DNA of 64,000 bases from contig NZ_NSKE01000004.1 of the NCBI RefSeq assembly GCF_002287075.1, positions 248,001-312,000 of the forward strand. Reading direction: 5' to 3'. The position numbers and the translations under genes were made by a program. Below the pieces are notes generated by a model, which worked only from the letters and a program-made list of their open reading frames with translations, was not told the DNA's origin and searched no databases. Shown in pieces: positions 1 through 64,000 of the stretch. The DNA is from Fodinibius salipaludis. GTDB lineage: Bacteria > Bacteroidota > Rhodothermia > Balneolales > Balneolaceae. Numbering within the stretch: position 1 is the first letter of the stretch; each line of letters begins with the position of its first letter.

Positions 1-1
1 A

Positions 2-634
2 AATCTTGGCAGCAGTATTGGCGTTTCCAGAGCCGAACACAAAGATGAGCTTATTGAAGCCATAGAAACAGCTTTTAGATACGATGAAAACCTAATGGTA
101 GAAAGGGCTATATCGCCCCTCCTTGAGATTAACTGCTCGGTGTTGGGTACGGCCCATGACCTTCAAACAAGCGTATGTGAGCGACCTCTGGGTGAGGATG
201 AGACGCTTTCTTTTGAGGATAAGTATCAGTCTGACAACGGATCCCAAAAAGGAATGGCTTCGGCCGATCGTGAGATTCCCGCTGATATTTCAGATGAACT
301 GACTCAAAAAATACAGTCGCTGTCAGAAAAGATATTTAAACTATTCAGAGCCTCGGGCATCGCCCGTCTTGATTTCCTGGTTAATGCGGATACCGAAGAA
401 CTCTATTTTAATGAAATCAACACCATTCCGGGCTCGTTCTCGTTTTATCTTTGGGAGGAAAGCGGAATGAATATGCGCGAATTAATGCTAAAGTTAATCG
501 ATATCGCTACCGAACAGCATAAGAAGAAAGTTGGACGTATTCGCTCTTATGATACAAACCTTCTGAATGAAAAAGCTGTAAAAGGCATTAAAGGCTTAAA
601 AGGAACGCAACAACAAGGGGCTTCGGATAAATAA
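2..634 (+). CDS. ddl: D-alanine--D-alanine ligase, C-terminal part (5' end outside window)
   Basis: This is the C-terminal ATP-grasp part of D-Ala-D-Ala ligase, which joins two D-alanines for peptidoglycan precursors in the cytoplasm. The frame is open from base 2 and begins with NLGSSIGVS, the family's conserved loop. It then shows the ATP-binding E-x-N-C stretch and the Mg-binding NEINTIPGS motif near bases 411-437. The downstream substrate-binding lipoprotein and nadK follow on the same strand 27 bp later, so it may lead a small operon. The tail after the ATP-grasp fold (about 45 residues, Lys/Gly/Gln-rich) is longer than usual and low in complexity. Confidence 0.93.
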   Translation, partial: NLGSSIGVSRAEHKDELIEAIETAFRYDENLMVERAISPLLEINCSVLGTAHDLQTSVCERPLGEDETLSFEDKYQSDNGSQKGMASADREIPADISDELTQKIQSLSEKIFKLFRASGIARLDFLVNADTEELYFNEINTIPGSFSFYLWEESGMNMRELMLKLIDIATEQHKKKVGRIRSYDTNLLNEKAVKGIKGLKGTQQQGASDK

Positions 635-661
635 ATTGTTACAAACTACAATTTTCGAATT

Positions 662-2167
662 ATGAAATTACTTAGCTCACAGAATTATCTGCCTGTCTTT
701 ATTTTATCGTTACTGCTGCTATGGGGATGCAAACAGCCCGAAACAATCGTTATAGAAGATGAACCCACTGTTTCGGCGCCTTCCGATACCACTGAAGAAT
801 ATCCCACCGGCGATGATGATTCCGATTTCCGACAACTGGTTATCGGGGAATATCAATCCATCACAAGTTTTGATCCCCTGCTGGCAGATAATGGAGCGAC
901 GATGCGAGCCCTGCAACTGATTTACGAAGGCCTCGTCCGCCTGGATGCCGATGGAAAAACCATTCCCGCCGTAGCAAAAGGTTGGGAAGTCAACAATGAC
1001 TCGCTAACCTATACTTTTACCCTCAAGCAAAATATTTACTATCACGACAGTGATGTATTTAACACCGGAACCGGCCGACGCCTTACCGCCCGTGATGTAA
1101 AATTTGTTTTTGAGCGAATGGCCAAACTCGGTAACCCTCCCACAGCTGCAAAGTTGTTTTGGGATATCAAAGGTTTTGAGCCCTTTTATCAGGAGCAACA
1201 CAAGGTTTATGAACTGGAAAAACGGACGCTCTCCGAGGTATCAGGCATTCAAACACCAAATGACAGTACCGTTGTTTTTGAACTCCATGAGCAAGATCCT
1301 CAGTTTTTAAAAAAGCTGGCTACTCCCTATGCCGTAATTTATCCGCGGGAGGCTGTGGCTTCCACATCAAATTCTTTTGCTCCCGTTGGCACGGGGCCGT
1401 TTACGCTTTCATCACAAACCGCTGATTCGGCCTATATTTTTGCTAAATCCCAGAAATATCATGCAGCCACAACTATTCGCCTAAACAGGGTTGATATTCT
1501 TACAAGCAGTTCCAAATCCAAACTAATGCGACAAATAGGGTCGGGTGATATCCAGTTACTCCCTGAACTCGGGCCCAACATGATACAGAATGTTGCCACA
1601 GATGAAGGAATGCTTAAAACGGGATTCAATGATCGATATACATTGACAAAACGGGACAACTTTAATGAAATCGTCATCCGCTCTAATCCAAGTGCAGGTA
1701 TCACTAATGAAGATGCAAACCGCATATCACACTTGGCTTATTCCAATACATCCTCCTACTTTGAACAACTGCCCGGTTCTATTATCACTGTTGATTCGAC
1801 TGCAAATCAGCAGCAATCAGGTACAACTCTTACTAAAGAGCGTTTATATGCGGCTTTTTCTGAGGATCCGTTTGCCCGAACTTATCTGGCGAACCTTGCA
1901 GAAACATTGGGACGCCAAAACGTGGAGCTGAACATGACTAAACTGCGTATCCCTACAAAAAATATTGATCTATGGGTCACACAGCATACTCCCCTCATTC
2001 ATGATAATAAGGATGGATTAAATAATGATTACCCCGAGCTATTTCATTTTCGAGTACATCCCACCGCACTGCAACGTAATGAAATAGCGGGACTCAATTT
2101 TAATCAATACGGTTGGTGGCTTGACTTACGTGGTGTTTTTCTTCCGACTCTCGACAAAATAAATTAG
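662..2167 (+). CDS. Extracellular solute-binding lipoprotein, family 5 (peptide/nickel type)
   Basis: A periplasm-facing lipoprotein of the ABC-transporter family 5 solute-binding proteins, which usually capture oligopeptides. Residues 1-23 form a signal peptide with the lipobox LLWGC, making Cys23 the lipidation site. An acidic linker (about residues 30-55) precedes the typical family 5 start, with SFDPLLADNG and a YEGLV motif. At 501 aa it is slightly short for the family. No permease or ATPase gene lies nearby, so its transporter partner must be elsewhere, or it is an orphan receptor. Its stop is 4 bp before the nadK start, which implies cotranscription. Confidence 0.82.
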   Translation: MKLLSSQNYLPVFILSLLLLWGCKQPETIVIEDEPTVSAPSDTTEEYPTGDDDSDFRQLVIGEYQSITSFDPLLADNGATMRALQLIYEGLVRLDADGKTIPAVAKGWEVNNDSLTYTFTLKQNIYYHDSDVFNTGTGRRLTARDVKFVFERMAKLGNPPTAAKLFWDIKGFEPFYQEQHKVYELEKRTLSEVSGIQTPNDSTVVFELHEQDPQFLKKLATPYAVIYPREAVASTSNSFAPVGTGPFTLSSQTADSAYIFAKSQKYHAATTIRLNRVDILTSSSKSKLMRQIGSGDIQLLPELGPNMIQNVATDEGMLKTGFNDRYTLTKRDNFNEIVIRSNPSAGITNEDANRISHLAYSNTSSYFEQLPGSIITVDSTANQQQSGTTLTKERLYAAFSEDPFARTYLANLAETLGRQNVELNMTKLRIPTKNIDLWVTQHTPLIHDNKDGLNNDYPELFHFRVHPTALQRNEIAGLNFNQYGWWLDLRGVFLPTLDKIN

Positions 2168-2171
2168 CATC

Positions 2172-3044
2172 ATGAAATTTGCGGTCATAGCAAACCCCCA
2201 AAAATATTCCGTTAAAGAACCTTTTATTGACTTGTTAACATGGTCGGATGAACACGAAGTAAAGGTTTACTTCTGTTCAGATTTAAAAGAGTTGTATGAC
2301 GGTAAAGATCATCCTTCGGTCGTAATAGTTGAAGATGAAGAATCTGCCATCGACAAAGCTGACATTATCATCGCTCTTGGCGGCGATGGCACGATGCTCT
2401 ACACTGCTCGTCTGATGAAAAGCATACAAAAACCCATTTTAGGCGTCAACAGTGGGCGACTTGGCTTTATGGCCTATACTCAAAAGGAGAATCTACACCA
2501 GGCTCTCGACCATCTTGTTAATGATGAGTACCGCATCGAAAAACGTTACCTGCTTGAGGCGAAAGACAATCAGGATAATATCTATCACGCCCTCAATGAA
2601 TTCCTGTTTTCCAAAAAGGACTCCACATCAATGGTGACCGTGAGTGCTGAGTATAATGGGATGTTTATCAACAACTATTGGGCGGATGGTTTAATTGTCG
2701 CCTCTCCAACCGGATCTACGGCTTATAACCTGTCCTCCGACGGGCCTATTGTAATGCCCAATACAGATGTGATGGTAGTAACCCCTATTAATCCCCATAC
2801 ACTTACAACCCGTCCGCTGGTTCTGTCTTCAAACAAATTCCTAAAGGTGACCGTCGAAAAACAAGAACATGAGGTACTGTTTTCTTATGACGGACAAATA
2901 AAGGAGATCTCCGATTACCCTTATGAGGTCAAGATAAAGCGTTCCAACTTTACTATTGATTTGATCGAACTGCCCAATCAAAGCTATTTCGAAACCCTCC
3001 GCAACAAGCTGATGTGGGGCATGGATTCAAGACAGAAAAGTTAG
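2172..3044 (+). CDS. nadK: NAD kinase
   Basis: ATP-dependent phosphorylation of NAD to NADP in the cytosol. The hallmark GGDGT motif is at about residues 70-74 (ALGGDGTMLYTAR). The second conserved block, GSTAYNLSSDGPIV, lies near residues 180-195, followed by the C-terminal beta-sandwich region. The length of 290 aa is normal. The start is 4 bp after the preceding lipoprotein gene, so translation may be coupled. The 170 bp downstream contain no gene, only repeated CACTT/CTTAA-like imperfect inverted segments before mdh. Confidence 0.95.
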   Translation: MKFAVIANPQKYSVKEPFIDLLTWSDEHEVKVYFCSDLKELYDGKDHPSVVIVEDEESAIDKADIIIALGGDGTMLYTARLMKSIQKPILGVNSGRLGFMAYTQKENLHQALDHLVNDEYRIEKRYLLEAKDNQDNIYHALNEFLFSKKDSTSMVTVSAEYNGMFINNYWADGLIVASPTGSTAYNLSSDGPIVMPNTDVMVVTPINPHTLTTRPLVLSSNKFLKVTVEKQEHEVLFSYDGQIKEISDYPYEVKIKRSNFTIDLIELPNQSYFETLRNKLMWGMDSRQKS

Positions 3045-3214
3045 GGAGTGCTCAAGTATTGAAGTGTTTTGCATATGTAACTTCAGAACTTACCAAACTC
3101 TAACACTCCAACACTTCCTCAATCTCCATACTTAAACACTTAGTACGCCTGATATTCAGGAGATAAAACATTATCTTAAACCTGAAATTTTTAACCCCCA
3201 AAACTATTAGTCTC

Positions 3215-4171
3215 ATGAAAGTAACAGTAGTCGGTGCCGGCGGTAATGTCGGTTCAACGGTATCAATGGCCGTAGCACAACGCGATTTTGCTAAAGAAGT
3301 TGTAATGGTCGATATCGTACAAGAGAAAGACGGAGATAAAATTTATCCATCTAAAGGACGTGCACTTGACCAGTGGGAGTCTTCACCCATTCATCAGTTT
3401 GATACCAAACTTACCGGAACAGTTGATTATGAAGATACAGCCGGATCAGACGTTTGCGTAATAACAGCAGGTGTACCTCGTAAGCCGGGCATGAGTCGTG
3501 ACGACCTGCTTGAAATTAATGCTAATATTGTTCAGGATGTTACGGAAAAGCTCGTAAAGCATTCTCCAAACACAATCATTATTGTTGTTTCCAATCCCCT
3601 TGATGTGATGGCACAAGTTGCCCTCGAAACCAGCGGATTCGACTCAAACCGCGTGATGGGTATGGCCGGTATTTTAGATACGGCTCGCTATCGCTCGTTC
3701 CTTGCCGAAGAAATTGGTGTATCCCCAAAAGACATTCAAGCACTGTTGCTTGGCGGACACGGAGACACGATGGTGCCCCTTCCCCGCTTCACCACTGTTT
3801 GCGGTATGCCAATCACTCAGTTTATTGATGAAGATAAACTTGAAGAAATTGTCGACCGTACCAAAGGAGGCGGCGGTGAACTTGTCAACCTGATGGGTAC
3901 TTCTGCATGGTATGCACCGGGCGCAGCTGCCGCACAAATGGTAGAAGCGATTATGCTCGATCAAAACCGCGTATTCCCATGTGCAGCTCACTTAAACGGC
4001 GAATATGGACAGGAAAATCTGTTTCTTGGCGTACCCGTTAAGCTGGGCGAAGGTGGGATTAAAGAAATAATAGAGGTTGACTTAAACGACGAAGAACAAC
4101 AACTTTTAGATGAATCGGCTGATCACGTACATTCTGTACTTAAAGAATTCCGTCAGCTGATGGACAAATAA
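3215..4171 (+). CDS. mdh: Malate dehydrogenase
   Basis: NAD-dependent oxidation of malate to oxaloacetate in the TCA cycle. The N-terminus has the Rossmann glycine motif GAGGNVGS. The substrate-binding arginines sit in VPRKPGMSRDDLL at about residue 87 onward, and the catalytic histidine lies in LLGGHGDTMVPL. The length of 318 aa matches the lactate-dehydrogenase-like MDH class. There is no Shine-Dalgarno sequence before the ATG; the leader is a T-rich, C-rich stretch. It is monocistronic and ends at a strong terminator hairpin at 4217-4253. Confidence 0.96.
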   Translation: MKVTVVGAGGNVGSTVSMAVAQRDFAKEVVMVDIVQEKDGDKIYPSKGRALDQWESSPIHQFDTKLTGTVDYEDTAGSDVCVITAGVPRKPGMSRDDLLEINANIVQDVTEKLVKHSPNTIIIVVSNPLDVMAQVALETSGFDSNRVMGMAGILDTARYRSFLAEEIGVSPKDIQALLLGGHGDTMVPLPRFTTVCGMPITQFIDEDKLEEIVDRTKGGGGELVNLMGTSAWYAPGAAAAQMVEAIMLDQNRVFPCAAHLNGEYGQENLFLGVPVKLGEGGIKEIIEVDLNDEEQQLLDESADHVHSVLKEFRQLMDK

Positions 4172-4216
4172 ATCGCAATAAATTGAGGACGTAAGGCCCT
4201 CACTACTTGCATTTAC

Positions 4217-4253
4217 AAAAAGGACTCTGCCGACCATAGCAGAGTCCTTTTTC
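4217..4253 (+). terminator. Rho-independent terminator after mdh
   Basis: A 12-bp perfect stem (AAAGGACTCTGC pairing with GCAGAGTCCTTT) closes an 8-nt loop and runs into a T tract. The convergent fhs gene lies just beyond, so the hairpin may serve both strands. Confidence 0.9.
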
Positions 4254-4282
4254 ATTTTATCCCATATAAGTCCTACGGTTGC

Positions 4283-5995
4283 CTAAAACAGACCGGTAAT
4301 AACTCCGTCATCATTCACATCCATATCCTCTGCTGCAGGACGCTTGGGCAGTCCCGGCATAAGCATCATATTTCCACAAATTATTACCAGAAATCCAGCT
4401 CCGGCCGATAATTGTACATCCGTTACAGTAAGCGTAAAGTCTTTAGGCGCACCTTTCAATGATGAATCATCGGAAAGCGACGATTGCGTCTTTGCAATGC
4501 AAATAGGAAGGTCACCGTATCCAAGCCGCTTATATTTTGCCAGGTTCTTAAGCGCTTTTTTCTCTAAGTAGATATTATCAGCGCCATAAATTTCTGTAGC
4601 AATGGTGTAAATTTTTTCTTCCACCGGCTCATCCAAATCATACAGTGTTATCTTCTTCGGATTCAGATTACTCTCAGTAAGGTCAACCGTTTTTTTAGCC
4701 AATTCTGTTACTCCTTCACCACCTTTGGCAAATCCTTCGTGGGCCGCACATTCTACGCCCATTTCCTTACAGAATTCATATATGCGATCAATTTCATCCT
4801 CGCGATCACCCTCAAACTTATTGACAGCTACTACAATAGGTGTCTTAAACTTTTTCATATTCTCGATATGAGCACGCAGGTTCTCCAATCCTTTTTCAAA
4901 AACCTCCGGATCATTATATCCATTCTGAGCCTGCTCTACTGATAATCCGCCGTGGAATTTTATTGCCCTGCAGGTCGCTACAAGTACTACTGCCGATGGC
5001 CATATATCAGATGTTCTACAAACAATATCGAAGAATTTTTCTGCACCGAGATCAGCCCCAAAACCGGCTTCCGTCACTACATAATCCGCAAGCTTAAGCC
5101 CGATTTTATTACCTAAGATACTACTTGTGCCGTGAGCGATATTGGCAAACGGTCCAGCGTGAATAAGGGCCGGCACATGTTCGAGGGTCTGCACCAAGTT
5201 AGGCATTATCGCCTCATTTAAAACAACGGCCATTGCTTTATGCGCTTCCAGATCACGAGCCCTTACTGCTTCACCTGATCGGTTGTATCCTACCACAATT
5301 TTACCGAGCCGCTCCTTAAGATCTTCGCGCGAAGTAGCCAATGCCAGAATAGCCATAATCTCTGAGGCCGCCGTAATTAAAAAGCTGGACTCACGAGGCA
5401 CACCGTTCACCTTCCCACCCAGTCCCACGACGGTATTCCGCAGGGCGCGGTCATTCATATCCATCGCCCGGTTCCAGAGGGTATTCGTTACGTCAATATC
5501 CAGCTCATTTCCTTTGTAGATATGATTATCAAGCATCGCCGCCAACAGATTATGAGCCGTTGACAAGGCATGGATATCCCCATTGAAATGAAGATTAATT
5601 CGCTCCATCGGTATTACCTGCGAATAACCACCACCCGCGGCCCCGCCCTTAATACCAAACACGGGTCCGAGTGAGGGTTCCCGAAGGGCAACAAGCGGTT
5701 TCTTGCCTATTTTTTGTAATCCCTGGCTTAATCCGATAGATGTCAATGTTTTGCCTTCACCCGCAGGTGTTGGTGTCATTGCCGTAACGAGAATAAGCTT
5801 ACCGTCGGGACGATCTTTGAATTTTTCTAAAACATTCAGTCGAATTTTTCCGGTATACTTTCCGTAAAACTCAAAGTTCTCTTCATCCAGCTCAAGATCA
5901 GCCATAAACTGACGCATGTGATTGAGAGGGGCATCCTGCGCTATCTTAATACTTTCTTCCATTGTAATATTGGTTAATTGGGACTCCAATACCAC
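4283..5995 (-). CDS. fhs: Formate--tetrahydrofolate ligase
   Basis: ATP-dependent synthesis of 10-formyl-THF from formate, feeding one-carbon metabolism. The phosphate-binding motif TPTPAGEGKT is at about residues 74-83, and the long conserved core includes EPSLGPVFGIKGGAAGGG. The protein ends with the conserved LMPGLPKRPAAEDMDVNDDG block. The length of 570 aa is near the family norm of about 557. The chosen start is a GTG preceded by GGCAGG; an internal ATG (MEESIKIAQ, 12 codons in) is a plausible alternative and would give a length closer to the family's. The upstream 220 bp is AT-rich and empty. Confidence 0.96.
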   Translation of the reverse strand: MVLESQLTNITMEESIKIAQDAPLNHMRQFMADLELDEENFEFYGKYTGKIRLNVLEKFKDRPDGKLILVTAMTPTPAGEGKTLTSIGLSQGLQKIGKKPLVALREPSLGPVFGIKGGAAGGGYSQVIPMERINLHFNGDIHALSTAHNLLAAMLDNHIYKGNELDIDVTNTLWNRAMDMNDRALRNTVVGLGGKVNGVPRESSFLITAASEIMAILALATSREDLKERLGKIVVGYNRSGEAVRARDLEAHKAMAVVLNEAIMPNLVQTLEHVPALIHAGPFANIAHGTSSILGNKIGLKLADYVVTEAGFGADLGAEKFFDIVCRTSDIWPSAVVLVATCRAIKFHGGLSVEQAQNGYNDPEVFEKGLENLRAHIENMKKFKTPIVVAVNKFEGDREDEIDRIYEFCKEMGVECAAHEGFAKGGEGVTELAKKTVDLTESNLNPKKITLYDLDEPVEEKIYTIATEIYGADNIYLEKKALKNLAKYKRLGYGDLPICIAKTQSSLSDDSSLKGAPKDFTLTVTDVQLSAGAGFLVIICGNMMLMPGLPKRPAAEDMDVNDDGVITGLF

Positions 5996-6221
5996 CTGCC
6001 TTATTCAAACAATTTCAGGCTTTAGTAGCATGTCATATTATAGACAAAAGAGTCTTTTATTTTAATAATGAGGCTAACAAGAAAAGTATTAAAGCGCAAT
6101 ATTTAATTAGTACCTATTGATTTTAAAACGTCCATCCCCCCCTCACTCGCTCCCATTTTCCCGGGAGTCTATTCTCCCAATAGTTACTCAAAACCAATAC
6201 TAATAAATTTCATAGACCAGA

Positions 6222-7031
6222 TTACGGAGCTGATATCAACACAATATCTTCAGCTACCAAACCTTTATCATTTTCAACAAGATCGAATTCAAAGATAAGA
6301 TCGCGGCTGGGTAAAAAATCCGTGTCGAAGTTATCTTCGAATTGAGAGATATGTGCAAAAACCGTACTGTAGGGAGATTCCTCAAAGCGGGAATCGGTGA
6401 TCCATAGATTTTCTCCTATATCTGTTAGAAAACGCAGAAAACCATAGCCGTCCTCATGAGAGAAATCATAGCAAACTCCCCGCACCTTGGAGCCCGTTTC
6501 TCCCCAGCCGTAGGGCGACTCTATCGGCAGAAGACCCGGAATAAGGTAACCGGAAATATAAACATCGGTCTCTTTTTTGAGATTGGCCGACATATCATCG
6601 AAACCGATTAGCTCAACACGCGTACCCTTCCGCTGAACAGCATCAACCACACTAACATAACTTCCATTATTTGTCAACAGCACCACTTTATCCAAGTTAT
6701 CCGCCTGTGTTATAATATCTACTGCCATATCCATATCGACCGTAGATTTCGTTATCGTCTCTTGGGTTTCCTCATCCCTATAATACTGTACAGGCTTTTT
6801 TATAACTTTGTACTCAAAATCACGAAGTACTTCACTAAAACGAGTGGTTTTATTTCTATAGTCTTGATCTTCTTCGGCTCGTTGCTCATCAAAAGCCAGA
6901 TATACATTCATTCGAGATGGAGACATCCCATCACGACATGCAAACTTGCGCAGAACATCGTACCGAAGACCAAAACCGCCGTTCATAGTTACATTTACCG
7001 CGTCAACATAGATACCAACTTTGCCCTTCAT
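6222..7031 (-). CDS. NYN/LabA-like PIN-fold domain fused to a cold-shock-like domain
   Basis: The N-terminal half (residues 1-160) looks like a NYN (LabA/DUF88) RNase-like domain of the PIN fold: YVDAVNV with Asp10, then STVDMDMAVDI with Asp99/Asp101, then a strand ending LLTNNGSY. In active NYN proteins the last motif is usually S-G-D-x-D; here it is NNGS, so one catalytic acid seems absent. Residues 185-269 resemble a cold-shock OB fold: an RNP1-like DGYGFLRF, an RNP2-like VFAHIS, and a C-terminal strand with KGLVAEDIVLI. The combination suggests an RNA-binding and RNA-processing or sensing role. It stands alone on the minus strand. Function is inference. Confidence 0.7.
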   Translation of the reverse strand: MKGKVGIYVDAVNVTMNGGFGLRYDVLRKFACRDGMSPSRMNVYLAFDEQRAEEDQDYRNKTTRFSEVLRDFEYKVIKKPVQYYRDEETQETITKSTVDMDMAVDIITQADNLDKVVLLTNNGSYVSVVDAVQRKGTRVELIGFDDMSANLKKETDVYISGYLIPGLLPIESPYGWGETGSKVRGVCYDFSHEDGYGFLRFLTDIGENLWITDSRFEESPYSTVFAHISQFEDNFDTDFLPSRDLIFEFDLVENDKGLVAEDIVLISAP

Positions 7032-7133
7032 AATAATATCACCAAATAGTTTTAGGAATTATTTGATCAATAATTTTCAAGCAAGGCAGGAAATCCCATT
7101 TAATAATTAAAAAAGACTATACGGGAAAATGGT

Positions 7134-8606
7134 CTATCTTTTCTTTAAATAATTTGGTAATGCTAACAAGACCATTCCTGCACTCCCTATAATTAACATA
7201 AGGAAGCGACTTGTCCATTCCGACTCCATCCATCCTATTGCATAAGGCAGGGCATATAATGAAAGGGCGGCAATCAGCATCATCAGAAATGTGCGCACCA
7301 GTTGATAGTTGACGGGATATACTTGTACACTTTTGTAATAGAGCATCATCGCCATGGAAGCATAGCTCAGGAAGGTGGCATAAGCCGATCCCATCATTCC
7401 AAAATGAGGAATCAGCAAAAGGTTGGCGACTACGGTTATCCCTGCTCCGATAAGCGTAATAACGGGCAGGATTTTTGTTTCTTCTTCGATAAAAATACCG
7501 GCCGAAAAGTTCATATACCAACCCTGAAACCAGTAAGCTCCCAATAACACCGGCACAATGCTAAGGCCTGACCAGTATTGTTCGCCCACCAAATAGACAT
7601 CGAGCCCCGGTACTTTTATCTGGACGATATGCTGGGCAAACAGGGCCACTACCAAAAAGCATATTCCGGCAACTACGTTAAAGTATCTAAACACATCACG
7701 GTAAAGCTCCGGAGCATCGGGATCATCAGATTCACGCAAAAAGAAGGGTTGCCACGCCATCCGAAACATCTGAACCAATAACAGCATGAATACCGACAAT
7801 TTATAACAGGCACTATAAATCCCCACTACATCATCGGATGTCATATCAGGGCTATATAGCTCGGCTACCGTAGATTGCGACAGGTAATTACCCAAGAAAA
7901 AACGGTCCAGCGTTTCATTTATGGCATAACCAAGTCCCGCAGGAACGAAGGGTAATCCAAACCTAAGGGCTTTGCGGAATACGGGTGTATCCCAATTTCC
8001 CGAAAGCATAGGGGCTGTGGCAATCCAGAGCGCAATTGCTGTTAAGCCCGAAGCTATAAGACTCGCAAAAAATACTGATTCAATACCCCACCCAAGTCCG
8101 AGTATTAAGTAAAACTGTAGTCCGACATTCACCAAAATATTGCCGGTTTTAAAAATAGCAAACAACCACTGGCGGCGGACTAATCGAAGTTCAGCAAAAG
8201 GTACCAATACCATCGTATCAAACCAGAGGATACCCAGCATCATCCAGTACAGGTTTTCGCTTCCGGTAGATTCCAGGCTCATCGCCGGCATTAGTACGGG
8301 AGCAAGAAAAACGAGTAATACAACCAGCACGGTAGAAAGTGCTCCCAATCCCATCTGCAGAGTTTTGAACACATTTTTGGCTTGGTCACGATCTTTGGCA
8401 TAACGGAGATAGGCCGATTCCATCCCAAACGTAAACACTACATTCAGGAACGCAAGGCCGGCATACACTAAACTTATTACTCCATACTCCGACGTGGGGA
8501 AAACATCGGTATGCAGCGGTACCAACAGGTAGCCAATAAAACGAGCCAGCACACTGCTGATCCCGTAGACAAGCGTATCAGAAAGTAATTCTCGTAACTT
8601 TTTCAA
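7134..8606 (-). CDS. Polysaccharide/lipid-linked oligosaccharide flippase (Wzx/MATE-like)
   Basis: An integral membrane protein of the MOP exporter superfamily, which moves lipid-linked glycans across the inner membrane. It starts with LLSDTLVYGISSVLARFIGYLLVPLHTD spread over the first helix, as in Wzx-type flippases. About 12-14 hydrophobic segments are visible over 490 aa, with a lysine-rich C-terminus. No glycosyltransferase genes are adjacent, so the substrate is unknown. It precedes nothing obvious in an operon; aroQ is 115 bp upstream on the same strand. Confidence 0.85.
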   Translation of the reverse strand: MKKLRELLSDTLVYGISSVLARFIGYLLVPLHTDVFPTSEYGVISLVYAGLAFLNVVFTFGMESAYLRYAKDRDQAKNVFKTLQMGLGALSTVLVVLLVFLAPVLMPAMSLESTGSENLYWMMLGILWFDTMVLVPFAELRLVRRQWLFAIFKTGNILVNVGLQFYLILGLGWGIESVFFASLIASGLTAIALWIATAPMLSGNWDTPVFRKALRFGLPFVPAGLGYAINETLDRFFLGNYLSQSTVAELYSPDMTSDDVVGIYSACYKLSVFMLLLVQMFRMAWQPFFLRESDDPDAPELYRDVFRYFNVVAGICFLVVALFAQHIVQIKVPGLDVYLVGEQYWSGLSIVPVLLGAYWFQGWYMNFSAGIFIEEETKILPVITLIGAGITVVANLLLIPHFGMMGSAYATFLSYASMAMMLYYKSVQVYPVNYQLVRTFLMMLIAALSLYALPYAIGWMESEWTSRFLMLIIGSAGMVLLALPNYLKKR

Positions 8607-8721
8607 TGGATACTATTATTTCATAACTCTATTACAGATCCTGAAACGAGTTCAGGATGACACCCTGTTAAAATTTATCACTTTAGATTTTTCGCTTTTG
8701 CTCGATATGATATTCACCTAT

Positions 8722-9150
8722 TTATTTAACCAGCTTTTCAAGAGCATGTACCCCAAGCAGATAGCTTTGTTTCCCAAATCCGGTAATAATGCCATCAGCC
8801 ACTGCTCCTGTTAGCGTGTGCTCCCGAAATTCTTCGCGGGCATGGATATTTGACAGGTGCACTTCTACAATGGGGATATCAATTAAATCCAACGCATCAC
8901 GAATAGCAACAGAAGTATGTGAAAACCCTCCGAAGTTAACAATGACTCCATCAAAATCACTTTCCATAAACGACTGAATAGCCTCTACCAGCTCCCCCTC
9001 CAGGTTACTCTGAAAAAAGGTCATTTCATGCTCCGGAAAAGAATCGATAAGCAACTGCTCAATATCTTCCAGCGTGTCGGTGCCGTACTGCTCGGGATCA
9101 CGCTTACCCAGCATATTCAAATTGGGGCCGTTAAGAACTGATATTTTCAT
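8722..9150 (-). CDS. aroQ: 3-dehydroquinate dehydratase, type II
   Basis: Third step of the shikimate pathway: dehydration of 3-dehydroquinate to 3-dehydroshikimate by the dodecameric type II enzyme. It begins with the diagnostic NGPNLNMLG and carries the lid RDPEQYG, with the essential Tyr in the QYG segment. FSHTSVAIRDAL and VHLSNIHAREEFR supply the active-site His and Arg. The length of 142 aa is typical. Its ATG overlaps the stop of the upstream HIT gene by 4 bp (ATGA), so the pair is translationally coupled. Confidence 0.95.
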   Translation of the reverse strand: MKISVLNGPNLNMLGKRDPEQYGTDTLEDIEQLLIDSFPEHEMTFFQSNLEGELVEAIQSFMESDFDGVIVNFGGFSHTSVAIRDALDLIDIPIVEVHLSNIHAREEFREHTLTGAVADGIITGFGKQSYLLGVHALEKLVK

Positions 9151-9545
9151 AGCGATACCTCAGCTGCTATATTCTCTTTCAGCTCAATCATTCGTTCATC
9201 GGTAACCGACACATTGTGTCCCAGCGCCATCACCTGATTCTCTTTATATAAGGGGATCAAATGCACATGGGCATGCGGCACTTCCAACCCCTGAACAATA
9301 ACGCCGGTCCGCAGCGGATTCAAAGCTTTATCAATTGCTTTCGCAATATGCCGGGATACCGCCATGGTGCTTTGCATTAGCTCATCCGACAGATCAAAAA
9401 AGTAGTCAACCTCCTTTTTAGTAACCACCAGAGTGTGTCCCTCGGCAATGGGATTAATATCCAAAAAAGCGATATGACTATCGGTTTCAGCTACTTTGTG
9501 ACACGGAATTTCACCATCAATAATTTTCGTAAAAATCGTAGACAT
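9147..9545 (-). CDS. HIT family nucleotide-binding hydrolase
   Basis: A small (132 aa) histidine-triad protein, a family that hydrolyses nucleoside phosphoramidates or AMP-lysine. The triad HAHVH is followed by LIPL, and the N-terminus shows the usual FTKIIDGEIPCHKV signature. It is the first gene of a two-gene unit with aroQ, sharing a 4-bp overlap. The linkage to a shikimate enzyme does not itself suggest a substrate. The upstream 78 bp contain AT-rich direct repeats of AATTCGTAATTCCT type, common filler in this genome. Confidence 0.92.
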   Translation of the reverse strand: MSTIFTKIIDGEIPCHKVAETDSHIAFLDINPIAEGHTLVVTKKEVDYFFDLSDELMQSTMAVSRHIAKAIDKALNPLRTGVIVQGLEVPHAHVHLIPLYKENQVMALGHNVSVTDERMIELKENIAAEVSL

Positions 9546-9623
9546 AATTTACGGGTTAGTGGTTAGCAATTACTGGAAGCTTGTTATTACTCCTTCAATT
9601 ATCAAATTCTTAATTCGTAATTC

Positions 9624-10604
9624 CTAATTCGTAATCCGATACTCCATTTTTGACTCATCCACTTCGATTACTCCTTCATCAATTCCCCAATCCAGGTAAC
9701 CCAGCACTTCTGACAAAACAAGAAACAGGGCACCCTTTTGTATAGCATCTTCAAAAATATGATACGACAAATCCAATAACGTCATAGGCTCCTCACGCAA
9801 CAACTGCTTAATTTTCTGATATCGTTTTTGGTGTTCGCCAAGGTGATGGTCAGCAACGGATGTAGTTTCTTCTATTATTTCTCCATGACCGGGGAGCACC
9901 AGCCCTCCCTGCTCGCGGATCCATTCCAGCGATTCACGATACTGCAATAAGCTTCTGTTCCGTTGATCTGTTTCTGAATCAAAATTAATTAAGGCATTGG
10001 TGCTGATATGCCCAAGCAATAGATCGCCACCAAAAATTATTCCCTTGTCACTTATATATGATATATGACCGGGAGCATGGCCAGGCGTATGTACAACTTC
10101 GAACGAAAGGTCTCCGCTATTAAGCAGCTCGCCATCTTGAACCCATTCAGGTTCAATAGCTAACTGAAATTGTTGCAGCCAATCCAGCTGATTCACCATA
10201 TTCTGAATATGATCTTCAGGGATACTATGTTTTTGGAAAAAGGCTTCAAATAAGTCGGCATCATTATTACCTCCAAAGTTCGATCTCTCAAGAGGATGTC
10301 CGAATACCGTTGCTCCCGCACGATCAGCAAGCCGGGCTGCCTGTCCGTAGTGATCAGGGTGCCCGTGCGTTAGCCAGATCTCATCAATGTTCTCAATTGA
10401 TAAGCCCTGTTTTTTTAAATGATACCGAACACACTCAAAGGCTTCATCAGTATATTGACCAGTATCGACCAGTACGTTTTTTTCGTCCTTTACCAGGTAA
10501 CTAAAAACATCGCCCACGGCAAATGGAGTGGGAATTTTAATAGGATAAATGGAATATTTTTTTAAGATATCGGGGCGTAACACACTTATTGATTTAAATT
10601 TCAA
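9624..10604 (-). CDS. MBL-fold metallo-hydrolase with C-terminal winged helix (LACTB2-like)
   Basis: A metallo-beta-lactamase-fold hydrolase. The metal ligands are visible in LTHGHPDH (about residues 78-85), in HTPGHAPGHISY and in GGDLLLG, with a further His in LPGHGEII. After the MBL core, the last 85 residues look like the winged-helix tail found in LACTB2-type proteins (HHLGEHQKRYQKIKQLL and onward). Related proteins act on RNA, thioesters or lactones, so the substrate cannot be told from sequence. Its 326-aa length fits this subclass. The tRNA-Lys gene lies divergently 147 bp upstream. Confidence 0.87.
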   Translation of the reverse strand: MKFKSISVLRPDILKKYSIYPIKIPTPFAVGDVFSYLVKDEKNVLVDTGQYTDEAFECVRYHLKKQGLSIENIDEIWLTHGHPDHYGQAARLADRAGATVFGHPLERSNFGGNNDADLFEAFFQKHSIPEDHIQNMVNQLDWLQQFQLAIEPEWVQDGELLNSGDLSFEVVHTPGHAPGHISYISDKGIIFGGDLLLGHISTNALINFDSETDQRNRSLLQYRESLEWIREQGGLVLPGHGEIIEETTSVADHHLGEHQKRYQKIKQLLREEPMTLLDLSYHIFEDAIQKGALFLVLSEVLGYLDWGIDEGVIEVDESKMEYRITN

Positions 10605-10750
10605 AATACGTTGAAGGTACCATTTTTTTACCGAAATCGACCAATTTACTCTGCCTTTATTCCAAATTTCAAAGAAATAAAATTTTACTCGTTTTTTCCT
10701 TGAAATTAGTTAGTCGAAATCCGTATATTTGGAATCTGTTTTTGACCCGA

Positions 10751-10823
10751 GAGTCGGTAGCTCAGTTGGTAGAGCAACGCCCTTTTAAGGCGTGGGTCGT
10801 GGGTTCGATCCCCTCCCGACTCA
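10751..10823 (+). tRNA. tRNA-Lys (TTT)
   Basis: A cloverleaf can be folded: acceptor arm GAGTCGG with CCGACTC, D arm GCTC/GAGC, and anticodon arm ACGCC/GGCGT enclosing CTTTTAA, which gives anticodon TTT. The T arm is GTGGG/CCCTC around TTCGATC. The T stem shows one T-T opposition at its second pair. The 3' CCA is not encoded; the discriminator base is A. A terminator hairpin follows 24 bp downstream. Confidence 0.95.
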
Positions 10824-10847
10824 CAATATGTAAAGAAACTCTCTCTA

Positions 10848-10884
10848 AGCCTCTGCTGGTTGATAGCCTCAGAGGCTTTTTTTG
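10848..10884 (+). terminator. Terminator after tRNA-Lys
   Basis: The 8-bp inverted repeat AGCCTCTG / CAGAGGCT, separated by a 14-nt loop, runs into seven T residues. It is positioned to end the tRNA transcript before ftsH. Confidence 0.85.
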
Positions 10885-11004
10885 TATATTCCAGAGTAAA
10901 AAAGTAAGACGGTTAAAGAATCTTGGAATTTAAATACCGTTAACTTTCGTTGAATGTGATACATATTTATCCCAACTTTAGTTGATTTCATTTAATTCGT
11001 TTTT

Positions 11005-13011
11005 ATGGCCGAGAATAAGAAGAAGCAAAACCCGAACAAAAACGATCAAAAAAAGAATAAAGGACTTAAAGGCCCCGGCGGCAAGCATCAGTATACCTTT
11101 TACTGGATTGTCTTAGCAGCACTGTTTGGCTTTTGGCTATTCAGTTCGCAAAGCGGTGGACTCTTTGGTGGACCTCCCACTATTGATTACAGCGAGTTTC
11201 GTAATCAAATCACCTCCGGCAATGTCGAGAAGGTTGTTATTCAAGGTGAACAGGTCACCGGAGATCTTAAAGAAGCAACACGTCTCAAAGCCGCCGAAAA
11301 CGACACTACCCACTACCAAAGTTTCAATACGTATCTTCCTTCTTTTGGGGATGATAAATTAATGAGCATGCTCGAGGAACAGGAGGTTAAGGTAGAAACA
11401 CGTCCCAAAAGTGACTTCAACTGGTGGACGGTACTGCTCTGGGGATTGCCTCTTATTTTCCTCATCATGATCGGCTTCCAATTCTTCCGACAAATGCGCA
11501 TGCAGGGACAGAATATGTTCAAGATCGGGGAAAGCAAAGCAAAACTGCAGGATGCCGAAACGGTCAACACAACATTTGATGATGTGGCCGGACTTGAAGG
11601 AGCTAAAACGGAACTTCAGGAAGTTGTCAGCTTCCTGAAAGATCCTGAACAATTTGATTCGTTAGGTGGAGAACTCCCTCGCGGCCTATTGATGGTAGGC
11701 CCTCCCGGTACCGGTAAAACATTACTTGCACGGGCAGTGGCCGGCGAAGCGGGCGTACCATTTTTTACGATTACCGGTTCTGACTTTATGGAGATGTTTG
11801 TCGGTGTTGGTGCCAAGCGTGTTCGCGACATGTTCAACAAAGCCAAAGAAAAAGAACCGGCAATCATCTTTATTGATGAAATTGATTCCATCGGTCGTAA
11901 ACGTGGTGCCGGACTCGGCGGCGGCCATGACGAGCGAGAGCAGACACTTAACCAATTACTCTCCGAACTCGACGGATTTGAGAAGAATGAAGGCGTAGTA
12001 GTAATGGCCGCAACCAACCGTCCCGATATTTTAGATAAAGCATTGCTGCGCCCCGGCCGTTTTGACCGACAGATTACCGTACATCTGCCCACACAGGAAC
12101 ACCGCGAGCAAATTCTGGAAATCCACTCTCAAAACAAGAAAATTTCGGATGATGTAGATATGGAAGAAATTGCCCGTTCAACCCCGGGCTTCAGTGGTGC
12201 TGATCTCCAAAACTTACTCAATGAAGCTGCGCTTATTGCTGCCCGATACAAACGGAAAGCCATAGAACAGCAAGATATTGATCAAGCTCGTGATAAAGTG
12301 ATGATGGGACTGAAACGTGAAGGCATCAGACTTACTGACCATGAGAAAAAACTGTTAGCCTACCACGAAGCCGGCCATGCTATTGTAGCGGCGGTATTAC
12401 CTAATACCGATCCCATCCACAAGGTAACCGTAATTCCACGGGGTCAGGCTATGGGTGTGACTATGCAGATGCCGGATAAAGAAAAGTATTTGTATGAGAA
12501 GAAATACATGCTCGATCGTATGGCTGTGATGATGGGCGGACGTGCTGCAGAAAATCTTATTTTTGATACTGCTACCAGCGGTGCCGAAAATGATCTCAAG
12601 CAGATACGAAAACTGGCACGTAAGATGGTGCTCGACTGGGGTATGAGCGATAAATTTAATAACATCGCTTTCGGAAGCCAGCGTGAACAAGTTTTCTTGG
12701 GTGAGCAGATGGGTAGTTCCAAGGAGTACAGTGAGAATACCGCCCGTGAAGTAGATGAAGAGGTCCTCAGAATACTCAAAGAGGCGTATGATCGTGCCAT
12801 GACCGCTATTACAGAACATCGGGGTATCTTAGACAAACTGGCCGATGAACTTATTGAACATGAAGAAGTATCCGGCAAAAAAGTGATGGAATGGCTAAAT
12901 GGATCAGCAGAAAAAGAAGAAACGGCTGAGACCGAAGAAAGTGATCAAGAGAAAGCAAAAAATGAAACTAAGTTAAAAGAGAACGAGGAACCTGCTGACG
13001 AAGAGGAATAA
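11005..13011 (+). CDS. ftsH: ATP-dependent zinc metalloprotease FtsH
   Basis: A hexameric membrane-bound AAA+ protease that extracts and degrades membrane and short-lived cytosolic proteins. The order is: a Lys-rich cytosolic N-tail, TM1 at about residues 30-48, a periplasmic domain, and TM2 at about 138-158. The AAA domain has Walker A GPPGTGKT, Walker B IIFIDEID and SRH arginines near RPGRFDRQ. The M41 zinc site HEAGH lies near residue 452. A highly acidic C-tail (Glu/Lys-rich, last 40 residues) follows. The length of 668 aa is typical. The preceding intergenic region holds the tRNA unit, so ftsH has its own promoter. Confidence 0.97.
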
Positions 13012-13128
13012 CTGATATATTCTTCCTGACTATGGAAATCTGTATGAATGTATTCAGTATTCATTTATGGAATAGCCATCACACGCTGCAAGTATCATGG
13101 TACTTTTAAGTAAAAAGCACCTAATATA

Positions 13129-13302
13129 ATGACTGATTATAAAATTATCTTTGAGAGCGGAGTAACTGAAGAAATTACAGTCGGCAGCATTGAGTTAAAC
13201 GATGTCTTGGATAAAGTTGAGGTGAAAGACGATGAGGGCAAAGAGATGGAACAGGTATATCTCAACTTCGAAGACATTTCTGCTATAATTCCACAATCGT
13301 AA
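13129..13302 (+). CDS. Small acidic protein, 57 aa, unknown
   Basis: A short open frame between ftsH and mscL, starting ATG ACT GAT TAT and ending TAA, encodes MTDYKIIFESGVTEE followed by alternating charged and hydrophobic residues and an NFEDISAIIPQ end. It reads like a compact beta-strand protein with a regular pattern and no rare codons. No motif is recognised. Supporting points are its position in an otherwise empty 410-bp gap, its protein-like composition, and a start close to an AT-rich leader. The role is unknown. Confidence 0.6.
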   Translation: MTDYKIIFESGVTEEITVGSIELNDVLDKVEVKDDEGKEMEQVYLNFEDISAIIPQS

Positions 13303-13423
13303 ATCTACTACTAATTTCACAATCTAAGAAAGACCTTAGCCCCCCTCCTATAGGTTTTTATCCCATCTTTTTGTAAAGTTAATGCTATGAGGGGCTTATC
13401 TATTTTTAAATATTTAAAAAAAT

Positions 13424-13885
13424 ATGCTAAAAGCGTTTAAAGAGTTTGCCGTCAAAGGAAATGTGGTAGACATGGCTGTGGGTATCATCATCGGGGCAGC
13501 TTTTACCAGCGTAGTTCAGTCTCTTGTTAAAGATGTGTTAATGCCTGCGCTGGGTCTGCTGATGGGAGGAGTCGATTTTTCGGAATTTTTTATTGTTCTC
13601 AAGGAAGGGAGTATTCCGCCTCCATATACTACCGTATCTGCCGCCCAGAAAGTAGGTGCTGTAACCCTCAATTACGGTCTATTTATAAACACTGCCATCA
13701 GCTTTCTCATTGTATCCTTTGCCGTATTTATGTTAATACGTTACATCAACAAGCTAAAGCGGCCGGAGGAAACTCCCGAACCAGTGGCCCCATCTATTAA
13801 AAAGTGTGACTACTGCTTTTCTGATATTTCTGTAAAAGCCACGCGTTGCCCACATTGTACCTCGGAATTGGAGGATAGTATTTAA
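13424..13885 (+). CDS. mscL: Large-conductance mechanosensitive channel MscL with C-terminal zinc ribbon
   Basis: A homopentameric inner-membrane safety valve that opens under membrane tension and releases solutes on hypo-osmotic shock. The N-terminal amphipathic helix and TM1 ([17 protein letters not shown], residues 4-20 and on) and TM2 (about 85-107) are standard. The conserved [13 protein letters not shown] segment is present. Instead of the usual C-terminal helical bundle, residues 126-153 form a zinc-ribbon-like module with CDYC and CPHC (Cys128, 131, 142, 145). The fusion suggests metal-dependent assembly or gating of the cytosolic end. The neighbouring NhaC gene fits an osmoadaptation context. 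Confidence 0.93.
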
Positions 13886-13958
13886 AATTTCATTTTTAAA
13901 ACCTTCGGAATTGAAAGATCTATCTGGTTATGCAGTATCCAAATTAAGTAGAATTCTT

Positions 13959-15509
13959 TTACACAAACACGGCAACGATTAGCGTATATAATACAGCGCC
14001 TATTCCCGCAGCCGTAAGAGCCAATGGGATCTGTGTTTTTACGTGATCCATCAAATCACTGCCGGTTGCCAATGACGAAAGGATGGTTGTATCAGAAATA
14101 GGTGAACACTGATCCCCAAACACACTGCCACCCACGACCGCTCCAAAGCAAAGTGTTATAAAGAATGGATCAGGCAATATAGCCCAGGCCAGCGGCATCG
14201 CCACGGGAAAGACTACGGCGTAGGTTCCAAAAGAAGTCCCTGCCGCAAAAGCAATTAACATACATAATCCCATTAAGATGGCAGGCAAAAACGTGGGAGC
14301 AATGGAATCACCCACTAACGCCACAACGTACTCAGCAGTACCTACTGATTCGGCAACCTCTTTCAGCGTCACTGCTAAGGCCAGGACAATGGCACCAATA
14401 GTTACCCCTTTACAACCATCAATAAAACCATCCATCACAGTTTTTAACTCCATGCCTTTCGCCAAGGCAATAAACATCCCAGCTAACACAGCCAAGACAA
14501 ATGCTTCGGCAATCAATAACATAGGATCTTCCTTATTACCCATGATATAGAAAGTTGTGATATAGGGAATAATTGCTACCCCAAGCAGCGTACCGATGGG
14601 ACCAAAGAAATCTATCAACCCAGAATTATAATTTTCCGGAATATCCATCTCTGTCAGTTCTTTCGAAGACATCGGCTCAGAACCATCCCGATCCAGTTTT
14701 CCGGTTTCACGAGATCGCTTAATGGCTTCACGCATTTTTTTGCTCGGAATCCATGGAAGCAGCTCCCAGGCAAAAAGCAGGGTCATCAACAGAGCCAAAA
14801 TACCATAAAAATTGAATGGAATAGCCTGAAAAAAGAATGCCACAGCATCTTGTGTAGTTTCGAAAAGTGGTATCGTTCCCACTACCAACCCTCCGATATA
14901 GAGCGGCCAAACATTAAAGGGTATTACCGTAGCGGCCGGCGATGCCGTCGAATCTACCATATAAGAACTTTCCTCGTGCGAAACCCCCTGCTCATCCGAA
15001 ATGGGTCGAACAGTTGCTCCGGTCAATACGGTACTTATGGTTCCGCCCTGATGAAAAACCAACCCCATCATCCAGGTAAAAAACTTGGCGGATCTTGGTC
15101 CGTGCACAACCTTGTTCGCCGCCCATTCTGCAAATCGTTCTGCGCCGCCGGTGCGCGTCCAAATACCAATCAAGCCACCGAGCGACCAAAGATAGACCAA
15201 CAAAATGAGCGCAAAGTCTTCGGTTCCAATCGACGGTATCAGGTAGGCATCTACAATATTAATATTTCCGGAGATAAAACCTCCTAACACAATACCAACA
15301 AACAATGAGCTCACCACCTCTTGGGTCCAAAAGGCCAAGACAATTGCTATAAGCGGTGGTAATACCGACCAAATCCCATAATGGTCATCATATTGCGGAA
15401 GCTCTCCGGCAAAAATAACCCCCAATGCGATTATAATAACAGCGATAACAATGTTAATCCGATTGCCCTTGGATAGCTGTGCAAGCATTGAACTGTTTGT
15501 ATCTGTCAT
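13959..15509 (-). CDS. Na+/H+ antiporter, NhaC family
   Basis: An inner-membrane secondary transporter that expels sodium in exchange for protons. About 12 hydrophobic helices are visible over 516 aa. Characteristic NhaC-type blocks are FHQGGTISTVLTGATVRP, the central SFGTYAVVFPVAMPLA segment and the C-terminal GSVFGDQCSPISDTTILSS signature. A hydrophilic loop of about 45 residues (Lys/Arg/Glu-rich, near residue 260) separates the two halves. It is convergent with mscL. With MscL and an SLC12-like carrier elsewhere in the window, it suggests a salt-exposed organism. Confidence 0.92.
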   Translation of the reverse strand: MTDTNSSMLAQLSKGNRINIVIAVIIIALGVIFAGELPQYDDHYGIWSVLPPLIAIVLAFWTQEVVSSLFVGIVLGGFISGNINIVDAYLIPSIGTEDFALILLVYLWSLGGLIGIWTRTGGAERFAEWAANKVVHGPRSAKFFTWMMGLVFHQGGTISTVLTGATVRPISDEQGVSHEESSYMVDSTASPAATVIPFNVWPLYIGGLVVGTIPLFETTQDAVAFFFQAIPFNFYGILALLMTLLFAWELLPWIPSKKMREAIKRSRETGKLDRDGSEPMSSKELTEMDIPENYNSGLIDFFGPIGTLLGVAIIPYITTFYIMGNKEDPMLLIAEAFVLAVLAGMFIALAKGMELKTVMDGFIDGCKGVTIGAIVLALAVTLKEVAESVGTAEYVVALVGDSIAPTFLPAILMGLCMLIAFAAGTSFGTYAVVFPVAMPLAWAILPDPFFITLCFGAVVGGSVFGDQCSPISDTTILSSLATGSDLMDHVKTQIPLALTAAGIGAVLYTLIVAVFV

Positions 15510-15646
15510 CCTCTGTGTGATTGATATTCAAAAGGTCACCGCAATCTGTATAAAAGCCGTCATCAAATCAAATGACTTATTCTCGTAATAAATCATCATT
15601 TTACTATATTAGGCCTCAATATATTAGGCGAAAAGATTTGGGACTT

Positions 15647-16414
15647 ATGAGCTACTCCGATTTCGGCTTTATAGAATATCTCCGCAGCATCCTGGCCATT
15701 GCTACATTTTTTCTGATCTTTCTGCTTTTTACCCCAATTATTCTATTTCTTTTATTTATCTCTTTTGGCAAAGCCTCAAACTTTGTTGTTGAAAAGATTG
15801 CCCCCATTATGGTACATCCCGTAATGTGGGTCAGCGGTATCTCCTTCAACGTTAAGATGCATACCGATGAACTTGCGAGTCCTGCTGTTTTTATTATCAA
15901 CCACAGTTCTACTTTGGATGTACTTACCCTTTTGGCGCTGGGATTACCCAAAGTCCGTTTTGTTGCCAAATGGGAATTTCAGTACAATCCCATCTTTCTG
16001 ATTTTAGGGCGACTTACCGGACAAATTTTTATCAAGCGTGGAAAAACCGAAAAAGCAATCCAAACGCTTAAGAAAACACACCGACGAATTAAACGCGATG
16101 AGCTTTCGGTAATGATGGCTCCCGAGGGATCACGCAAACATCCGGGCATCATCGGTCCGTTTAAAAAAGGTCCCTTTCGGATGGCGATGGATTTGGACTA
16201 CCCCATCGTACCTATCTATTTTGAAGGAAATCGTGACCTCAGCAAAGGTGGAACTATGATCACCAAATCAGGTGAAGTTACTGCCCATATCCACGAAGCT
16301 ATTGATATTTCTGACTGGACGGTAGATAACTTACCAGACCATATCAAAGAAGTACGGAATCGGTATTTAAATTGGGCCGGGGTTGAGGAGGATGATGTAA
16401 GACCAATTTCGTGA
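15647..16414 (+). CDS. plsC: 1-acyl-sn-glycerol-3-phosphate acyltransferase (PlsC-like)
   Basis: A membrane-associated enzyme that adds the second acyl chain to make phosphatidic acid. One or two N-terminal hydrophobic segments are followed by the H-x4-D active-site motif NHSSTLD and the phosphate-binding EGSRKHPG. I place the start at the ATG encoding MSYSDFGFIEYL (15647). The open frame extends 25 codons upstream to 15572, but that extension is basic and aromatic, unlike the family, and overlaps the AT-rich promoter region between this gene and the divergent NhaC gene. The length is then 255 aa, normal for the family. Confidence 0.88.
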   Translation: MSYSDFGFIEYLRSILAIATFFLIFLLFTPIILFLLFISFGKASNFVVEKIAPIMVHPVMWVSGISFNVKMHTDELASPAVFIINHSSTLDVLTLLALGLPKVRFVAKWEFQYNPIFLILGRLTGQIFIKRGKTEKAIQTLKKTHRRIKRDELSVMMAPEGSRKHPGIIGPFKKGPFRMAMDLDYPIVPIYFEGNRDLSKGGTMITKSGEVTAHIHEAIDISDWTVDNLPDHIKEVRNRYLNWAGVEEDDVRPIS

Positions 16415-16544
16415 AACTTAAATTTCGGTAGTAGAATTCTCTCAAAACGTTAAAATTGGAACGAGATGAGACATAGACTAAGAAAAACTCACAGTTAATG
16501 AGTCAAAATCAGGTATCAAATTCACGGTTTTAACAAAGGGCCTT

Positions 16545-16717
16545 GAATTGTGTAATGACGTCAAAGGATACGTTTGTGGATTTTGTACTGGTGGCCAATA
16601 TATTGCTGAACCTTCAATACAAAAGACCATCAAAATCCATGTATCCTGCTGACGGAATTGATCTCACAATTCATCGCCTTGATTTTTTAGTACCTTTTGT
16701 ATCAAGACAAAAGGTAC
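16545..16717. repeat. Dispersed hairpin element, copy 1
   Basis: Outer arms GAATTGTG (16545) and CACAATTC (16665) enclose inner arms GGATTTTG (16578) and CAAAATCC (16631). The apical region has TACTGGTG and AAAGACCAT. It is followed by a small separate hairpin (16690-16717) with stem GTACCTTTTGT and loop ATCAAG. The same architecture with different arm sequences recurs at 20641, 21162, 25053 and 34711. This accounts for most of the otherwise gene-free 16415-16826 stretch; the open frame across it is not a gene. Confidence 0.75.
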
Positions 16718-16826
16718 ACCTCAATAGTATCCAAGATATTTCATGAAATTACGTGCAATCAATCTCCCTAAATCCCATTTCTCCAAAAGGGACTTTTAGA
16801 AATCTTAACGTAGATAATAAATCTTA

Positions 16827-17336
16827 ATGAGTATCCTTAACATCGAAATAAAAGCCCACTGTGATCAGCCCGATCGTATCCGTACAATACTTAATGAGTA
16901 CAATGCCGATTTCAAAGGCACCGATCACCAAGTTGATACCTATTTTGACGTGCCCGAGGGGAGGCTAAAATTGCGCCAAGGTACCATCGAGAATAATCTC
17001 ATCTTTTATAAACGGGACAACCAATCCGGTCCCAAAGCCTCAACCATAAACTTAGTACCTGCCAAACATCCCGAAAAATTGCACGCGCTCTTGGATAATG
17101 CTATGGGAGTCAAAGTCGTAGTAGATAAAGAGCGCGAAATCTATTTCATCGACAATGTAAAATTCCATATCGATCAGGTGAAAGAGCTTGGCAGTTTCGT
17201 AGAGATTGAAGCTATCGATGAAGATGGTACAATTGGAGAAGAGAAGCTCCGCCAACAGTGCCAAAAATACCTTACCCTATTTGACATTTCGGATGATCAA
17301 CTTATCTCCCATTCCTATTCAGATATGATCCTGTAA
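16827..17336 (+). CDS. CYTH-domain protein (class IV adenylate cyclase / triphosphatase-like)
   Basis: A CYTH (CyaB-thiamine triphosphatase) beta-tunnel protein that binds a triphosphate substrate with divalent metal. It starts with SILNIEIKAHC, the family's E-x-K start, then has QVDTYFDVPEGRLKLRQG, where Arg/Lys residues line the tunnel, and LIFYKRDN. VDKEREIYFIDNVKFHIDQVKELGSFVEIE is split over the later strands. At 169 aa it matches CyaB-type members rather than the longer CHAD-CYTH fusions. It lies just before glpK but 91 bp apart. Cyclase versus triphosphatase activity cannot be decided from sequence. Confidence 0.85.
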   Translation: MSILNIEIKAHCDQPDRIRTILNEYNADFKGTDHQVDTYFDVPEGRLKLRQGTIENNLIFYKRDNQSGPKASTINLVPAKHPEKLHALLDNAMGVKVVVDKEREIYFIDNVKFHIDQVKELGSFVEIEAIDEDGTIGEEKLRQQCQKYLTLFDISDDQLISHSYSDMIL

Positions 17337-17427
17337 AAATAATCTCACTTCTTCATCGATAACATTTTCTTTTCTACCCCTCAGTTGGTTACTTGCATTA
17401 ACAATTGGTCCGTAAATAACCACTGTT

Positions 17428-18918
17428 ATGAAATATATTTTATCATTAGATCAAGGCACTACCAGTTCTCGGGCCATTCTGTTCGACCGTCACGGCGCCT
17501 TAAAGGCCATGGCACAAAAAGAATTTGAACAAATATTTCCACAGCCGGGCTGGGTTGAACACGATCCTAATGAAATTTGGTCATCACAAACCGGCGTTGC
17601 TGCTGAAGCCGTTACCAAAGCTGATATTCGTCCCAAAGACATAGCCGCCATTGGTATTACCAATCAGCGCGAGACAACCATCGTTTGGGATCGTAAAACC
17701 GGTAAACCCATCTACAATGCAATCGTCTGGCAAGATCGGAGGACGGCCCCGATCATCGATCAACTTAAAGATGAAAATCTTGAAGAAACCTTTCGATCAA
17801 AGACGGGACTGGTACTCGACCCCTATTTTTCGGGTACAAAAATTAAATGGATCTTGAATAACGTAGATGACGCCCGTAAAAAGGCAAAGCGTGGCGACTT
17901 ACTATTCGGCACAGTAGATTCCTGGCTAATCTGGAAGATGACCGCCGGCCAAAAGCACATCACCGATATCACCAATGCCAGCCGAACGTTGCTCTATAAT
18001 ATCCACGACCTCAAGTGGGATGAGGAGCTTTTACAGATACTGGATATCCCTCAATCGATGCTCCCGGAGGTAAAATCATGCAGTGAAATATACGGTCATA
18101 CGACCGGCAATATTTTTGCGGTTGAAATTCCTATCGCAGGTATAGCGGGTGATCAGCAAGCAGCCCTGTTCGGACAAATGTGTAACCAAAAGGGAATGGC
18201 CAAGAATACCTACGGCACCGGTTGCTTTATGCTGATGAATACCGGAAAGCAACCCATCAAATCCCAAAACAAATTGCTTACGACTATTGCCTGGCAAATC
18301 AACGGAACTACCGAATACGCGCTCGAAGGGAGCGTTTTCATAGGCGGGGCCGTTGTTCAATGGCTTCGTGATGGACTCGGCATTATCAATGATTCATCAG
18401 AAATTGAACAACTGGCTTCTCGAGCTGATAACTCAGACGGCATTTACCTGGTCCCCGCTTTTTCGGGTTTGGGGGCCCCACACTGGGATCCGCATGCTCG
18501 GGGAACCATCACCGGTATTACACGCGGTACCGACGCCTCCCATATTGCCCGAGCGGCATTAGAAGCTATTGCGTTTCAATCTGCCGACCTGCTCAAGGCA
18601 ATGGTCGCTGATTCAGGCATCGATCTCAAAGAACTTCGTGTCGATGGTGGCGCCTCTGTAAATAGGCTACTCATGCAATTTCAGGCTGACATTCTGGGCG
18701 TGTCAGTCATCAGACCAAAAATAACCGAAACGACCGCATTGGGCGTTGCTTATTTGGCCGGACTTGGCGTGGGCTTTTGGGATGATATATCCAGCATTGC
18801 CAACCAGTGGAAGGCCAACATCATTTTTTCTCCTAATATGAATGACCAAAATATTCAGGAGCATTATGCGGGTTGGCACCGGGCCGTCGAACGCGCTAAA
18901 GGATGGAAACAAGAATAA
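17428..18918 (+). CDS. glpK: Glycerol kinase
   Basis: Phosphorylates glycerol with ATP to sn-glycerol-3-phosphate. It is a FGGY-family kinase of 496 aa. The phosphate motif [13 protein letters not shown] is at the N-terminus, the substrate arginine region is in [14 protein letters not shown], and conserved [10 protein letters not shown] and [16 protein letters not shown] blocks are present. The upstream leader is short. glpD follows 21 bp downstream on the same strand, giving a compact glycerol catabolism operon. No glpF facilitator is present nearby. Confidence 0.97.
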
Positions 18919-18939
18919 TATACACCAAGCATTTTTATT

Positions 18940-20502
18940 ATGGATCGCAATAAACTCCTTCAACAAGTACAAGACGATACCGAGATATGGGATTTCATTA
19001 TCATTGGCGGTGGGGCCACAGGCTTGGGTACCGCGGTTGAGGCCGCTTCCCGGGGATACAAAACCCTACTTCTGGAGCAGCACGATTTTGCCAAAGGCAC
19101 TTCAAGTCGGAGCACCAAGCTGGTCCACGGAGGCGTACGCTATCTGCAACAGGGTAATGTAGCGCTGGTGTTGGAAGCTCTTCGCGAACGTGGACTCCTT
19201 CGCCAGAATGCACCACACCTGGTGAAAAATCAGTCTTTTATTGTCCCCAATTACGACTGGTGGGAAGGCCCTTTTTACGGTATCGGACTGAAGATTTATG
19301 ATAAGTTAGCCGGTGACTTAGGATTGGGACCTTCTAAAAATCTATCCAAAGAAGAAACCTTGAAGCATATCCCCACACTTGAATCCGATGATCTTAACGG
19401 GGGCGTAATTTATTATGATGCTCAATTCGATGATTCTCGTCTGGCCATCAACTTGATGCAGACCATTTTTGATCACGATGGTGTGGCTCTTAACTATATA
19501 AAAGTGACCGACCTGCTTAAAACCAATGGACTGGTTTCCGGGGTTAAAGTCGAAGATCAAGAAGGCAATTATGATATGGAAATTCAGGGGCGTGTTATCA
19601 TCAACGCCACCGGTATGTTTACGGATGAGATCCGCAGGATGGATAATCCTAAAGCCAAACGGCTCATGAAACCGAGCCAGGGCGTACATTTAGTTTTGGA
19701 TAAATCCTTTCAACCCGGAGAAAGTGCAATCATGGTACCTAAAACCGATGACGGACGCGTTCTCTTTGCCGTACCGTGGCACGATCGTATTATTGTCGGC
19801 ACGACCGATACTCCGCTGGAAGAACCATCGCTTGAACCGCGAGCCCAAGAAGAGGAAATTGAATTTCTGCTTACTCACGCGGCCCGATATCTTACAAAAG
19901 ATCCCGAACCCGAAGATGTACTCAGCGTTTTTGTCGGTATTCGTCCGCTGGTATCTCCCGAGGGTGATGACGATACCGCTTCCATTTCACGTGATCATAC
20001 GCTACTTATTGATCCATCCGGACTGGTTACCATCACTGGCGGTAAGTGGACGACCTACCGAAAGATGGCCGAGGATACTATTAATGAAGCTTCGGTTGTG
20101 GCCGGACTTGATGAGCGCGAATCCGTGACCGAAAACCTGCGCCTGCACGGCTGGCTCAAAAATACCGACGCCGCCGATCCCTATGAGTTGTACGGATCTG
20201 ACGCTCTTGCCCTTAAAAAAATTGCCCAAGAAAACGATGGATGGGGCGAACCTATTCATCCCAATTTACCCTACACACCTGCTGAAGTTGTTTGGGCCGC
20301 TCGCAATGAGATGGCTCGCACGGTCGAGGACGTGCTTTCGCGCCGGACTCGTGCTTTATTGCTTGATGCCCGCGCCAGTATCGAAATGGCTAAACCGGTA
20401 GCTGATCTGTTAGCTGAAGAATTAGATCGAGATGACGAATGGAAGCAGCAGCAAGTCGAGGAATATACTGAGTTAGCTAAGGGCTATTTGTTGACTTCAT
20501 AA
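18940..20502 (+). CDS. glpD: Aerobic glycerol-3-phosphate dehydrogenase
   Basis: An FAD-dependent, membrane-associated oxidation of glycerol-3-phosphate to DHAP that passes electrons to quinone. The FAD-binding motif IIGGGATGLGTAVEAASRG is near residue 24, followed by the conserved TSSRSTKLVHGGVRYL block. The DAO-type C-terminal part holds GGKWTTYRKMAED. A helical cap domain occupies the last 130 residues. The length of 520 aa is standard. It is second in the glpK-glpD operon; the 3' side opens into a 1.2-kb repeat-rich gap. Confidence 0.96.
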   Translation: MDRNKLLQQVQDDTEIWDFIIIGGGATGLGTAVEAASRGYKTLLLEQHDFAKGTSSRSTKLVHGGVRYLQQGNVALVLEALRERGLLRQNAPHLVKNQSFIVPNYDWWEGPFYGIGLKIYDKLAGDLGLGPSKNLSKEETLKHIPTLESDDLNGGVIYYDAQFDDSRLAINLMQTIFDHDGVALNYIKVTDLLKTNGLVSGVKVEDQEGNYDMEIQGRVIINATGMFTDEIRRMDNPKAKRLMKPSQGVHLVLDKSFQPGESAIMVPKTDDGRVLFAVPWHDRIIVGTTDTPLEEPSLEPRAQEEEIEFLLTHAARYLTKDPEPEDVLSVFVGIRPLVSPEGDDDTASISRDHTLLIDPSGLVTITGGKWTTYRKMAEDTINEASVVAGLDERESVTENLRLHGWLKNTDAADPYELYGSDALALKKIAQENDGWGEPIHPNLPYTPAEVVWAARNEMARTVEDVLSRRTRALLLDARASIEMAKPVADLLAEELDRDDEWKQQQVEEYTELAKGYLLTS

Positions 20503-20640
20503 CTATAATAATGAGCCCCTCCCCTCAAGGGAGTGTTTCAAGTCGATTTAAAATCAGAATATTCATATCCCATCTTTTACCACTCAATATGCTTCTAAAA
20601 GAATATTTATATATCTTTTGACGGTTTTTAACTCGGCCTA

Positions 20641-20817
20641 AGAATTTTGTGGCGCAGGCCAAAGCAGGTAATCGTGTTTTTTGTACCGGTGTTTTATCTC
20701 TATAAATATCACAACAGTCAACGGACCATCACAAAACACGCCTGCTGAAGGCCGAAGCTGATTACAAAATTCTCAGCCTTGATCTTTTAGTTCCTTTTGT
20801 ATCAAGACAAAAGGAAC
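20641..20817. repeat. Dispersed hairpin element, copy 2
   Basis: Outer arms AGAATTTTGT/ACAAAATTCT and inner arm CGTGTTTTTTG facing CACAAAACACG surround the conserved TACCGGTG and GGACCATC boxes. The 3' flank is AGCCTTGATCTTTTAG plus an 11-bp-stem hairpin (GTTCCTTTTGT, loop ATCAAG) at 20790-20817. Confidence 0.75.
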
Positions 20818-21161
20818 ACTGCCAAAAAGGTTTCCGATACGAATAGAGTCGTATATACTACTTCCTTTTTCGCCTTTTGGCTTGACCCAAAAGGCTCGTA
20901 AAAACTCAAGAGAAATTTAACTCCTCGGTTCTGACTTCATTTACAAACGCTGATATAACATAAAGCCAGCACCTCGTCAAACAGAAATTTCTCATTCTTC
21001 CTTCCTAATCCCTCATTTATGAATGATCATGATATAAAACCTCATTCCCTTAATGAATAACAGCGTTCTAATCACATTAACTATTGGTACATTAAGACCC
21101 TCTTTCTATACATAGTATTAGCCGATTTCCCAGACCCCGATTTTTAATCTCTCCGGCATAG

Positions 21162-21340
21162 GAATTGTGAACGATAGCCAAAGAATACGCTTGTGGATTT
21201 TATACCGATTTCTAGTCAAAAACAGGCATTCCTCTTGAAGGATCATTAAAATCCACTTATTCTACAAGATAGAGTGGTTTCACAATTCTAAGCCGGTGAG
21301 TTTTTTGGTTACTTTTTTGCTCACTCACTAAAAAAGTATC
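21162..21340. repeat. Dispersed hairpin element, copy 3
   Basis: Outer arms GAATTGTGA/TCACAATTC and inner arms GTGGATTTTA/TAAAATCCAC surround ATACCGATTT and AAGGATCAT, variants of the conserved boxes. The 3' tail is a different hairpin (GTGAGTTTTTTGG onward), so the body and tail modules can be exchanged between copies. Confidence 0.7.
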
Positions 21341-21699
21341 AGCAGGCCCCACATATAAAATAAAGTAGTTCATATGTACCGTAGCAGAGCTACGGTACGA
21401 GATGAGACATTAAAAACAAACTAAACAATTACAGCAAGGTAACTGTAACATTACGTTAGGGGATCTTTTCTTGCCTTTAAATCTTATCAGTTGCGATGGA
21501 GTTGTACTCCTGAGCAACAACCTATCTGTATCAATAAGGGAATTTTTCGGGAGTACATCTCCTTAAACTCTGATATCTATTAGAACCATCGGATGCCCAA
21601 TCCAGCCATCCGATGGTATCACAATTTATCTCGTTGTATTAAGGCCACGTTTTTATATTTTCGATAGTCCTTTAGGAATTTCAGTTTCATTATAGACTT

Positions 21700-24213
21700 A
21701 TGGCCAAGATCGATCCCGAAGCAAAGCAAAAACAATCCGAAGAAGACAATCAACGTAAAAAAGACGTCACCTATCATCACAAACCTGATGCCATTGCTGA
21801 TTATACCATCGATGGCCAGCAGATCAATATACGATCGGAAAATAATATTGAGCTGCAGGTTGCCGTACATACTGATGAAATCATCCAGCTGAAATACGTA
21901 TTTGAGGGTGATAAACCTTCCAATTTCTCCTACGCCATTGATCCTGAGTTTAACCCCAAAAACCCTGACTTCGCGATACGCGAAACGACTAATCACATAG
22001 AGATAGCTACTGATTCCCTAACCTGCCGGGTATCCCGAAAGGATATGAAAGTAAGTTTTTGGGATAGCGACGGTGCTTTGCTGTGTAAGGACAAGAAACC
22101 CTTCTTCCGTAAAGACACCATCATGAAGGGTATCACCAAGATCAAAATCACCAAAGAAGCTCCCGAAGGTACACACTACTTTGGGCTGGGTGATAAAATT
22201 ACCGAGAACGGACTGCGTGGCGAATCTTTCGAGAACTGGAATACCGACTCCTACGCCTACGAGCTTGAAGAGCATCGAGACCCGCTCTACCGAAGCATCC
22301 CCTTTTACCATGCACTTAACAGCGATGGCAACGCCTACGGCATCTTCCTCGATAACACCTACCGCTCCCATTTTGACTTTGATTCCAACGACAATAACAC
22401 CTGTACCTTTTCGGCCGACGGCGGATGCATGAATTACTATTTTATTTATGGTCCAGAGCCAACCACTGTATCCGAGCGCTATGCCAAACTTACTGGAACG
22501 CCCCAGATGCCACCGCTGTGGGGACTCGGTTACCACCAGTGCCGCTGGAGCTACTATCCAGAAGAACGCGTACGCAAATTGGCCGATAATTTCCGCGAAA
22601 AGGAGATTCCCTGCGATGCCCTCTACCTCGATATCGATTATATGGATGATTACCGGGTCTTTACCTGGAACCGCGACCGCTTTCCCGATCCCAAACAGAT
22701 GATCAGTGACCTTAAAGAGCAGGGCTTCGAAACCATCGTCATGATCGATCCCGGCATCAAGGTAGATAACGATTATGAAATATATCAGCAGGGATTAGAA
22801 AACGACTACTTCTGTAAGCGTCCCGACGGTGAGCTGATGATCGGTCCCGTCTGGCCGCCCAAAACCGTATTCCCCGACTACACCCATCCCGAAGTCCGCG
22901 AGTGGTGGGCCGATCTCTACAAAGATCTGCTAACCGAGAAAGGCGTCAGCGGTGTATGGAACGACATGAATGAGCCAGCCGTCTTCGAGGTCAAAGCCAA
23001 AACCTTTCCCAATGATATTCGCCACCATTTTGAAGGCGAACAAGTCAGTCACAAAAAAGCCCACAATATCTACGGCATGCAGATGGCTCGTGCCTCCTAC
23101 GAAGGCATCAAAAAGCATAAGCAAGGCAAGCGTCCCTTTCTGCTAACGCGCGCCAATTTTTCCGGTGGACAACGTTACGCCGCTCTGTGGACCGGCGACA
23201 ACATCGCCAACTGGGAGCACCTGCGTCACGCCCTTGAGCAATGCGTGCGGCTCAGCATCTCCGGCTACTCCTTCACAGGCACCGACATCGGCGGCTTTAT
23301 CGAACAACCCAGTGCCGAACTCTTCACCCGCTGGCTACAGCTGGGCGTCTTCCATCCCCTGTTCCGCAATCACACCATGGGCTACGATGCAGAAGGCGCT
23401 GAGGTCATCAAAGAAGATCAGGTAGAACAAAAAAAGTTACAGTCCGATGCCGACCAGGAACCCTGGTCCTTCGGCGAAAAACACACCCGCATCAACCGCT
23501 CGGTCATCGAACTGCGCTACCGCCTGCTGCACTACCTCTACACCGCATTTTACCAATACATACAGCACGGTACGCCCATCTTGCGTCCCACAGCTTTTGC
23601 CCATCCTACCGATTCCAACGCTACCACTTCCCGCGATACCTTTTTGTTTGGAGATAAAATTTTAGTGGCACCTGTTATCAAAAAAGGTGCCCGCGGCAGA
23701 AAAACCTACCTCCCTTCGGGCCAATGGTACGACTATCGCACTAATGAACTCCTCAAAGGAGGAAAAACCCACAAGGTGGATGCGCCCGTTTCGGAGATAC
23801 CGTTTTTTGTCAAAGCCGGTACGGTCTTGCCCCTGCGCGAAGTGATGCAGTACACCCGCGAACGCGACCCCGAGCTATTGGAGCTTAACGTGTACTACGG
23901 AACGCAAGTAAGCGAAAGCTATCTGTATGAAGATCAAGGAGAAGGGTTTACTCACAACGAGGGCAACTACCGTCTGACCACATTCCACTTTGAATCGAAT
24001 CCCCAGGAAAACACGGTGCAGTTAACCGCTAACCGGAACGGATCTTTTGTACCCGAATACCAAACCGTAAAAATAAATCTCATTGGTCTGCCGTTTGTGC
24101 CCGAAACCATTACCATAGATGGGCAACCTGTTAAAATGGATCAACCGGCTGCAGAGCAATCCACTTATACTTTCGAAACAGAGATCGGTTTCTCCGAAAT
24201 AACAATCTCTTGA
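21700..24213 (+). CDS. Alpha-glucosidase, glycoside hydrolase family 31
   Basis: Releases alpha-linked glucose (or xylose) from the non-reducing end of oligosaccharides. The GH31 catalytic nucleophile lies in GVWNDMNEPAVFE (about residue 420) and the acid/base Asp in GTDIGGF (about 530). The N-terminal beta-sandwich holds the substrate loop THYFGLGDKITENG, and a C-terminal DUF5110-like beta domain follows. No signal peptide is visible, so the enzyme is probably cytoplasmic. The length of 837 aa is typical. It stands alone after a 1.2-kb gap, with a perfect 11-bp hairpin about 85 bp upstream of the start. Confidence 0.94.
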   Translation: MAKIDPEAKQKQSEEDNQRKKDVTYHHKPDAIADYTIDGQQINIRSENNIELQVAVHTDEIIQLKYVFEGDKPSNFSYAIDPEFNPKNPDFAIRETTNHIEIATDSLTCRVSRKDMKVSFWDSDGALLCKDKKPFFRKDTIMKGITKIKITKEAPEGTHYFGLGDKITENGLRGESFENWNTDSYAYELEEHRDPLYRSIPFYHALNSDGNAYGIFLDNTYRSHFDFDSNDNNTCTFSADGGCMNYYFIYGPEPTTVSERYAKLTGTPQMPPLWGLGYHQCRWSYYPEERVRKLADNFREKEIPCDALYLDIDYMDDYRVFTWNRDRFPDPKQMISDLKEQGFETIVMIDPGIKVDNDYEIYQQGLENDYFCKRPDGELMIGPVWPPKTVFPDYTHPEVREWWADLYKDLLTEKGVSGVWNDMNEPAVFEVKAKTFPNDIRHHFEGEQVSHKKAHNIYGMQMARASYEGIKKHKQGKRPFLLTRANFSGGQRYAALWTGDNIANWEHLRHALEQCVRLSISGYSFTGTDIGGFIEQPSAELFTRWLQLGVFHPLFRNHTMGYDAEGAEVIKEDQVEQKKLQSDADQEPWSFGEKHTRINRSVIELRYRLLHYLYTAFYQYIQHGTPILRPTAFAHPTDSNATTSRDTFLFGDKILVAPVIKKGARGRKTYLPSGQWYDYRTNELLKGGKTHKVDAPVSEIPFFVKAGTVLPLREVMQYTRERDPELLELNVYYGTQVSESYLYEDQGEGFTHNEGNYRLTTFHFESNPQENTVQLTANRNGSFVPEYQTVKINLIGLPFVPETITIDGQPVKMDQPAAEQSTYTFETEIGFSEITIS

Positions 24214-24325
24214 TCTCCCCGATAGTTCAGGTAGGGTTTTCCCTATATCTTTGATCTCAATACCTGTTTATATATAACTGTTTGTTTTAAAAAATAGTTA
24301 TATCAAAAAAAATAGAGAGGTAGTT

Positions 24326-24805
24326 ATGAGATCACTATATGCAGCACTCATTTGCGTATGCGTTTTGCTGTCATACACGGGCGACGCTTTTGCACAAGAG
24401 ATGGAAGCCAAAAAGATGGAGGGACACACCTGGCATGAACTGGTAATGGTAAAATTTGAGGCTGGTATGGCAGATTCCGCTATGAAGATTATCGACAACC
24501 ACTTTATGAAAGCCGGAATGGAGATGGAGTCTGATATGCCTGCACCGCAAATTATGCGTTTAAGATCCGGAGAGTGGGACCTGATGATGGTATGGACGAT
24601 GGACAGTATTGAAGATATGAACTGGGAAATGTCTCCCGAGGATATCAAATGGTGGGAACAGATGGTTGAGCAGGAAGGAAGTGAGGAAAAGGCCATCAAA
24701 CTGATGCGCACCTTTGACGATATGATTAGCAATTCCACTTCGTACCTGGCAACTTCGAAACAGCAAACGCCAAGCGAAACTATGGGCGATAATCGTCAGC
24801 AGTAA
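24326..24805 (+). CDS. Small secreted Met-rich protein, unknown
   Basis: A 159-aa protein with a clear signal peptide (residues 1-23, cleavage after GDAFA). The mature part is rich in methionine and acidic residues: EMEAKKMEGHTWHELVMVKFE at its start and DLMMVWTMDSIEDMNWEMS later. The beta-alpha-beta rhythm (WHELVMVKFEAG, then helix, then MRLRSGEWDLMMVW) resembles the dimeric ferredoxin-like (ABM/Dabb) fold, which is inference only. No catalytic motif is recognised. It is monocistronic, 112 bp after the GH31 gene, with a purine-rich GAGAGG seven bases before the ATG that can act as a ribosome-binding site. Confidence 0.75.
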   Translation: MRSLYAALICVCVLLSYTGDAFAQEMEAKKMEGHTWHELVMVKFEAGMADSAMKIIDNHFMKAGMEMESDMPAPQIMRLRSGEWDLMMVWTMDSIEDMNWEMSPEDIKWWEQMVEQEGSEEKAIKLMRTFDDMISNSTSYLATSKQQTPSETMGDNRQQ

Positions 24806-25499
24806 AACTTAATGAGTACTTCCCCTCCGTGGGAGGGGTGCAGTTATCGATTCGGTGTATTTTCGAATCGATGGGGTGGGTAAGAAAGTGTTATTAGAAG
24901 ACACACCCCGCTCCAGCATAAATTTATGCTGGACCACCCCTCTCAAGAGGGGATTTCCCATGTGCCAACTTCACGGTTTTACCACTCAGGGGGTCTGGGG
25001 TGAATCGCGGCAAAGTCAACCACAAAAGCATAAAACGATTTAAACCGACATAAGAATTCTGTGCAGAGGCCAAAGGGTGAACCGGATAATTCTATACCGG
25101 TAACATTCCATAAAATATCCTCCTCGCGTAAAGGACCATTAGAATTATCCCACCCGACGGCCAAAGCGAATTCAGAATTCTAAGCCTTGATCTTTTCGTT
25201 CCTTTTGTATCAAGACAAAAGGAACACTACATAACACTTCAATGACAAAAATAAATAGCATTACTTAACAACTTTGTATCCAATTAATCAACAATCAATT
25301 AATAAACAATTGTTATCAAACATCCCTCCTCCCGAATGTTCGGGACGGCCCTCCCTTCAAAGGGAGAATATTCAGTGTCCATTTTTCGAATTTCAATACT
25401 CAATTTATTTTACAGATGTAACAATAGGCAGCTGATAAGTTTAACTTCAATTCCCCATATCCCTATCTTATCAAACAATCGAAACTGAATATTAGCTGT
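24806..25499. repeat. Gene-free region with CCCCTC-type repeats and hairpin element copy 4
   Basis: At 24815-24960 a composite of CCCCTCCGTGGGAGGGG, ATCGATTCG/CGAATCGAT and CAGCATAAATTTATGCTG palindromes ends in CACCCCTCTCAAGAGGGG. The long hairpin element is at 25053-25225, with outer arms AGAATTCTGT and AGAATTCT, inner GGATAATTCT facing AGAATTATCC, and boxes TACCGGTA and AAAGGACCAT. Its 11-bp tail hairpin is at 25198-25225. A TCCCGAATGTTCGGGA palindrome lies at 25330-25345. No gene is visible. Confidence 0.7.
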
Positions 25500-26246
25500 A
25501 TGCTACGGGTCACCCTTCGATTTTACGGCGATTTAAACAATCTCCTTTTCGGAAGTTTTACCGGTCCAACCGTAGAGCGCCGGCTGACCGTCCCCACCTC
25601 CGTCAAAGACCTGATCGAAGGATGCGGCGTTCCCCACACCGAAGTAGATCTGATTTTGGCAGACAATCATCCGGTCAACTTCTCCTATCTCATTCAAGAG
25701 GATCAACAAGTCAGCGTATACCCCTTTTTTAGCCAAATTGATATTCCCGAAAGTAAGCGACTCCAAAAACGAACCCCACCCCACAACCGCTTCCTGGCAG
25801 ATGCCAACTTAGGGAAACTGGCCCGCTATCTCAGAATAGCCGGATTTGATACCGCTTATATTCAAGGACAATCAGACAAGGAAATCATAAACCAAATGCT
25901 GGGAGAACAACGTGTACTGCTATCCCGCGACCGAAAGCTGCTGATGCATAAAGTGATAGAATATGGCTACCTGCCGCGGTCGGATGAGCCCGTTAAGCAA
26001 CTACTGGAGATATTCCGGCGCTTTAATCTTTTTGATGAAACCAATCCCTTTTCGCGATGCCCCAATTGCAACGGCGTGCTGCAATCCGTATCTAAAGAAG
26101 AAGTGATCGATCAGCTTGAACCCCTTACAAGAAAGCATTTTGATGACTTCTCCCAATGTCCCGACTGCGGACAAATTTACTGGGCAGGTTCCCATCGCCA
26201 GCGACTGGATGAACGGGTGAAGGAGATCTTGGGAATTGGGGGTTAG
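25500..26246 (+). CDS. Mut7-C RNase-like protein with N-terminal ubiquitin-like domain
   Basis: The N-terminal part (about residues 1-80) has the beta-grasp, ubiquitin-like pattern seen before Mut7-C domains (TLRFYGDLNNLL, then SVYPFFSQID). The Mut7-C PIN-fold domain follows with RFLADANLGKLARYLRIAGFDT and LLSRDRKLL, which carry the acidic residues of the nuclease centre. A C-terminal zinc ribbon has CPNC and CPDC. The length of 248 aa fits the family. It is probably an RNA-acting or RNA-binding protein of unknown target. It is monocistronic; downstream is the palindrome array. Confidence 0.87.
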   Translation: MLRVTLRFYGDLNNLLFGSFTGPTVERRLTVPTSVKDLIEGCGVPHTEVDLILADNHPVNFSYLIQEDQQVSVYPFFSQIDIPESKRLQKRTPPHNRFLADANLGKLARYLRIAGFDTAYIQGQSDKEIINQMLGEQRVLLSRDRKLLMHKVIEYGYLPRSDEPVKQLLEIFRRFNLFDETNPFSRCPNCNGVLQSVSKEEVIDQLEPLTRKHFDDFSQCPDCGQIYWAGSHRQRLDERVKEILGIGG

Positions 26247-26447
26247 TGCTTTACTGCCCCTCACCTGTCCTCTCCCTATAATTAGGGAGAGGGACCCTTT
26301 AATAATTTGTAGTAATCACCAACGAGTTCTTCCCCCTGCTCTGAGAGAGAAAACAAACCTATCCAACGAAGCTATTTTAGCGTAGTGGTAGAGGCTCAGA
26401 ACAAAGGAAAATGCAATATAAACCACTTTTCTCACTTACTGATGATA

Positions 26448-26569
26448 TGCACAATACTATGTAATGCGTTTACATAGTACTGTGTAAACAATGTGTATAA
26501 TACTGTGCGGATCCCTTACACCGTACTGTGTAGTTGGTCTGCATAGTACGATGCAGTATCAGTGCACAT
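26448..26569. repeat. Array of five 16-bp palindromes at exact 23-bp spacing
   Basis: Five units start at 26448, 26471, 26494, 26517 and 26540, with a partial sixth (TGCACAT) at 26563. Each begins with a degenerate version of the palindrome TACACAGTACTGTGTA followed by a 7-bp unrelated spacer. The TAC at unit positions 8-10 is invariant. Changes in one half are often matched in the other half. No gene overlaps it. It lies in the 385-bp gap between the convergent Mut7-C and HU-like genes. Confidence 0.8.
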
Positions 26570-26605
26570 AAAAAAAGCCTCCCGCCGGTCAGAGCAAGAG
26601 GCTTA
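26569..26605 (-). terminator. Terminator of the HU-like gene
   Basis: On the minus strand AAGCCTC pairs with GAGGCTT around a 16-nt loop and runs into seven T residues. It abuts the end of the palindrome array. Confidence 0.85.
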
Positions 26606-26632
26606 CACTATGTCTTTAAATGGATTATCCCA

Positions 26633-27331
26633 TTACGGTACCACCACTACCGAATCTAATTGACCCGTTTTTACTTCTGTATTTCCACGGGGAATTGCCC
26701 GCACCTCCACCTCATACTCTCCGCTGGTGAGCGTATCGGGCACCATAAATATGAGGTTGGCCGGCTTATTACGCATGATGGTATCGGCCTTGATCTCCGT
26801 CCCATCCGAAGCAATAAAGAATACGCCCTGATTGGCATCCGACGGATCCACCTTCAAGTGACTGCCCCGAAGTTCGGCGGCCCCGCCCGGCGTTACGGTA
26901 TCGTTCTGGGTATCACTGGCAAAATCCTTGAACAGCTCCAGCACCGGCTCTACACGTGTGGCCGCTACCTTTTCGACGGGAAGGTCCTCAGAAATCTCTC
27001 CGATACGCGGACCCGGATTCACATTCAGCCGTACGTAGTGACGGGAGCGGTCAAAGCTGTCGGTCTGGTCTTCGAAGACCCCCGATATGGATGCGCTGGT
27101 GCGAAACAGCGGGGTATTGATGCTGTCGCCGTCCTCCAGGAACTTGGCAATAACCGCCTGGTATTCCTCCACTACCGAAAGAATGTCTGCTTTGGTAACG
27201 GTGGACCCGCGGTCGGCGATCTCATCGATGATATCGTCGATAGTGCGCGAGGTCTGATCTTGCACCACGGCCATGTGATCTTCGGGATCGGAGGTAAGAT
27301 TGTTCGGGATTAATGAATATTTAATGCTCAT
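26633..27331 (-). CDS. HU-like DNA-binding protein with DUF4469-type C-terminal domain
   Basis: A 232-aa protein. The N-terminal half starts MSIKYSLIPNNLTSDPEDHMA, the usual opening of Bacteroidota HU-related proteins, and continues with helices TIDDIIDEIADRGSTVTKADI and a beta-rich arm region (VRLNVNPGP). The C-terminal half (about 140-232) is an Ig-like DUF4469-type domain with GGAAELRGSHLKV and TSGEYEVEVRA. A nucleoid-associated or DNA-architecture role follows from family knowledge. It sits at the left border of the AT-rich island, and its terminator touches the palindrome array. Confidence 0.83.
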   Translation of the reverse strand: MSIKYSLIPNNLTSDPEDHMAVVQDQTSRTIDDIIDEIADRGSTVTKADILSVVEEYQAVIAKFLEDGDSINTPLFRTSASISGVFEDQTDSFDRSRHYVRLNVNPGPRIGEISEDLPVEKVAATRVEPVLELFKDFASDTQNDTVTPGGAAELRGSHLKVDPSDANQGVFFIASDGTEIKADTIMRNKPANLIFMVPDTLTSGEYEVEVRAIPRGNTEVKTGQLDSVVVVP

Positions 27332-27514
27332 AATGGAGTAGTTTTATTTTGTGTTTTCTGTTTTTCTCTTCTCGATGGAGTTTTTTTTAACTCCGCGTTC
27401 TATAGTAAGATCTGCTGTGGGGCAAATCCTTACAAAGAAAATTTTAGATATAGCTTTTTCAATAAAAAGCCGTCAACTTTTTCTTACTTTTCGGAGGAAT
27501 CTCAAAAGGACATT

Positions 27515-27940
27515 TTGCCTATGGCAGACGTACACGAACCGGAAGTTCGAAGTTACAATATGAGCCAGATCACAGGCAAAGATACCAAGCCTGAGATGAT
27601 GGTTCGTAAATTTTTACATTCGAATGGATTTCGTTATCGACTTCATGTCAAAGATTTACCGGGCAAACCAGATTTAGTGTTACCAAAGTATAATTCTGTT
27701 ATATTCGTCCATGGCTGTTTCTGGCATGCGCATGAGAATTGCGAATTTTTTAACATTCCGAAAACAAGAACCGAGTGGTGGAAGGAAAAACTCTATGGGA
27801 ATAAAGAACGCGATGAAAGAAATATTTAAAAACTTAAAAAAGAGGGCTGGAATGTTATTATCGTTTGGGAATGTGAATTAAAGTCGAACAAAAAAGAAAC
27901 TTTAAAAAACTTAGTAGAAGATTTAGAAAATAATAAATGA
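27515..27940 (+). pseudogene. vsr: Very-short-patch repair endonuclease, interrupted by an in-frame TAA
   Basis: Vsr nicks 5' of the T in T:G mismatches that arise by deamination of 5-methylcytosine. The reading frame has the Vsr core: NMSQITGKDTKPEMMVRKFL, GKPDLVLPKY with the catalytic Asp, FVHGCFWHAH, and the zinc-site region up to NKERDERNI. A TAA at 27827-27829 then stops translation. The same frame continues without another stop as KLKKEGWNVIIVWECELK and on to TGA at 27938, which is the normal Vsr C-terminus. That final TGA overlaps the methyltransferase ATG by 4 bp, showing the ancestral full-length gene. The 104-aa product may be inactive, or the stop could be a sequencing error. Confidence 0.85.
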
Positions 27941-29697
27941 GTATTCCAGTAATTGACGTTTTCGCGGGACCGGGCGGACTTGGAGAAGGATTTAGTTCAT
28001 TGATGGATGAGAATGGCGACCCTGTTTTTGATATAACCCTTTCCATTGAGATGGATGAAAAGGCCTGTCAGACCTTATTACTTCGAACTTTTTTTAGGCA
28101 GTTTAAACACGAAAACGTTCCCGAAGAATACTATGAATTTATCCGTTTGTCTGGTTACGTCGATGTATACAAGCTACGTGAGATGCTAGAAAAAAATAAA
28201 AACAAAGAAGGGATTGCCAAATTTGATAAAGCAGATCAAATTGCAAAACAAGCTCAACTTGGGAAAGTTGATGAAAAAAAGCTGGATAGTTGGATTGAAA
28301 AGGCGTTAGAGGATAAAAATGGCAATAAGAAGGAAAGCTGGCTACTTGTAGGAGGACCTCCATGCCAAGCCTATTCAGTTGTTGGGCGATCAAGACGTGG
28401 AGGCATCAGCGAAGATGATGAGCGGGTCTACCTTTATCGTGAATACTACAGAATACTGGCAAAGCATAATCCTCCCATTTTTGTAATGGAAAATGTAAAG
28501 GGACTTCTTTCAGCCGAAGTTAAAGAAAGCCCCATGTTTGAACAGATCCTAAGAGATATTAAAGATCCAGCTTCGGCTTATAGCAAACTAAATGGCGAAG
28601 AAGTAGATACCATAGACTGTCCCGGATATCATATTTATTCATTCGTACGAGAAGAAAGAGAAGATCAAGAAGAACTGTTTGAAACAGATGGACCTAACTT
28701 CAAACACACTGACTTTGTAATCAAATCTGAAAAATATGGTATTCCTCAATCACGCCATCGGGTTATCTTATTAGGAATCAGAAAAGACTTTGAGCTTAAA
28801 CCAACCATTTTAGATAAGCAAAAAAAACTTACAGTATCTGATGTTCTGCAAGATATTCCAGAAATACGAAGCAGTCTTTCTAAAAAAAAGGATTCCACTA
28901 GAAACTGGAGCAATGAGATATTAAGACTAAAAGAGAATATTAAATTAGAGAAGGGATCTTCTAAACCGGACCTATTCCTAAGAAGAGACAAATATCCTTC
29001 ACCAAGCAGAAAAGCTATTAGACCATGGCTTAAAAGAGCGTATAAATTAAAAGTTTATTTTGTTCTGGATTCTATAACAAATAAAGAAGTCTTAGAACGA
29101 ATGAATACAGCTTTGGAGATTATTAAAACCAATCCACCTGAAATCAAAGGAGCTGAATATATACACGAAAAATGTGATATCGGTACTGATGTAAAAGAGC
29201 TTAGAGAATGGTACTTAGATCAGAGAATTGCAGGTATTTGTAATCATACTGCAAGAGGTCATATGAGTAGCGACTTACATCGCTATTTATTTGTCTCTTC
29301 ATTTGGAGAAATTGAAGGGCGCTCTCCTAAGCTTGAAGATTTTCCACTTGAACTATTACCCAATCATGCAAGTGCAAGTAGTGGAGTTTCCAATTCTACT
29401 TTTGCTGACAGATTTCGGGTTCAACTCTGGAATGACCAAGCTAAAACAATTACTAGTCATATATCTAAAGATGGCCATTATTATATTCACCCAGATCCAG
29501 ACCAATGCCGCAGTTTAACTGTAAGAGAGGCTGCAAGACTACAGACCTTTCCTGATAACTATTTTTTCTGTGGTCCCAGAACCTCACAGTATATTCAAGT
29601 GGGAAATGCCGTCCCTCCCTTAATAGCCAAAAAAATAGCTGGAATTGTAAATATTTTATTTAAGAAGATCTCAAACCAAACTCACATCCCTAAATAA
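27937..29697 (+). CDS. DNA (cytosine-5-)-methyltransferase
   Basis: Transfers a methyl group from SAM to C5 of cytosine in a target DNA sequence. The motifs are in canonical order: motif I VFAGPGGLGEGF (residues 7-18), motif IV GGPPCQAYS with the catalytic Cys (about 139-147), motif VI MENVKG (about 184), motif VIII QSRHRVILLG, motif IX-like REAARLQTFPDNYFF (about 530) and motif X QVGNAVPPLIAKKIA (about 554). An insertion of about 90 helical, Lys-rich residues separates motifs I and IV, so the protein is long (586 aa). It is coupled to vsr by a 4-bp overlap. It is AT-rich relative to flanking genes and probably marks self DNA for the island's system. Confidence 0.95.
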   Translation: MSIPVIDVFAGPGGLGEGFSSLMDENGDPVFDITLSIEMDEKACQTLLLRTFFRQFKHENVPEEYYEFIRLSGYVDVYKLREMLEKNKNKEGIAKFDKADQIAKQAQLGKVDEKKLDSWIEKALEDKNGNKKESWLLVGGPPCQAYSVVGRSRRGGISEDDERVYLYREYYRILAKHNPPIFVMENVKGLLSAEVKESPMFEQILRDIKDPASAYSKLNGEEVDTIDCPGYHIYSFVREEREDQEELFETDGPNFKHTDFVIKSEKYGIPQSRHRVILLGIRKDFELKPTILDKQKKLTVSDVLQDIPEIRSSLSKKKDSTRNWSNEILRLKENIKLEKGSSKPDLFLRRDKYPSPSRKAIRPWLKRAYKLKVYFVLDSITNKEVLERMNTALEIIKTNPPEIKGAEYIHEKCDIGTDVKELREWYLDQRIAGICNHTARGHMSSDLHRYLFVSSFGEIEGRSPKLEDFPLELLPNHASASSGVSNSTFADRFRVQLWNDQAKTITSHISKDGHYYIHPDPDQCRSLTVREAARLQTFPDNYFFCGPRTSQYIQVGNAVPPLIAKKIAGIVNILFKKISNQTHIPK

Positions 29698-29699
29698 CT

Positions 29700-29828
29700 C
29701 CACCAATACGTATACAGATAAAATATTATCCCTGTATGTATTATATAGCCATATATATTTCTATACAGTTGATATATTATTAATATATGACTATTATGTC
29801 TTCTACTTTCAAAGAGTATTAGTATTCT
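29700..29828 (+). promoter_or_regulatory. Palindrome-rich internal promoter/operator region of the island
   Basis: Between the methyltransferase and the 77-aa gene lie ATACAG-N14-CTGTAT (29712-29737), another ATACAG at 29763-29768, and a perfect 17-bp palindrome ATATATTA-T-TAATATAT at 29772-29788. This is the only sizeable gap in the island, so a second, separately controlled transcript for the ATPase half is plausible. Confidence 0.45.
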
Positions 29829-30062
29829 ATGGCTTCAAAAAGCAAAAAAAGAAAACGATTTGAAAAGGTTGCGGGCAAACGAGTTCAATTCATTCTTGAT
29901 AAACTCGAGTTATTGGGGAACTGCGCAAATAGTAGCAACTATGAGTATTCTGAAGATGATGTAAAAAAAATGTTTAGCGCAATAAGGAGTAGAACACGAC
30001 AAGTGGAGGCTCTATTTCAAGATGAATTATCAAAAAAAGATAATAGTAAATTTAAATTTTAG
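29829..30062 (+). CDS. Small basic helical protein, 77 aa, unknown
   Basis: It starts MASKSKKRKRFEKVAGKR, a strongly basic helix, followed by VQFILDKLELLGNCANSS and an acidic YSEDDVKKMFSAIRSR helix. The pattern suggests a small all-helical DNA- or protein-binding factor. No catalytic residues are seen. It ends 11 bp before the GHKL ATPase gene, and the ATPase ATG is preceded by AGGAG, so the two are cotranscribed. Its place between the methyltransferase and the ATPase makes it a likely accessory subunit or regulator, but this is inference. Confidence 0.75.
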   Translation: MASKSKKRKRFEKVAGKRVQFILDKLELLGNCANSSNYEYSEDDVKKMFSAIRSRTRQVEALFQDELSKKDNSKFKF

Positions 30063-30073
30063 GAGTTCTTAAT

Positions 30074-32047
30074 ATGAAATTGATGTGGGGTGCAGAAACT
30101 GAAAATAAAGGCTGGCAAGGACTTAATAATGCAGCAATAAATACATTTAATAGCAATGTAATTAATTCCTTAGTCAGAGAAATGTTTCAAAATTCAATTG
30201 ATGCACGGAATAAACTGGCTGGGAATTCCCAGATTGGTGATAAGCCTACAAAAATTAAACTAAGAAAGTTCTCTATTGATAAAGAACAGTTCCCCTCGTA
30301 CCAAGAATACCGTGAAATTTTAGATTTAGTTTCTAATTCTGGGCCTAACAAAAAACATAGAACTTTTTTCAATAATGCATTTAACGAACTCGATAATAAA
30401 TCTAAAATAACATTATTCGGATTTGAAGATTATCATACTCCTGGCCTTTCGGGAGATGATAATGATCCAGAGTCTTCATTCAGTTCATGTGTATTATCTG
30501 AAGGAACTTCCATCAATAAAGATGACACCGCTGGTGGTAGTTATGGAATAGGTAAAAATGCTATTTTTGGTTTCTCAAAAACTAGAACTGTCTTCTACTC
30601 ATCACTAAATCCACATGATGAATTCATATTCCAAGGTGTAGCAAAACTTGCTTCTTTTAAAGATAAAAATGGTAAGCAATATGGCTACAGGATTTATTGC
30701 GGAAAAGGAAATAAACAAAAGTCTATTAGAGATATAAAAGAATTGCCTTCAAACTGTAAAAATATATTTAAAAGAGATGATTGGGGATTATCTCAATATG
30801 CCGTCTGCCCAATACTTAGAAAGGGGTGGCAAAAAGCGTTTATTAAAGCAATACTTAGAAATTATTGGATGTTGCTAGAGGAAGGAGAACTTGAAGTTGA
30901 AATTTATGACGAAGGAGAAAGGATATTTTTCATTAACAGTGAAAATTTAGAGAAATACCTTTTAAAATATTTTGCCCCAGAGGAATATGCTCCAGAAGAC
31001 ATTGAACCCGATGGAAATCCTTATGATTATTACAAAGCTTTTAAAAAATCCGAGCCAATAATTAAAGAAGTTGATGGTCTTGGCACTGTCCAATTTCATT
31101 GCCTTGAATTAGAACATCAAAATACAAATAGAATTGCCTATTTGAGAAATGGTATGACTATTTATACAGACAGTGAATGGGGGTTTGGTTCCATTGGTTA
31201 TTGTGGTGTTTTTTACTGCTCTAATCAAAAAGGTAATTCTGTATTAAGATTGATGGAACCTCCTACACACGATGCATTTGAACCCGAAAAGCTCGATGAA
31301 AGATCAGAAGATTTTACCTTCAAAGATGGTGAAAAAATACTTAAAAAGATTAAAAGTATTGTCAGAGAACCTTTGAAAAAAATTAAAGATAAATACAAGG
31401 AACCGGCTGAGGATATACCTTGGTTAGATGATTTGCTGAAATCTATGATTGGAGAGAATAATAGCGGAATTGGGAAGCGTACAGGTGAAAAATCGGAAGA
31501 AGAAACAACTCAAAAACTTGGACGTGATATAGATATGGATGTAAGTTTTGAATCCAAAAAGGGTAATACATTTATTAATAACAAAAACGATGACAACACA
31601 GATGAAGGTGGAGGTGTAGATGAAGGTTCAGGAGGTGGTAAAAGAAAAGGAGGTAAGAAAACCAAGAACAAAAATAGCAAAGGAGGGGGCCCCTATGGAG
31701 AACAACAGACTAATAAAACTAATATAAACAGCCGCATCTTTATCACCGATAAATCCGAACAGATAGATTCAAAAAAATTTAAAAAGTACAAAGTAATTCT
31801 AGAGTCTGAAGAAGATTTGAAACCAAACGATTTAATGCTGTCCCAACAAGGTGATAGTGGCGAATTAGTTGATTATGAACTGGGGAAGGTTACTGACATA
31901 AACGGAAATAAGTTGAATTTCAAAAAAAACAAAAATAGTAAAGGAGAAATTACATCTTATGTTATCGAAAAAGTCTCTATTCCAAATCAGTTATTTATAT
32001 ATGTAAATGAGCCTTATAAAAGCAGTTTTAAAATCGTAAAAGGTTAA
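30074..32047 (+). CDS. MORC/MutL-like GHKL ATPase
   Basis: The N-terminal 250 residues form a GHKL (Bergerat) ATPase. The N box REMFQNSIDARNK (about 35-47) provides the Mg-binding Asn. A G1-like FGFEDYHTPGLSGDD lies at about 115-129, and the lid GGSYGIGKNAIFGFS at about 154-168. An S5-like transducer region follows (about 330-410, with NRIAYLRNGMTIY). A long low-complexity, Gly/Lys/Asp-rich linker occupies about 480-560, with a beta-rich end. Prokaryotic MORC-like GHKL ATPases are known from restriction-modification neighbourhoods (Iyer, Abhiman and Aravind 2008). Here it is probably the ATP-driven clamp of the system. It has a good AGGAG ribosome-binding site. Confidence 0.82.
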   Translation: MKLMWGAETENKGWQGLNNAAINTFNSNVINSLVREMFQNSIDARNKLAGNSQIGDKPTKIKLRKFSIDKEQFPSYQEYREILDLVSNSGPNKKHRTFFNNAFNELDNKSKITLFGFEDYHTPGLSGDDNDPESSFSSCVLSEGTSINKDDTAGGSYGIGKNAIFGFSKTRTVFYSSLNPHDEFIFQGVAKLASFKDKNGKQYGYRIYCGKGNKQKSIRDIKELPSNCKNIFKRDDWGLSQYAVCPILRKGWQKAFIKAILRNYWMLLEEGELEVEIYDEGERIFFINSENLEKYLLKYFAPEEYAPEDIEPDGNPYDYYKAFKKSEPIIKEVDGLGTVQFHCLELEHQNTNRIAYLRNGMTIYTDSEWGFGSIGYCGVFYCSNQKGNSVLRLMEPPTHDAFEPEKLDERSEDFTFKDGEKILKKIKSIVREPLKKIKDKYKEPAEDIPWLDDLLKSMIGENNSGIGKRTGEKSEEETTQKLGRDIDMDVSFESKKGNTFINNKNDDNTDEGGGVDEGSGGGKRKGGKKTKNKNSKGGGPYGEQQTNKTNINSRIFITDKSEQIDSKKFKKYKVILESEEDLKPNDLMLSQQGDSGELVDYELGKVTDINGNKLNFKKNKNSKGEITSYVIEKVSIPNQLFIYVNEPYKSSFKIVKG

Positions 32048-32053
32048 TGAACT

Positions 32054-32863
32054 ATGAAAACAGATTTTTCTTTTCCTCACCCAGTCCTTGGATCTAACGA
32101 TGATATTGAAGGTAAATTTAACGTTAACCTATCAATAACAAGAGAGCCAGAAACTAGGGAAATAGTGTTTAAGTTTGTAAAGCTCGATGTGAATAACGAC
32201 TATTTTGACCATCTATTAAATAAAGAACTTGCTGGTCCATTTGTTAAAATATATTGCAGTTCAACTTTAAACACATGGACCTTTTATAATCAGGCAACAA
32301 TGAAAATAAATGAAGATGAAATCATTAATCATGTAGATATTGATGTACGCATTTTATCTCTTGTTGATGGGTTAGAATACTTCCATGAATCTTTTAACAG
32401 TCAATATGGGAAACAAAAATTTATAGTAAATAAAAATGATGTTTTAGGTACTTTAGATAAAGAAAGAGTGCCTATACCCAAAGAAGATGAGAAGCTGGGA
32501 TTAGGAAACATTTTTAAGTTTAAAACCCATGATAATTCAGATAAGGCATTAGAAGTGGATGCTACTAACGATGAATATATAGAAATAACTTATCCACCTT
32601 TGAATGGAGAGCATCCTCATACGTACATGTTCAAAACATATCCATGGACTGCCTATAATATATTTATACTGCCTGCTTTAGAAGAAGCTTTCAGATTTAT
32701 AGATGAGCAAAAAGAAACAGCAAGCCAATTCAAGTGGTTTAATGTGATCGATAAACTCTTACCTGAAAAAGAAAGGACTGGCAATCATTTTATTGACGCA
32801 CAGATCCTATTAGAAGGTGAAATACCTTTACTTAAATCTTACAAAGAGATATCAAAAAATTAA
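32054..32863 (+). CDS. 269-aa island protein, unknown, beta-rich
   Basis: No family is recognised. The first two thirds alternate short hydrophobic and charged strands (FNVNLSITREPETREIVFKFVKLDV, split by turns), suggesting a beta-sandwich or barrel. The last third is helical, with YPWTAYNIFILPALEEAFRF and WFNVIDKLLP. No nuclease motif such as PD-(D/E)xK, HNH or HKD is apparent by eye. The gene starts 6 bp after the ATPase stop and ends 19 bp before the DUF6339-like gene, so it is an integral part of the operon. It may be the partner bound by the ATPase. Confidence 0.8.
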   Translation: MKTDFSFPHPVLGSNDDIEGKFNVNLSITREPETREIVFKFVKLDVNNDYFDHLLNKELAGPFVKIYCSSTLNTWTFYNQATMKINEDEIINHVDIDVRILSLVDGLEYFHESFNSQYGKQKFIVNKNDVLGTLDKERVPIPKEDEKLGLGNIFKFKTHDNSDKALEVDATNDEYIEITYPPLNGEHPHTYMFKTYPWTAYNIFILPALEEAFRFIDEQKETASQFKWFNVIDKLLPEKERTGNHFIDAQILLEGEIPLLKSYKEISKN

Positions 32864-32882
32864 AAAGAAGCTCCGATATTAA

Positions 32883-33620
32883 ATGAAAGAAAACATTCAA
32901 ATATTGTCGAAAGAGTGTTGCTCACAATTGTTAGACTTTCAATCATCAGAAGACCTGAGAAAAGAATACAATAAAGCCTCTTTTAATACTAAACATTTAG
33001 AATTTTTAAATATACCTACTGACTATTATATAGACAAAAACTTGGAATTACCGACAGGGTCAAAAAAAGATAGATCTACCGCTGACTGTGAAAGTAGTAT
33101 TAAAATATTTCAAGAATTAAAAAACTTAACACCTGTACAGGCAAACGATAAAAGGCTTTGGTTATCACTTACTCATGATAGATTTTTTAGCTATACCATA
33201 AGAAGGTGGGGTATAGATTCTAGTACATCTGCTAATACTATCATAGATAGATTCTTTTTTGAAGGTGCTAGCATAGAAACCAGAATGAGAAATAGTATTT
33301 CCAGACTATGGTGGGCGGCAAAATTAACCTATGACCCAAATAGAAAAGATGAATTTGAATTAACAAAATTACTGTGGAGTAAACAGGATCTCTTTCAGGG
33401 TTTAGTTGAAAGGACGTTTGGGACGTATGAAAACGTTGTTAAAGCATTTTTACAGATATATGCTGATAACAATCAACTTACTGAAGATCAGCTTCGGGAT
33501 TTGTACAAAAGCTTGAACAGTATTGGAGGGGTTAAATTGCTATCTGCATTATCATATAAAGAGGTGAAATCAGAGCTACAATTAATTGCAAATCATAAGA
33601 ATATAGAACTGTATGCATAA
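32883..33620 (+). CDS. DUF6339-like protein
   Basis: A 245-aa, all-alpha-looking protein. The stretch LWLSLTHDRFFSYTIRRWG, then RFFFEGASIETRMRNSISRLWWAAKLTYD and ELTKLLWSKQDLFQGLVERTFG (each interrupted here by short gaps), matches what I recall of the DUF6339 family, which occurs in defence-gene neighbourhoods. The conserved Arg/Trp pairs could form a nucleic-acid or nucleotide site, but no catalytic activity is established. Its 3' end overlaps the next gene by 8 bp, which implies coupled translation. The family name is from memory and not checked. Confidence 0.65.
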   Translation: MKENIQILSKECCSQLLDFQSSEDLRKEYNKASFNTKHLEFLNIPTDYYIDKNLELPTGSKKDRSTADCESSIKIFQELKNLTPVQANDKRLWLSLTHDRFFSYTIRRWGIDSSTSANTIIDRFFFEGASIETRMRNSISRLWWAAKLTYDPNRKDEFELTKLLWSKQDLFQGLVERTFGTYENVVKAFLQIYADNNQLTEDQLRDLYKSLNSIGGVKLLSALSYKEVKSELQLIANHKNIELYA

Positions 33621-33852
33621 AGAATATGCTAAGGCACAGCTTGCAATAGCAAATCTTAAAGGAACTATATATTCATTATTAGAAAATAGTCCTAAAGATA
33701 GTCTAAGTAATGCAGAAATTGGTAGAAATCTTGGGATATACTCTGGACATAAAGGTCATGAAGGACATATATCAAGAACGTTACTTGCCATGATGGAAAA
33801 AGAAGGTGTAATTGAACAAGATGAAGATACCAAAGAATGGTCTTTAACTTAA
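33613..33852 (+). CDS. Small winged-helix DNA-binding protein
   Basis: A 79-aa protein with helix LAIANLKGTIYSLLE, recognition-type unit SNAEIGRNLGIYSG and GHISRTLLAMMEKEGV, then a hairpin wing (EQDEDTKEWSLT). This is a compact winged helix-turn-helix. It overlaps the DUF6339-like gene by 8 bp and is the last gene of the island. It could be a transcriptional regulator of the operon or a DNA-targeting subunit. The AT content is like that of the island, not of the flanking chromosome. Confidence 0.75.
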   Translation: MHKEYAKAQLAIANLKGTIYSLLENSPKDSLSNAEIGRNLGIYSGHKGHEGHISRTLLAMMEKEGVIEQDEDTKEWSLT

Positions 33853-34023
33853 TTCTTTCAGCATATCCTCTAGAAAATCTCTCTCCTCTTCCCCAACCGC
33901 TCCCTCAACACCAAATATAGATTGAATTACACCTCCCTATTTATCTCTTCTAATTGACAGTATTCTATTATATACTGATGTTGCCAAGAAATAATCACTT
34001 TGGAACCTTAGTCGACAGGCCAT

Positions 34024-34539
34024 ATGAATGCATCCCGTTTTCTAACCATTGTAGCAAAACCCATTTTATTCCTGCTCGAATACCTGTTTAAGCTTGCTGC
34101 GGGTGTCATCGGCATGATTGTCTTGGGAGCCGAGGGATCTTTTTTCAGCAAAATGAGTACAGGCTTTAGCTCAATTGGGAACGTCCTGTATCGAATCGCG
34201 GAATGGCCTGACAGCCTTACCTATATCGGTACCGTAATTCAGGATTATAACACGCTTACCGCCTCGGCATTTAACGAGCGTTACGGAGGAAATGCGATAA
34301 ACCGCGTGATGGAATTACTGAATGAAGGCGTGGCCTATGGTCAGGCCGTATACCAAAACCTAACCCGGCAGCCGGTGGCAACGGTCGTGGCTACCCTGCT
34401 TGTTTTTCTTCTCTTTTATATCATCGGGCGGGCCTGCCGCTTTTATCGTCAAAGGGGACAAGGATCCTTCCTGGTCAAAAAAGAACGCGAACTTGGGAAA
34501 CGGGTCTTTGACCAACCGGAGGAAAAAGATTACCAATAA
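34024..34539 (+). CDS. Predicted membrane protein, unknown
   Basis: A 171-aa protein with an N-terminal hydrophobic stretch (about residues 10-35, PILFLLEYLFKLAAGVIGMIV split by charge) and a second TM at about 118-140 (PVATVVATLLVFLLFYIIG). A basic cytosolic tail follows, with RACRFYRQRG and KKERELGKRVFDQ. No family is recognised. Base composition returns to that of the chromosome here, marking the right border of the AT-rich island. It stands alone. Confidence 0.7.
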   Translation: MNASRFLTIVAKPILFLLEYLFKLAAGVIGMIVLGAEGSFFSKMSTGFSSIGNVLYRIAEWPDSLTYIGTVIQDYNTLTASAFNERYGGNAINRVMELLNEGVAYGQAVYQNLTRQPVATVVATLLVFLLFYIIGRACRFYRQRGQGSFLVKKERELGKRVFDQPEEKDYQ

Positions 34540-35008
34540 GATACAAAGCTCATTGAGTGAACCAATGGATTAGCAAGAGACACACCCCGACCTCCGCCAA
34601 ACCCGGCGGAGCCCACCCCTCTCCAGAGGGGACTTTGCCCATCCTTTTAACGTGGACCTCAAGGGGAGAATTCCTACGTACCTATTTCAAGGTTTTCAAC
34701 TCTGCCATAACGAATAGTGTGCGTAACCCAGAGGGGGGTAAAGAATAATTTTGTACCGGTGATCAACTGCTAAATTATTTCTATAGTTAAAGGACCATCA
34801 AAATTATTCCACCTGATGGGTATAGCGTTTACAGTATTCTCAGCCAGACACTTTTTTGAGTTCCATTTTTTCGCCGTTGAAAAATAAGAGGGACTTCGTC
34901 CTCCCCGGGTCATTCCCTTCAATGGATTTTTGTCCCGATACATTAAGGTAAAAGAGACACCACTATTTAGATCATAAAAATTGAAGACAAGAAAAAGTTT
35001 AAAAGCTA
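34540..35008. repeat. Gene-free region with CCCCTC-type repeat and hairpin element copy 5
   Basis: At about 34578-34633 a CACACCCCGACCTCCGCC...CACCCCTCTCCAGAGGGG motif resembles those at 24900 and 35510. The long hairpin element spans 34711-34885: inner arm AGAATAATTTTG facing CAAAATTATTCC, boxes TACCGGTG and AAAGGACCAT, and tail ATTCTCAGCC followed by a T-rich hairpin. The open frame over 34557-34748 is not a gene. Confidence 0.7.
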
Positions 35009-35386
35009 TTATAGTTTGAGAATCTTAGCTGCTCGTTTGGGGCCAATGCCTTTAACCGATCGTAGTTCCTCTTCGGAGAGCTTGGTCAGAGCTTCTTTGC
35101 TTTTGATTCCCTTCTCCACAAGGTTCTCAGCCACACGGCTGGTAACCCCGTCAATTTCAGTAAGCCGCTCAATGATCTGCTCGGTAGAACCCACCCCGCC
35201 TCGTCCCTCGGCGGCCCTTCTCCCGAATGCTCGGGACAGGCTGGGAGGAGATTCGGAAGTTGCTCTATTTTCTTCCGTCGGTTCCGATGGTACTTCGATC
35301 TCGGATAGTCGCTTACTTTTTTTGTAGAGCAAGTACCCGCCGATCGGAATAGCGGTGAGAAGTACTATTTTCCAGAAGAATCGCAT
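35009..35386 (-). CDS. Membrane-anchored helix-hairpin-helix protein
   Basis: Residues 4-21 form an N-terminal membrane anchor (WKIVLLTAIPIGGYLLY). Residues 70-125 hold two helix-hairpin-helix motifs: IDGVTSRVAENLVEKG and VKGIGPKRAAKILKL. HhH motifs bind DNA backbone non-specifically. Between them and the anchor lies a disordered linker whose DNA (about 35191-35248) contains the palindrome TCCCGAATGCTCGGGA, also found in intergenic repeats of this window. The linker seems to have been extended in frame by a repeat insertion. The function is unknown. Confidence 0.78.
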   Translation of the reverse strand: MRFFWKIVLLTAIPIGGYLLYKKSKRLSEIEVPSEPTEENRATSESPPSLSRAFGRRAAEGRGGVGSTEQIIERLTEIDGVTSRVAENLVEKGIKSKEALTKLSEEELRSVKGIGPKRAAKILKL

Positions 35387-35804
35387 GGCTTTCGTATTGA
35401 TTTCAGATGTTCTGAAAAAGTATTATGAGCATTTATATACTTTCCCGCAAGCCTTCCCGTAAAACCTTTCGAGAGTGGATCAGTACATGGTTTTTATGTG
35501 CTGAAGCGGGGTGTGTTAGGATAAAGTTATTAATAATCCACCCCATCGCTTCGGCAAGCCCACCGAACCGATAACCGCACCCCTCCCCAGGAGGGGAATT
35601 TTTTACGGCAGACTTCACGGTTTTAGGTCCCTCCATATTCATAGGGAGGGATTTAGGGTGGGTCCCAAAATGGGATAACCATAGTGCACTAACTATCAAA
35701 TGGATTTATACCATGAAAATATGATCCTCCGTTCCGACGCAGAGAATCGAAACGAGATAAGTCTTGACAGCTGAATTCTACAACCTTCAACATTCAACCA
35801 AACC
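35387..35804. repeat. Gene-free region with CCCCTC-type repeat
   Basis: A composite repeat runs from about 35505 to 35665: GCGGGGTGTG, then CCACCCCATCGCTTCGG, CCCCTCCCCAGGAGGGG, and CTTCACGGTTTTA followed by TCCCTCCATATTCATAGGGAGGGA (two arms). The same ingredients appear at 24830-25010 and 34560-34640. No gene is visible; the minus-strand open frame across it is a by-product of the repeat. Confidence 0.65.
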
Positions 35805-37424
35805 CTACTCCACAAATTCAAAATTATCAGCATCGAACAGACCCTTATCGCTTATTTTGAGACTGGGAATTACCAGCAGCGCCATAAAGGAGATCAGCAT
35901 AAAGGGAGAGTTCAGCTCACTGCCCATCTCCCGGGCCATGCGACTCAGCTTCTCATAATGAGCGGCCACCTCTTCCCCGGGACGGTCACTCATCAGTCCT
36001 GCTATCGGAAGGGGCAACACTTCTTCTTTATCAGCCGACACGGCCGATAGCCCGCCCTCATGTTCCATCACCAAGTTCACGGCTTTGCTCAGATATTCGT
36101 CGGAACTTCCTACGACAATCACGTTGTGGGAATCATGAGCTACCGATGAGGCAATGGCACCTTCGCGGATACCGAAGTTCTTAATAAATGCGGTGGCGGG
36201 CGGGACTTTTTCGTACCGGTTAACAACCGCTACTTTCAGAATATCCCGAGAAAGGTCTGTTTGCAACTTGCCATTTTGTATTGGCAACCGCTCGGTTGAT
36301 TTCCCGGTAACAAGTTGTCCGTCTTGTGCCACAATTACCGGGTATTGGTCATCCTGACCGGCCTCAATCATAAAATCATCCGGTGTGCAGGTGTTAGAGA
36401 CAAAGTTATTAATAGGTTTTACATCAACATCGGGAATATGCACGGTTTCTCCGTTCAGCACGCAATGGCCGTTAATCCAGGTTTGTCGTACATGCATTGA
36501 ATCCGGATCGTCAACAACGATGAAATCAGCGGGGTCTCCTTCCCGCAACAGCCCTACATCAAGGCCGTAATGCTGTACCGGCGTCACGCAGCACGCTTCA
36601 AGGGTGTCAAAGAGATCATGGCCCTGATCCAGCGTTCGGGCTACCAGCTCGTTAATATGTCCCACGACCAAGTCGTCGGGATGCTTATCGTCCGAGCAGA
36701 ACATAATTTTTCCGGCATAATCATCCAGCAACGAAATGAGCGCATCGTAATTTTTGGCGGCACTGCCCTCACGGATTGCAATCTTCATGCCGTGTTTCAA
36801 CTTATCGAGGGCTTCCTCTTTGGTATAGCATTCGTGATCGGTGGTGATACCAGCTTCAGCATATTGTGCCGCTTTCTCTCCCTTTAGTCCGGGAGCGTGA
36901 CCGTCTACCGGTTTCCCGCGATCAAGTGCCGCACTAATCTTGGACTGCACTTCTTTATCACCGTTCAGCACACCCGGCCAGTTCATCATCTCCGCGAGGT
37001 ACAGAATGTCATCGCGATCCAACAGCTCACTTACGGCCTCCGTATCGAGCTCAGAACCCGCGGTCTCAAACGGAGTGGCGGGCACACACGACGGTGCCCC
37101 GAAATAGAATTTAAAAGGCACCTTCTTCCCGTTCTTGATCATAAAATTTACGCCGTCTTTACCACAGACGTTGGCAATTTCGTGGGGATCAGAGACCGTA
37201 GCTACGGTACCGTGGCGTACCGCCAGCCGGGCAAAAGCCGAAGGCACCAGCATAGAGCTTTCGATATGGATATGGGAATCCACAAAGCCGGGCATGATAT
37301 ACTGTTCGGGCACTTCACCATCGACTTCACGCACCACATTAATCACTCCTTCTTTCAGTTCCACTTCGCCGTTAAAACGCCGATGGTTAATGACGTCCAG
37401 AACAATACCTCGTATTTTCTCCAT
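35805..37424 (-). CDS. ade: Adenine deaminase
   Basis: Deaminates adenine to hypoxanthine in purine salvage. It is an amidohydrolase-superfamily enzyme with the metal-binding HIHIESS near residue 51. It also has TVATVSDPHEIANVCG, FYFGAPSCVPATPFET, the DGHAPGL block and FCSDDKHPDDL, all typical for the AdeC class. The C-terminal adenine deaminase domain includes ASSVAHDSHNVIVVGSS. The length of 539 aa is normal. The upstream DUF3185 gene ends 4 bp before its ATG, so the two are probably cotranscribed. Confidence 0.95.
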   Translation of the reverse strand: MEKIRGIVLDVINHRRFNGEVELKEGVINVVREVDGEVPEQYIMPGFVDSHIHIESSMLVPSAFARLAVRHGTVATVSDPHEIANVCGKDGVNFMIKNGKKVPFKFYFGAPSCVPATPFETAGSELDTEAVSELLDRDDILYLAEMMNWPGVLNGDKEVQSKISAALDRGKPVDGHAPGLKGEKAAQYAEAGITTDHECYTKEEALDKLKHGMKIAIREGSAAKNYDALISLLDDYAGKIMFCSDDKHPDDLVVGHINELVARTLDQGHDLFDTLEACCVTPVQHYGLDVGLLREGDPADFIVVDDPDSMHVRQTWINGHCVLNGETVHIPDVDVKPINNFVSNTCTPDDFMIEAGQDDQYPVIVAQDGQLVTGKSTERLPIQNGKLQTDLSRDILKVAVVNRYEKVPPATAFIKNFGIREGAIASSVAHDSHNVIVVGSSDEYLSKAVNLVMEHEGGLSAVSADKEEVLPLPIAGLMSDRPGEEVAAHYEKLSRMAREMGSELNSPFMLISFMALLVIPSLKISDKGLFDADNFEFVE

Positions 37425-37428
37425 TCTT

Positions 37429-37632
37429 TTAGTTTATCTTTTCTCGAAAAAATCCCATGAGTCCGCCTATTGTAGCCGCAGCACCACCGACAATCATCCA
37501 GATAGCTTTATCGGAGCCCGATCCCCCAAATAGTTGATCCACTTCTGAACTAAACGACTGGTATTCCTGATATCCGAAATAGAGTAAAAGAATACCGCCT
37601 ACTAATAATATGGCCGAAATTATTTTTCTCAT
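37429..37632 (-). CDS. Small membrane protein, DUF3185-like
   Basis: A 67-aa protein with two hydrophobic helices: ISAILLVGGILLLYFGYQE at the start and AIWMIVGGAAATIGGLMG at the end. They are joined by a short SSEVDQLFGGSGSDK loop. This pattern matches DUF3185 inner-membrane proteins. The function is unknown. It sits directly upstream of ade with a 4-bp gap. Confidence 0.8.
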   Translation of the reverse strand: MRKIISAILLVGGILLLYFGYQEYQSFSSEVDQLFGGSGSDKAIWMIVGGAAATIGGLMGFFREKIN

Positions 37633-37708
37633 GATAATCCCTATTAAATGAATATTCTGATGGTTTTCCGAATAACAAAATGGAGCAAAGATTTTAAATA
37701 TCCCAAAA

Positions 37709-39940
37709 TCAGGCTAAAATATTTTCGTTGCCTGAGTCTGCTACAAATACGCAGGCCGATTGGGTAGTTTCCACATACGATCTAAGCTGTTCCAGGTCCG
37801 GATCATTAGGTAATCCCATAAGATCAAGATCGGCTTGCGGGGCGTTCTGCAATGCTTCGTTAAAAGTCCCAACCTCCACATGTTTGAGAACATCCGGCAA
37901 ACGGGCCGCATCCAGCAGGTTATCAAGATAGCGATAGGCTTCTTCAACCTGCGAATCTTCCACCACCGTAATCACTCTCATCTGTGCCTTCCAGTTCATC
38001 TTTAATTTATAGGCCGTCAACAGGGACAGATCTACATTACCAAGCTCCATACTCAGGTCCCAGTCGGGGCTCTGTTCTCGTATCCATACATTGATGGCAG
38101 AACTCCGGCCCAGCTGTGCTATAGGATCCTCAACATACAGCTGTATCCCCATGTTATTGTGCCGTGCCTCATTAATTATAGAGTGGATCTCCTCGTCGTA
38201 TCGTTTGTGGCTTGGCAATCGCAGGAAAAGTATATTAGGCTTGAAAAATGTACCTTGCAACGTCTGCAACGAAGTCAATACCGCCTGTCTAAAATCATCC
38301 GAATCAATAATACTCCATCGGGTATATACATTTTCCCGGCTGAACGACATTGCAAAATCCATTAGCGATTCCCCGAATTTACTGTGGTCTTTGGTACCTC
38401 CCATACCTACCAGTTTTACCGATCCCTTGGGATACACCAGGTTGCGGATAAGACTAAAGCTGCCTCGTAATTCACGGGCACTGCGCACCGGCACTAATAG
38501 GTTAGCTTTCCAGGCTCGTTCGTTATTTTCGGGAAGCAGTGAAACACGTTTGGCCGCCCATTCTGCTAACGAAACAAAAAGACCGCTTCGCATATCCCCG
38601 TAGGGTACCTTGAGTTTCCTGTTGGTAAGATATAGGTAGATAAGAATTACCAGGCTAAGAGCGATAAGGCCAAAGGTGGAGTTGATGATAAACATGGTGA
38701 ATAAACACCCCGCGGTTCCCAAAAAGGGAACAAGTTTGGGGATGGAAAACGTCGGACGAAAACTGATCATGTCCATCTGCTGCTCAATAAACACCACTAA
38801 ATTGATCATCATATAGGTAATCAAGAAGAACATAGTGATGAGCGGAGCAATGGTATTTAAATCCCGAAGCAGTAACGTAACTAATACCAATCCACCGGTA
38901 AGCAAGATAGCATTGCGGGGCTCCCCGTTTTCCGCAAGTTCCGAAAAGATATCTCCGCCGGGAAATATTTTATGATGACCCAGTGCCTGCAGAATACGCG
39001 GTGCCCCCACAATAGAGGCCAATGCCGAAGAAAAGGTAGCGCCCAGCAATCCTCCCAGTACCGCCGGTGCCCACAACGCATAGTCGATCATCACGTTATA
39101 GTTGCTTACCAGCTCATCAACCGGGGCGACCCTTGCCATCCAATAACCACTGGCCATATAAATAATATAGCTAATCGCGATGGCCGACAACGTACCAATC
39201 GGAATACTTTTCTTGGGATTCTTGAGCTCACCCGACATATTTGCTCCCGCCATAATACCCGTAGCCGCTGGAAACAGAACGGCAAAGACGACCCAGAAAC
39301 TTACCCCTTCAAAATTATTTTCGGGCGCACCCGGGAACGCTCCCCACCACTGGATGCTGTGCTCCATCGCGCCTGTAAATACTGTGGCTCCCACCGATAT
39401 CAGCGCGCCCATAATTACGGCCAGAATAATATACTGAATACGAAATGCCAGCTTGGCGCTTAAAAAGGCAATGATAAAAAGGGTGGCAAATACCGCTATG
39501 TCCACTAAAATGGCATAATGGTCGGGAAAGATATACAGCCACCCTTCCCTGAAACCGAAAATATACATGGTGATGGCAAAGGTCTGCGCCAGATATAAAG
39601 GCACCCCCACGCTGCCTCCCACTTCTAAACCCAGCGACTGTGATATAATCGAGTAGGCTCCGCCCGCTTTAATACGAATATTGGTTGTAATACACGACAT
39701 AGAGAGGGCTGTAAAAGTCACAATCACAAAAGCGAGTGTGATAATAAGCCATCCCCCCATCAGGCCGGCGTTCCCGATAACCCAGCCTTGGCGCAGAAAC
39801 AAGATAACGCCCAAAATGGTAAGTAAGGTTGGAACAAATACTCCCCCAAACGTCCCGTACTTTTGCTGCACGGTGGACTCTCGTTCTTCAACCTGTTCTT
39901 GCAGCGTTGCTTCTCCCGGAGTTTGCTCAGCCATACGCAA
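37709..39940 (-). CDS. APC-superfamily cation-chloride-cotransporter-like permease (SLC12-like)
   Basis: A 743-aa integral membrane protein. It begins after a short polar tail with KYGTFGGVFVPTLLTILGVI and LFLRQGWVIGNAG, the start of TM1 in Na-K-Cl cotransporters. It continues with IRAGG-like IKAGGAYSIISQSLGLEVGG. About 12 TM helices fill residues 25-450. The remaining 290 residues form a soluble domain with USP-like strands (ANLLVPVRSARELRGS). Bacterial SLC12 homologues transport ions or amino acids. Chloride-coupled potassium/sodium movement would fit a halophile, but the substrate is inference. Confidence 0.85.
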   Translation of the reverse strand: MRMAEQTPGEATLQEQVEERESTVQQKYGTFGGVFVPTLLTILGVILFLRQGWVIGNAGLMGGWLIITLAFVIVTFTALSMSCITTNIRIKAGGAYSIISQSLGLEVGGSVGVPLYLAQTFAITMYIFGFREGWLYIFPDHYAILVDIAVFATLFIIAFLSAKLAFRIQYIILAVIMGALISVGATVFTGAMEHSIQWWGAFPGAPENNFEGVSFWVVFAVLFPAATGIMAGANMSGELKNPKKSIPIGTLSAIAISYIIYMASGYWMARVAPVDELVSNYNVMIDYALWAPAVLGGLLGATFSSALASIVGAPRILQALGHHKIFPGGDIFSELAENGEPRNAILLTGGLVLVTLLLRDLNTIAPLITMFFLITYMMINLVVFIEQQMDMISFRPTFSIPKLVPFLGTAGCLFTMFIINSTFGLIALSLVILIYLYLTNRKLKVPYGDMRSGLFVSLAEWAAKRVSLLPENNERAWKANLLVPVRSARELRGSFSLIRNLVYPKGSVKLVGMGGTKDHSKFGESLMDFAMSFSRENVYTRWSIIDSDDFRQAVLTSLQTLQGTFFKPNILFLRLPSHKRYDEEIHSIINEARHNNMGIQLYVEDPIAQLGRSSAINVWIREQSPDWDLSMELGNVDLSLLTAYKLKMNWKAQMRVITVVEDSQVEEAYRYLDNLLDAARLPDVLKHVEVGTFNEALQNAPQADLDLMGLPNDPDLEQLRSYVETTQSACVFVADSGNENILA

Positions 39941-40168
39941 TCAACTATTTATTTTAGCTTGACTTCGAAATAACAATAAACAAAACTTCAAAAAAATGTT
40001 ATAACTTTACTTAATTTTTTTTGAAAAAAATGAATACCTCAATCGTTTCAATAGGTTGTTTTTCTATCTTGAATATAAATTCTTACTCAGTATAATTCGA
40101 AAGTCTTACCCAAAACCGTACCTTTAGGTATTGTATAGATCTCGAACTCCCATCTTATCCCATAATTC

Positions 40169-40639
40169 ATGAGAAACGACGACGTTATCCAAAGCATTCG
40201 CTATATGCTTGATCTTAACGATAATGAAATAGCTCATATCCTAAAGCTTCGGGGATACAAACCCGAACGAGGGGAAGTAGCCCAGATTTTTAAGAGTCAG
40301 AACCTGCCCGACGATGAAAAGGGAGAAGATTGCAGTCACGTTCTCATGGCTCATTTTTTAGATGGCCTTATCTACCATAAACGCGGCAAAAGCAAAAAAC
40401 ATCCTCCGCGACCCATCAAAACACCGGTCACCAACAACATCGTGCTTAAAAAACTTCGGGTGGCCTTTGAACTACGCGAAAATGATATGCACAACATCCT
40501 GGAACGGGGTGGCTTTTCGATATCCAAGCACGAGATGAGTGCTCTTTTCCGTCGCAAGGGGCATGATAATTACCGGGAGTGTGGTGATCAGATTTTGCGG
40601 TATTTCTTAAAGGGATTAACAGAACGAGTGAGAAATTGA
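40169..40639 (+). CDS. yehS: DUF1456 (YehS-like) protein
   Basis: A 156-aa protein made of two tandem copies of the DUF1456 module. Copy one is RNDDVIQSIRYMLDLNDNEI and copy two is TNNIVLKKLRVAFELRENDM. Each is followed by a HIL(K/E)-x-G-G/Y-F/K-x4-E hairpin (residues 1-70 and 88-156). The family is widespread, cytosolic and of unknown function. It stands alone, divergent from the SLC12-like gene. Confidence 0.9.
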   Translation: MRNDDVIQSIRYMLDLNDNEIAHILKLRGYKPERGEVAQIFKSQNLPDDEKGEDCSHVLMAHFLDGLIYHKRGKSKKHPPRPIKTPVTNNIVLKKLRVAFELRENDMHNILERGGFSISKHEMSALFRRKGHDNYRECGDQILRYFLKGLTERVRN

Positions 40640-41036
40640 TTATGTATTATAATATTTCCAGAAGTCTTAAAAATAAGATGTGAATTTTTCCCATTGGCGT
40701 ATTCCAAGATGGCTATTCATTTTTTGTGACCAAAAAACGAATACAAAAAGTCTCGGGAGAATCGTAGATATTGTACTTTTTATAATTGGCAGTAAGCTTT
40801 TTGCTCTAAAACGTCCACTGCTTTTTCGAATTCCTTTCCCGCGATTCACCCCGAACCCCAAATATACCCTCGAGAATTCTGATCCGTCTCGGAGCAAGCG
40901 AAGCCGTACCGTCCGCAAACAGCATTTTTTAATTCAATTTCCTTATTAACTCCCCCTGCAAAATCCTTATATTAATCGCTTGACTAAATGTCTGCACATT
41001 CCTCATTGATAATTCCTAATTCTTAATTCAAGTCTC
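40640..41036. repeat. Gene-free region with GACCAAAAAACGAA-type repeat
   Basis: The stretch 40715-40925 contains TTTTTTGTGACCAAAAAACG, GGGAGAATCGTAGAT, CCCGCGATTCACCCCGAACC, GAGAATTCTGATCCGTCTC and GGAGCAAGCGAAGC. The same blocks in the same order recur at 44488-44705. Parts (GAATTCTGA and the T-rich tail in reverse orientation) relate it to the long hairpin elements. Just before ettA are CTAATTCTTAATTC direct repeats. Confidence 0.65.
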
Positions 41037-42707
41037 GTGAGCGACCAAAAAATTATTTTTTCGATGGAGGGCGTAAGCAAAGTATACAAGCCCAACAACT
41101 ACGTTCTCAAAGATATTTACCTCTCCTTTTTTCACGGAGCCAAAATCGGTGTACTCGGTAATAACGGTTCCGGGAAAAGCACCCTGCTGAATATTATTGC
41201 AGGAAATGATGAGGAATATCAGGGCAAAATATCGCGAAATAAAGGTATTACTTTCGGGATGCTTCCGCAGGAGCCCAAACTCGATCCCGATAAGACGGTC
41301 AAGGAAATTGTTGAAGAGGGCGTACAGGAGCAGATCGATCTGTTGGCTGAATATGAGGAAGTAAATGCCGCTTTCGGTGATCCCGATGCCGACTTTGAGA
41401 AACTGATTGAAAAGCAGGAAAAACTGCAGGAGAAGATCGAACATATCGGGGCGTGGGATCTCGACAGCAAATTGGACCAAGCCATGGATGCTTTGCGCAC
41501 GCCTCCGGGTGACACCTCCGTAGAAGTACTTTCTGGTGGTGAAGCACGTCGCGTTGCACTGTGTCGATTGCTACTTAAAAAACCGGATGTACTTCTGCTC
41601 GATGAGCCTACTAATCACCTCGATGCCGAATCCGTGGCCTGGCTCGAACAGCACCTGGATCGTTATGAAGGGACGGTAATTGCCGTAACGCACGATCGGT
41701 ATTTCCTTGATAATGTTGCGGGATGGATTCTGGAACTTGACCGCGGCGAAGGTATTCCGTTTGAAGGCAATTACAGCTCGTGGCTGGATCAGAAGAAAAA
41801 GCGATTGGAACAGGAGGAAAAACAGGAGTCGAAGCGGCAAAAAACGCTGCAAAAAGAGCTGGAATGGATACAGCAAAACCCCAAAGGCCGACGATCCAAA
41901 AGCAAGGCACGAATCAACCAGTACGAGGAGCTGCTATCCGAGGAACGTCGAAAGCAGCGGGAGGATATGGAAATTTTTATTCCCGCCGGTCCGCGATTGG
42001 GTGATAAAGTGATTGAAGCAAATGATGTTTCGAAGGGCTATGATGATCGACTGCTTATTGAAGAAATGAATTTCAGTCTGCCACCCGGCGGGATTGTCGG
42101 TGTCATTGGTCCCAACGGCGCAGGAAAATCAACGCTCTTTAAGATGATTACCGGTGAAGAAGAACCGGACAGTGGTAGCATAGAAATTGGCAAAAGTGTT
42201 GAGCTTGGCTACGTGAATCAAAAACGTCCACTTGATCCCCAAAAAACCATTTGGGAGGAAATTTCGGGCGGCAAGGATACAATCAAGCTGGGCAATCGTG
42301 AAGTAAACTCAAGAGCTTACACGGCCCGTTTTAACTTCAGTGGCAGCGATCAGCAAAAACGGTGCAGCGAAATTTCGGGCGGGGAACGAAATCGCGTGCA
42401 CCTGGCAAAGATGCTGAAAAAGGAATCTAATGTATTACTCCTTGATGAGCCGACCAACGATCTGGACGTTCATACACTTCGGGCGCTGGAAGAAGCCCTG
42501 CTGGATTTTGCGGGCTGTGCTGTCGTTATTTCTCACGATCGTTGGTTTCTTGATCGTATCGCTACGCACATGCTGGCTTTTGAAGGCAACAGTCAGGTGT
42601 ATTGGTTTGAGGGCAATTACTCTGAATACGAAGAAAATCGTGAACAGCGACTGGGTTCAAAATATCATCCTGAACGCGTACAGTACAAAAAGCTGATGCG
42701 GGATTAA
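41037..42707 (+). CDS. ettA: Energy-dependent translational throttle protein EttA (ABC-F)
   Basis: A soluble ABC-F ATPase that binds the ribosomal E site and gates elongation according to the ATP/ADP ratio. Two ABC cassettes are present: Walker A GNNGSGKST (about residue 41) with signature LSGGEARRVAL, and Walker A GPNGAGKST (about 358) with signature ISGGERNRVHL. A charged linker (residues about 235-300) and the arm insertion in domain 1 mark the EttA subclass. The length of 556 aa is typical. The start is GTG (coding MSDQKIIFSMEGVSKVY); no upstream ATG is in frame. Confidence 0.95.
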   Translation: MSDQKIIFSMEGVSKVYKPNNYVLKDIYLSFFHGAKIGVLGNNGSGKSTLLNIIAGNDEEYQGKISRNKGITFGMLPQEPKLDPDKTVKEIVEEGVQEQIDLLAEYEEVNAAFGDPDADFEKLIEKQEKLQEKIEHIGAWDLDSKLDQAMDALRTPPGDTSVEVLSGGEARRVALCRLLLKKPDVLLLDEPTNHLDAESVAWLEQHLDRYEGTVIAVTHDRYFLDNVAGWILELDRGEGIPFEGNYSSWLDQKKKRLEQEEKQESKRQKTLQKELEWIQQNPKGRRSKSKARINQYEELLSEERRKQREDMEIFIPAGPRLGDKVIEANDVSKGYDDRLLIEEMNFSLPPGGIVGVIGPNGAGKSTLFKMITGEEEPDSGSIEIGKSVELGYVNQKRPLDPQKTIWEEISGGKDTIKLGNREVNSRAYTARFNFSGSDQQKRCSEISGGERNRVHLAKMLKKESNVLLLDEPTNDLDVHTLRALEEALLDFAGCAVVISHDRWFLDRIATHMLAFEGNSQVYWFEGNYSEYEENREQRLGSKYHPERVQYKKLMRD

Positions 42708-42941
42708 AGACAGAATTCAGTTATCAGGAGTCAGAAGAGCTTTGATAGCTGTTCGGGCGTTGACTATTTCACATCTCGACTTTCGCCAACCACTAAAAAT
42801 TGCCCCTCTTGGAAAAGGTTCTGGGCCTGCGAGGTGAGTAGCTTCTGAGTACTGGCTCCTGAATTCTTCATTTAATTTACCCGTAATTTATCAATCTCCC
42901 GGGCAAGAATATGTTGAAGGAATCAATATAAACATAAACAA

Positions 42942-42998
42942 TGTCGATAAATTTATCTTATTTCGACACATATATAGTACGTGTCGATAGCTTCGACA
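42942..42998. repeat. Left compound inverted repeat flanking the Fic gene
   Basis: A 27-bp imperfect palindrome (42942-42968, TGTCGATAA to TTTCGACA), a 13-bp gap, and a 17-bp palindrome TGTCGATAGCTTCGACA (42982-42998). The reverse complement of the right-hand copy (44107-44163) has the same 27-13-17 layout, with 23 of 27 bases identical in the long unit. It lies 7 bp beyond the fic stop codon. Confidence 0.8.
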
Positions 42999-43005
42999 TT
43001 TATTA

Positions 43006-44094
43006 TTATTCACCGGAAAGTAGTTCGTATAGTCGCGTATTTCGATACAGCTGCTCACGTCCCACTTTCTTACTTTTAAGGATGCCGGCTTTTTCCAGCT
43101 CCGACAAATAATCACCAGCAGTCTGTCGTTGCGCAATACCACGGTCTACCAAGAATTTAATTTTACAATAAGGTTGCTCAAAAAGGAGTTCTATCAGCTC
43201 TTTTGAATAGACCCTGCTCGGCAGCTCTTGCCTGGCTTTTTCAAGCATTTCATCCATCAGGGTTCGGATTTCATTGATACGCTGCATCGCTTCTTTAGCT
43301 GTAACTTCCACCGCATCCAGCATAAACAACAGCCATGGTTCCCAGGCATTTTGCTCAGTAACTTCTCGCAACAATCGATAGTAATCCCCTTTTTTATGGA
43401 TAACATAATCGCTTAAATACAGAATTGGCAGATTCAGCAGATCTTTCATCACTAAAAATAAAATATTGACAATTCGGCCTGTGCGTCCATTTCCATCATC
43501 AAACGGATGGATAGCTTCGAATTGGTAATGAATCACCGCCATCTGTATCAACGGATCTACCTTTACAGACTTATCATGAATATAGTTTTCCAGGTTACTC
43601 AGTAATTTTCGAATCCGTTCTTCACCTTCAGGCGGCCAGTAAATAATATCTTTAGTATTCGGATTTGCAATCACCGTCCCGGGAGTATTACGGATCCCCA
43701 ACTCAGTTTGCTTAATGGTCTGCACCAAATCTATAAACAGGTTACTCGAAAGCGGACGATCATCCAGAGCATTAAACCCCTTCCACAAAGCTTCGCGATA
43801 ACGAAGTACTTCTTTTGTCTGCGGATCGTAATCGCGATCTTCGGCAGCAAAAGCTTCATACAGCCGGTCGTTAGTAGTAATGACATTTTCGATCTCCGAA
43901 CTGGCTTTTGCCTCCTGTAGGATAATCGAATTAATCAAAATAGATTGATTGGGTATCGTTTCTGCTTTTCCCTTAAGCTCGGCCAACGCACGATTTGCAC
44001 GAATTGCTGATTTCAACACAGCCGGTGTTTCCAGTTCTGTATCCGGCGGCAAAAGGGGCAGATCGTTATACGGTTTATTCGGATTGTGAGCCAT
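43006..44094 (-). CDS. Fic-domain protein with winged-helix C-terminus (class II)
   Basis: A Fic AMP-transferase. The catalytic loop HPFDDGNGRTGR is at about residues 193-204, matching H-x-F-x-D-G-N-G-R-x2-R. The inhibitory helix motif SSEIEN (about 64-70, S-x3-E-N) is in the N-terminal region, so it is a class II, self-inhibited enzyme. The C-terminal 90 residues resemble a winged helix (LVDRGIAQRQTAGDYLSELE, KAGILKSKKVGREQLY), which suggests DNA binding and autoregulation. No antitoxin gene is nearby. Near-identical compound palindromes flank both ends of the gene within 15 bp, an unusual packaging for a chromosomal fic gene. Confidence 0.93.
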   Translation of the reverse strand: MAHNPNKPYNDLPLLPPDTELETPAVLKSAIRANRALAELKGKAETIPNQSILINSIILQEAKASSEIENVITTNDRLYEAFAAEDRDYDPQTKEVLRYREALWKGFNALDDRPLSSNLFIDLVQTIKQTELGIRNTPGTVIANPNTKDIIYWPPEGEERIRKLLSNLENYIHDKSVKVDPLIQMAVIHYQFEAIHPFDDGNGRTGRIVNILFLVMKDLLNLPILYLSDYVIHKKGDYYRLLREVTEQNAWEPWLLFMLDAVEVTAKEAMQRINEIRTLMDEMLEKARQELPSRVYSKELIELLFEQPYCKIKFLVDRGIAQRQTAGDYLSELEKAGILKSKKVGREQLYRNTRLYELLSGE

Positions 44095-44106
44095 CTATAG
44101 AATATA

Positions 44107-44163
44107 TGTCTATAATTTTGACATGAACAACAAATATGTCGAAATATAATTAATTTATAGACA
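44107..44163. repeat. Right compound inverted repeat upstream of the Fic gene
   Basis: A 17-bp palindrome (TGTCTATAATTTTGACA, 44107-44123), a 13-bp gap, and a 27-bp palindrome (44137-44163, TGTCGAAATA to TTATAGACA). It is the mirror image of the left repeat. It lies 12 bp upstream of the fic start, so it could also act as an operator for the protein's winged helix. Confidence 0.8.
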
Positions 44164-44182
44164 TGTATTCAGTTTTTTTAGT

Positions 44183-44461
44183 TTACTTTGTTTTCCCGTC
44201 TAATAATGGTATTTCAGAATCTTCTCCTTCAGTCAGCTCATAGCCCCACTTTTTAAGCAGTGGCTTCTCCATGGATTCATCGCGATATTCATCGGGAATA
44301 AGAATAGGAATGCCATAGATTACCGGGAAGTAGCGGTTGCATTCAGGACAGCTCAAGAGCCCCTCGAGAATTTCACCTTCCTCCCCTTCGTTAATGATAT
44401 TAGCATTTAGATCGTGCTTGTCGATCGGGCAACATAGTTTTTCTAAGAGTTCTTTCGTCAT
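44183..44461 (-). CDS. Trm112-like (UPF0434) zinc protein
   Basis: A 92-aa protein with the Trm112/UPF0434 pattern: ELLEKLCCPIDKHDL at the N-terminus, a GLLSCPECNRYFPVIYGIPILIPDE zinc-ribbon and strand region, and an acidic C-terminal tail. Family members partner methyltransferases in eukaryotes and archaea; the bacterial role is unclear. It lies downstream of the TPP-riboswitch operon but 370 bp away across a repeat region, so it is probably separately transcribed. Confidence 0.87.
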   Translation of the reverse strand: MTKELLEKLCCPIDKHDLNANIINEGEEGEILEGLLSCPECNRYFPVIYGIPILIPDEYRDESMEKPLLKKWGYELTEGEDSEIPLLDGKTK

Positions 44462-44834
44462 TTAAATCTCATTTTTTTGGATGCAAAAATTGAATGTCCA
44501 TTTTTTGTCACCAAAAAACAGACGAAAAAAGTGCTGGGGGAATCGTAGATTTTGTTCTCAATAAAATGTTACATTAGTAGTTGCTCTAAGACGGAAAGTA
44601 GTTTTTTTGAATTTTTCCCGCGATTCGCCCCAGACCCCGATAACCCACCATATGAATTGTGAGCCGTCTCGGAGCAAGCGAAGCAGAGCCGTCCGAAAAT
44701 ATGCTTGTCTGAATGAGCAACGCGAATGAGTTTGCGTTTTTTCAGGCTCGATGAGCGACGCTCAGGCGAAGAATTCTCAGGTGGTGAGTTTTTTGGTTCG
44801 TTTTTTCCTCATTGAAAAAATGAACAGTAACATA
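44462..44834. repeat. Gene-free region with two dispersed-repeat modules
   Basis: The segment 44488-44705 repeats the block order of 40715-40925 (TTTTTTGTCACCAAAAAAC, GGAATCGTAGAT, CCCGCGATTCGCCCC, GGAGCAAGCGAAGC). The segment 44654-44822 is a hairpin-element relative with outer arms GAATTGTGA and GAATTCTCA and a tail GTGAGTTTTTTGGTTCG. It also holds ATGAGCGACGCTCAGGCGA-like short inverted repeats. No gene is visible. Confidence 0.65.
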
Positions 44835-45482
44835 TCACCTCTTAATTAACGCTTGATTATAATTCCGTGCTTTTTCTTTCGGTTCATCATCACTCAAAAT
44901 TCCGGAAATTACCGCCACGCCATTAAACTCTAACCCTTCCAGTCCGTCAATTTTTTCGGGCGTAATCCCACCGGACAAAAACAGCGGTATATCCGTAACC
45001 TCCCGCGCCTTGCGAACTGTTTCAGGACGTACGATCTCACAACTGCCCACGGAGGGCGACGGATACATCGCACAAAAAGAAACGTAATCAAAACTGTTTT
45101 CCTCGGCCCATTTAACGACTTCTAAATCGTTACTGCAAGTAATACCAGCAATAAAATCACGGCCTACTTTCTGTCGGATTTTATCAATATCATCGGGTAT
45201 CGAATCAAAATGTACACCGGCCAGATCTGTATTCTGCAACAATTCCCAGTCATCATTAATCAATACCGGCACACCATATTTCCCGGCCATCTCAATGATA
45301 TATGTAATCAACTGCTCTTTATCATACTCACTCATTCCATCGGGCCAGTGATTCCAGATCTGTAATATTTCTATACCGCCCTTCAAAGATTCTTCTATCT
45401 TTTTAAGTAGCACTTCGTGATCCATGGATGGATCGACAACCAAGTATAGACCGTTCAGTTCCTCATTTCTCATACTTTTCAA
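44835..45482 (-). CDS. Divergent thiamine-phosphate-synthase-like (ThiE/TenI fold) protein
   Basis: A TIM-barrel protein of the ThiE/TenI superfamily, 215 aa. Recognisable blocks are GLYLVVDPS, PVLINDDWELL, LAGVHFDSIPDD, GITCSNDLEVVKWA, FDYVSFCAMYPSPS and IPLFLSGGIT. The residues that bind HMP-pyrophosphate in ThiE differ: the usual Q-x-R-x-K strand is LQIWNHWPD, and the P-T-x-T-K loop is PSPSVGSCEIV with a cysteine. It is therefore a divergent ThiE or a paralogue with another role. It is the last gene of an operon led by a TPP riboswitch, so a thiamine link is well supported. Confidence 0.8.
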   Translation of the reverse strand: MKSMRNEELNGLYLVVDPSMDHEVLLKKIEESLKGGIEILQIWNHWPDGMSEYDKEQLITYIIEMAGKYGVPVLINDDWELLQNTDLAGVHFDSIPDDIDKIRQKVGRDFIAGITCSNDLEVVKWAEENSFDYVSFCAMYPSPSVGSCEIVRPETVRKAREVTDIPLFLSGGITPEKIDGLEGLEFNGVAVISGILSDDEPKEKARNYNQALIKR

Positions 45483-45524
45483 CTTTTTATTAGTAGCCCC
45501 CCCTTCAAAGGAGCACAGGAGAAC

Positions 45525-46589
45525 TTATTCCCAACCTTTTTCCATCGCTTTAAAAAATGCATTCCAATACGGATCGTTACCGTCGAACTTAAAAGAATCT
45601 TCCTTTCCATCTTCAATCAGGATGGTTGCCTCACTTTTTTCTGTCAACTCACCTACCACCGTCGCCGGAATGGACTGATCATTCAAGTAGTTCACAAGTG
45701 CTTCTTCCTTTCCTGCCGCTACGGCCATTATCATAGAGCCGGCCCCTACACAAAGACGGTGATCAATCTCAAAAAGCTCACAAATTTTTTGAGGCGCCTC
45801 TCCCACGGGAAGTTTATCACTATCTACGCGAAAGCCACAACCCGAAGCCTCGGCCAACTCAGTTATGCCACCAAGCAATCCACCCTCGGTAACATCGTGC
45901 ATGGCCTTTAATTCCGTTTTCGGTGCAAGCACCTTCGTTGCTTCCAGTGCATCTTGCAAAGATGAGGTGCGATAGAAATTTTCACAGGCCTGCTCATAAA
46001 TTTCCGGTCCGCACTCTTCTTTAACCGTCTCGGGAAAACTCTTCGCCAGAATCGAGGAAGAAACCAGCGCACTTTCTTTAGTAACTACAATTTTATCACC
46101 CGGTTCAGCACCGTCACTTGTTATAATTTCATCAAGCGGTGCCTGTAAAAACATCGTGCCACCACCCGGCGTTGTGGATTCCTGTCCCGGCACCTGCGCA
46201 GTATGTCCGCCGGTAATAGCAATACCTAAATCATCACAAAATTCGTGAATGTATTTCCAGTACTGCTCAAAAGAATCACGGGGGAAATCAGCCGGTAGAT
46301 TTAATACAAATTGCACATATTGTGGAGCAAATCCGGTAGTAGCCATATCGTTGACCAGTAAGTGCACCGACAGCCAGGCCGATTCTTTAAGTCCCAATAA
46401 CGGAATCAGCGAGACCGGGTCACTCGAAGTCGCCAGTCCGTTACCATTCCCAAGATCAATGACGGCCGTATCCACACCAAAGCCGGGACCGGTAATAACT
46501 TCATCCCGCTTCCGACCGCTTTGCGGTTCAATTATTTGCCGGAAGAGTTTGCTGCTTATTTTTCCACTTTGATCTTCAAATGCACTCAT
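45525..46589 (-). CDS. AIR-synthase-related protein (HypE/ThiL/PurM superfamily)
   Basis: A two-domain ATP-binding protein of the PurM/HypE/ThiL superfamily, 354 aa. The N-terminal half has GPGFGVDTAVIDLGNGNGLATSSDPVS in two pieces, a LVNDMATTGFAPQY helix and GGHTAQVPG. The C-terminal half has GDKIVVTKESALVSSS, HDVTEGGLLGGITELAE and a final GKEEA strand. No [NiFe] hydrogenase genes are near. Its location 2 bp after a methyltransferase gene and under a TPP riboswitch suggests a ThiL-like kinase or another ATP-dependent step in thiamine metabolism. That assignment is inference. Confidence 0.82.
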   Translation of the reverse strand: MSAFEDQSGKISSKLFRQIIEPQSGRKRDEVITGPGFGVDTAVIDLGNGNGLATSSDPVSLIPLLGLKESAWLSVHLLVNDMATTGFAPQYVQFVLNLPADFPRDSFEQYWKYIHEFCDDLGIAITGGHTAQVPGQESTTPGGGTMFLQAPLDEIITSDGAEPGDKIVVTKESALVSSSILAKSFPETVKEECGPEIYEQACENFYRTSSLQDALEATKVLAPKTELKAMHDVTEGGLLGGITELAEASGCGFRVDSDKLPVGEAPQKICELFEIDHRLCVGAGSMIMAVAAGKEEALVNYLNDQSIPATVVGELTEKSEATILIEDGKEDSFKFDGNDPYWNAFFKAMEKGWE

Positions 46590-46591
46590 AC

Positions 46592-47329
46592 TTATCTGTT
46601 TTCTTCGACATCAGTTAACTTTACATGCAGCCCAAAAAAATCGCCGATCGGTAGTCCCCAACGCTGCACGGGGAACCATTTGGGCAGGCCGGTGGCCGTC
46701 CATTCAATCTCATACAATCGTCCCTCGAGCGCCTCGTGAATAGTGTCAATCAGCTTATTCGGCGTATAGAAATTGGCCGTCTCATAATAGGGGTTCGCTC
46801 CGAAAACCTCCTGCACGCGCCGGCGCATCACTTTCGTAGAATTGCGATTCATAATACCAAAAATCATCCCGTACTTTCCTACACGAACCGCCTCACGGAT
46901 CACCTTGATCGGATCATCGTAATAAGCAAACGTAGCGATAAAAGCCAGTGCATCAAATGTGTTGTCTTTAAACGGCATGTGATGAGAATCGGCCCATACC
47001 AGATCACCGTCAAAATGTTTGTTTCCTTCACCTAACATAAACGGCGAAATATCCGCCCCAGTGGCCTCAATACCAATTTCCTGCCACCAGCGAGTAAAAC
47101 GGGTCGTTCCACATCCGTATTCCAGCAGGGTTTCTACGCGCTCATCTTTTTGGATAAGCTTGGCCAACACCTTCTTCTGCCAGATCTCAGCCCGCTTATA
47201 GCGACCCTCATAATAATCCTCATACACTTCGGTGTGCTCACGATTGAAAAACCATTCTTCGCGATCCTGCCACTGCTCAAGTTTCTTGGTGGCCAGCTCA
47301 AACTTTTTCTTTTGGAGTTTATCACTCAT
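46592..47329 (-). CDS. Class I SAM-dependent methyltransferase under TPP riboswitch control
   Basis: A 245-aa Rossmann-fold methyltransferase. Motif I is LLEYGCGTTRFTRWW (about residues 68-82), followed by GADISPFMLGEGN and the acidic VWADSHHMPFKDNTFDAL. The later FIATFAYYDDPIKVIREAVRVG is typical of the Methyltransf_11 group. The N-terminal helix is Lys/Glu-rich. It is the first gene after a TPP riboswitch and ends 2 bp before the AIR-synthase-like gene. The substrate is unknown; thiamine regulation of a methyltransferase is unusual. Confidence 0.85.
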   Translation of the reverse strand: MSDKLQKKKFELATKKLEQWQDREEWFFNREHTEVYEDYYEGRYKRAEIWQKKVLAKLIQKDERVETLLEYGCGTTRFTRWWQEIGIEATGADISPFMLGEGNKHFDGDLVWADSHHMPFKDNTFDALAFIATFAYYDDPIKVIREAVRVGKYGMIFGIMNRNSTKVMRRRVQEVFGANPYYETANFYTPNKLIDTIHEALEGRLYEIEWTATGLPKWFPVQRWGLPIGDFFGLHVKLTDVEENR

Positions 47330-47423
47330 TGCATCATGCTAAAAATTTCAAAGTTCGGTTCCGACCGGATGGATAATAACAGACAGGCAATCAGCCGGAC
47401 ACATAACTTGCAATAAGCAGACT

Positions 47424-47497
47424 GGTTCCCTACGCTGGTATTATCCAGATCAGGTCGAAGGGTTTGATCTCAGCCCCGTTTTACGGGGCACCCCTGA
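47424..47497 (-). promoter_or_regulatory. TPP (thiamine pyrophosphate) riboswitch
   Basis: On the minus strand the THI-box consensus is clear: CAGGGGTGCCCCG, AACGGGGCTGAGAT, ACCCTTCGACCTGATCTGG and ATAATACCAGCGTAGGGAA. The conserved GCTGAGA and GACCTGATCTGGATAATACC parts are intact. It lies about 95 nt upstream of the methyltransferase start and should repress the three-gene operon when TPP is abundant. Confidence 0.96.
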
Positions 47498-47614
47498 AAA
47501 AGTTAAAGTAATGATTTTCGAGGGATTGGTAAACAAACATATTATCAGACTTGTAACATAGATGACATTAAGTAATCTTATCTACAAAGGCCAACAGAGA
47601 GCAAACAATTAATT

Positions 47615-48547
47615 ATGAATTCAACTGACCAAAATACTGCCTTGGTGCTTTCCGGAGGCGGAGCAAAGGGAGCTTTCCAGGCAGGGGCTCTGGAAGTATT
47701 AAAAGAGGCAGGCTATTCTTTTGATGCTATCAGCGGGGTCAGTGTGGGCGCATTGAACGGGGTTATGCTGGCTACGGATCAATTTAATGAACTGCTTGAC
47801 ATCTGGCAGGAGATCACTCCCAATAAGGTGTTGCGTAAAACCTCTCTCTTAACACTGGCTCGACAATACCTTCTATATAAAATTGGTTTTGGCTCACCAC
47901 CGGTTTCCAGATATAACAACGAGCCCCTTCAACATTTGATGCATCATTATCTTAAGGATAAAACAGTGAAGCTCCCATTTCACTTTGGTTATGTGAAACT
48001 GGAAAGTGGTGAATATGTAAAAGCAACCATTCGCCGTACTGATGGGCACACGATTGATCAAGACGATTTAAAGCGGATTTTAGCTTCAACGGCCATTCCG
48101 GTTTATTTTAATCCTGCACATATTGGCGACTTTACAGCCGTTGACGGGGGACTCCGGAATATCTCACCAATTAAAGAAGTACTGCCCTACAGACCTGATC
48201 GGATAATTATTATCCCCACTGAACCGGTAAATAAAGACCCCGGCACCACCAAGGTTCGTGATATTTTAGAGATTGCATTCCGATCTATTGACATCATGCT
48301 GAACGAAATCTTCCACGAAGATATCGATCGATTTCTTGTCGCTAATCGACTTGTCAAACAGGCCGAAACCCAAGGATTAACACTCAAAAAATCAGACGGC
48401 TCTCCTTATCACTATATAGAACCCATTATTATTGCTCCCGAAGAACCACTGGGTGATGCTCTGGATTTTGACAATCAAAGAATCCGCAAGCTGATGGAAA
48501 AAGGACGAAACAGGACCCATCAAATTTTAGAAAGCCGAATTGCGTGA
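47615..48547 (+). CDS. Patatin-like phospholipase
   Basis: A 310-aa serine acyl hydrolase of the patatin family. The oxyanion GGGAKG is at residues 15-20, the nucleophile elbow is GVSVG (about residue 42) and the dyad aspartate is in AVDGGLRN (about 174). No signal peptide is seen, so it is probably cytosolic and acts on membrane phospholipid. It is divergent from the riboswitch operon. The C-terminal part (PIIIAPEEPLGDALDF) continues the fold. Confidence 0.92.
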   Translation: MNSTDQNTALVLSGGGAKGAFQAGALEVLKEAGYSFDAISGVSVGALNGVMLATDQFNELLDIWQEITPNKVLRKTSLLTLARQYLLYKIGFGSPPVSRYNNEPLQHLMHHYLKDKTVKLPFHFGYVKLESGEYVKATIRRTDGHTIDQDDLKRILASTAIPVYFNPAHIGDFTAVDGGLRNISPIKEVLPYRPDRIIIIPTEPVNKDPGTTKVRDILEIAFRSIDIMLNEIFHEDIDRFLVANRLVKQAETQGLTLKKSDGSPYHYIEPIIIAPEEPLGDALDFDNQRIRKLMEKGRNRTHQILESRIA

Positions 48548-48745
48548 ATATCATCTATTTCCCAAACAGGCACCTCTTAGTGATTAACATTTCTTCTCCT
48601 GTTTAGATCTCTAATATTAAGATGCAAATCCACCGGTGCCAACATGTCCAAGTGTTTCTCTCTTTTCCTGAAATGAAATAGTATTGACCGTTGTAGTACC
48701 GTTCTCAAAAATTTTGTCGTGTTTTGAAGCCTGATCAAAAATCCT

Positions 48746-48883
48746 TTACGGAACGGGACATAATCCCATAGCCACCTGTACAAGAAAAGATCCCACAATC
48801 AAGCCGATGGCAATGAGCATCACTACAAATCCCCACGTCAGGGTTGATCCATCTTCGGTGTTATTTCTGAAAAATCGAATCAT
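48746..48883 (-). CDS. Small single-TM protein, 45 aa
   Basis: A short frame on the minus strand, ATG ATT CGA to TAA, encodes MIRFFRNNTEDGSTLTWGF followed by a hydrophobic helix VVMLIAIGLIVGSFLVQV and AMGLCPVP. The charged head and single TM segment are typical of small membrane proteins. It starts 16 bp after the egtD stop on the same strand, so it could be cotranscribed. It is supported by composition and position only. Confidence 0.5.
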   Translation of the reverse strand: MIRFFRNNTEDGSTLTWGFVVMLIAIGLIVGSFLVQVAMGLCPVP

Positions 48884-48898
48884 TGCCGGATACACCCA

Positions 48899-49843
48899 TC
48901 ATTTCTTTTTAAGATATTGCAGAGAAAAATAACTCTTATCATCCGTCCACACTTTCTCTACCGAATACCAATCAGCAACCAACTCCTCAAATTCCTCAAG
49001 ACCATACTTATATGAACTTTCGGTATGGATCGATTCGCCCTTCTCAAACGCTATTCTCTGATCCCCAATAGTAACCGTCTGTTTTTGGGATGATATCAGA
49101 TGCATTTCAATGCGTCCGGCCTCTTCATTATAAAACGCCTTGTGCCTAAACTTTTCGATATCAAAATCGGCACCCAATACTCGATTAAGGTGTGTCAACA
49201 TATTTTTATTGAACTGAGCTGTAATACCTTGCTTATCATTATAAGCCGCTTCCAGCACCTTCGGATCTTTCTTCAAATCCACCCCCACAAGCATCTCTGA
49301 ATCATCAGCGGTAATGCCTGCCATATTATTCAAAAATACCTGTACCTCTTCGGGATCAAAATTACCAATCGTCGAACCCGGAAAAAATACGACCTGTTTC
49401 TGGTTTGAACCTTCTGTAACCGGCAGATCAAAATTTGATGTGTAATCTGCAAAAACAGGAATAATAGATATTTTTGGATATTCCAGGCGCAATTGACTAA
49501 CCGTCTTCAACAAAAATTCTTCTGAAATATCAACCGGTATATAGGTGGAAAGGTCTGATAACTCTTCGAGCAAAAACCGGGTTTTGTAACTGCTTCCACT
49601 GCCCAGCTCTATCAGCATCACATCTTTACCAATACACCCTGCAATATCTTTAATATTATTTTGCAGGATCTCCTTTTCGCAATCGGTAAGATAGTATTCA
49701 TTGAGACGAGTAATCTGTTCAAACAGATCTGACCCCTTTTCGTCGTAAAAATACTTGCTGGGCAGCTGTTTTTGAGACTTGGTCAATCCTTCCAACACCT
49801 CTTTTTGCATAATACTGGCATCGACCGACGAAAGATCTTCCAT
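48899..49843 (-). CDS. egtD: L-histidine N-alpha-methyltransferase (EgtD)
   Basis: Trimethylates histidine to hercynine, the first step of ergothioneine synthesis. It has the EgtD-type N-terminal block SKYFYDEKGSDLFEQITRL, NEYYLTDCE, motif I MLIELGSGSSYKTRFLL, YIPVDISEEFL and FFPGSTIGNFDPEE. The length of 314 aa is typical. No egtB or egtE gene is in the window, so ergothioneine synthesis from this gene alone is not shown. Oxidative-stress protection is the expected role. Confidence 0.92.
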   Translation of the reverse strand: MEDLSSVDASIMQKEVLEGLTKSQKQLPSKYFYDEKGSDLFEQITRLNEYYLTDCEKEILQNNIKDIAGCIGKDVMLIELGSGSSYKTRFLLEELSDLSTYIPVDISEEFLLKTVSQLRLEYPKISIIPVFADYTSNFDLPVTEGSNQKQVVFFPGSTIGNFDPEEVQVFLNNMAGITADDSEMLVGVDLKKDPKVLEAAYNDKQGITAQFNKNMLTHLNRVLGADFDIEKFRHKAFYNEEAGRIEMHLISSQKQTVTIGDQRIAFEKGESIHTESSYKYGLEEFEELVADWYSVEKVWTDDKSYFSLQYLKKK

Positions 49844-49904
49844 AGAAGAAAATAAGGATTAGAAAACTATTGTATTGTGTAGCTACAAACGATGAGCGAA
49901 GCTA

Positions 49905-50156
49905 TTATCGTTCTCTGTAGAAATATATTTTTTTGTTTTTTGAATCCTTACCGGTCTTAATCTTCACTCCCTTCTCCTGATTATATTGATAAACAGCCGT
50001 TCGCATAGAATTAACGCTTTTATCATCTTCGTAATCTATTTCGATGGCATCCCCGCCCACTTCAAGCTCATCAAGAGCTTCCAACAGGGGCTTAAACTTC
50101 GAAGACCTTTTCTTCGAAGTATAAATTTTTTCACGGTCTACAAACTTAATATCCAT
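49905..50156 (-). CDS. Small basic protein, 83 aa, unknown
   Basis: An 83-aa protein: MDIKFVDREKIYTSKKR, a helix SKFKPLLEALDELEVGGDAI, then YEDDKSVNSMRTAVYQYNQE and a C-terminal KKIYFYRER strand. The helix-turn-helix-like second part followed by a basic hairpin suggests nucleic-acid binding, but no family is recognised. The AT-rich upstream region is empty. It lies between egtD and the flagellin cluster; a role in either is not supported. Confidence 0.65.
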   Translation of the reverse strand: MDIKFVDREKIYTSKKRSSKFKPLLEALDELEVGGDAIEIDYEDDKSVNSMRTAVYQYNQEKGVKIKTGKDSKNKKIYFYRER

Positions 50157-50334
50157 ATCAAATATTACTTTTATACAATTTCAACCAATATACACATTGA
50201 ATATAATTTAATTTATAAAATAGTATAAATAGCAAATACAACAATTTACATTGTAATAGAACAGATTACATAAAAAAAGCTTGCAGAAAATTCTGCATGC
50301 TCTAATATAAAATTAGATAAAGTAAATCGACCTA

Positions 50335-50532
50335 TTATTGTATTTCATAAAATTGTTTATAAACGTAATCCCAAAAATCTGCCAGATTTGAACCTTTATT
50401 GTGTGGGTTTTTTGATTTTGTAGATTTCATGGCATCAACACAAGCTTTTTCTTTTGCGTCGTAATAAGCTTTTAGCTGATGCGCAGTAGGGTCTTCGATC
50501 ATCTCTTCAAACTTCTCTATTTTCTCAGGCAT
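50335..50532 (-). CDS. Small helical protein, 65 aa, unknown
   Basis: A 65-aa protein with an acidic N-terminal helix (PEKIEKFEEMIEDPTAHQ), a Lys/Ala helix YYDAKEKACVDAMKSTKS and an aromatic end ADFWDYVYKQFYEIQ. No motif is recognised. It ends just upstream of the flagellin cluster and is on the same strand. Its high A+T surroundings and protein-like composition support it only weakly. Confidence 0.5.
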   Translation of the reverse strand: MPEKIEKFEEMIEDPTAHQLKAYYDAKEKACVDAMKSTKSKNPHNKGSNLADFWDYVYKQFYEIQ

Positions 50533-50659
50533 AAATTAAAAGGCTTTGGTTCTTTTTATTACATAACGATAAAAGGGGGCAAAAAATTTCCTTCCAATTT
50601 CTAATAAAGCAGTTTGCAAGTTTTATTGCAATACTACCCTTCAGTTATGTAATAGAAAT

Positions 50660-50694
50660 AAAAAAAGCGATACCACTGCTTGTGGTATCGCTTT
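50660..50694 (-). terminator. Terminator of flagellin gene 1
   Basis: A perfect 13-bp stem (AAAGCGATACCAC / GTGGTATCGCTTT) with a 5-nt loop, followed on the minus strand by a T tract. An identical hairpin ends flagellin gene 3, and a related one ends gene 4. Confidence 0.92.
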
Positions 50695-50723
50695 GCATGT
50701 ATTTAGGTATTGGATTTGTAAGA

Positions 50724-51674
50724 TTATCCAATAAATCCAAGAACCGACTGCGGGCCGTTGTTGGCCTGCGCCAGCGAAGAGGTTGCCGTCTGCTGCAAGA
50801 TCTGCAGTCTCACGGACTCACTCTGGGCCTTCGCAAAGTCGGTATCCATAATTCGGGACTTCGCCGACTCATTTGCACTGATCGACTCCGAGAGCGTCTG
50901 CTCACGTACCGACAGCGACGATTGGGTAATACCAATGTCATTCACGTTCTCCGACATCGTCGTAATCGCTTCATCTATCTTTCCGATAAATGAACGGTAA
51001 TCCTCGGAATTCGCTGTAGAAGCAAAGGTCAATCCACCGGCATCATCCGTATCCGCAGCCTGAGCCTGAATAGCTCCGGCCGTTGCTCCTAAGTCTACCG
51101 TTGCACCGGCCGCCGTACCTGAGGCAAAAAGCTCACCCACATTCACTGCACTCAGATCGGCCGTAATCGTATCTGATTCTCGCTCACCAACCTGGAACGT
51201 AAGCGACAGTGTTCCTGACATGGTACCCGTTGCATCATCCCCGTTGAGAAGTTCATAATCTTGGTACACGGTCTGATCAGCGATCTTATTGATGTCATCA
51301 CCCAACGCTTTGAGCTGATCACCAATAAACCCACGCTCATCATCACCAAGCGTATCGTTGGCCGCCTGGGTGGCCAATCCTTTCATTTCTACCAGGTTAT
51401 CCATCACCGTACCAAAGCTTGACTCGGCAATATCCAAGACCGACTTGGCATCTCCAACATTCTGCATCGCCTGGTTCAAGCCGCCGATACGACTGCGCAA
51501 CTTCGTGGCAATCGAGAAGCCGGCCGAATCGTCTTCGGCGCGGTTAATCCGCTTACCCGTCGACATCTTCAGCTGGTTCTCGGCCATCTGCTTGTTAATC
51601 TTGTTCAGCGACAGCTGCGAGTCCAGCGACTGAATGTTTGTGTTTACCCTGTTTAAATCTCCAAAACTTGCCAT
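50724..51674 (-). CDS. fliC: Flagellin 1
   Basis: The filament subunit exported through the flagellar type III system. The start is the ATG of MASFGDLNRVNTNIQSLDSQ, as in its three paralogues; an upstream in-frame extension to 51728 is leader sequence. The N-terminal coiled region (residues 1-150) and the C-terminal ND1 end (SVREQTLSESISANESAKS to QSVLGFIG) are conserved. The middle (about 165-240) is variable, Gly/Ala/Thr-rich and short, so outer D2/D3 domains are minimal. The length is 316 aa. It is preceded by a sigma-28-type promoter and followed by a strong terminator. Confidence 0.95.
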   Translation of the reverse strand: MASFGDLNRVNTNIQSLDSQLSLNKINKQMAENQLKMSTGKRINRAEDDSAGFSIATKLRSRIGGLNQAMQNVGDAKSVLDIAESSFGTVMDNLVEMKGLATQAANDTLGDDERGFIGDQLKALGDDINKIADQTVYQDYELLNGDDATGTMSGTLSLTFQVGERESDTITADLSAVNVGELFASGTAAGATVDLGATAGAIQAQAADTDDAGGLTFASTANSEDYRSFIGKIDEAITTMSENVNDIGITQSSLSVREQTLSESISANESAKSRIMDTDFAKAQSESVRLQILQQTATSSLAQANNGPQSVLGFIG

Positions 51675-51732
51675 AACGTTTTTCTCCGTTTTTTTGTTAG
51701 TAATACATTTGTTACTTCCTGCTTGCACTGTG

Positions 51733-51762
51733 GTTATCGGGGCCCCACAGGCCGACTTAAAT
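51733..51762 (-). promoter_or_regulatory. Sigma-28 (FliA)-type promoter of flagellin 1
   Basis: On the minus strand TTTAAGTC and CCCGATAA form -35 and -10 boxes, matching TAAA-N15-GCCGATAA. The same arrangement lies in front of each flagellin gene. Confidence 0.8.
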
Positions 51763-51817
51763 ATTTTTTCTGGTTTTTCTTCTTAGCACAGATTTACGCA
51801 GGTGGGGAATAAGGGCA

Positions 51818-51950
51818 GTCATTCCGAGGAGAGTTTCTCCCAATGACGTAATCTCCCCGGAAGTGTTCGCGTAAGAAACTCTAATGCATTAAAAACTCGA
51901 GTCATGGAGATCGCCGCGCTGCGTTCCACTCCGCTCGCGATGACAAACGT
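51818..51950. repeat. GTCATTxCGAGGAG ... CGATGACAAACG repeat, copy 1
   Basis: Starts GTCATTCCGAGGAG, contains ACGTAATCTCC and GGAGATCGCCGCG, and ends CGCGATGACAAACGTTG. Two more copies lie at 52307-52450 and 52476-52619. The ends are inverted (GTCAT/ATGAC). Confidence 0.8.
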
Positions 51951-52003
51951 TGTTTCCCAAAAAGCCTTGTAAGTAATGCCACATGAAAGAGTCCTACTAT
52001 ACT

Positions 52004-52297
52004 ATGGCAAAAAAGTATCACGTATATATTATTACCAATACTCACCACACCGTTCTCTACACCGGTGTAACAGGAGATATCCTCAAAAGAGGTTGGCAAC
52101 ACAAACAAAAATTGGTAGATGGCTTCACCAAGCGCTACAACTGCACGAAGTTGGTATACATAGAAGAATACGATCACCCACAAGGCGCTATTGTCTGGAA
52201 GAAACAGATAAAGGCGGGTTCCAGACAACATAAAATTGACTTTATAGAAAACCTGAATCCCCACTGGAAGGATTTGTATGAGGAACTCCTTCCCTAA
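52004..52297 (+). CDS. GIY-YIG nuclease-domain protein (UvrC N-terminal-like)
   Basis: A 97-aa single-domain GIY-YIG protein starting MAKKYHVYIITNTHHTVLYT. The GIY-like YIITN and YIG-like YTGVTGDILKRGWQHKQ are followed by YIEEYDHPQGAIVWKKQIK, with the catalytic Glu in the usual place. A 7-codon upstream extension to 51983 is possible. It is encoded opposite to the surrounding flagellin genes and is bracketed by copies of the GTCATT repeat. This association is known for repeat-linked GIY-YIG ORFs in Bacteroidota. It is probably a mobile or repeat-maintenance element, not a flagellar gene. Confidence 0.85.
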   Translation: MAKKYHVYIITNTHHTVLYTGVTGDILKRGWQHKQKLVDGFTKRYNCTKLVYIEEYDHPQGAIVWKKQIKAGSRQHKIDFIENLNPHWKDLYEELLP

Positions 52298-52306
52298 TAA
52301 AGAGCT

Positions 52307-52450
52307 GTCATTACGAGGAGTAGCTTGCTACGACGAAGTAATCTCCCTGGAAAAGTTCCTGTAATATCTAAGGGTTACCCCTCACACATAAGCAAACTAT
52401 TTCAAGGAGATCGCCGCGTTTCGTTTCACTCCACTCGTGATGACGAACAT
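52307..52450. repeat. GTCATTACGAGGAG repeat, copy 2
   Basis: Starts GTCATTACGAGGAGTAGC directly after the GIY-YIG stop and ends CTCGTGATGACGAACATTG. The internal blocks GTAATCTCC and GAGATCGCCGCG match copy 1. Confidence 0.8.
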
Positions 52451-52475
52451 TGTTTTAAAATAATATGAAGGCAAT

Positions 52476-52619
52476 GTCATTACGAGGGAGGTTTATCCCA
52501 ACGACGTAATCTCCTTGAATTAGTTCGCGTAATATCTAAAAAACTCACCCTCATATGTTAGTAAACAATTTTCAGAAGATTGCTTCTCATCCGGCTGGCA
52601 GATCGCAATGACAAACGTT
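52476..52619. repeat. GTCATTACGAGGGAG repeat, copy 3
   Basis: Starts GTCATTACGAGGGAGG and ends GCAATGACAAACGTTGG. The internal GTAATCTCC is kept, but the GATCGCCGCG block is lost, so the copy is degenerate. Confidence 0.7.
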
Positions 52620-52627
52620 GGTAAAAT

Positions 52628-52666
52628 AAAAAAGCCATACCACCTGATCAGGCGATATGGCTTTAT
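52628..52666 (-). terminator. Terminator of flagellin gene 2
   Basis: On the minus strand AAAGCCATA pairs with TATGGCTTT around an inner CCTGATCAGG palindrome, with a T tract after it. Confidence 0.85.
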
Positions 52667-52699
52667 CTAATTATGAGAGTATTTAAGTTACTTCAGTGA

Positions 52700-53665
52700 T
52701 TACCCACCAATAAATCCGAGTACGGACTGCGGCCCGTTGTTAGCCTGTGCCAGCGAGGAGGTTGCCGTCTGTTGCAAGATCTGCAGTCTCACGGACTCAC
52801 TCTGGGCCTTCGCAAAGTCGGTGTCCACAATTCGAGACTTCGCCGACTCATTCGCACTAATCGACTCCGAGAGCGTCTGCTCGCGTACCGACAGCGACGA
52901 CTGAGTAATACCAATGTCATTCACGTTCTCCGACATCTTTGTAATTGCATCATCAACCTCAGTAATAAATGCTCGATAATCAGCAGAGTTCGCGGTTCCA
53001 GCTGCTGCAAAATCGAGTTCTCCTCCTTTATCTGCAGTTGCCGCCGAAACTGAAATATTTCCTCCAGCAGTACCTAACGTATTATCTGCAGCAGTAGGAT
53101 CATCAGCAAACAACGTTGCTACATTTACCGCATTTAATTCTGCTTCAATTATATCAGAAGTTCGTTCACCAACTTGAAAGGTTAGCGTAGTAGATCCGGT
53201 TTTAATCGCTGTATCATCATCATTATTATCTCCGCTCAGCAGTGAATAATCTTGATAGACGGTTTGATCGGCGATATTATTGATGTCATCACCTAACGCT
53301 TTGAGCTGATCACCAATAAATGCTCGCTCATCATCACCAAGCGTATCGTTGGCTGCCTGCGTGGCCAAGCCTTTCATCTCCACCAGGTTATCCATGATGG
53401 AACCAAAGCTCGATTCGGCAATATTCAAAACCGACTTGGCATCACCCACGTTCTGCATCGCCTGGTTCAAGCCGCCGATACGACTGCGCAACTTCGTGGC
53501 AATCGAGAAGCCGGCCGAATCGTCTTCGGCGCGGTTAATCCGCTTACCCGTCGACATCTTCAGCTGGTTCTCGGCCATCTGCTTGTTAATCTTGTTCAGC
53601 GACAGCTGCGAGTCCAGCGACTGTATGTTTGTGTTTACCCTGTTTAAATCTCCAAAACTTGCCAT
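52700..53665 (-). CDS. fliC: Flagellin 2
   Basis: 321 aa, with the same N- and C-terminal ND0/ND1 blocks as the other three flagellins (MASFGDLNRVNTNIQSLDSQ at the start). The variable centre (about 150-245) is the most divergent of the four: GDNNDDDTAIKTGSTTLTFQ and AAGGNISVSAATADKGGELD are its own. It also differs by Asn for Asp in NIAESSFGSIMDN. It ends in GFIGG, one residue longer than its paralogues. A sigma-28-type promoter lies about 55 bp upstream. It may form a distinct filament segment. Confidence 0.95.
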   Translation of the reverse strand: MASFGDLNRVNTNIQSLDSQLSLNKINKQMAENQLKMSTGKRINRAEDDSAGFSIATKLRSRIGGLNQAMQNVGDAKSVLNIAESSFGSIMDNLVEMKGLATQAANDTLGDDERAFIGDQLKALGDDINNIADQTVYQDYSLLSGDNNDDDTAIKTGSTTLTFQVGERTSDIIEAELNAVNVATLFADDPTAADNTLGTAGGNISVSAATADKGGELDFAAAGTANSADYRAFITEVDDAITKMSENVNDIGITQSSLSVREQTLSESISANESAKSRIVDTDFAKAQSESVRLQILQQTATSSLAQANNGPQSVLGFIGG

Positions 53666-53715
53666 AATAGTCCTCTATCTTTTTGTAATATATGTTACTT
53701 CTTGTTAGCAATGAG

Positions 53716-53746
53716 GTTATCGGAACTCCACAGGACGACTTAAATA
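53716..53746 (-). promoter_or_regulatory. Sigma-28-type promoter of flagellin 2
   Basis: On the minus strand TTAAGTCG and TTCCGATAA boxes are separated as in the other flagellin promoters. Confidence 0.78.
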
Positions 53747-53860
53747 TTTTCCTGTAATAACCAGCTCATTTTTTTGAAGATTAGTACTGTTCTATACCCT
53801 TTGCTCCATCGCCAAATAGAGTTATCAATCCCCAACCCAACAATTTTTTTTCCAAAAATA

Positions 53861-53895
53861 AAAAAAAGCGATACCACTGCTTGTGGTATCGCTTT
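53861..53895 (-). terminator. Terminator of flagellin gene 3
   Basis: The same perfect 13-bp stem AAAGCGATACCAC / GTGGTATCGCTTT as after flagellin 1, with a T tract on the minus strand. Confidence 0.92.
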
Positions 53896-53925
53896 GCATG
53901 TATGATCCTATTGGGGTACTGGATA

Positions 53926-54906
53926 TTATCCAATAAATCCGAGAACCGACTGCGGGCCGTTGTTGGCCTGCGCCAGCGAGGAGGTCGCCGTCTGCTGCAA
54001 GATCTGCAGTCTCACGGACTCACTCTGGGCTTTCGCAAAGTCGGTATCCATAATACGGGACTTCGCCGACTCATTCGCACTGATCGACTCCGAGAGCGTC
54101 TGCTCACGTACCGACAGCGACGACTGCGTAATTCCGATGTCGTTTACGTTTTCCGACATCGTCGTAATCGCGCTGTCTACTGCTCCAATAAACGATCGGT
54201 AATCAGCAGAATTGGCCTCTGTATTACCACTCGCTCCGTTAAAAGTAAGAGATCCCCCTCCCCCGGCGGTAGCTTCTTCAGCAAAAATAGCTGAATTACC
54301 TGAGGTAATAGCACCTGCTGAAGTGTCTCCTAAACCTGTTGTTGCTGCACCACTTGAAAACAACTCCCCAACATTCACGGCATTCAAACTAGCTTCAATG
54401 GTATCAGATTCTCGTTCACCAACCTGAAAGGTAAGAGAAAGTGTTCCAGATAACGTCCCGGTAGTATCATCGCCATTCAACAGCTCATAATCCTGGTACA
54501 CCGTCTGGTCAGCTATTTTATTAATATCTTCTCCTAAAGCTTTAATCTGGTCGCCAATAAAAGAACGTTCATCTTCTCCCAACGTATCGTTGGCCGCCTG
54601 CGTAGCCAATCCTTTCATCTCTACCAGGTTATCCATGACCGTACCAAAGCTCGACTCGGCAATATCCAAGACCGACTTCGCATCGCCCACGTTCTGCATG
54701 GCCTGGTTGAGTCCGCCAATGCGGCTGCGCAACTTTGTGGCAATCGAAAAGCCCGCCGAATCGTCTTCGGCGCGGTTGATCCGCTTACCGGTTGACATCT
54801 TCAGCTGGTTCTCGGCCATCTGCTTGTTAATCTTGTTCAGCGACAGCTGCGAATCCAGCGACTGTATGTTGGTGTTTACTCTGTTTAAATCTCCGAAACT
54901 TGCCAT
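53926..54906 (-). CDS. fliC: Flagellin 3
   Basis: 326 aa, with the same conserved ends as its paralogues. The centre (about 155-245) is Gly/Ala/Thr-rich with SSGAATTGLGDTSAGAITSG and EEATAGGGGSLTFNGASG. Its first 110-150 codons and about 85 bp of leader are near-identical in DNA to those of flagellin 4, which suggests recent duplication or gene conversion. The start has an AGAGGAG ribosome-binding site 5-7 bp upstream. Confidence 0.95.
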   Translation of the reverse strand: MASFGDLNRVNTNIQSLDSQLSLNKINKQMAENQLKMSTGKRINRAEDDSAGFSIATKLRSRIGGLNQAMQNVGDAKSVLDIAESSFGTVMDNLVEMKGLATQAANDTLGEDERSFIGDQIKALGEDINKIADQTVYQDYELLNGDDTTGTLSGTLSLTFQVGERESDTIEASLNAVNVGELFSSGAATTGLGDTSAGAITSGNSAIFAEEATAGGGGSLTFNGASGNTEANSADYRSFIGAVDSAITTMSENVNDIGITQSSLSVREQTLSESISANESAKSRIMDTDFAKAQSESVRLQILQQTATSSLAQANNGPQSVLGFIG

Positions 54907-54960
54907 AAGGCTCCTCTGTTTTTGTTAGTAATAAATATGTTACTTCCTGATTGCACTGTG

Positions 54961-54990
54961 ATTATCGGAGCCCCTCAGGCCGACTTAAAT
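54961..54990 (-). promoter_or_regulatory. Sigma-28-type promoter of flagellin 3
   Basis: On the minus strand TTTAAGTCGG and CTCCGATAA boxes are seen. The sequence is the same as before flagellin 4. Confidence 0.8.
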
Positions 54991-55168
54991 ATTTTTTTTA
55001 AAAGTTACTGTATTCTATCTTATCTATATAACCTGATAGGAGGTCTTCTTGTGTACCAAGTGAGAATACATAACCGACCATTTTCCTATAATTAGGGTAT
55101 CAAAAAAAATTCATACAATAATCTATAGTCTTTTTTGCTATAACCACTTCTATTATCTTCCCAAATAA

Positions 55169-55204
55169 GAAAAGCGATACCACCGTAAAGTGATATCGCT
55201 TTGT
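55169..55204 (-). terminator. Terminator of flagellin gene 4
   Basis: Stem AAAGCGATA with TATCGCTTT plus an inner CAC/GTG, less perfect than the terminators of genes 1 and 3 but in the same place relative to the coding end. Confidence 0.8.
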
Positions 55205-55234
55205 ATGTATGGTTTTCTATTGGGATACTGAATA

Positions 55235-56194
55235 TTATCCAATAAATCCAAGTACGGACTGCGGACCGTTGTTGGCCTGCGCCAGCGATGAGGTCGCCGT
55301 CTGCTGCAAGATCTGCAGTCTCACGGACTCACTCTGGGCTTTCGCAAAGTCGGTATCCATAATGCGGGACTTCGCCGACTCATTCGCACTGATCGACTCC
55401 GAGAGCGTCTGCTCGCGTACCGACAGCGACGACTGCGTAATTCCAATGTCGTTTACGTTTTCCGACATCGTCGTAATCGCACTATCGACTGAACTTATAA
55501 ATGAACGATAATCAGCAGAATTTGCATCTGTAGCAAAGGTTAAAGTACCTTGGCCTGATGTTGTTGCAGCTGAAGCATCAATAGCAGCACCACCAACACT
55601 TGCACCACCGGCCGTAGTACCTGCCCCAAGATCAGCATCACCACCACTGGCAAATAGTTCACCAACATTCACGGCAGTTAGATCTGCCTCAATGGTATCT
55701 GATTCTCGCTCTCCAACCTGAAACGTGAGTGATAAATCACCCGTCATACCAGCAGTACCACCATTCAACAGCTCATAATCCTGGTACACCGTCTGGTCAG
55801 CTATTTTATTAATATCTTCTCCCAGTGCTTTTAACTGGTCGCCAATAAAAGAACGTTCATCTTCTCCCAACGTATCGTTGGCCGCCTGCGTAGCTAATCC
55901 TTTCATCTCTACCAGGTTATCCATGACCGTACCAAAGCTCGACTCGGCAATATCCAAGACCGACTTCGCATCGCCCACGTTCTGCATGGCCTGGTTGAGT
56001 CCGCCAATGCGGCTGCGCAACTTTGTGGCAATCGAAAAGCCCGCCGAATCATCTTCGGCGCGGTTGATCCGTTTACCGGTTGACATCTTCAGCTGGTTCT
56101 CGGCCATCTGCTTGTTGATCTTGTTCAGCGACAGCTGCGAATCCAGCGACTGTATGTTGGTGTTTACTCTGTTTAAATCTCCGAAACTTGCCAT
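55235..56194 (-). CDS. fliC: Flagellin 4
   Basis: 319 aa. The N- and C-terminal filament core segments are conserved with the other three. The middle (about 155-240) has GGDADLGAGTTAGGASVGGA and SAATTSGQGTLTFATDANS. It is the first of the four in transcriptional direction. The upstream 80 bp and the 5' third of the gene are near-identical to flagellin 3. The large OGT-fusion gene follows upstream on the same strand, 870 bp away, consistent with glycosylation of these filament proteins. Confidence 0.95.
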   Translation of the reverse strand: MASFGDLNRVNTNIQSLDSQLSLNKINKQMAENQLKMSTGKRINRAEDDSAGFSIATKLRSRIGGLNQAMQNVGDAKSVLDIAESSFGTVMDNLVEMKGLATQAANDTLGEDERSFIGDQLKALGEDINKIADQTVYQDYELLNGGTAGMTGDLSLTFQVGERESDTIEADLTAVNVGELFASGGDADLGAGTTAGGASVGGAAIDASAATTSGQGTLTFATDANSADYRSFISSVDSAITTMSENVNDIGITQSSLSVREQTLSESISANESAKSRIMDTDFAKAQSESVRLQILQQTATSSLAQANNGPQSVLGFIG

Positions 56195-56248
56195 AAGGCT
56201 CCTCTGTTTTTGTTAGTAATAAATATGTTACTTCCTGATTGCACTGTG

Positions 56249-56279
56249 ATTATCGGAGCCCCTCAGGCCGACTTAAATA
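56249..56279 (-). promoter_or_regulatory. Sigma-28-type promoter of flagellin 4
   Basis: On the minus strand TTTAAGTCGG and CTCCGATAA boxes are seen, as for the other flagellins. Confidence 0.8.
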
Positions 56280-57064
56280 TTTTTCGCAGTAGTGGTATTA
56301 ATAATAGACAAAAAGTGTAATAAAGCGATACACCTACCTGATAGTTATCTGTGTTCAATATAATTCTTGATTGTTTTTACCAGCTTTTTAGAAGAGCATC
56401 AATGACCAGAGCTCATATTTTTCTATGGATTGTCATTTTCCACCTTAAAGACATAGCAGTCTCTGGCACTATCATTTAAAAAAGTAGAAGAGTTAATTTA
56501 AGTTTCAACATCGCTATTATACAAGAAATCAATATCCCATTCTTTTCGAAGCCATTTAAATTACTATGATGATTTTGTAGACGAATAGCTTTATATCTAC
56601 ATGTAATTTTGACTTGGATGTAAAAGAGGCCTTTACATGTCGTAATAACCTCCAATCAGATAAAAAACCGATCTCTCCTATTTGGATAAAGATGATGCTT
56701 ATCTTTTCCAAGAAAGCCCTTTACTGAACTTAAAGAAATGAATTACTCTTTTTATCAGACTTATTTAAATTGTTAGCATTCATCCTCATCTTCTTACACA
56801 ACATTTCACAAGAATCCATCTCTGGCTAGTATTCCAGAACTTACGTTGTTTATTGCCGCCTCTCTTTATTTACCCCTTAAACTGCCTTGGCCAATCTTCA
56901 GCCTTACTTTTAGTAGCATAAAAGAAAAGTACTCATTTTTCTTTCTCTCGGCTATAAAAATCCCTGTTAACACAACTTTTTTTTATTATTAAAATAGGTG
57001 TTCTAAATAGACGTCGCCCCTTTTTTGGGAGATCCAATATGCAAGTGTAGCGTTTTCAAAATAC
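56280..57064. other. 785-bp AT-rich gap without a gene
   Basis: Only frames shorter than about 30 codons are present on either strand and none looks protein-like. No repeat seen elsewhere in the window is recognised. The region separates the end of the OGT-fusion gene from flagellin 4. It has no strong terminator-like hairpin for the big gene that I can see. Confidence 0.6.
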
Positions 57065-60000
57065 TTATCGCAAAATATGTTTGTTGATGTACTTAACAGT
57101 ACCAACTCCATTTACTTTTGCCACTTCAGTAGAATAGATGCAAAAATCATGTAAGAGAGCATCTATTTCCCTTCGATCTTCCTCAGTATGATATTCAAGC
57201 ATTATAACCTTTGTCTTATCAAGCAGTTTTTTCATCCCTTTTAGAATTGGAATCTCTGCCCCTTCTGTATCGATTTTCAACACATCAATGGCCTCTATTC
57301 CTTTTTCTTTTAAAGCCCTTCCCGCATTTTTTACTTCAACGGTAACCTCTTTAGCACCTTTTACCTTTTGTGAAGTAGTGCTTTGCCCGGTGTTTACAGG
57401 GTGTTGCAACAGGGTCAACTCTCCATCATCTTCGCCTAGTGCAATAAACTCTTTCTCAACATTTTCAATGTCTTTGGTATTAAATTTCAACAATTGAACA
57501 ACCTGCGGATTCGGTTCAAAGCAATATATCATCGCATTCGAGTTCCAGTGTCTGGCATACATAGCAAATGTGCCAATATTTGCTCCTATATCTACAATTA
57601 CTCCATCATTTTTTATTTTGAAATTCTTGGGAAGAGCATATTCATGATCTAAAACAATATTTTTGAGACGGAACAGCTCTCTTTTAGGAATATCAAAATA
57701 ATACGGGTTTCCATTTGATAGATAATGGAGATTAATTTTCGTTCGGATTACTTGGGATGGGGTTTCATTATATTCTGAAACCTCACCGACCAAGCTAATT
57801 GATTGTGCACTTTCTCTATCATTCTTTTTGTAATTATTTTCATTTTTATAAGCGCTATCTCTCGAGATTAAATTTTTATTTTCTTTTTGGGCCTTACTTG
57901 CTAATTCTGCTAGCTTTTCCACATAGCTTGATGCCTCCGGATTTCCCCTCAATGCCTCCAACATTTTTCTACTCTTCTCATCAATGAGATACATCGTGGG
58001 ATTTTGTAGTATAATCCAAGCCTCAACAATTCGAACAGTCAACCACTTTGAAAAATCCGTTTCAATATCAGTTTCATCCTGCTCGGTAAGGGGCAAAAGA
58101 AAAGGCAGTTCAACCGAAAATGTACCACCAGAATTCATTGTCTCCATTAACTCTTTTACCATTTCCAAGGCCTGCTTACGTTTACCCAAATGATTCATTA
58201 CGCGCACGTAAGTCATTGCCGTAGCAATACTAGCATTTCCACTATTAAATAGTGCAATTAACTTTTGAGCTGCCTCAAGCAACAAAGCTCCTTTACGGGA
58301 TCGGGCCTGGGGATTATCATTACAAACAGATATTTCTTCTGCAGCACAAGTCAAGCTCAATGCCTGCAGATATTCGTCAAAAATACCTTCATCAATATCT
58401 TCCTTCCATTTATTTAGCTGCTTCTTTGCCCACGGCATTTTCTCTAAATACCTTTCCCACATGTACAAATCCGTGTCCCCAACATCAACACTTTCATCAA
58501 AAATCCATCCACTTTCTTTAAACTCTTGTATCCTACTTTCGTGAATAGCAATCACATTCATTAAATGGGGATCAACTTCCACTTCGGAATCATGGGCGAC
58601 CAATACTCCGAGTTGCGGGATATATTCAAATAACCGATAATTAATCTTCTGCAATGAATTTCGGAGCATCGGCAAACTATTATTCTTTTCACCAATAGAG
58701 ACAAGAATAACTGGTAACAATTGATCAATAACTTCTTTAGCCCCTTCTAAAACCTTTGACTCCATACCATTAGCATCAACTTTAAGCAAGTTTAGTTGCG
58801 GCTGGCCGGCGAAGTTCCACCAAGCGTCGAGAGTGGTAAGTAATACTTTCTCCTTCCCTTCTTCTGAAATTGTATTAAGTTCTGGCGTTTCAGCTTGAAT
58901 CAGTGCTGATTTACCAATTTCATCTGACAATCCACGTCCAATTATCTCCAGCTGATTAAAACTGTTTTTAGTCTTGCTTTTTTCAAGATATGAGCGATTT
59001 TCAGCAGAAGGCTCAAATGCAAATACATTTCCTTCCCGTCCAACCTTTTTTGCCATCGGCAAGGCATAGGCACCAAAAGAGGCTCCCACATCCACCACCT
59101 GCATGTCAGACTTCAAATAATCACGAACAAAATCCAGTTCGGGCTCAAACCACTGCCCCTGCTCAAGCATTACATATGTAGTTAGCACATCTAAATCTGG
59201 AGGCGTACAAATAGTCACATCATCCTTTGTATCTATATAATAGTCATTTTTGTTAAGGAGCGATTTTTCTGAATGACCACTTGTCTTCTGCTTTTTAGCA
59301 TGAGTTCCATTTTCATTTGTTACCAACTTCTCTGTATCAATCGCCGGCTGTTTCATCATATTATTCTTGTCAGTTTTCTTACTTCCTTCTGTTTTATTTT
59401 CTTCCTTAATTGTGATTAGCGAAGTTCTATCCGGTCCATCTGTCAACTCCTGGATTTGTTCTTGTGGTAGATTGTCAACCCGAATATGGTCTTTCCACTC
59501 TGCCTCATCATTTTGATAACCTTCTACTCGCTGCCTCCACATTTCGCGAAAGGCTATCGACAGATGAGCACCAAAACGTTTACTATCACAAACAGCCGAA
59601 TTGCATAACTTTCCACGCAATATTGACCGCCATTCCTGCAGCGCATCCCAGTCATTCGCCAAAGCAACCGTTCTCTCGGTATATTCTTTCCAACTATCTG
59701 TGACCCACTGTTCTAATCCTGCATTCATCAGATGGGTTGTTGAATGGCGTCCTGCAAAGGTAGGTCCGGGCATGGTAATAACAGGCACTCCCATATAAAG
59801 AGCTTCGCAAGTAGTTAGGCCTCCTGAATACGGCCAGGGATCTAAGGCAATATCGACCTTATTATATGCATCCAAGTGATCGTCATGAGAAGTATGTCCC
59901 TCAAATTCTACCCGATCTTCAGCAATATCCTCCTCTTTCATCACTTCCAGGATTTGCTTTCGGAATGAAGCTGTATCATACTGCTTACTCTTCAGGCATA

Positions 60001-61585
60001 GCTTACTATCTGGAACCTGACGCATTATTTGCGCCCATTTTCTCAAAACTACATCATTTACTTTGGTGGGATTATTAAAACACCCAAACGTTATATATCC
60101 ATTCTCTTTTGCAGGAAGAGATTGTACATCCGGAGCATAGGCCGGGGGCACAAATGAAATATAGTCATCAGGCATTCTTACCAGCTTTTCTGTATAAAAC
60201 TCTTCTTCTCCTGCCGGACTTTCATATTCGTCAGTAATCAAGTAGTCAAATGCTTCGAGACCTGTAGTGTTAAATAGTCCACCCACCCATTTCACGATCA
60301 CTGGGGCCGGCTCATTAGCCATTACCTCCATACAGTTATCAGCGGCATGCCCAGACAGGTCCACTACAATATCCAGTTCATCATCACGAATAATATTTTC
60401 AATTACATCAGCATTATACCCTACAACCGACCGCCACGTATTTATATTTTCATGAATACGGCGGGTAACAAAATCGAACTTATTGTTAGTCGTATAGCAG
60501 TAGATTTCAAAATCTTTCTCAGGCAGTTGCTCTAAGGCACCGGCAATCATCCAGCCTACCGGATGACGACGAAATCCTCCTGATAAAAACCCTACTTTTA
60601 ACTTTTTATTGGGATCGGCATCAGATGGTCTTGGACGCCCTTCCGTATTCCGGGGAACAAATGTTTTTCCAAGCCTCAAATGTTCCTCATATATATGCTC
60701 TTTACCATTTCGAGGATTATAATGCAATCCCATCAGATAATTTGAAATTGCATTGCGAGGGTCTTGCATATCTTCAATAGCACGTCGGTAATTCTTTTCG
60801 GATTGGTCAAACCGACTTACCTCTTGCAAACATAAGGCGTAGTTTACGCGAAGAGCTCCGCTATGAGGATGCTTGTTCAATAACTTTTCATATAACTCAA
60901 TAGCATCATCATACTTACCACGTGATTTATAAATTTCGGCTTTGCTTACCCTGATTGAGGTTCGAGCTCCATGCATCTTCTCAGCTTGATCCAGATTTTC
61001 AATAGCTTCATCCAGATTTCCTTTATTCTTATAAAGATCTGCCTTTTCAAGCATCGCTCGAATATGAGTTTCATCTATCTTCAAGGTGATATCAAATAAT
61101 TTCATGGCCTGATCCAAATCACCCTGATCGCGGTAAATTTCACCTATCCGAAAAGCCACCCCTGCATTTGTGGCGTCAATCTGATTCGCTTTTTGGTAAC
61201 ATTCCAACGCCTTGTCCAGCTTGGCCTGCGCTCGATAAATGGAGCCCAAATTCAGCCAAGCTTTAAAAAAACCCTCTTTTCGGGCCACCGCCTCTCTTCC
61301 ATATTTTTCAGCCTCATCAAACCGTGCCAGATTATAATAGTTAATAGAAAGCATATGATGAGTTTCCGGCTCCTTAGAACCATATTTCACTGACTTTTCG
61401 AGATAACCGGCCGAAGCCTCATGTTCACCTTTTAGCGATAAAGCAATCCCCATCATATGATAAGGTACCCACTTAAACTGTTGTTGTATTTCCCTACTTT
61501 CTAATGTGGGCTTCAATTCGGCAATAGCTTGGTTGGGCTTTTTCCACTCTAAATATTTTTGGGCTTGCTTGATCTTATTCTGCAC
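57065..61585 (-). CDS. TPR - O-GlcNAc-transferase-like (GT41) - FkbM methyltransferase - FkbM methyltransferase fusion
   Basis: A 1506-aa multidomain protein. Residues 1-300 are about eight TPR repeats (for example AWLNLGSIYRAQAKLDKALE). Residues 328-690 are a GT41/SPINDLY-type glycosyltransferase: KVGFLSGGFRRHPVGWM, DIVVDLSGHAADN, TFGCFNNPTKVND and ALDPWPYSGGLTTCEALYMG (about 579). A linker rich in Lys/Asn/Thr follows. Residues about 800-1010 form an FkbM-type methyltransferase (VDVGASFGAYALP, about 828), and residues 1290-1500 a second one (VDIGANIGTFAMYAR, about 1330, and VLKIDTEGAEIPILKG). The neighbours are four flagellins and fliS-fliD, so O-glycosylation of flagellin followed by glycan O-methylation is the likely role. 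Confidence 0.88.
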   Translation of the reverse strand: MQNKIKQAQKYLEWKKPNQAIAELKPTLESREIQQQFKWVPYHMMGIALSLKGEHEASAGYLEKSVKYGSKEPETHHMLSINYYNLARFDEAEKYGREAVARKEGFFKAWLNLGSIYRAQAKLDKALECYQKANQIDATNAGVAFRIGEIYRDQGDLDQAMKLFDITLKIDETHIRAMLEKADLYKNKGNLDEAIENLDQAEKMHGARTSIRVSKAEIYKSRGKYDDAIELYEKLLNKHPHSGALRVNYALCLQEVSRFDQSEKNYRRAIEDMQDPRNAISNYLMGLHYNPRNGKEHIYEEHLRLGKTFVPRNTEGRPRPSDADPNKKLKVGFLSGGFRRHPVGWMIAGALEQLPEKDFEIYCYTTNNKFDFVTRRIHENINTWRSVVGYNADVIENIIRDDELDIVVDLSGHAADNCMEVMANEPAPVIVKWVGGLFNTTGLEAFDYLITDEYESPAGEEEFYTEKLVRMPDDYISFVPPAYAPDVQSLPAKENGYITFGCFNNPTKVNDVVLRKWAQIMRQVPDSKLCLKSKQYDTASFRKQILEVMKEEDIAEDRVEFEGHTSHDDHLDAYNKVDIALDPWPYSGGLTTCEALYMGVPVITMPGPTFAGRHSTTHLMNAGLEQWVTDSWKEYTERTVALANDWDALQEWRSILRGKLCNSAVCDSKRFGAHLSIAFREMWRQRVEGYQNDEAEWKDHIRVDNLPQEQIQELTDGPDRTSLITIKEENKTEGSKKTDKNNMMKQPAIDTEKLVTNENGTHAKKQKTSGHSEKSLLNKNDYYIDTKDDVTICTPPDLDVLTTYVMLEQGQWFEPELDFVRDYLKSDMQVVDVGASFGAYALPMAKKVGREGNVFAFEPSAENRSYLEKSKTKNSFNQLEIIGRGLSDEIGKSALIQAETPELNTISEEGKEKVLLTTLDAWWNFAGQPQLNLLKVDANGMESKVLEGAKEVIDQLLPVILVSIGEKNNSLPMLRNSLQKINYRLFEYIPQLGVLVAHDSEVEVDPHLMNVIAIHESRIQEFKESGWIFDESVDVGDTDLYMWERYLEKMPWAKKQLNKWKEDIDEGIFDEYLQALSLTCAAEEISVCNDNPQARSRKGALLLEAAQKLIALFNSGNASIATAMTYVRVMNHLGKRKQALEMVKELMETMNSGGTFSVELPFLLPLTEQDETDIETDFSKWLTVRIVEAWIILQNPTMYLIDEKSRKMLEALRGNPEASSYVEKLAELASKAQKENKNLISRDSAYKNENNYKKNDRESAQSISLVGEVSEYNETPSQVIRTKINLHYLSNGNPYYFDIPKRELFRLKNIVLDHEYALPKNFKIKNDGVIVDIGANIGTFAMYARHWNSNAMIYCFEPNPQVVQLLKFNTKDIENVEKEFIALGEDDGELTLLQHPVNTGQSTTSQKVKGAKEVTVEVKNAGRALKEKGIEAIDVLKIDTEGAEIPILKGMKKLLDKTKVIMLEYHTEEDRREIDALLHDFCIYSTEVAKVNGVGTVKYINKHILR

Positions 61586-62081
61586 AATCTAAAGTATTTC
61601 GTTAATTTTGGTAGTGTACTACACCAGATGTGTTCACAAATAAAATGCCAAGGTCCTCATCGCCTCTGCCGCGCTTATATGGTATATAAATAGGGTATTC
61701 GCTTCCTGGTAGCGGAACTTTTTTCTTCAAAGGGGAATATTACGTTAGAGAACAGAACAACCTTTAAAAAAATGGTGCCAACAGTTGTACTTATGCTTAT
61801 GCCGACAAATTATTCAACCGTGAGCATCAGAGGCCTCTAATGCTTCAAAGTTGCGAAATAATCCGATCATCACCGGACCAAAAGTGGTTCTGATACTCAT
61901 AACTAAGAGGTAACTCAAAGTAGATCCAAAGAAACAATGTGCTGGCATATTATTTGCATATTTAGTAGCAAACGAGGTCGTATAGATTAGAGAGTTCTAA
62001 TCCATAAAGGCTTAAGTTTTTACAGACTCAGTCGATAATGACTGGTACCTAAGACAAAAATAATATCGAAATTTAAGTACC
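61586..62081 (+). promoter_or_regulatory. Divergent intergenic region; sigma-28-type promoter for fliS-fliD
   Basis: At 62012-62038 TTAAGTTTT and GTCGATAA form a sigma-28-like promoter about 45 bp before the fliS start. The rest of the 496-bp gap holds no gene and no repeat seen elsewhere in the window. Any promoter for the OGT-fusion gene would lie at its left end. Confidence 0.7.
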
Positions 62082-62402
62082 ATGCAGAATCCACAACAGG
62101 TTTATCAGCAACAAGCGATCATGAACGCATCGCCCCTACAGCTGGTCGTAAAATTATATGACTTGCTACTGCAGGCAACCTATCGAAAAGATCAAAATAG
62201 GGTGCGTGACGTACTAAACACCCTGACGGAAAGCCTGAACTTTGATCACGAACCTGCTGAGGAACTTTTCCAACTTTATCAATATTGCCAGGATTTAGCA
62301 CGTGATGAAAATTATGAGGAGATCCGGGAAATTCTTGAACCACTGAGAGATGCTTGGGAACAAGCCTCAAAAGGGCAAACAGAAGAACAAGCAGCTGATT
62401 AA
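62082..62402 (+). CDS. fliS: Flagellar export chaperone FliS-like protein
   Basis: A 106-aa all-helical protein. The start MQNPQQVYQQQAIMNASPLQ, followed by VVKLYDLLLQAT, matches the FliS N-terminus (Y-x2-x6-A-S-P-x2-L-V-x-x-L-Y-D). FliS binds newly made flagellin in the cytosol and delivers it to the export gate. The acidic C-terminal helix (WEQASKGQTEEQAAD) is typical. It is first in an operon with fliD (18 bp gap) and lies behind a sigma-28-type promoter. Confidence 0.88.
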   Translation: MQNPQQVYQQQAIMNASPLQLVVKLYDLLLQATYRKDQNRVRDVLNTLTESLNFDHEPAEELFQLYQYCQDLARDENYEEIREILEPLRDAWEQASKGQTEEQAAD

Positions 62403-62420
62403 ACAACTAAAGATGATATC

Positions 62421-63818
62421 ATGAATTCTATCAGTAGCTTATTACAACAGTCTAATCCCTACTCGCAATTTGTTGACCAGCTGGTTTTAATCGAGAGCCA
62501 AAAGAAGTTCAGATTAGAAGACCAGAAAAGTCAGCTCAGTAAGAAACAGTCTGCTCTTAGCACCGTAAGTTCCGTTATTTCTGATTTTACCTCTCAGGTT
62601 GATGAGCTTACCAGCACTACCTCAAATAGCTTTAACCCGCTAAAAGCTACCATAAGTAACGAAGAAGCCATCCGGGTTGACTCCATATCGGGACTAAACG
62701 ATCCGAATACATATGATATCTCAGTGAATCGAAAAGCCTCAAAAGATATTATGCTGTCGAATGTAATGGATGGGACGGCTACGAATCTGGCAGCTAGTGG
62801 AGATGGCTCTGTTGATATTACCATTGGTGATAAAACACAAACAATAAGTATTCTAAGCACCAATGACGACGGTACGGACAAAACAAACAAAGAAATTTTA
62901 GAATCGTTTTCTAAGGCTGTCAATAATTTAATGGGCGAAGAGTCTGACAGTGATGTTTTTGAAGTGGACAATAACGGTAATGTACAGCTGTCGATAAAAA
63001 GTGCGCAGACTGGTTATGATGAACGCGTCCAATTTGCCAATGCCACGGGAGCACTTGCAGATGTTACTGGAAACATGTCGCATCAACAAACAGATACGAC
63101 AAACCTCGATGCTGAATTCACAGTAGACGGAATTACATTTAGCCGTGGGAAAAATACCGTTGATGATGCCATCTCGGGCATGACCTTTACATTACTGAAT
63201 TCGACAACCCAGCAAGAGCAAATTACGGTCTCAAAAGATACTGAAAAGGCCCGCGAAAATATTGATGATTTCATTTCTAAATACAATGAAATGAATACCA
63301 AAATTCGCAACCAAACCTTCATCAATGGTGAGACCGGCAATAAAGGCCCGCTGCAGGATATGCGCTCTGTTCGTAATTTGACTATAAATATGCGTCAAAT
63401 GGCACTTACGGATATGGCTTCTACAGCAACAGGAGAGCTTAACAATCTCTCTCAACTTGGCATCACCTTCGAAAACAATGGAAAGATGAAAGTTGAAGAC
63501 TCGGAAAAGCTCAGCAAAGCTTTATCTGAGAAACCCAACGAAGTTAAGAATCTATTTACCAACGATGACTCTCCTGTTACGAAGATGTATGAACGCGCGA
63601 AGACGTTTACTGAAACAGGTGGTACCATTTCATCGCTGGAAAGCGGTTTGGATCAAAAAATTGATTTTCTGGATAATCGTATTGAGTCGGAAAATAAATA
63701 TCTGGAACGGTATGAGGAGCGCCAACGCGAAATTTTTGCTGAAATCAACCAGATGCAACAACAAGCTCAGCAACAGTTTAATCAAATTGCGAATCAACAA
63801 TCCACATTAGGATTCTAA
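62421..63818 (+). CDS. fliD: Flagellar filament cap protein FliD
   Basis: The filament cap (hook-associated protein 2), which folds and inserts flagellin at the filament tip. The N-terminal helix QNPYSQFVDQLV-type region (NPYSQFVDQLVLIESQ) and a middle with beta-rich D2/D3-like repeats (NTVDDAISGMTFTLLNSTT is diagnostic of FliD) are present. The C-terminal coiled coil FLDNRIESENKYLERYEER, then Gln-rich QMQQQAQQQFNQIANQQSTL, matches the family. The length of 465 aa is normal. It overlaps no gene and is 1 bp from the next start. Confidence 0.93.
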   Translation: MNSISSLLQQSNPYSQFVDQLVLIESQKKFRLEDQKSQLSKKQSALSTVSSVISDFTSQVDELTSTTSNSFNPLKATISNEEAIRVDSISGLNDPNTYDISVNRKASKDIMLSNVMDGTATNLAASGDGSVDITIGDKTQTISILSTNDDGTDKTNKEILESFSKAVNNLMGEESDSDVFEVDNNGNVQLSIKSAQTGYDERVQFANATGALADVTGNMSHQQTDTTNLDAEFTVDGITFSRGKNTVDDAISGMTFTLLNSTTQQEQITVSKDTEKARENIDDFISKYNEMNTKIRNQTFINGETGNKGPLQDMRSVRNLTINMRQMALTDMASTATGELNNLSQLGITFENNGKMKVEDSEKLSKALSEKPNEVKNLFTNDDSPVTKMYERAKTFTETGGTISSLESGLDQKIDFLDNRIESENKYLERYEERQREIFAEINQMQQQAQQQFNQIANQQSTLGF

Positions 63819-63819
63819 A

Positions 63820-64000
63820 ATGAATAACGTTGCCAATCAACTCAAAAAGTTGATTAAAATTAATAGAAAGATTCTAAACCAGCTACACAAAGATGAAGCT
63901 GATATTGGTTTATTGCAAAAGCGTTTTGATGAACGGGGCAACCAGACTGATGAATTTATAAAAATAACTTCGGAAGTAAATGCAGATTCATTTACAGAGA
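63820..64000 (+). CDS. Start of a small helical flagellar-operon protein (3' end outside window)
   Basis: An ATG 1 bp after fliD opens a frame, MNNVANQLKKLIKINRKI, followed by LNQLHKDEADIGLLQKRFDE, running off the window end. The Lys/Leu-rich helical start resembles FliT-type chaperones, which often follow fliD, but 60 residues are too few to assign it. Position argues for a flagellar accessory role. Confidence 0.55.
   Translation, partial: MNNVANQLKKLIKINRKILNQLHKDEADIGLLQKRFDERGNQTDEFIKITSEVNADSFTE

Follow-up and report, generated by a model that had tools for sequence, protein, structure and literature searches.

Why would enzymes with no standard place in thiamine biosynthesis be encoded behind a TPP riboswitch? 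The question is raised by a 64,000-nucleotide stretch of the Fodinibius salipaludis genome (contig NZ_NSKE01000004.1, positions 248,001 to 312,000; hereafter the window), in which a riboswitch of this type precedes genes for a class I methyltransferase, a protein resembling AIR synthase and ThiL, and a ThiE-like protein. Judged from the sequence, the riboswitch supports a link between the two non-standard genes, those for the methyltransferase and the AIR-synthase-like protein, and thiamine biology. An initial annotation had proposed that the operon holds a missing kinase or a salvage or modification route. Here, we examine the composition and conservation of this operon, the thiamine genes that accompany it in other genomes, and the explanations that could account for it.

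Results

A TPP riboswitch precedes a conserved four-gene operon

The operon leader contains a TPP riboswitch (THI box; 47410-47505, minus strand) that matches the full RF00059 covariance model (positions 1-105) with 67.9 bits (gathering threshold 54.3, E 3.3e-11), confirming the THI-box that had been placed, to within a few bases, before three tightly packed genes. The ATG of the first gene lies 80 nt downstream. The folding stability of the leader was no better than that of shuffled sequences (z -0.35), and a check for terminator-like sites gave no excess (4 observed, 3.2 expected). The three genes of the initial annotation are real, but a fourth member had been overlooked, and the complete order on one strand is methyltransferase, AIR-synthase-like, ThiE-like and Trm112-like. 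The last of these encodes a zinc-knuckle protein of 92 aa (44183-44461, minus strand; Trm112p, Pfam PF03966, 35.1 bits, cutoff 22). In the window it is separated from the ThiE-like gene by a spacer (44465-44834, no strand assigned) holding a dispersed repeat that is 75% identical over 207 columns to window positions 40718-40919, unlike most relatives, in which the two genes are near-adjacent or overlap (median gap -4 nt).

The arrangement was compared in 80 related loci of Bacteroidota/Balneolota, the best 80 of 171. The methyltransferase gene stands before the AIR-synthase-like gene in all 80, the ThiE-like and Trm112-like genes come next in 79, the exception being a contig end, and all four share one strand in this order in 79/80; the median intergenic gaps along the order are -1, -4 and -4 nt. 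The covariance model (R1) placed a TPP riboswitch upstream of the operon in 75 of these best 80 loci, whereas a regular expression written by hand to match the core of the riboswitch reached only 27, because the pattern was too strict. Among the relatives of the same class, Rfam places the riboswitch ahead of the methyltransferase gene in 9 of 11. The placement of the methyltransferase gene behind the riboswitch, on which the initial annotation depended, thus extends to relatives, in nearly all of which it is the first gene after the riboswitch. Most of the 80 loci, which come from other species, show this riboswitch and gene order again, so the arrangement is not a product of chance. Mean pairwise identity (70 rows) is 74% for the methyltransferase, 55% for the AIR-synthase-like, 45% for the ThiE-like and 50% for the Trm112-like protein. 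Beyond the four genes, no further conserved neighbour was found, no family occurring in more than 12 of the best 80 loci.

A connection to ergothioneine was considered and rejected. The gene egtD adjoins the operon only in the window and in the same-genus relatives L032 and L033; it is not seen within the stretches of the nine other class relatives and is present in one of the best 80 loci, L043, which is on the same contig as L033. Since egtD is nearly absent beside the operon in other relatives, its adjacency is treated as chance.

The AIR-synthase-like protein is distinct from ThiL

The second gene (45525-46589, minus strand) encodes an AIR-synthase/ThiL/HypE-like ATP enzyme of 354 aa. Its PurM superfamily domains score above their cutoffs (AIRS_C 88.6 bits against 23.1, AIRS 46.7 against 24), and the protein shares with ThiL, HypE, SelD and PurM the fold family and the ATP/metal motifs, retaining GxD, SD, ND, GGHT and HDxTEGG. 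It differs from these enzymes in falling under every NCBIfam cutoff, in reading GGH where ThiL has GGD, and in ending with a DPYWxAFF tail of its own. HypE, a hydrogenase maturation protein, has a C-terminal cysteine tail; that identity was rejected, since this tail is missing and the score against TIGR02124 is far below the cutoff (75.3 vs 251.6 bits). Haloarchaeal AIR synthase family proteins are about 30-32% identical to it over most of its length and have both GGHT and HDxTEGG. The Haloarcula gene adjoins genes for a thiamine-binding protein and a thiamine ABC transporter substrate-binding protein, and in the haloarchaeal regions examined the other three operon members are not annotated alongside.

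The best NCBIfam match of the AIR-synthase-like protein is thiL (TIGR01379, 85.3 bits), and with its superfamily motifs intact it could be imagined as the missing ThiL kinase, as had been suggested. The match is well short of the cutoff of 184.15 bits, however, and the search for a canonical thiL that the initial annotation had called for located one in the same genome (G000:C2:60152-61117; TIGR01379 249 bits, cutoff 184). A canonical ThiL above cutoff was in fact present in 40/40 genomes tested, irrespective of the presence of the operon. The missing-kinase proposal is thereby largely refuted, and we consider it highly improbable.

The ThiE-like protein retains the fold and has lost the diphosphate motifs

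The third gene (44835-45482, minus strand) encodes a ThiE/TenI-like TIM barrel of 215 aa (TMP-TENI 112.5 bits) reading from a TTG; an ATG three codons downstream, at 45473, is a possible alternative start. An AlphaFold2 model (pLDDT 90.4) has 2tps as its best structural match (TMq 0.85, E 2e-14), indicating that the ThiE fold is kept, and the conserved GG and the VAVISGI-type phosphate end of the TMP-TENI family are retained. The protein nonetheless differs from ThiE in missing the cutoff of the equivalog TIGR00693 (107.8 vs 145.1 bits), in the loss of two motifs and in the gain of two cysteines. In ThiE the QxRxK and TK residues serve the diphosphate. In the aligned ThiE-like rows the QxRxK position reads QxWN/Dx, so that the R is lost throughout and the K in most rows, the TK motif is gone, and position 77, the counterpart of the Asp beside a conserved Asn, is variable. 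C137 and C148, on the other hand, occur in 99% or more of 80 rows.

These substitutions bear on the possibility that the operon is canonical salvage in disguise, in which the ThiE-like protein would be a true ThMP synthase acting on HMP-PP, the AIR-synthase-like protein would replace ThiD or the thiazole kinase, and the methyltransferase and Trm112-like protein would be accessory. The fold and the PDB match to ThiE are in keeping with this, as is the fact that in several carriers the ThiE-like protein is the only member of the ThiE family, weak matches aside, and that ThiD is missing in 18/20 carriers tested. The loss of the residues that serve the diphosphate argues against it, and it leaves unexplained why a methyltransferase should be the first and most conserved gene; we regard it as unlikely.

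A methyltransferase and its probable Trm112-like partner

The first gene (46592-47329, minus strand) encodes a class I SAM methyltransferase of 245 aa (Methyltransf_11, 59 bits, cutoff 21.2) with E-x-G-C-G-T as motif I in the alignment; its structure model is of low confidence (pLDDT 45.6). It is the most conserved member of the operon and the least explained, and no thiamine step that we know of calls for such a SAM methyltransferase. Bud23 and Trm9 are methyltransferases that depend on Trm112. Co-occurrence suggests that the Trm112-like protein is the probable partner of the operon methyltransferase; it scores below the archaeal equivalog NF038101 (62.7 vs 77 bits), and its six PDB sequence matches include a probable 18S rRNA (guanine-N7) methyltransferase of the Bud23 type. 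As in the Bud23 and Trm9 systems, a small Trm112-like protein goes with a class I methyltransferase, here in one operon; the difference is that this operon is bacterial and metabolic and stands behind a TPP riboswitch, with a putative interaction.

A methyltransferase as first gene also allows that the product is not thiamine at all but a methylated, thiamine-related or other compound that is needed under TPP scarcity, such as a bacimethrin-like antivitamin or a TPP-sparing compound. A precedent exists in Clostridium, where a TPP-controlled bacimethrin/thiaminase cluster includes a methyltransferase. The other known bacimethrin enzymes are, however, absent from the four genes, and any extra family beside the operon is limited to at most 12 of the best 80 loci, which makes this explanation distinctly unlikely.

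Operon carriers tested mostly lack ThiC, ThiD, ThiG and above-cutoff ThiE

Among 20 operon-carrying genomes tested, ThiL was present in 20, ThiD in two (G070 and G200), and ThiC and an above-cutoff ThiE in one, G200; ThiG above 300 bits occurred in 0/20. Within the family of the window, ThiG and above-cutoff ThiE were found in 0/12 carriers and in 7/20 non-carriers (Fisher two-sided p 0.029, kinship not corrected for). Twelve genomes of the same genus comprise four operon carriers, seven with ThiG and one with neither, the operon and ThiG never occurring together. One locus of this genus, L160, has the order riboswitch-thiL-thiD-tenA-thiO-thiS-thiG-thiE-thiE. The four-gene operon resembles such TPP riboswitch-controlled thi operons in its leader and in having one ThiE-family and one ThiL-superfamily gene, but ThiD, ThiG, ThiS, ThiO and TenA are absent and a methyltransferase and a Trm112-like gene stand instead. 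A phylum-wide survey, in which four proteins were joined into one query and three candidates were scored per genome, and which so cannot show exclusion, placed the methyltransferase in at least 4/158 genomes, all of the window's family and, among the matches listed, without ThiC, ThiD or ThiG.

The absence of ThiC, ThiG, ThiD and above-cutoff ThiE from most carriers tested, in a survey of the canonical genes, could mean that the operon enzymes form the core of a new and complete biosynthetic route. This is improbable, since a set of three enzymes plus a partner is small for the construction of two heterocycles.

Genes for uptake under TPP control are present in the carriers as well. Thiamine pyrophosphokinase is present in 11/12 carriers of the window's family, and PF04263 (TPK) had no match in 7/8 carriers reached from the wider related loci. 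The other TPP riboswitches of the carriers examined lie mostly ahead of TonB-receptor-like ORFs, in Pedobacter alongside genes for a PnuT-like transporter and for an AAA_28 kinase. Such riboswitches before uptake-type genes are as expected if the carriers are thiamine scavengers and, with the thiamine pyrophosphokinase, suggest that the carriers can probably live on plain thiamine.

By eye, an unassigned ORF beside a second ThiE copy (L162, L163) looks like a divergent TPK. The idea that TPK-less carriers obtain ThMP from the operon alone was considered and lost weight: this ORF, and the AAA_28 kinase beside the PnuT-like gene, offer other possible origins for ThMP or TPP. ThiL, in turn, is no proof that the operon makes ThMP, since non-carriers without ThiC and ThiE have it as well.

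Discussion

With the missing kinase set aside, salvage or modification is the best reading left of the two originally put forward. Most likely, the operon serves to salvage or repair thiamine by a route that ends at ThMP and dispenses with HMP-PP from ThiD, although its chemistry is a matter of inference. More specifically, we suggest, tentatively, that the four genes constitute a single thiamine-acquisition module, turned off under TPP, that produces ThMP from a thiamine derivative which is scavenged, damaged or incomplete. The observed basis of this proposal is the riboswitch, the gene order and its conservation, the diphosphate motif that has been lost, and the finding that most carriers tested have no ThiC, ThiD, ThiG or above-cutoff ThiE.

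In such a module, falling TPP would permit synthesis of the methyltransferase and its Trm112-like partner, the ATP-using PurM-superfamily enzyme and the ThiE-like enzyme. The AIR-synthase-like enzyme might phosphorylate or ATP-activate the thiazole side, and the methyltransferase-Trm112 pair might add a methyl group or make a leaving group. The ThiE-like enzyme would bind the thiazole-side phosphate and, with no need of HMP-PP, form, exchange or rearrange the bond to the pyrimidine; one of the two invariant cysteines might take part. The ordinary ThiL of the cell would then convert the resulting ThMP to TPP. It is possible, if speculative, that this amounts to an undescribed route to ThMP without HMP diphosphate. 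A PurM-type enzyme and a methyltransferase dependent on Trm112 would do the preparatory work, and a protein descended from ThiE, its active site remodelled, would use a cysteine to join or exchange the pyrimidine. In many Bacteroidota that live by scavenging, such a route would replace the canonical pathway.

No description of the four-gene operon was found in the literature searched, including passages of PMC5613172, PMC3766115 and PMC9723704; PMC3766115 has Bacteroidaceae as its Bacteroidetes set and a main text in which the word methyltransferase does not appear.

The operon offers four defined, co-regulated genes with culturable carriers, and hence a directly testable question. A role in thiamine metabolism for a SAM methyltransferase and a Trm112-like partner would, if true, be new chemistry. 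Microbial communities are shaped by thiamine supply, and genome-based predictions of vitamin needs look for ThiC, ThiD, ThiE and ThiG. If the operon does restore thiamine from its derivatives, many Bacteroidota that have been called auxotrophs would have been misread.

Structure and conservation of the operon

A TPP riboswitch (RF00059; 47410-47505, minus strand; 67.9 bits, gathering score 54.3) precedes three closely packed minus-strand genes encoding a class I methyltransferase (245 aa), an AIR-synthase-like protein (354 aa) and a ThiE-like protein (215 aa), with each Pfam family confirmed, as the initial annotation had described. Its placement of the operon end at 44835, where the ThiE-like gene ends, was too short, since the fourth gene in line, encoding a Trm112-like protein by Pfam (92 aa; 44183-44461, minus strand), is counted as a member from comparison with relatives. 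None of the first three proteins reached an NCBIfam equivalog cutoff; scores were 85 bits for thiL (cutoff 184), 75 for hypE (cutoff 252) and 108 for thiE (cutoff 145). The spacer between the ThiE-like and Trm112-like genes (44465-44834) holds a dispersed intergenic repeat that recurs at 40718-40919 with 75% identity over 207 columns. Upstream of the operon is egtD (48899-49843, minus strand; L-histidine N-alpha-methyltransferase, 398 bits, cutoff 291), which also lies beside the operon in two same-genus relatives, not generally.

The AIR-synthase-like protein is present in 12 of 195 genomes of the window's class, all from one family, and the order methyltransferase, AIR-synthase-like, ThiE-like, Trm112-like is kept in all 12 (the window and 11 others). 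Rfam detects the riboswitch ahead of the methyltransferase gene in nine of the 11 others; one remaining stretch (L035) begins within that gene, and the other (L042) has no match above the gathering score, yet its riboswitch is detected by R1, a covariance model trained on 11 riboswitches. Scanning 84,980 species genomes yielded 171 confirmed relatives, and the best 80 loci, whose counts overlap those of the class relatives because some share genomes (e.g., L043 and L033), are all from Bacteroidota or Balneolota, with genera including Pontibacter, Algoriphagus, Mucilaginibacter, Pedobacter, Chryseobacterium, Gramella and Neolewinella. Among these best 80 of 171, the methyltransferase gene precedes that of the AIR-synthase-like protein in every locus, the ThiE-like and Trm112-like genes lie downstream in 79 (the exception, L050, meets a contig end), and R1 finds the riboswitch upstream of the methyltransferase in 75, the others being L045 (truncated by a contig end), L077, L081, L099 and L107. 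Median intergenic gaps along the relatives' operons are -1, -4 and -4 nt, and any further neighbor is conserved in at most 12 of the 80 loci. Pairwise distances of the four proteins correlate (Spearman 0.30 to 0.65; 70 rows), and mean pairwise identity is highest for the methyltransferase (74%) and lowest for the ThiE-like protein (45%).

The encoded proteins

The AlphaFold2 model of the ThiE-like protein (pLDDT 90.4) has thiamin phosphate synthase 2tps as its best PDB match (TMq 0.85). Aligned with the relatives' ThiE copies, the protein retains the GVH and GGI segments, the VAVISGI phosphate end at its terminus and, within QxRxK, the Gln; QxRxK has become QxWN/Dx (R is replaced, and K in most rows), the TK motif is gone, and the residue following the conserved Asn is variable. 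In ThiE, these altered or lost residues hold the diphosphate of HMP-PP. The protein therefore probably binds a thiazole phosphate or ThMP rather than HMP-PP. C137 and C148, each present in at least 99% of the 80 rows, follow the modeled strand ending at 136 and precede the next helix, which places them on the barrel's mouth side.

The AIR-synthase-like protein retains the superfamily motifs GxD, SD, ND and HDxTEGG and has GGH where ThiL has GGD; its PDB sequence matches are HypE, ThiL, SelD and PurM. Haloarchaeal relatives share about 30-32% identity. The one in Haloarcula pelagica lies divergently beside genes for a thiamine-binding protein and a thiamine ABC transporter substrate-binding protein, and relatives in Halobacterium, Acaryochloris and Haloferax have different neighbors. 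In the methyltransferase, the SAM motif is intact; the structure model of this protein is poor (pLDDT 45.6). Among the six PDB sequence matches to the methyltransferase is a probable 18S rRNA (guanine-N7) methyltransferase (Bud23, a Trm112 partner), in agreement with a Trm112-like gene closing the operon.

Thiamine genes in carriers and non-carriers

The initial annotation had suggested that the operon might supply a missing ThiL. The window's genome (39 contigs totaling 3.58 Mb, 98.9% complete) encodes a canonical ThiL at C2:60152-61117 (249 bits against a cutoff of 184), and the missing-kinase idea, with the AIR-synthase-like gene as its candidate, therefore falls; ThiL is above cutoff in all 40 genomes compared (from the window's family, 12 genomes with the operon, here called carriers, and 20 non-carriers, plus eight other carriers reached via loci L053, L064, L078, L095, L093, L113, L048 and L077). 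The window genome's thiL adjoins ftsH, and ThiL is retained even by family members that lack the operon as well as ThiE/ThiG. In the window's genome the ThiE-like gene itself is the sole strong TMP-TENI match; the next-best, on C37, belong to an ORF read as the histidine-biosynthesis protein HisF.

ThiC was found in one of the 40 genomes, the carrier Gramella sp. AN32. ThiD, searched with PF08543 at E <= 1e-20 in 33 genomes (seven non-carriers left out), occurs in two of 20 carriers, namely G070 and Gramella, and in two of 13 non-carriers. Thus, most carriers seem to lack the known route for making or activating the pyrimidine. ThiE is above cutoff in eight of the 40 genomes (Gramella plus seven non-carriers that belong to the window's genus), and ThiG exceeds 300 bits solely in the same seven; ThiG matches of about 20-30 bits were discounted, though some exceed the Pfam cutoff. 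ThiG or above-cutoff ThiE is thus present in 0/12 family carriers, two of them (G185 and G163) just 86-88% complete, versus 7/20 non-carriers (Fisher two-sided p 0.029), and within the genus in 0/4 versus 7/8 (p 0.010), both values being indicative only, because the genomes are related. One of the seven, from locus L160, has a classical riboswitch-thiL-thiD-tenA-thiO-thiS-thiG-thiE-thiE operon (L160:7612-13634) with two adjacent ThiE genes; since its genome has no ThiC, the thiazole branch is retained and the pyrimidine presumably scavenged. TPK (PF04263) is present in 32 of the 40 genomes: 11/12 family carriers, 20/20 family non-carriers and 1/8 other carriers. In Pedobacter and Mucilaginibacter, a ~190-aa ORF next to a divergent ThiE copy (L163:8381-8971 and L162:8676-9248) matches nothing in Pfam or NCBIfam at E 0.01 but looks TPK-like by eye and may be an unrecognized TPK.

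Most of the further TPP riboswitches read in carriers lie ahead of TonB-receptor-like ORFs, as does the second above-cutoff riboswitch of the window's genome (L014), and in Pedobacter such an ORF has genes for a PnuT-like transporter and for an AAA_28 kinase as neighbors. This pattern fits scavengers of thiamine compounds, a habit described for gut Bacteroidetes (PMC5613172). At L163:3849-4379 the AAA_28 (NadR-like) kinase gene overlaps that of the PnuT-like transporter, near a TPP-riboswitch TonB receptor, and could encode a thiamine kinase feeding ThiL. A third, weak riboswitch match in the window's genome (L003:1501-1595; C1:82079-82173, plus strand; 39.1 bits, below cutoff), behind which no plus-strand ORF was found, is possibly a remnant.

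A proposed role in thiamine salvage

TPP riboswitches shut genes off at high TPP. The riboswitch, together with the relatives of ThiE and ThiL, leads us to put the operon in thiamine supply; literature searches, with most subscription papers outside their reach, did not find it described. The absence of ThiC, ThiD, ThiG and above-cutoff ThiE from most carriers tested argues against ordinary HMP-PP use, and the altered ThiE-like site accords with this. On these same grounds, we favor a role in which the operon would salvage or repair some thiamine derivative to ThMP, which the canonical ThiL would then finish.

Follow-up and report, generated by a model that had tools for sequence, protein, structure and literature searches.

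Domain organization and flagellar setting of the fusion gene

The window analyzed here, a stretch of 64,000 nucleotides from Fodinibius salipaludis, carries a single gene that joins TPRs, a GT41 glycosyltransferase domain and two FkbM-type domains in one polypeptide. Downstream of this gene the same strand carries four flagellin genes, and divergent fliS-like and fliD-like genes lie on the opposite side. The features are as follows.

50724–51728, minus strand: flagellin 1; the likely start is inside the open reading frame, at the methionine of MASFGDL
52700–53665, minus strand: flagellin 2
53926–54906, minus strand: flagellin 3
55235–56194, minus strand: flagellin 4, the probable substrate, with flagellin N and C domains by HMM
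56250–56275, minus strand: sigma28-like box before flagellin 4
54962–54987, 53717–53742 and 51734–51759: the same sigma28-like box before the remaining three flagellins
57065–61585, minus strand: fusion gene, TPR-GT41-FkbM1-helical domain-FkbM2, GTG start, 1506 aa
60716–61585, minus strand: TPR domain, residues 1–290, predicted flagellin-binding part (HMM; binding by analogy with FlmG, PMC7591256)
59516–60628, minus strand: GT41 glycosyltransferase domain, residues 320–690 (HMM and conservation of SPY residues)
58556–59251, minus strand: FkbM1, residues 779–1010, methyltransferase fold with altered motif III, predicted to be non-catalytic or altered
57911–58555, minus strand: helical domain, residues 1011–1225, conserved as far as the exchange point
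57836–57910, minus strand: exchange point, about residues 1226–1250, where identity to the nearest head relative drops from 0.5–0.8 to 0.12
57068–57763, minus strand: tail module FkbM2, residues 1275–1506, with intact FkbM motifs
62013–62038, plus strand: sigma28-like box TAAGT-N15-CGATAA before fliS
62082–62402, plus strand: fliS-like flagellin chaperone gene, the divergent neighbor, named by position and conservation
62421–63818, plus strand: fliD-like filament cap gene, named by position and conservation

Profile (HMM) searches recovered the TPRs at about residues 1–290 and Glyco_transf_41 up to about residue 690 (E = 1.8e-37), so that both the profile match and the TPR N-terminus used to assign GT41 membership are present, together with FkbM matches to PF05050 (8.6e-32) and, in two stretches, to TIGR01444 (1.1e-50). 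These searches bear out the initial annotation, which had described an open reading frame of this position, length and domain content without stating its strand; the two motifs that it quoted, VDVGASFGAY and VDIGANIGTF, both occur in the protein, and its placement of the gene beside four flagellins stands, with the flagellin N domain found by HMM in all four. A conserved helical domain between FkbM1 and FkbM2 (about residues 1011–1225) had been overlooked. The 3.58-Mb genome contains a single gene of this kind, whose FkbM pair provides the only FkbM domains there, and chance is excluded because the gene is conserved in a comparison of 58 genomes.

The motif TAAGT-N15-CGATAA matches with zero mismatches at five sites, before all four flagellins and fliS; shuffled sequences, with one mismatch allowed, average 1.5 matches. 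A sigma28-like promoter was also sought before the fusion gene in 21 loci and was found in none, so production of the enzyme probably does not depend on that of flagellin and perhaps precedes it, as has been reported for FlmG (PMC7591256).

Linkage of the constant region to the flagellum

Alignments divide the protein into a head, residues 1 to about 1225 (TPR, GT41, FkbM1 and helical domain), that relatives have in common, and a later part, the tail, that varies. Among 58 related genomes the head occurs in 22 of 28 with flagellins and in 1 of 30 lacking them (Fisher p = 1.5e-9, ignoring shared ancestry), the sole flagellin-negative carrier (G016) having a 652-aa TPR-GT41 protein with 30% identity. 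In fully visible Balneolota loci the gene adjoins fliS-fliD, with the order altered only in G001, where the fusion lies downstream of fliD. Six flagellated relatives are missing the head; in the five lacking the gene for which fliD was located, no head stands beside fliS-fliD, and in three of these five the flagellins lie immediately next to fliS, on its strand.

To cover other lineages, a GT41 alignment search of named genomes yielded 358 relatives, of which the best 80 loci were examined; the scan was built on two motifs of this subfamily and describes that subfamily rather than all GT41. The closest named loci among these 80 belong to uncultured Aliifodinibius and Fodinibius, members of the phylum Balneolota. 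The initial annotation had named a fusion lying away from flagellins in most genomes as the finding that would count against it; instead, by script, 77 of the 81 heads in the best 80 of 358 loci lie no more than 2.5 kb from a flagellin or fliS, and the remaining four are accounted for by a contig edge, a tandem second copy, an undersized flagellin open reading frame and a position next to fliD. Outside Balneolota, 53 of 58 heads of Proteobacterial relatives in this set lie within 500 bp of a flagellin. Minimal TPR-GT41 forms that end right after GT41 also stand beside flagellins (L165 and G033). The flagellin-gene linkage looked for in a FlmG-like enzyme is present.

A constant head with repeatedly exchanged tails

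Balneolota tails comprise FkbM; GT2 with a class-I methyltransferase; Glyco_trans_1_2, alone or with GT2; GT2 with an unnamed glycosyltransferase-like part; GT56; an APH kinase with a methyltransferase; a methyltransferase with a kinase; and an unassigned part with a kinase. On a tree of 28 heads, with tail labels assigned by hand from Pfam hits, at least 14 tail changes are needed; single-linkage clustering of tails, which merged multi-domain tails, was dropped. Among head pairs that are at least 60% identical, 72 of 114 have no tail similarity at an E of 1e-3, although the pairs overlap in membership and do not count as independent. The gene studied here (G000) and its nearest relative (G004) have heads that are 84% identical and tails that are unrelated, with identity of 0.12 beyond residue 1225, and mis-assembly is an unlikely cause because several carriers are cultivated strains. 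In cultivated Fodinibius, an FkbM tail occurs in F. salsisoli and F. sediminis and a GT2-GT1 tail in F. roseus. The tail has been exchanged repeatedly after about residue 1225.

Exchange appears to extend beyond the phylum. Comparing Balneolota with other phyla gave 97 tail matches; in the strongest, the tail of L031 is 53% identical to a Chromohalobacter tail while the heads are 41% identical, and the greater likeness of the tails suggests exchange between distant lineages. Among the 57 non-Balneolota tails in the best 80 of 358 loci, GT2 accounts for 12, FkbM for 9, sulfotransferase for 7 (the most frequent such model) and GT56 for 7. Judged from these sequences, the same design of constant head and varying tail is present in Proteobacterial relatives.

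The tail type matches adjoining sugar genes in several relatives, a non-statistical pattern over a handful of loci, observed by reading the genes between fusion and flagellins and profiling a selection of them. A GT56 tail is followed by WecE in G020; WecE is the aminotransferase for dTDP-Fuc4N, and the Fuc4NAc transferase WecF belongs to GT56. In G028 the genes after a GT2-type tail are RfbF, RfbG and RfbH, which belong to the CDP-dideoxyhexose route; after the GT1-type tails of G005 and G030 comes RmlA, and next sugar-modifying genes (hexapeptide transferase, DegT). No NCBIfam name was obtained for an FdtA-like gene near a GT1-type tail. Sugar genes of this kind are absent between fusion and flagellins in the FkbM-tailed loci G000, G002, G007 and G001.

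An altered and an intact FkbM domain

FkbM2 has intact motifs throughout, namely D-x-G-x-N-x-G (DIGANIG), F-E-P (FEP), D-x-E-G-x-E (IDTEGAE) and E-Y-H (EYH); searched by sequence against solved structures, it gave no match. FkbM1 keeps the D-x-G-A-x-x-G motif and E-P, and lacks the E-Y-H motif of FkbM2. In all intact members its motif III reads D-x-N-G, whereas FkbM-type tails have D-x-E-G in 13 cases and D-x-Q-G in 5. The domain is degraded in three relatives (L045, L076, L079), where the helical domain is retained, and absent in three others (L046, L077, L078). An AlphaFold model of FkbM1 with the helical domain (pLDDT 90) found its best PDB match in 2py6, an FkbM protein (E = 1e-6), with TM-scores of only 0.29 and 0.36.

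With a Glu or Gln in motif III and a motif IV taken as the mark of an active enzyme, a combination that FkbM1 does not have, FkbM1 is probably no working methyltransferase, on the assumption that these residues, and Glu in particular, are catalytic in FkbM. It may nevertheless have some activity, because the SAM-binding glycine motif is kept in most Balneolota members. The Proteobacterial domain that follows GT41 has no visible SAM motif and a methyltransferase-like predicted fold, and it aligns weakly with FkbM1 (probability 73, E = 3e-5), so a pseudo-methyltransferase arm behind GT41 may be old.

The GT41 domain and its sugar donor

The closest solved structure to the fusion protein is plant SPY (E = 3e-98). 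Like plant SPINDLY and human OGT, its nearest solved structures, the protein has the TPR-GT41 architecture of the family with the catalytic His and Lys (His495 and Lys665 in SPY) conserved, and residues equivalent to SPY H495, N661, N662, K665, K689, Y744 and E752 are invariant in all 21 heads tested. The three residues of the SPY donor signature (K689, A731, Y744) all occur in the fusion protein; across the family A731 varies and positions 747/748 differ from SPY. As SPY K689 has been tied to guanine and Y744 to the exclusion of N-acetyl sugars (PMC10027727, PMC9715652), the SPY-like residues argue against UDP-GlcNAc. Unlike SPINDLY and OGT, the family has Gly-Leu at SPY positions 747/748 (Thr-Thr in SPY), half of its carriers are missing GDP-fucose pathways, and its substrates presumably form a single bacterial class.

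GDP-fucose, prompted by the similarity to SPY, was rejected as the general donor of the family: of the 22 flagellated genomes with the head, 11 lack gmd, and none of the 58 genomes searched has the fucose salvage enzyme. GDP-fucose may be the donor in the present genome, which has gmd. Two other candidates were considered: dTDP-rhamnose via RmlA is not decisive, with RmlA in many and not all carriers, and GDP-mannose gives no discrimination, as a partial guanylyltransferase profile match occurs in most carriers and also in non-flagellated genomes.

A putative flagellin glycosylation enzyme and alternative readings

We consider it reasonably likely that the gene codes for a cytoplasmic enzyme of flagellin O-glycosylation, with a constant head and an exchangeable tail. 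This reading builds on the observed domain content, flagellum linkage, tail exchange, tail and sugar-gene match in several relatives and state of the domain motifs, from which we infer the substrate, the order of steps and the catalysis. The TPR superhelix would bind flagellin in its unfolded state, no later than the FliS stage, and the GT41 domain would attach a first sugar to Ser/Thr of flagellin. FkbM1 and the helical domain would form a structural arm, with catalysis absent or altered. The tail would complete the glycan after the GT41 step: here FkbM2 would be expected to yield an O-methylated sugar, and in relatives the tail may add a second sugar or another group. No reports on glycan, binding or activity for this organism were found in the literature searched.

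The initial annotation had suggested two active methylation steps, and its wider picture survives in part, as a TPR-GT41 enzyme that is linked to flagellin and carries a modifying domain at its C terminus. That FkbM1 and FkbM2 are both active and methylate two positions on one flagellin glycan is, in our assessment, unlikely: FkbM1 scores as FkbM (TIGR01444), keeps D-x-G-A-x-x-G and E-P and has a predicted fold closest to the FkbM crystal structure 2py6, yet the invariant Asn of its motif III where FkbM-type tails have Glu or Gln, its missing E-Y-H and its degradation in three relatives and absence in three more leave two-step methylation unsupported. Glycosyltransferase tails also stand behind the same FkbM1, so the presence of this domain does not track methylation.

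Two further readings concern the substrate and the tails. The proximity to plant SPY would suit a cytoplasmic OGT/SPY-type O-glycosyltransferase of general scope, which acts on many proteins and lies near flagellins incidentally; the absence of the head from 29 of 30 non-flagellated relatives and its locking to flagellin or fliS loci across phyla make this exceedingly improbable. It is also highly doubtful that the varying tails are neutral fusions to adjoining genes with no role in the flagellin glycan. Fusion is not obligatory, since GT56 is a separate adjacent gene in G032, G225 and G296, but the tail families are almost all glycan-modifying (GT2, GT56, FkbM, sulfotransferase), recur in two phyla and match adjoining sugar genes.

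Relation to known systems and significance

Two elements of this system are already known, the fusion of GT41 to a methyltransferase and the binding of flagellin by TPRs (PMC4875605, PMC7591256). GT41 proteins with methyltransferase domains are described from enterobacterial flagellin glycosylation islands (De Maayer and Cowan, 2016; PMC4875605), and the earlier statement that GT41 and FkbM enzymes are usually separate genes is therefore not fully right. Those islands, in the parts of the study on which we draw, likewise combine a SPINDLY-type GT41 and a methyltransferase domain in one protein at flagellin loci with strain-varying enzyme sets; the same parts treat whole genes in islands, unlike the constant head with exchanged tail, altered FkbM and fusion to further glycosyltransferases or kinases seen here. 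In Caulobacter FlmG, which glycosylates flagellins in the cytoplasm, the TPR part binds flagellin and the glycosyltransferase part transfers (PMC7591256). The likeness lies at the level of layout (GT-B in FlmG), whereas FlmG, at 596 aa, is a pseudaminic acid transferase without tail modules (PMC7591256). FkbM enzymes of the Geobacillus flagellin glycosylation island have been proposed to methylate flagellin glycans, and unlike FkbM2 they are separate genes, unfused to a transferase (PMC5109656). Pseudomonas syringae Fgt1 was considered as a characterized member, which was not established; the P. viridiflava locus adjoins flhA/flhB-like and motor-like genes and resembles that of a secondary flagellum. 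No account of the exchangeable-tail design came up in the literature searched, a search that most subscription journals lay outside, and the design may tentatively be regarded as new.

Whether the family as a whole constitutes a set of polymorphic flagellin glycan writers that crosses phyla is, to us, an evenly balanced question. Such writers would have a fixed head for docking and the first sugar, a pseudo-methyltransferase arm and interchangeable tails (methyl, second sugar, sulfate, phosphate) traded by recombination at a defined junction, and would allow a one-step change of the filament surface, for which phages that bind the flagellum or immune receptors are a plausible source of selection.

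Flagellin glycosylation varies strongly among closely related bacteria, and the route by which the glycan of one strain changes is unclear. A recognition part that stays constant, combined with finishing modules that can be exchanged, is a layout that resembles polymorphic toxins; it would give a strain a concrete route to a different flagellin glycan, and related bacteria could alter the surface of their flagella by exchanging a single protein module. The glycan type might then be predictable from the tail of a single gene, and these naturally occurring modules could be used to put selected sugars on flagellin-tagged proteins.

Sequence boxes and other genes in the window

Each of the four flagellins is preceded by an exact TAAGT-N15-CGATAA box, as is fliS, and none of the 21 loci has this box before the gene encoding the TPR-GT41-FkbM fusion protein.

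Exact TAAGT-N15-CGATAA boxes in the window
51734, minus, before a flagellin
53717, minus, before a flagellin
54962, minus, before a flagellin
56250, minus, before a flagellin
62013, plus, before fliS

Between two very similar flagellin genes lies a small ORF resembling a GIY-YIG nuclease (51983-52297, plus strand), and near the cluster is an EgtD-like histidine-specific methyltransferase (48899-49843, minus strand; PF10017, 371.7 bits). Elsewhere in the window (27937-33620), a DNA cytosine methyltransferase is followed by three genes matching A, B, and C of PDC-M33, a PADLOC candidate defence system, the third of which is DUF6339.

Arrangement of head and tail modules in relatives

Sulfotransferases are fused as the tail, the exchanged C-terminal part, in Proteobacteria, whereas in Balneolota they are separate genes adjoining the fusion (L032:12314-13030 and L034:5409-6389). 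In Alloalcanivorax profundimaris (L157:9218-16255), one flagellin is followed by two tandem genes (1187 and 1140 aa) for the head, the constant front part.

The heads at three loci (L046, L077, and L078) have neither FkbM1, the first FkbM stretch, nor the helical domain, and TPR and GT56 are encoded by the adjacent gene (profiled in L078); this arrangement is a natural split form. At two other loci, a separate 914-aa FkbM1-helical-Glyco_trans_1_2 protein without TPR-GT41 is encoded two genes from the fusion gene (L035:3807-6551 and L036:3276-6020). Tail enzymes may dock onto this FkbM1-helical unit.
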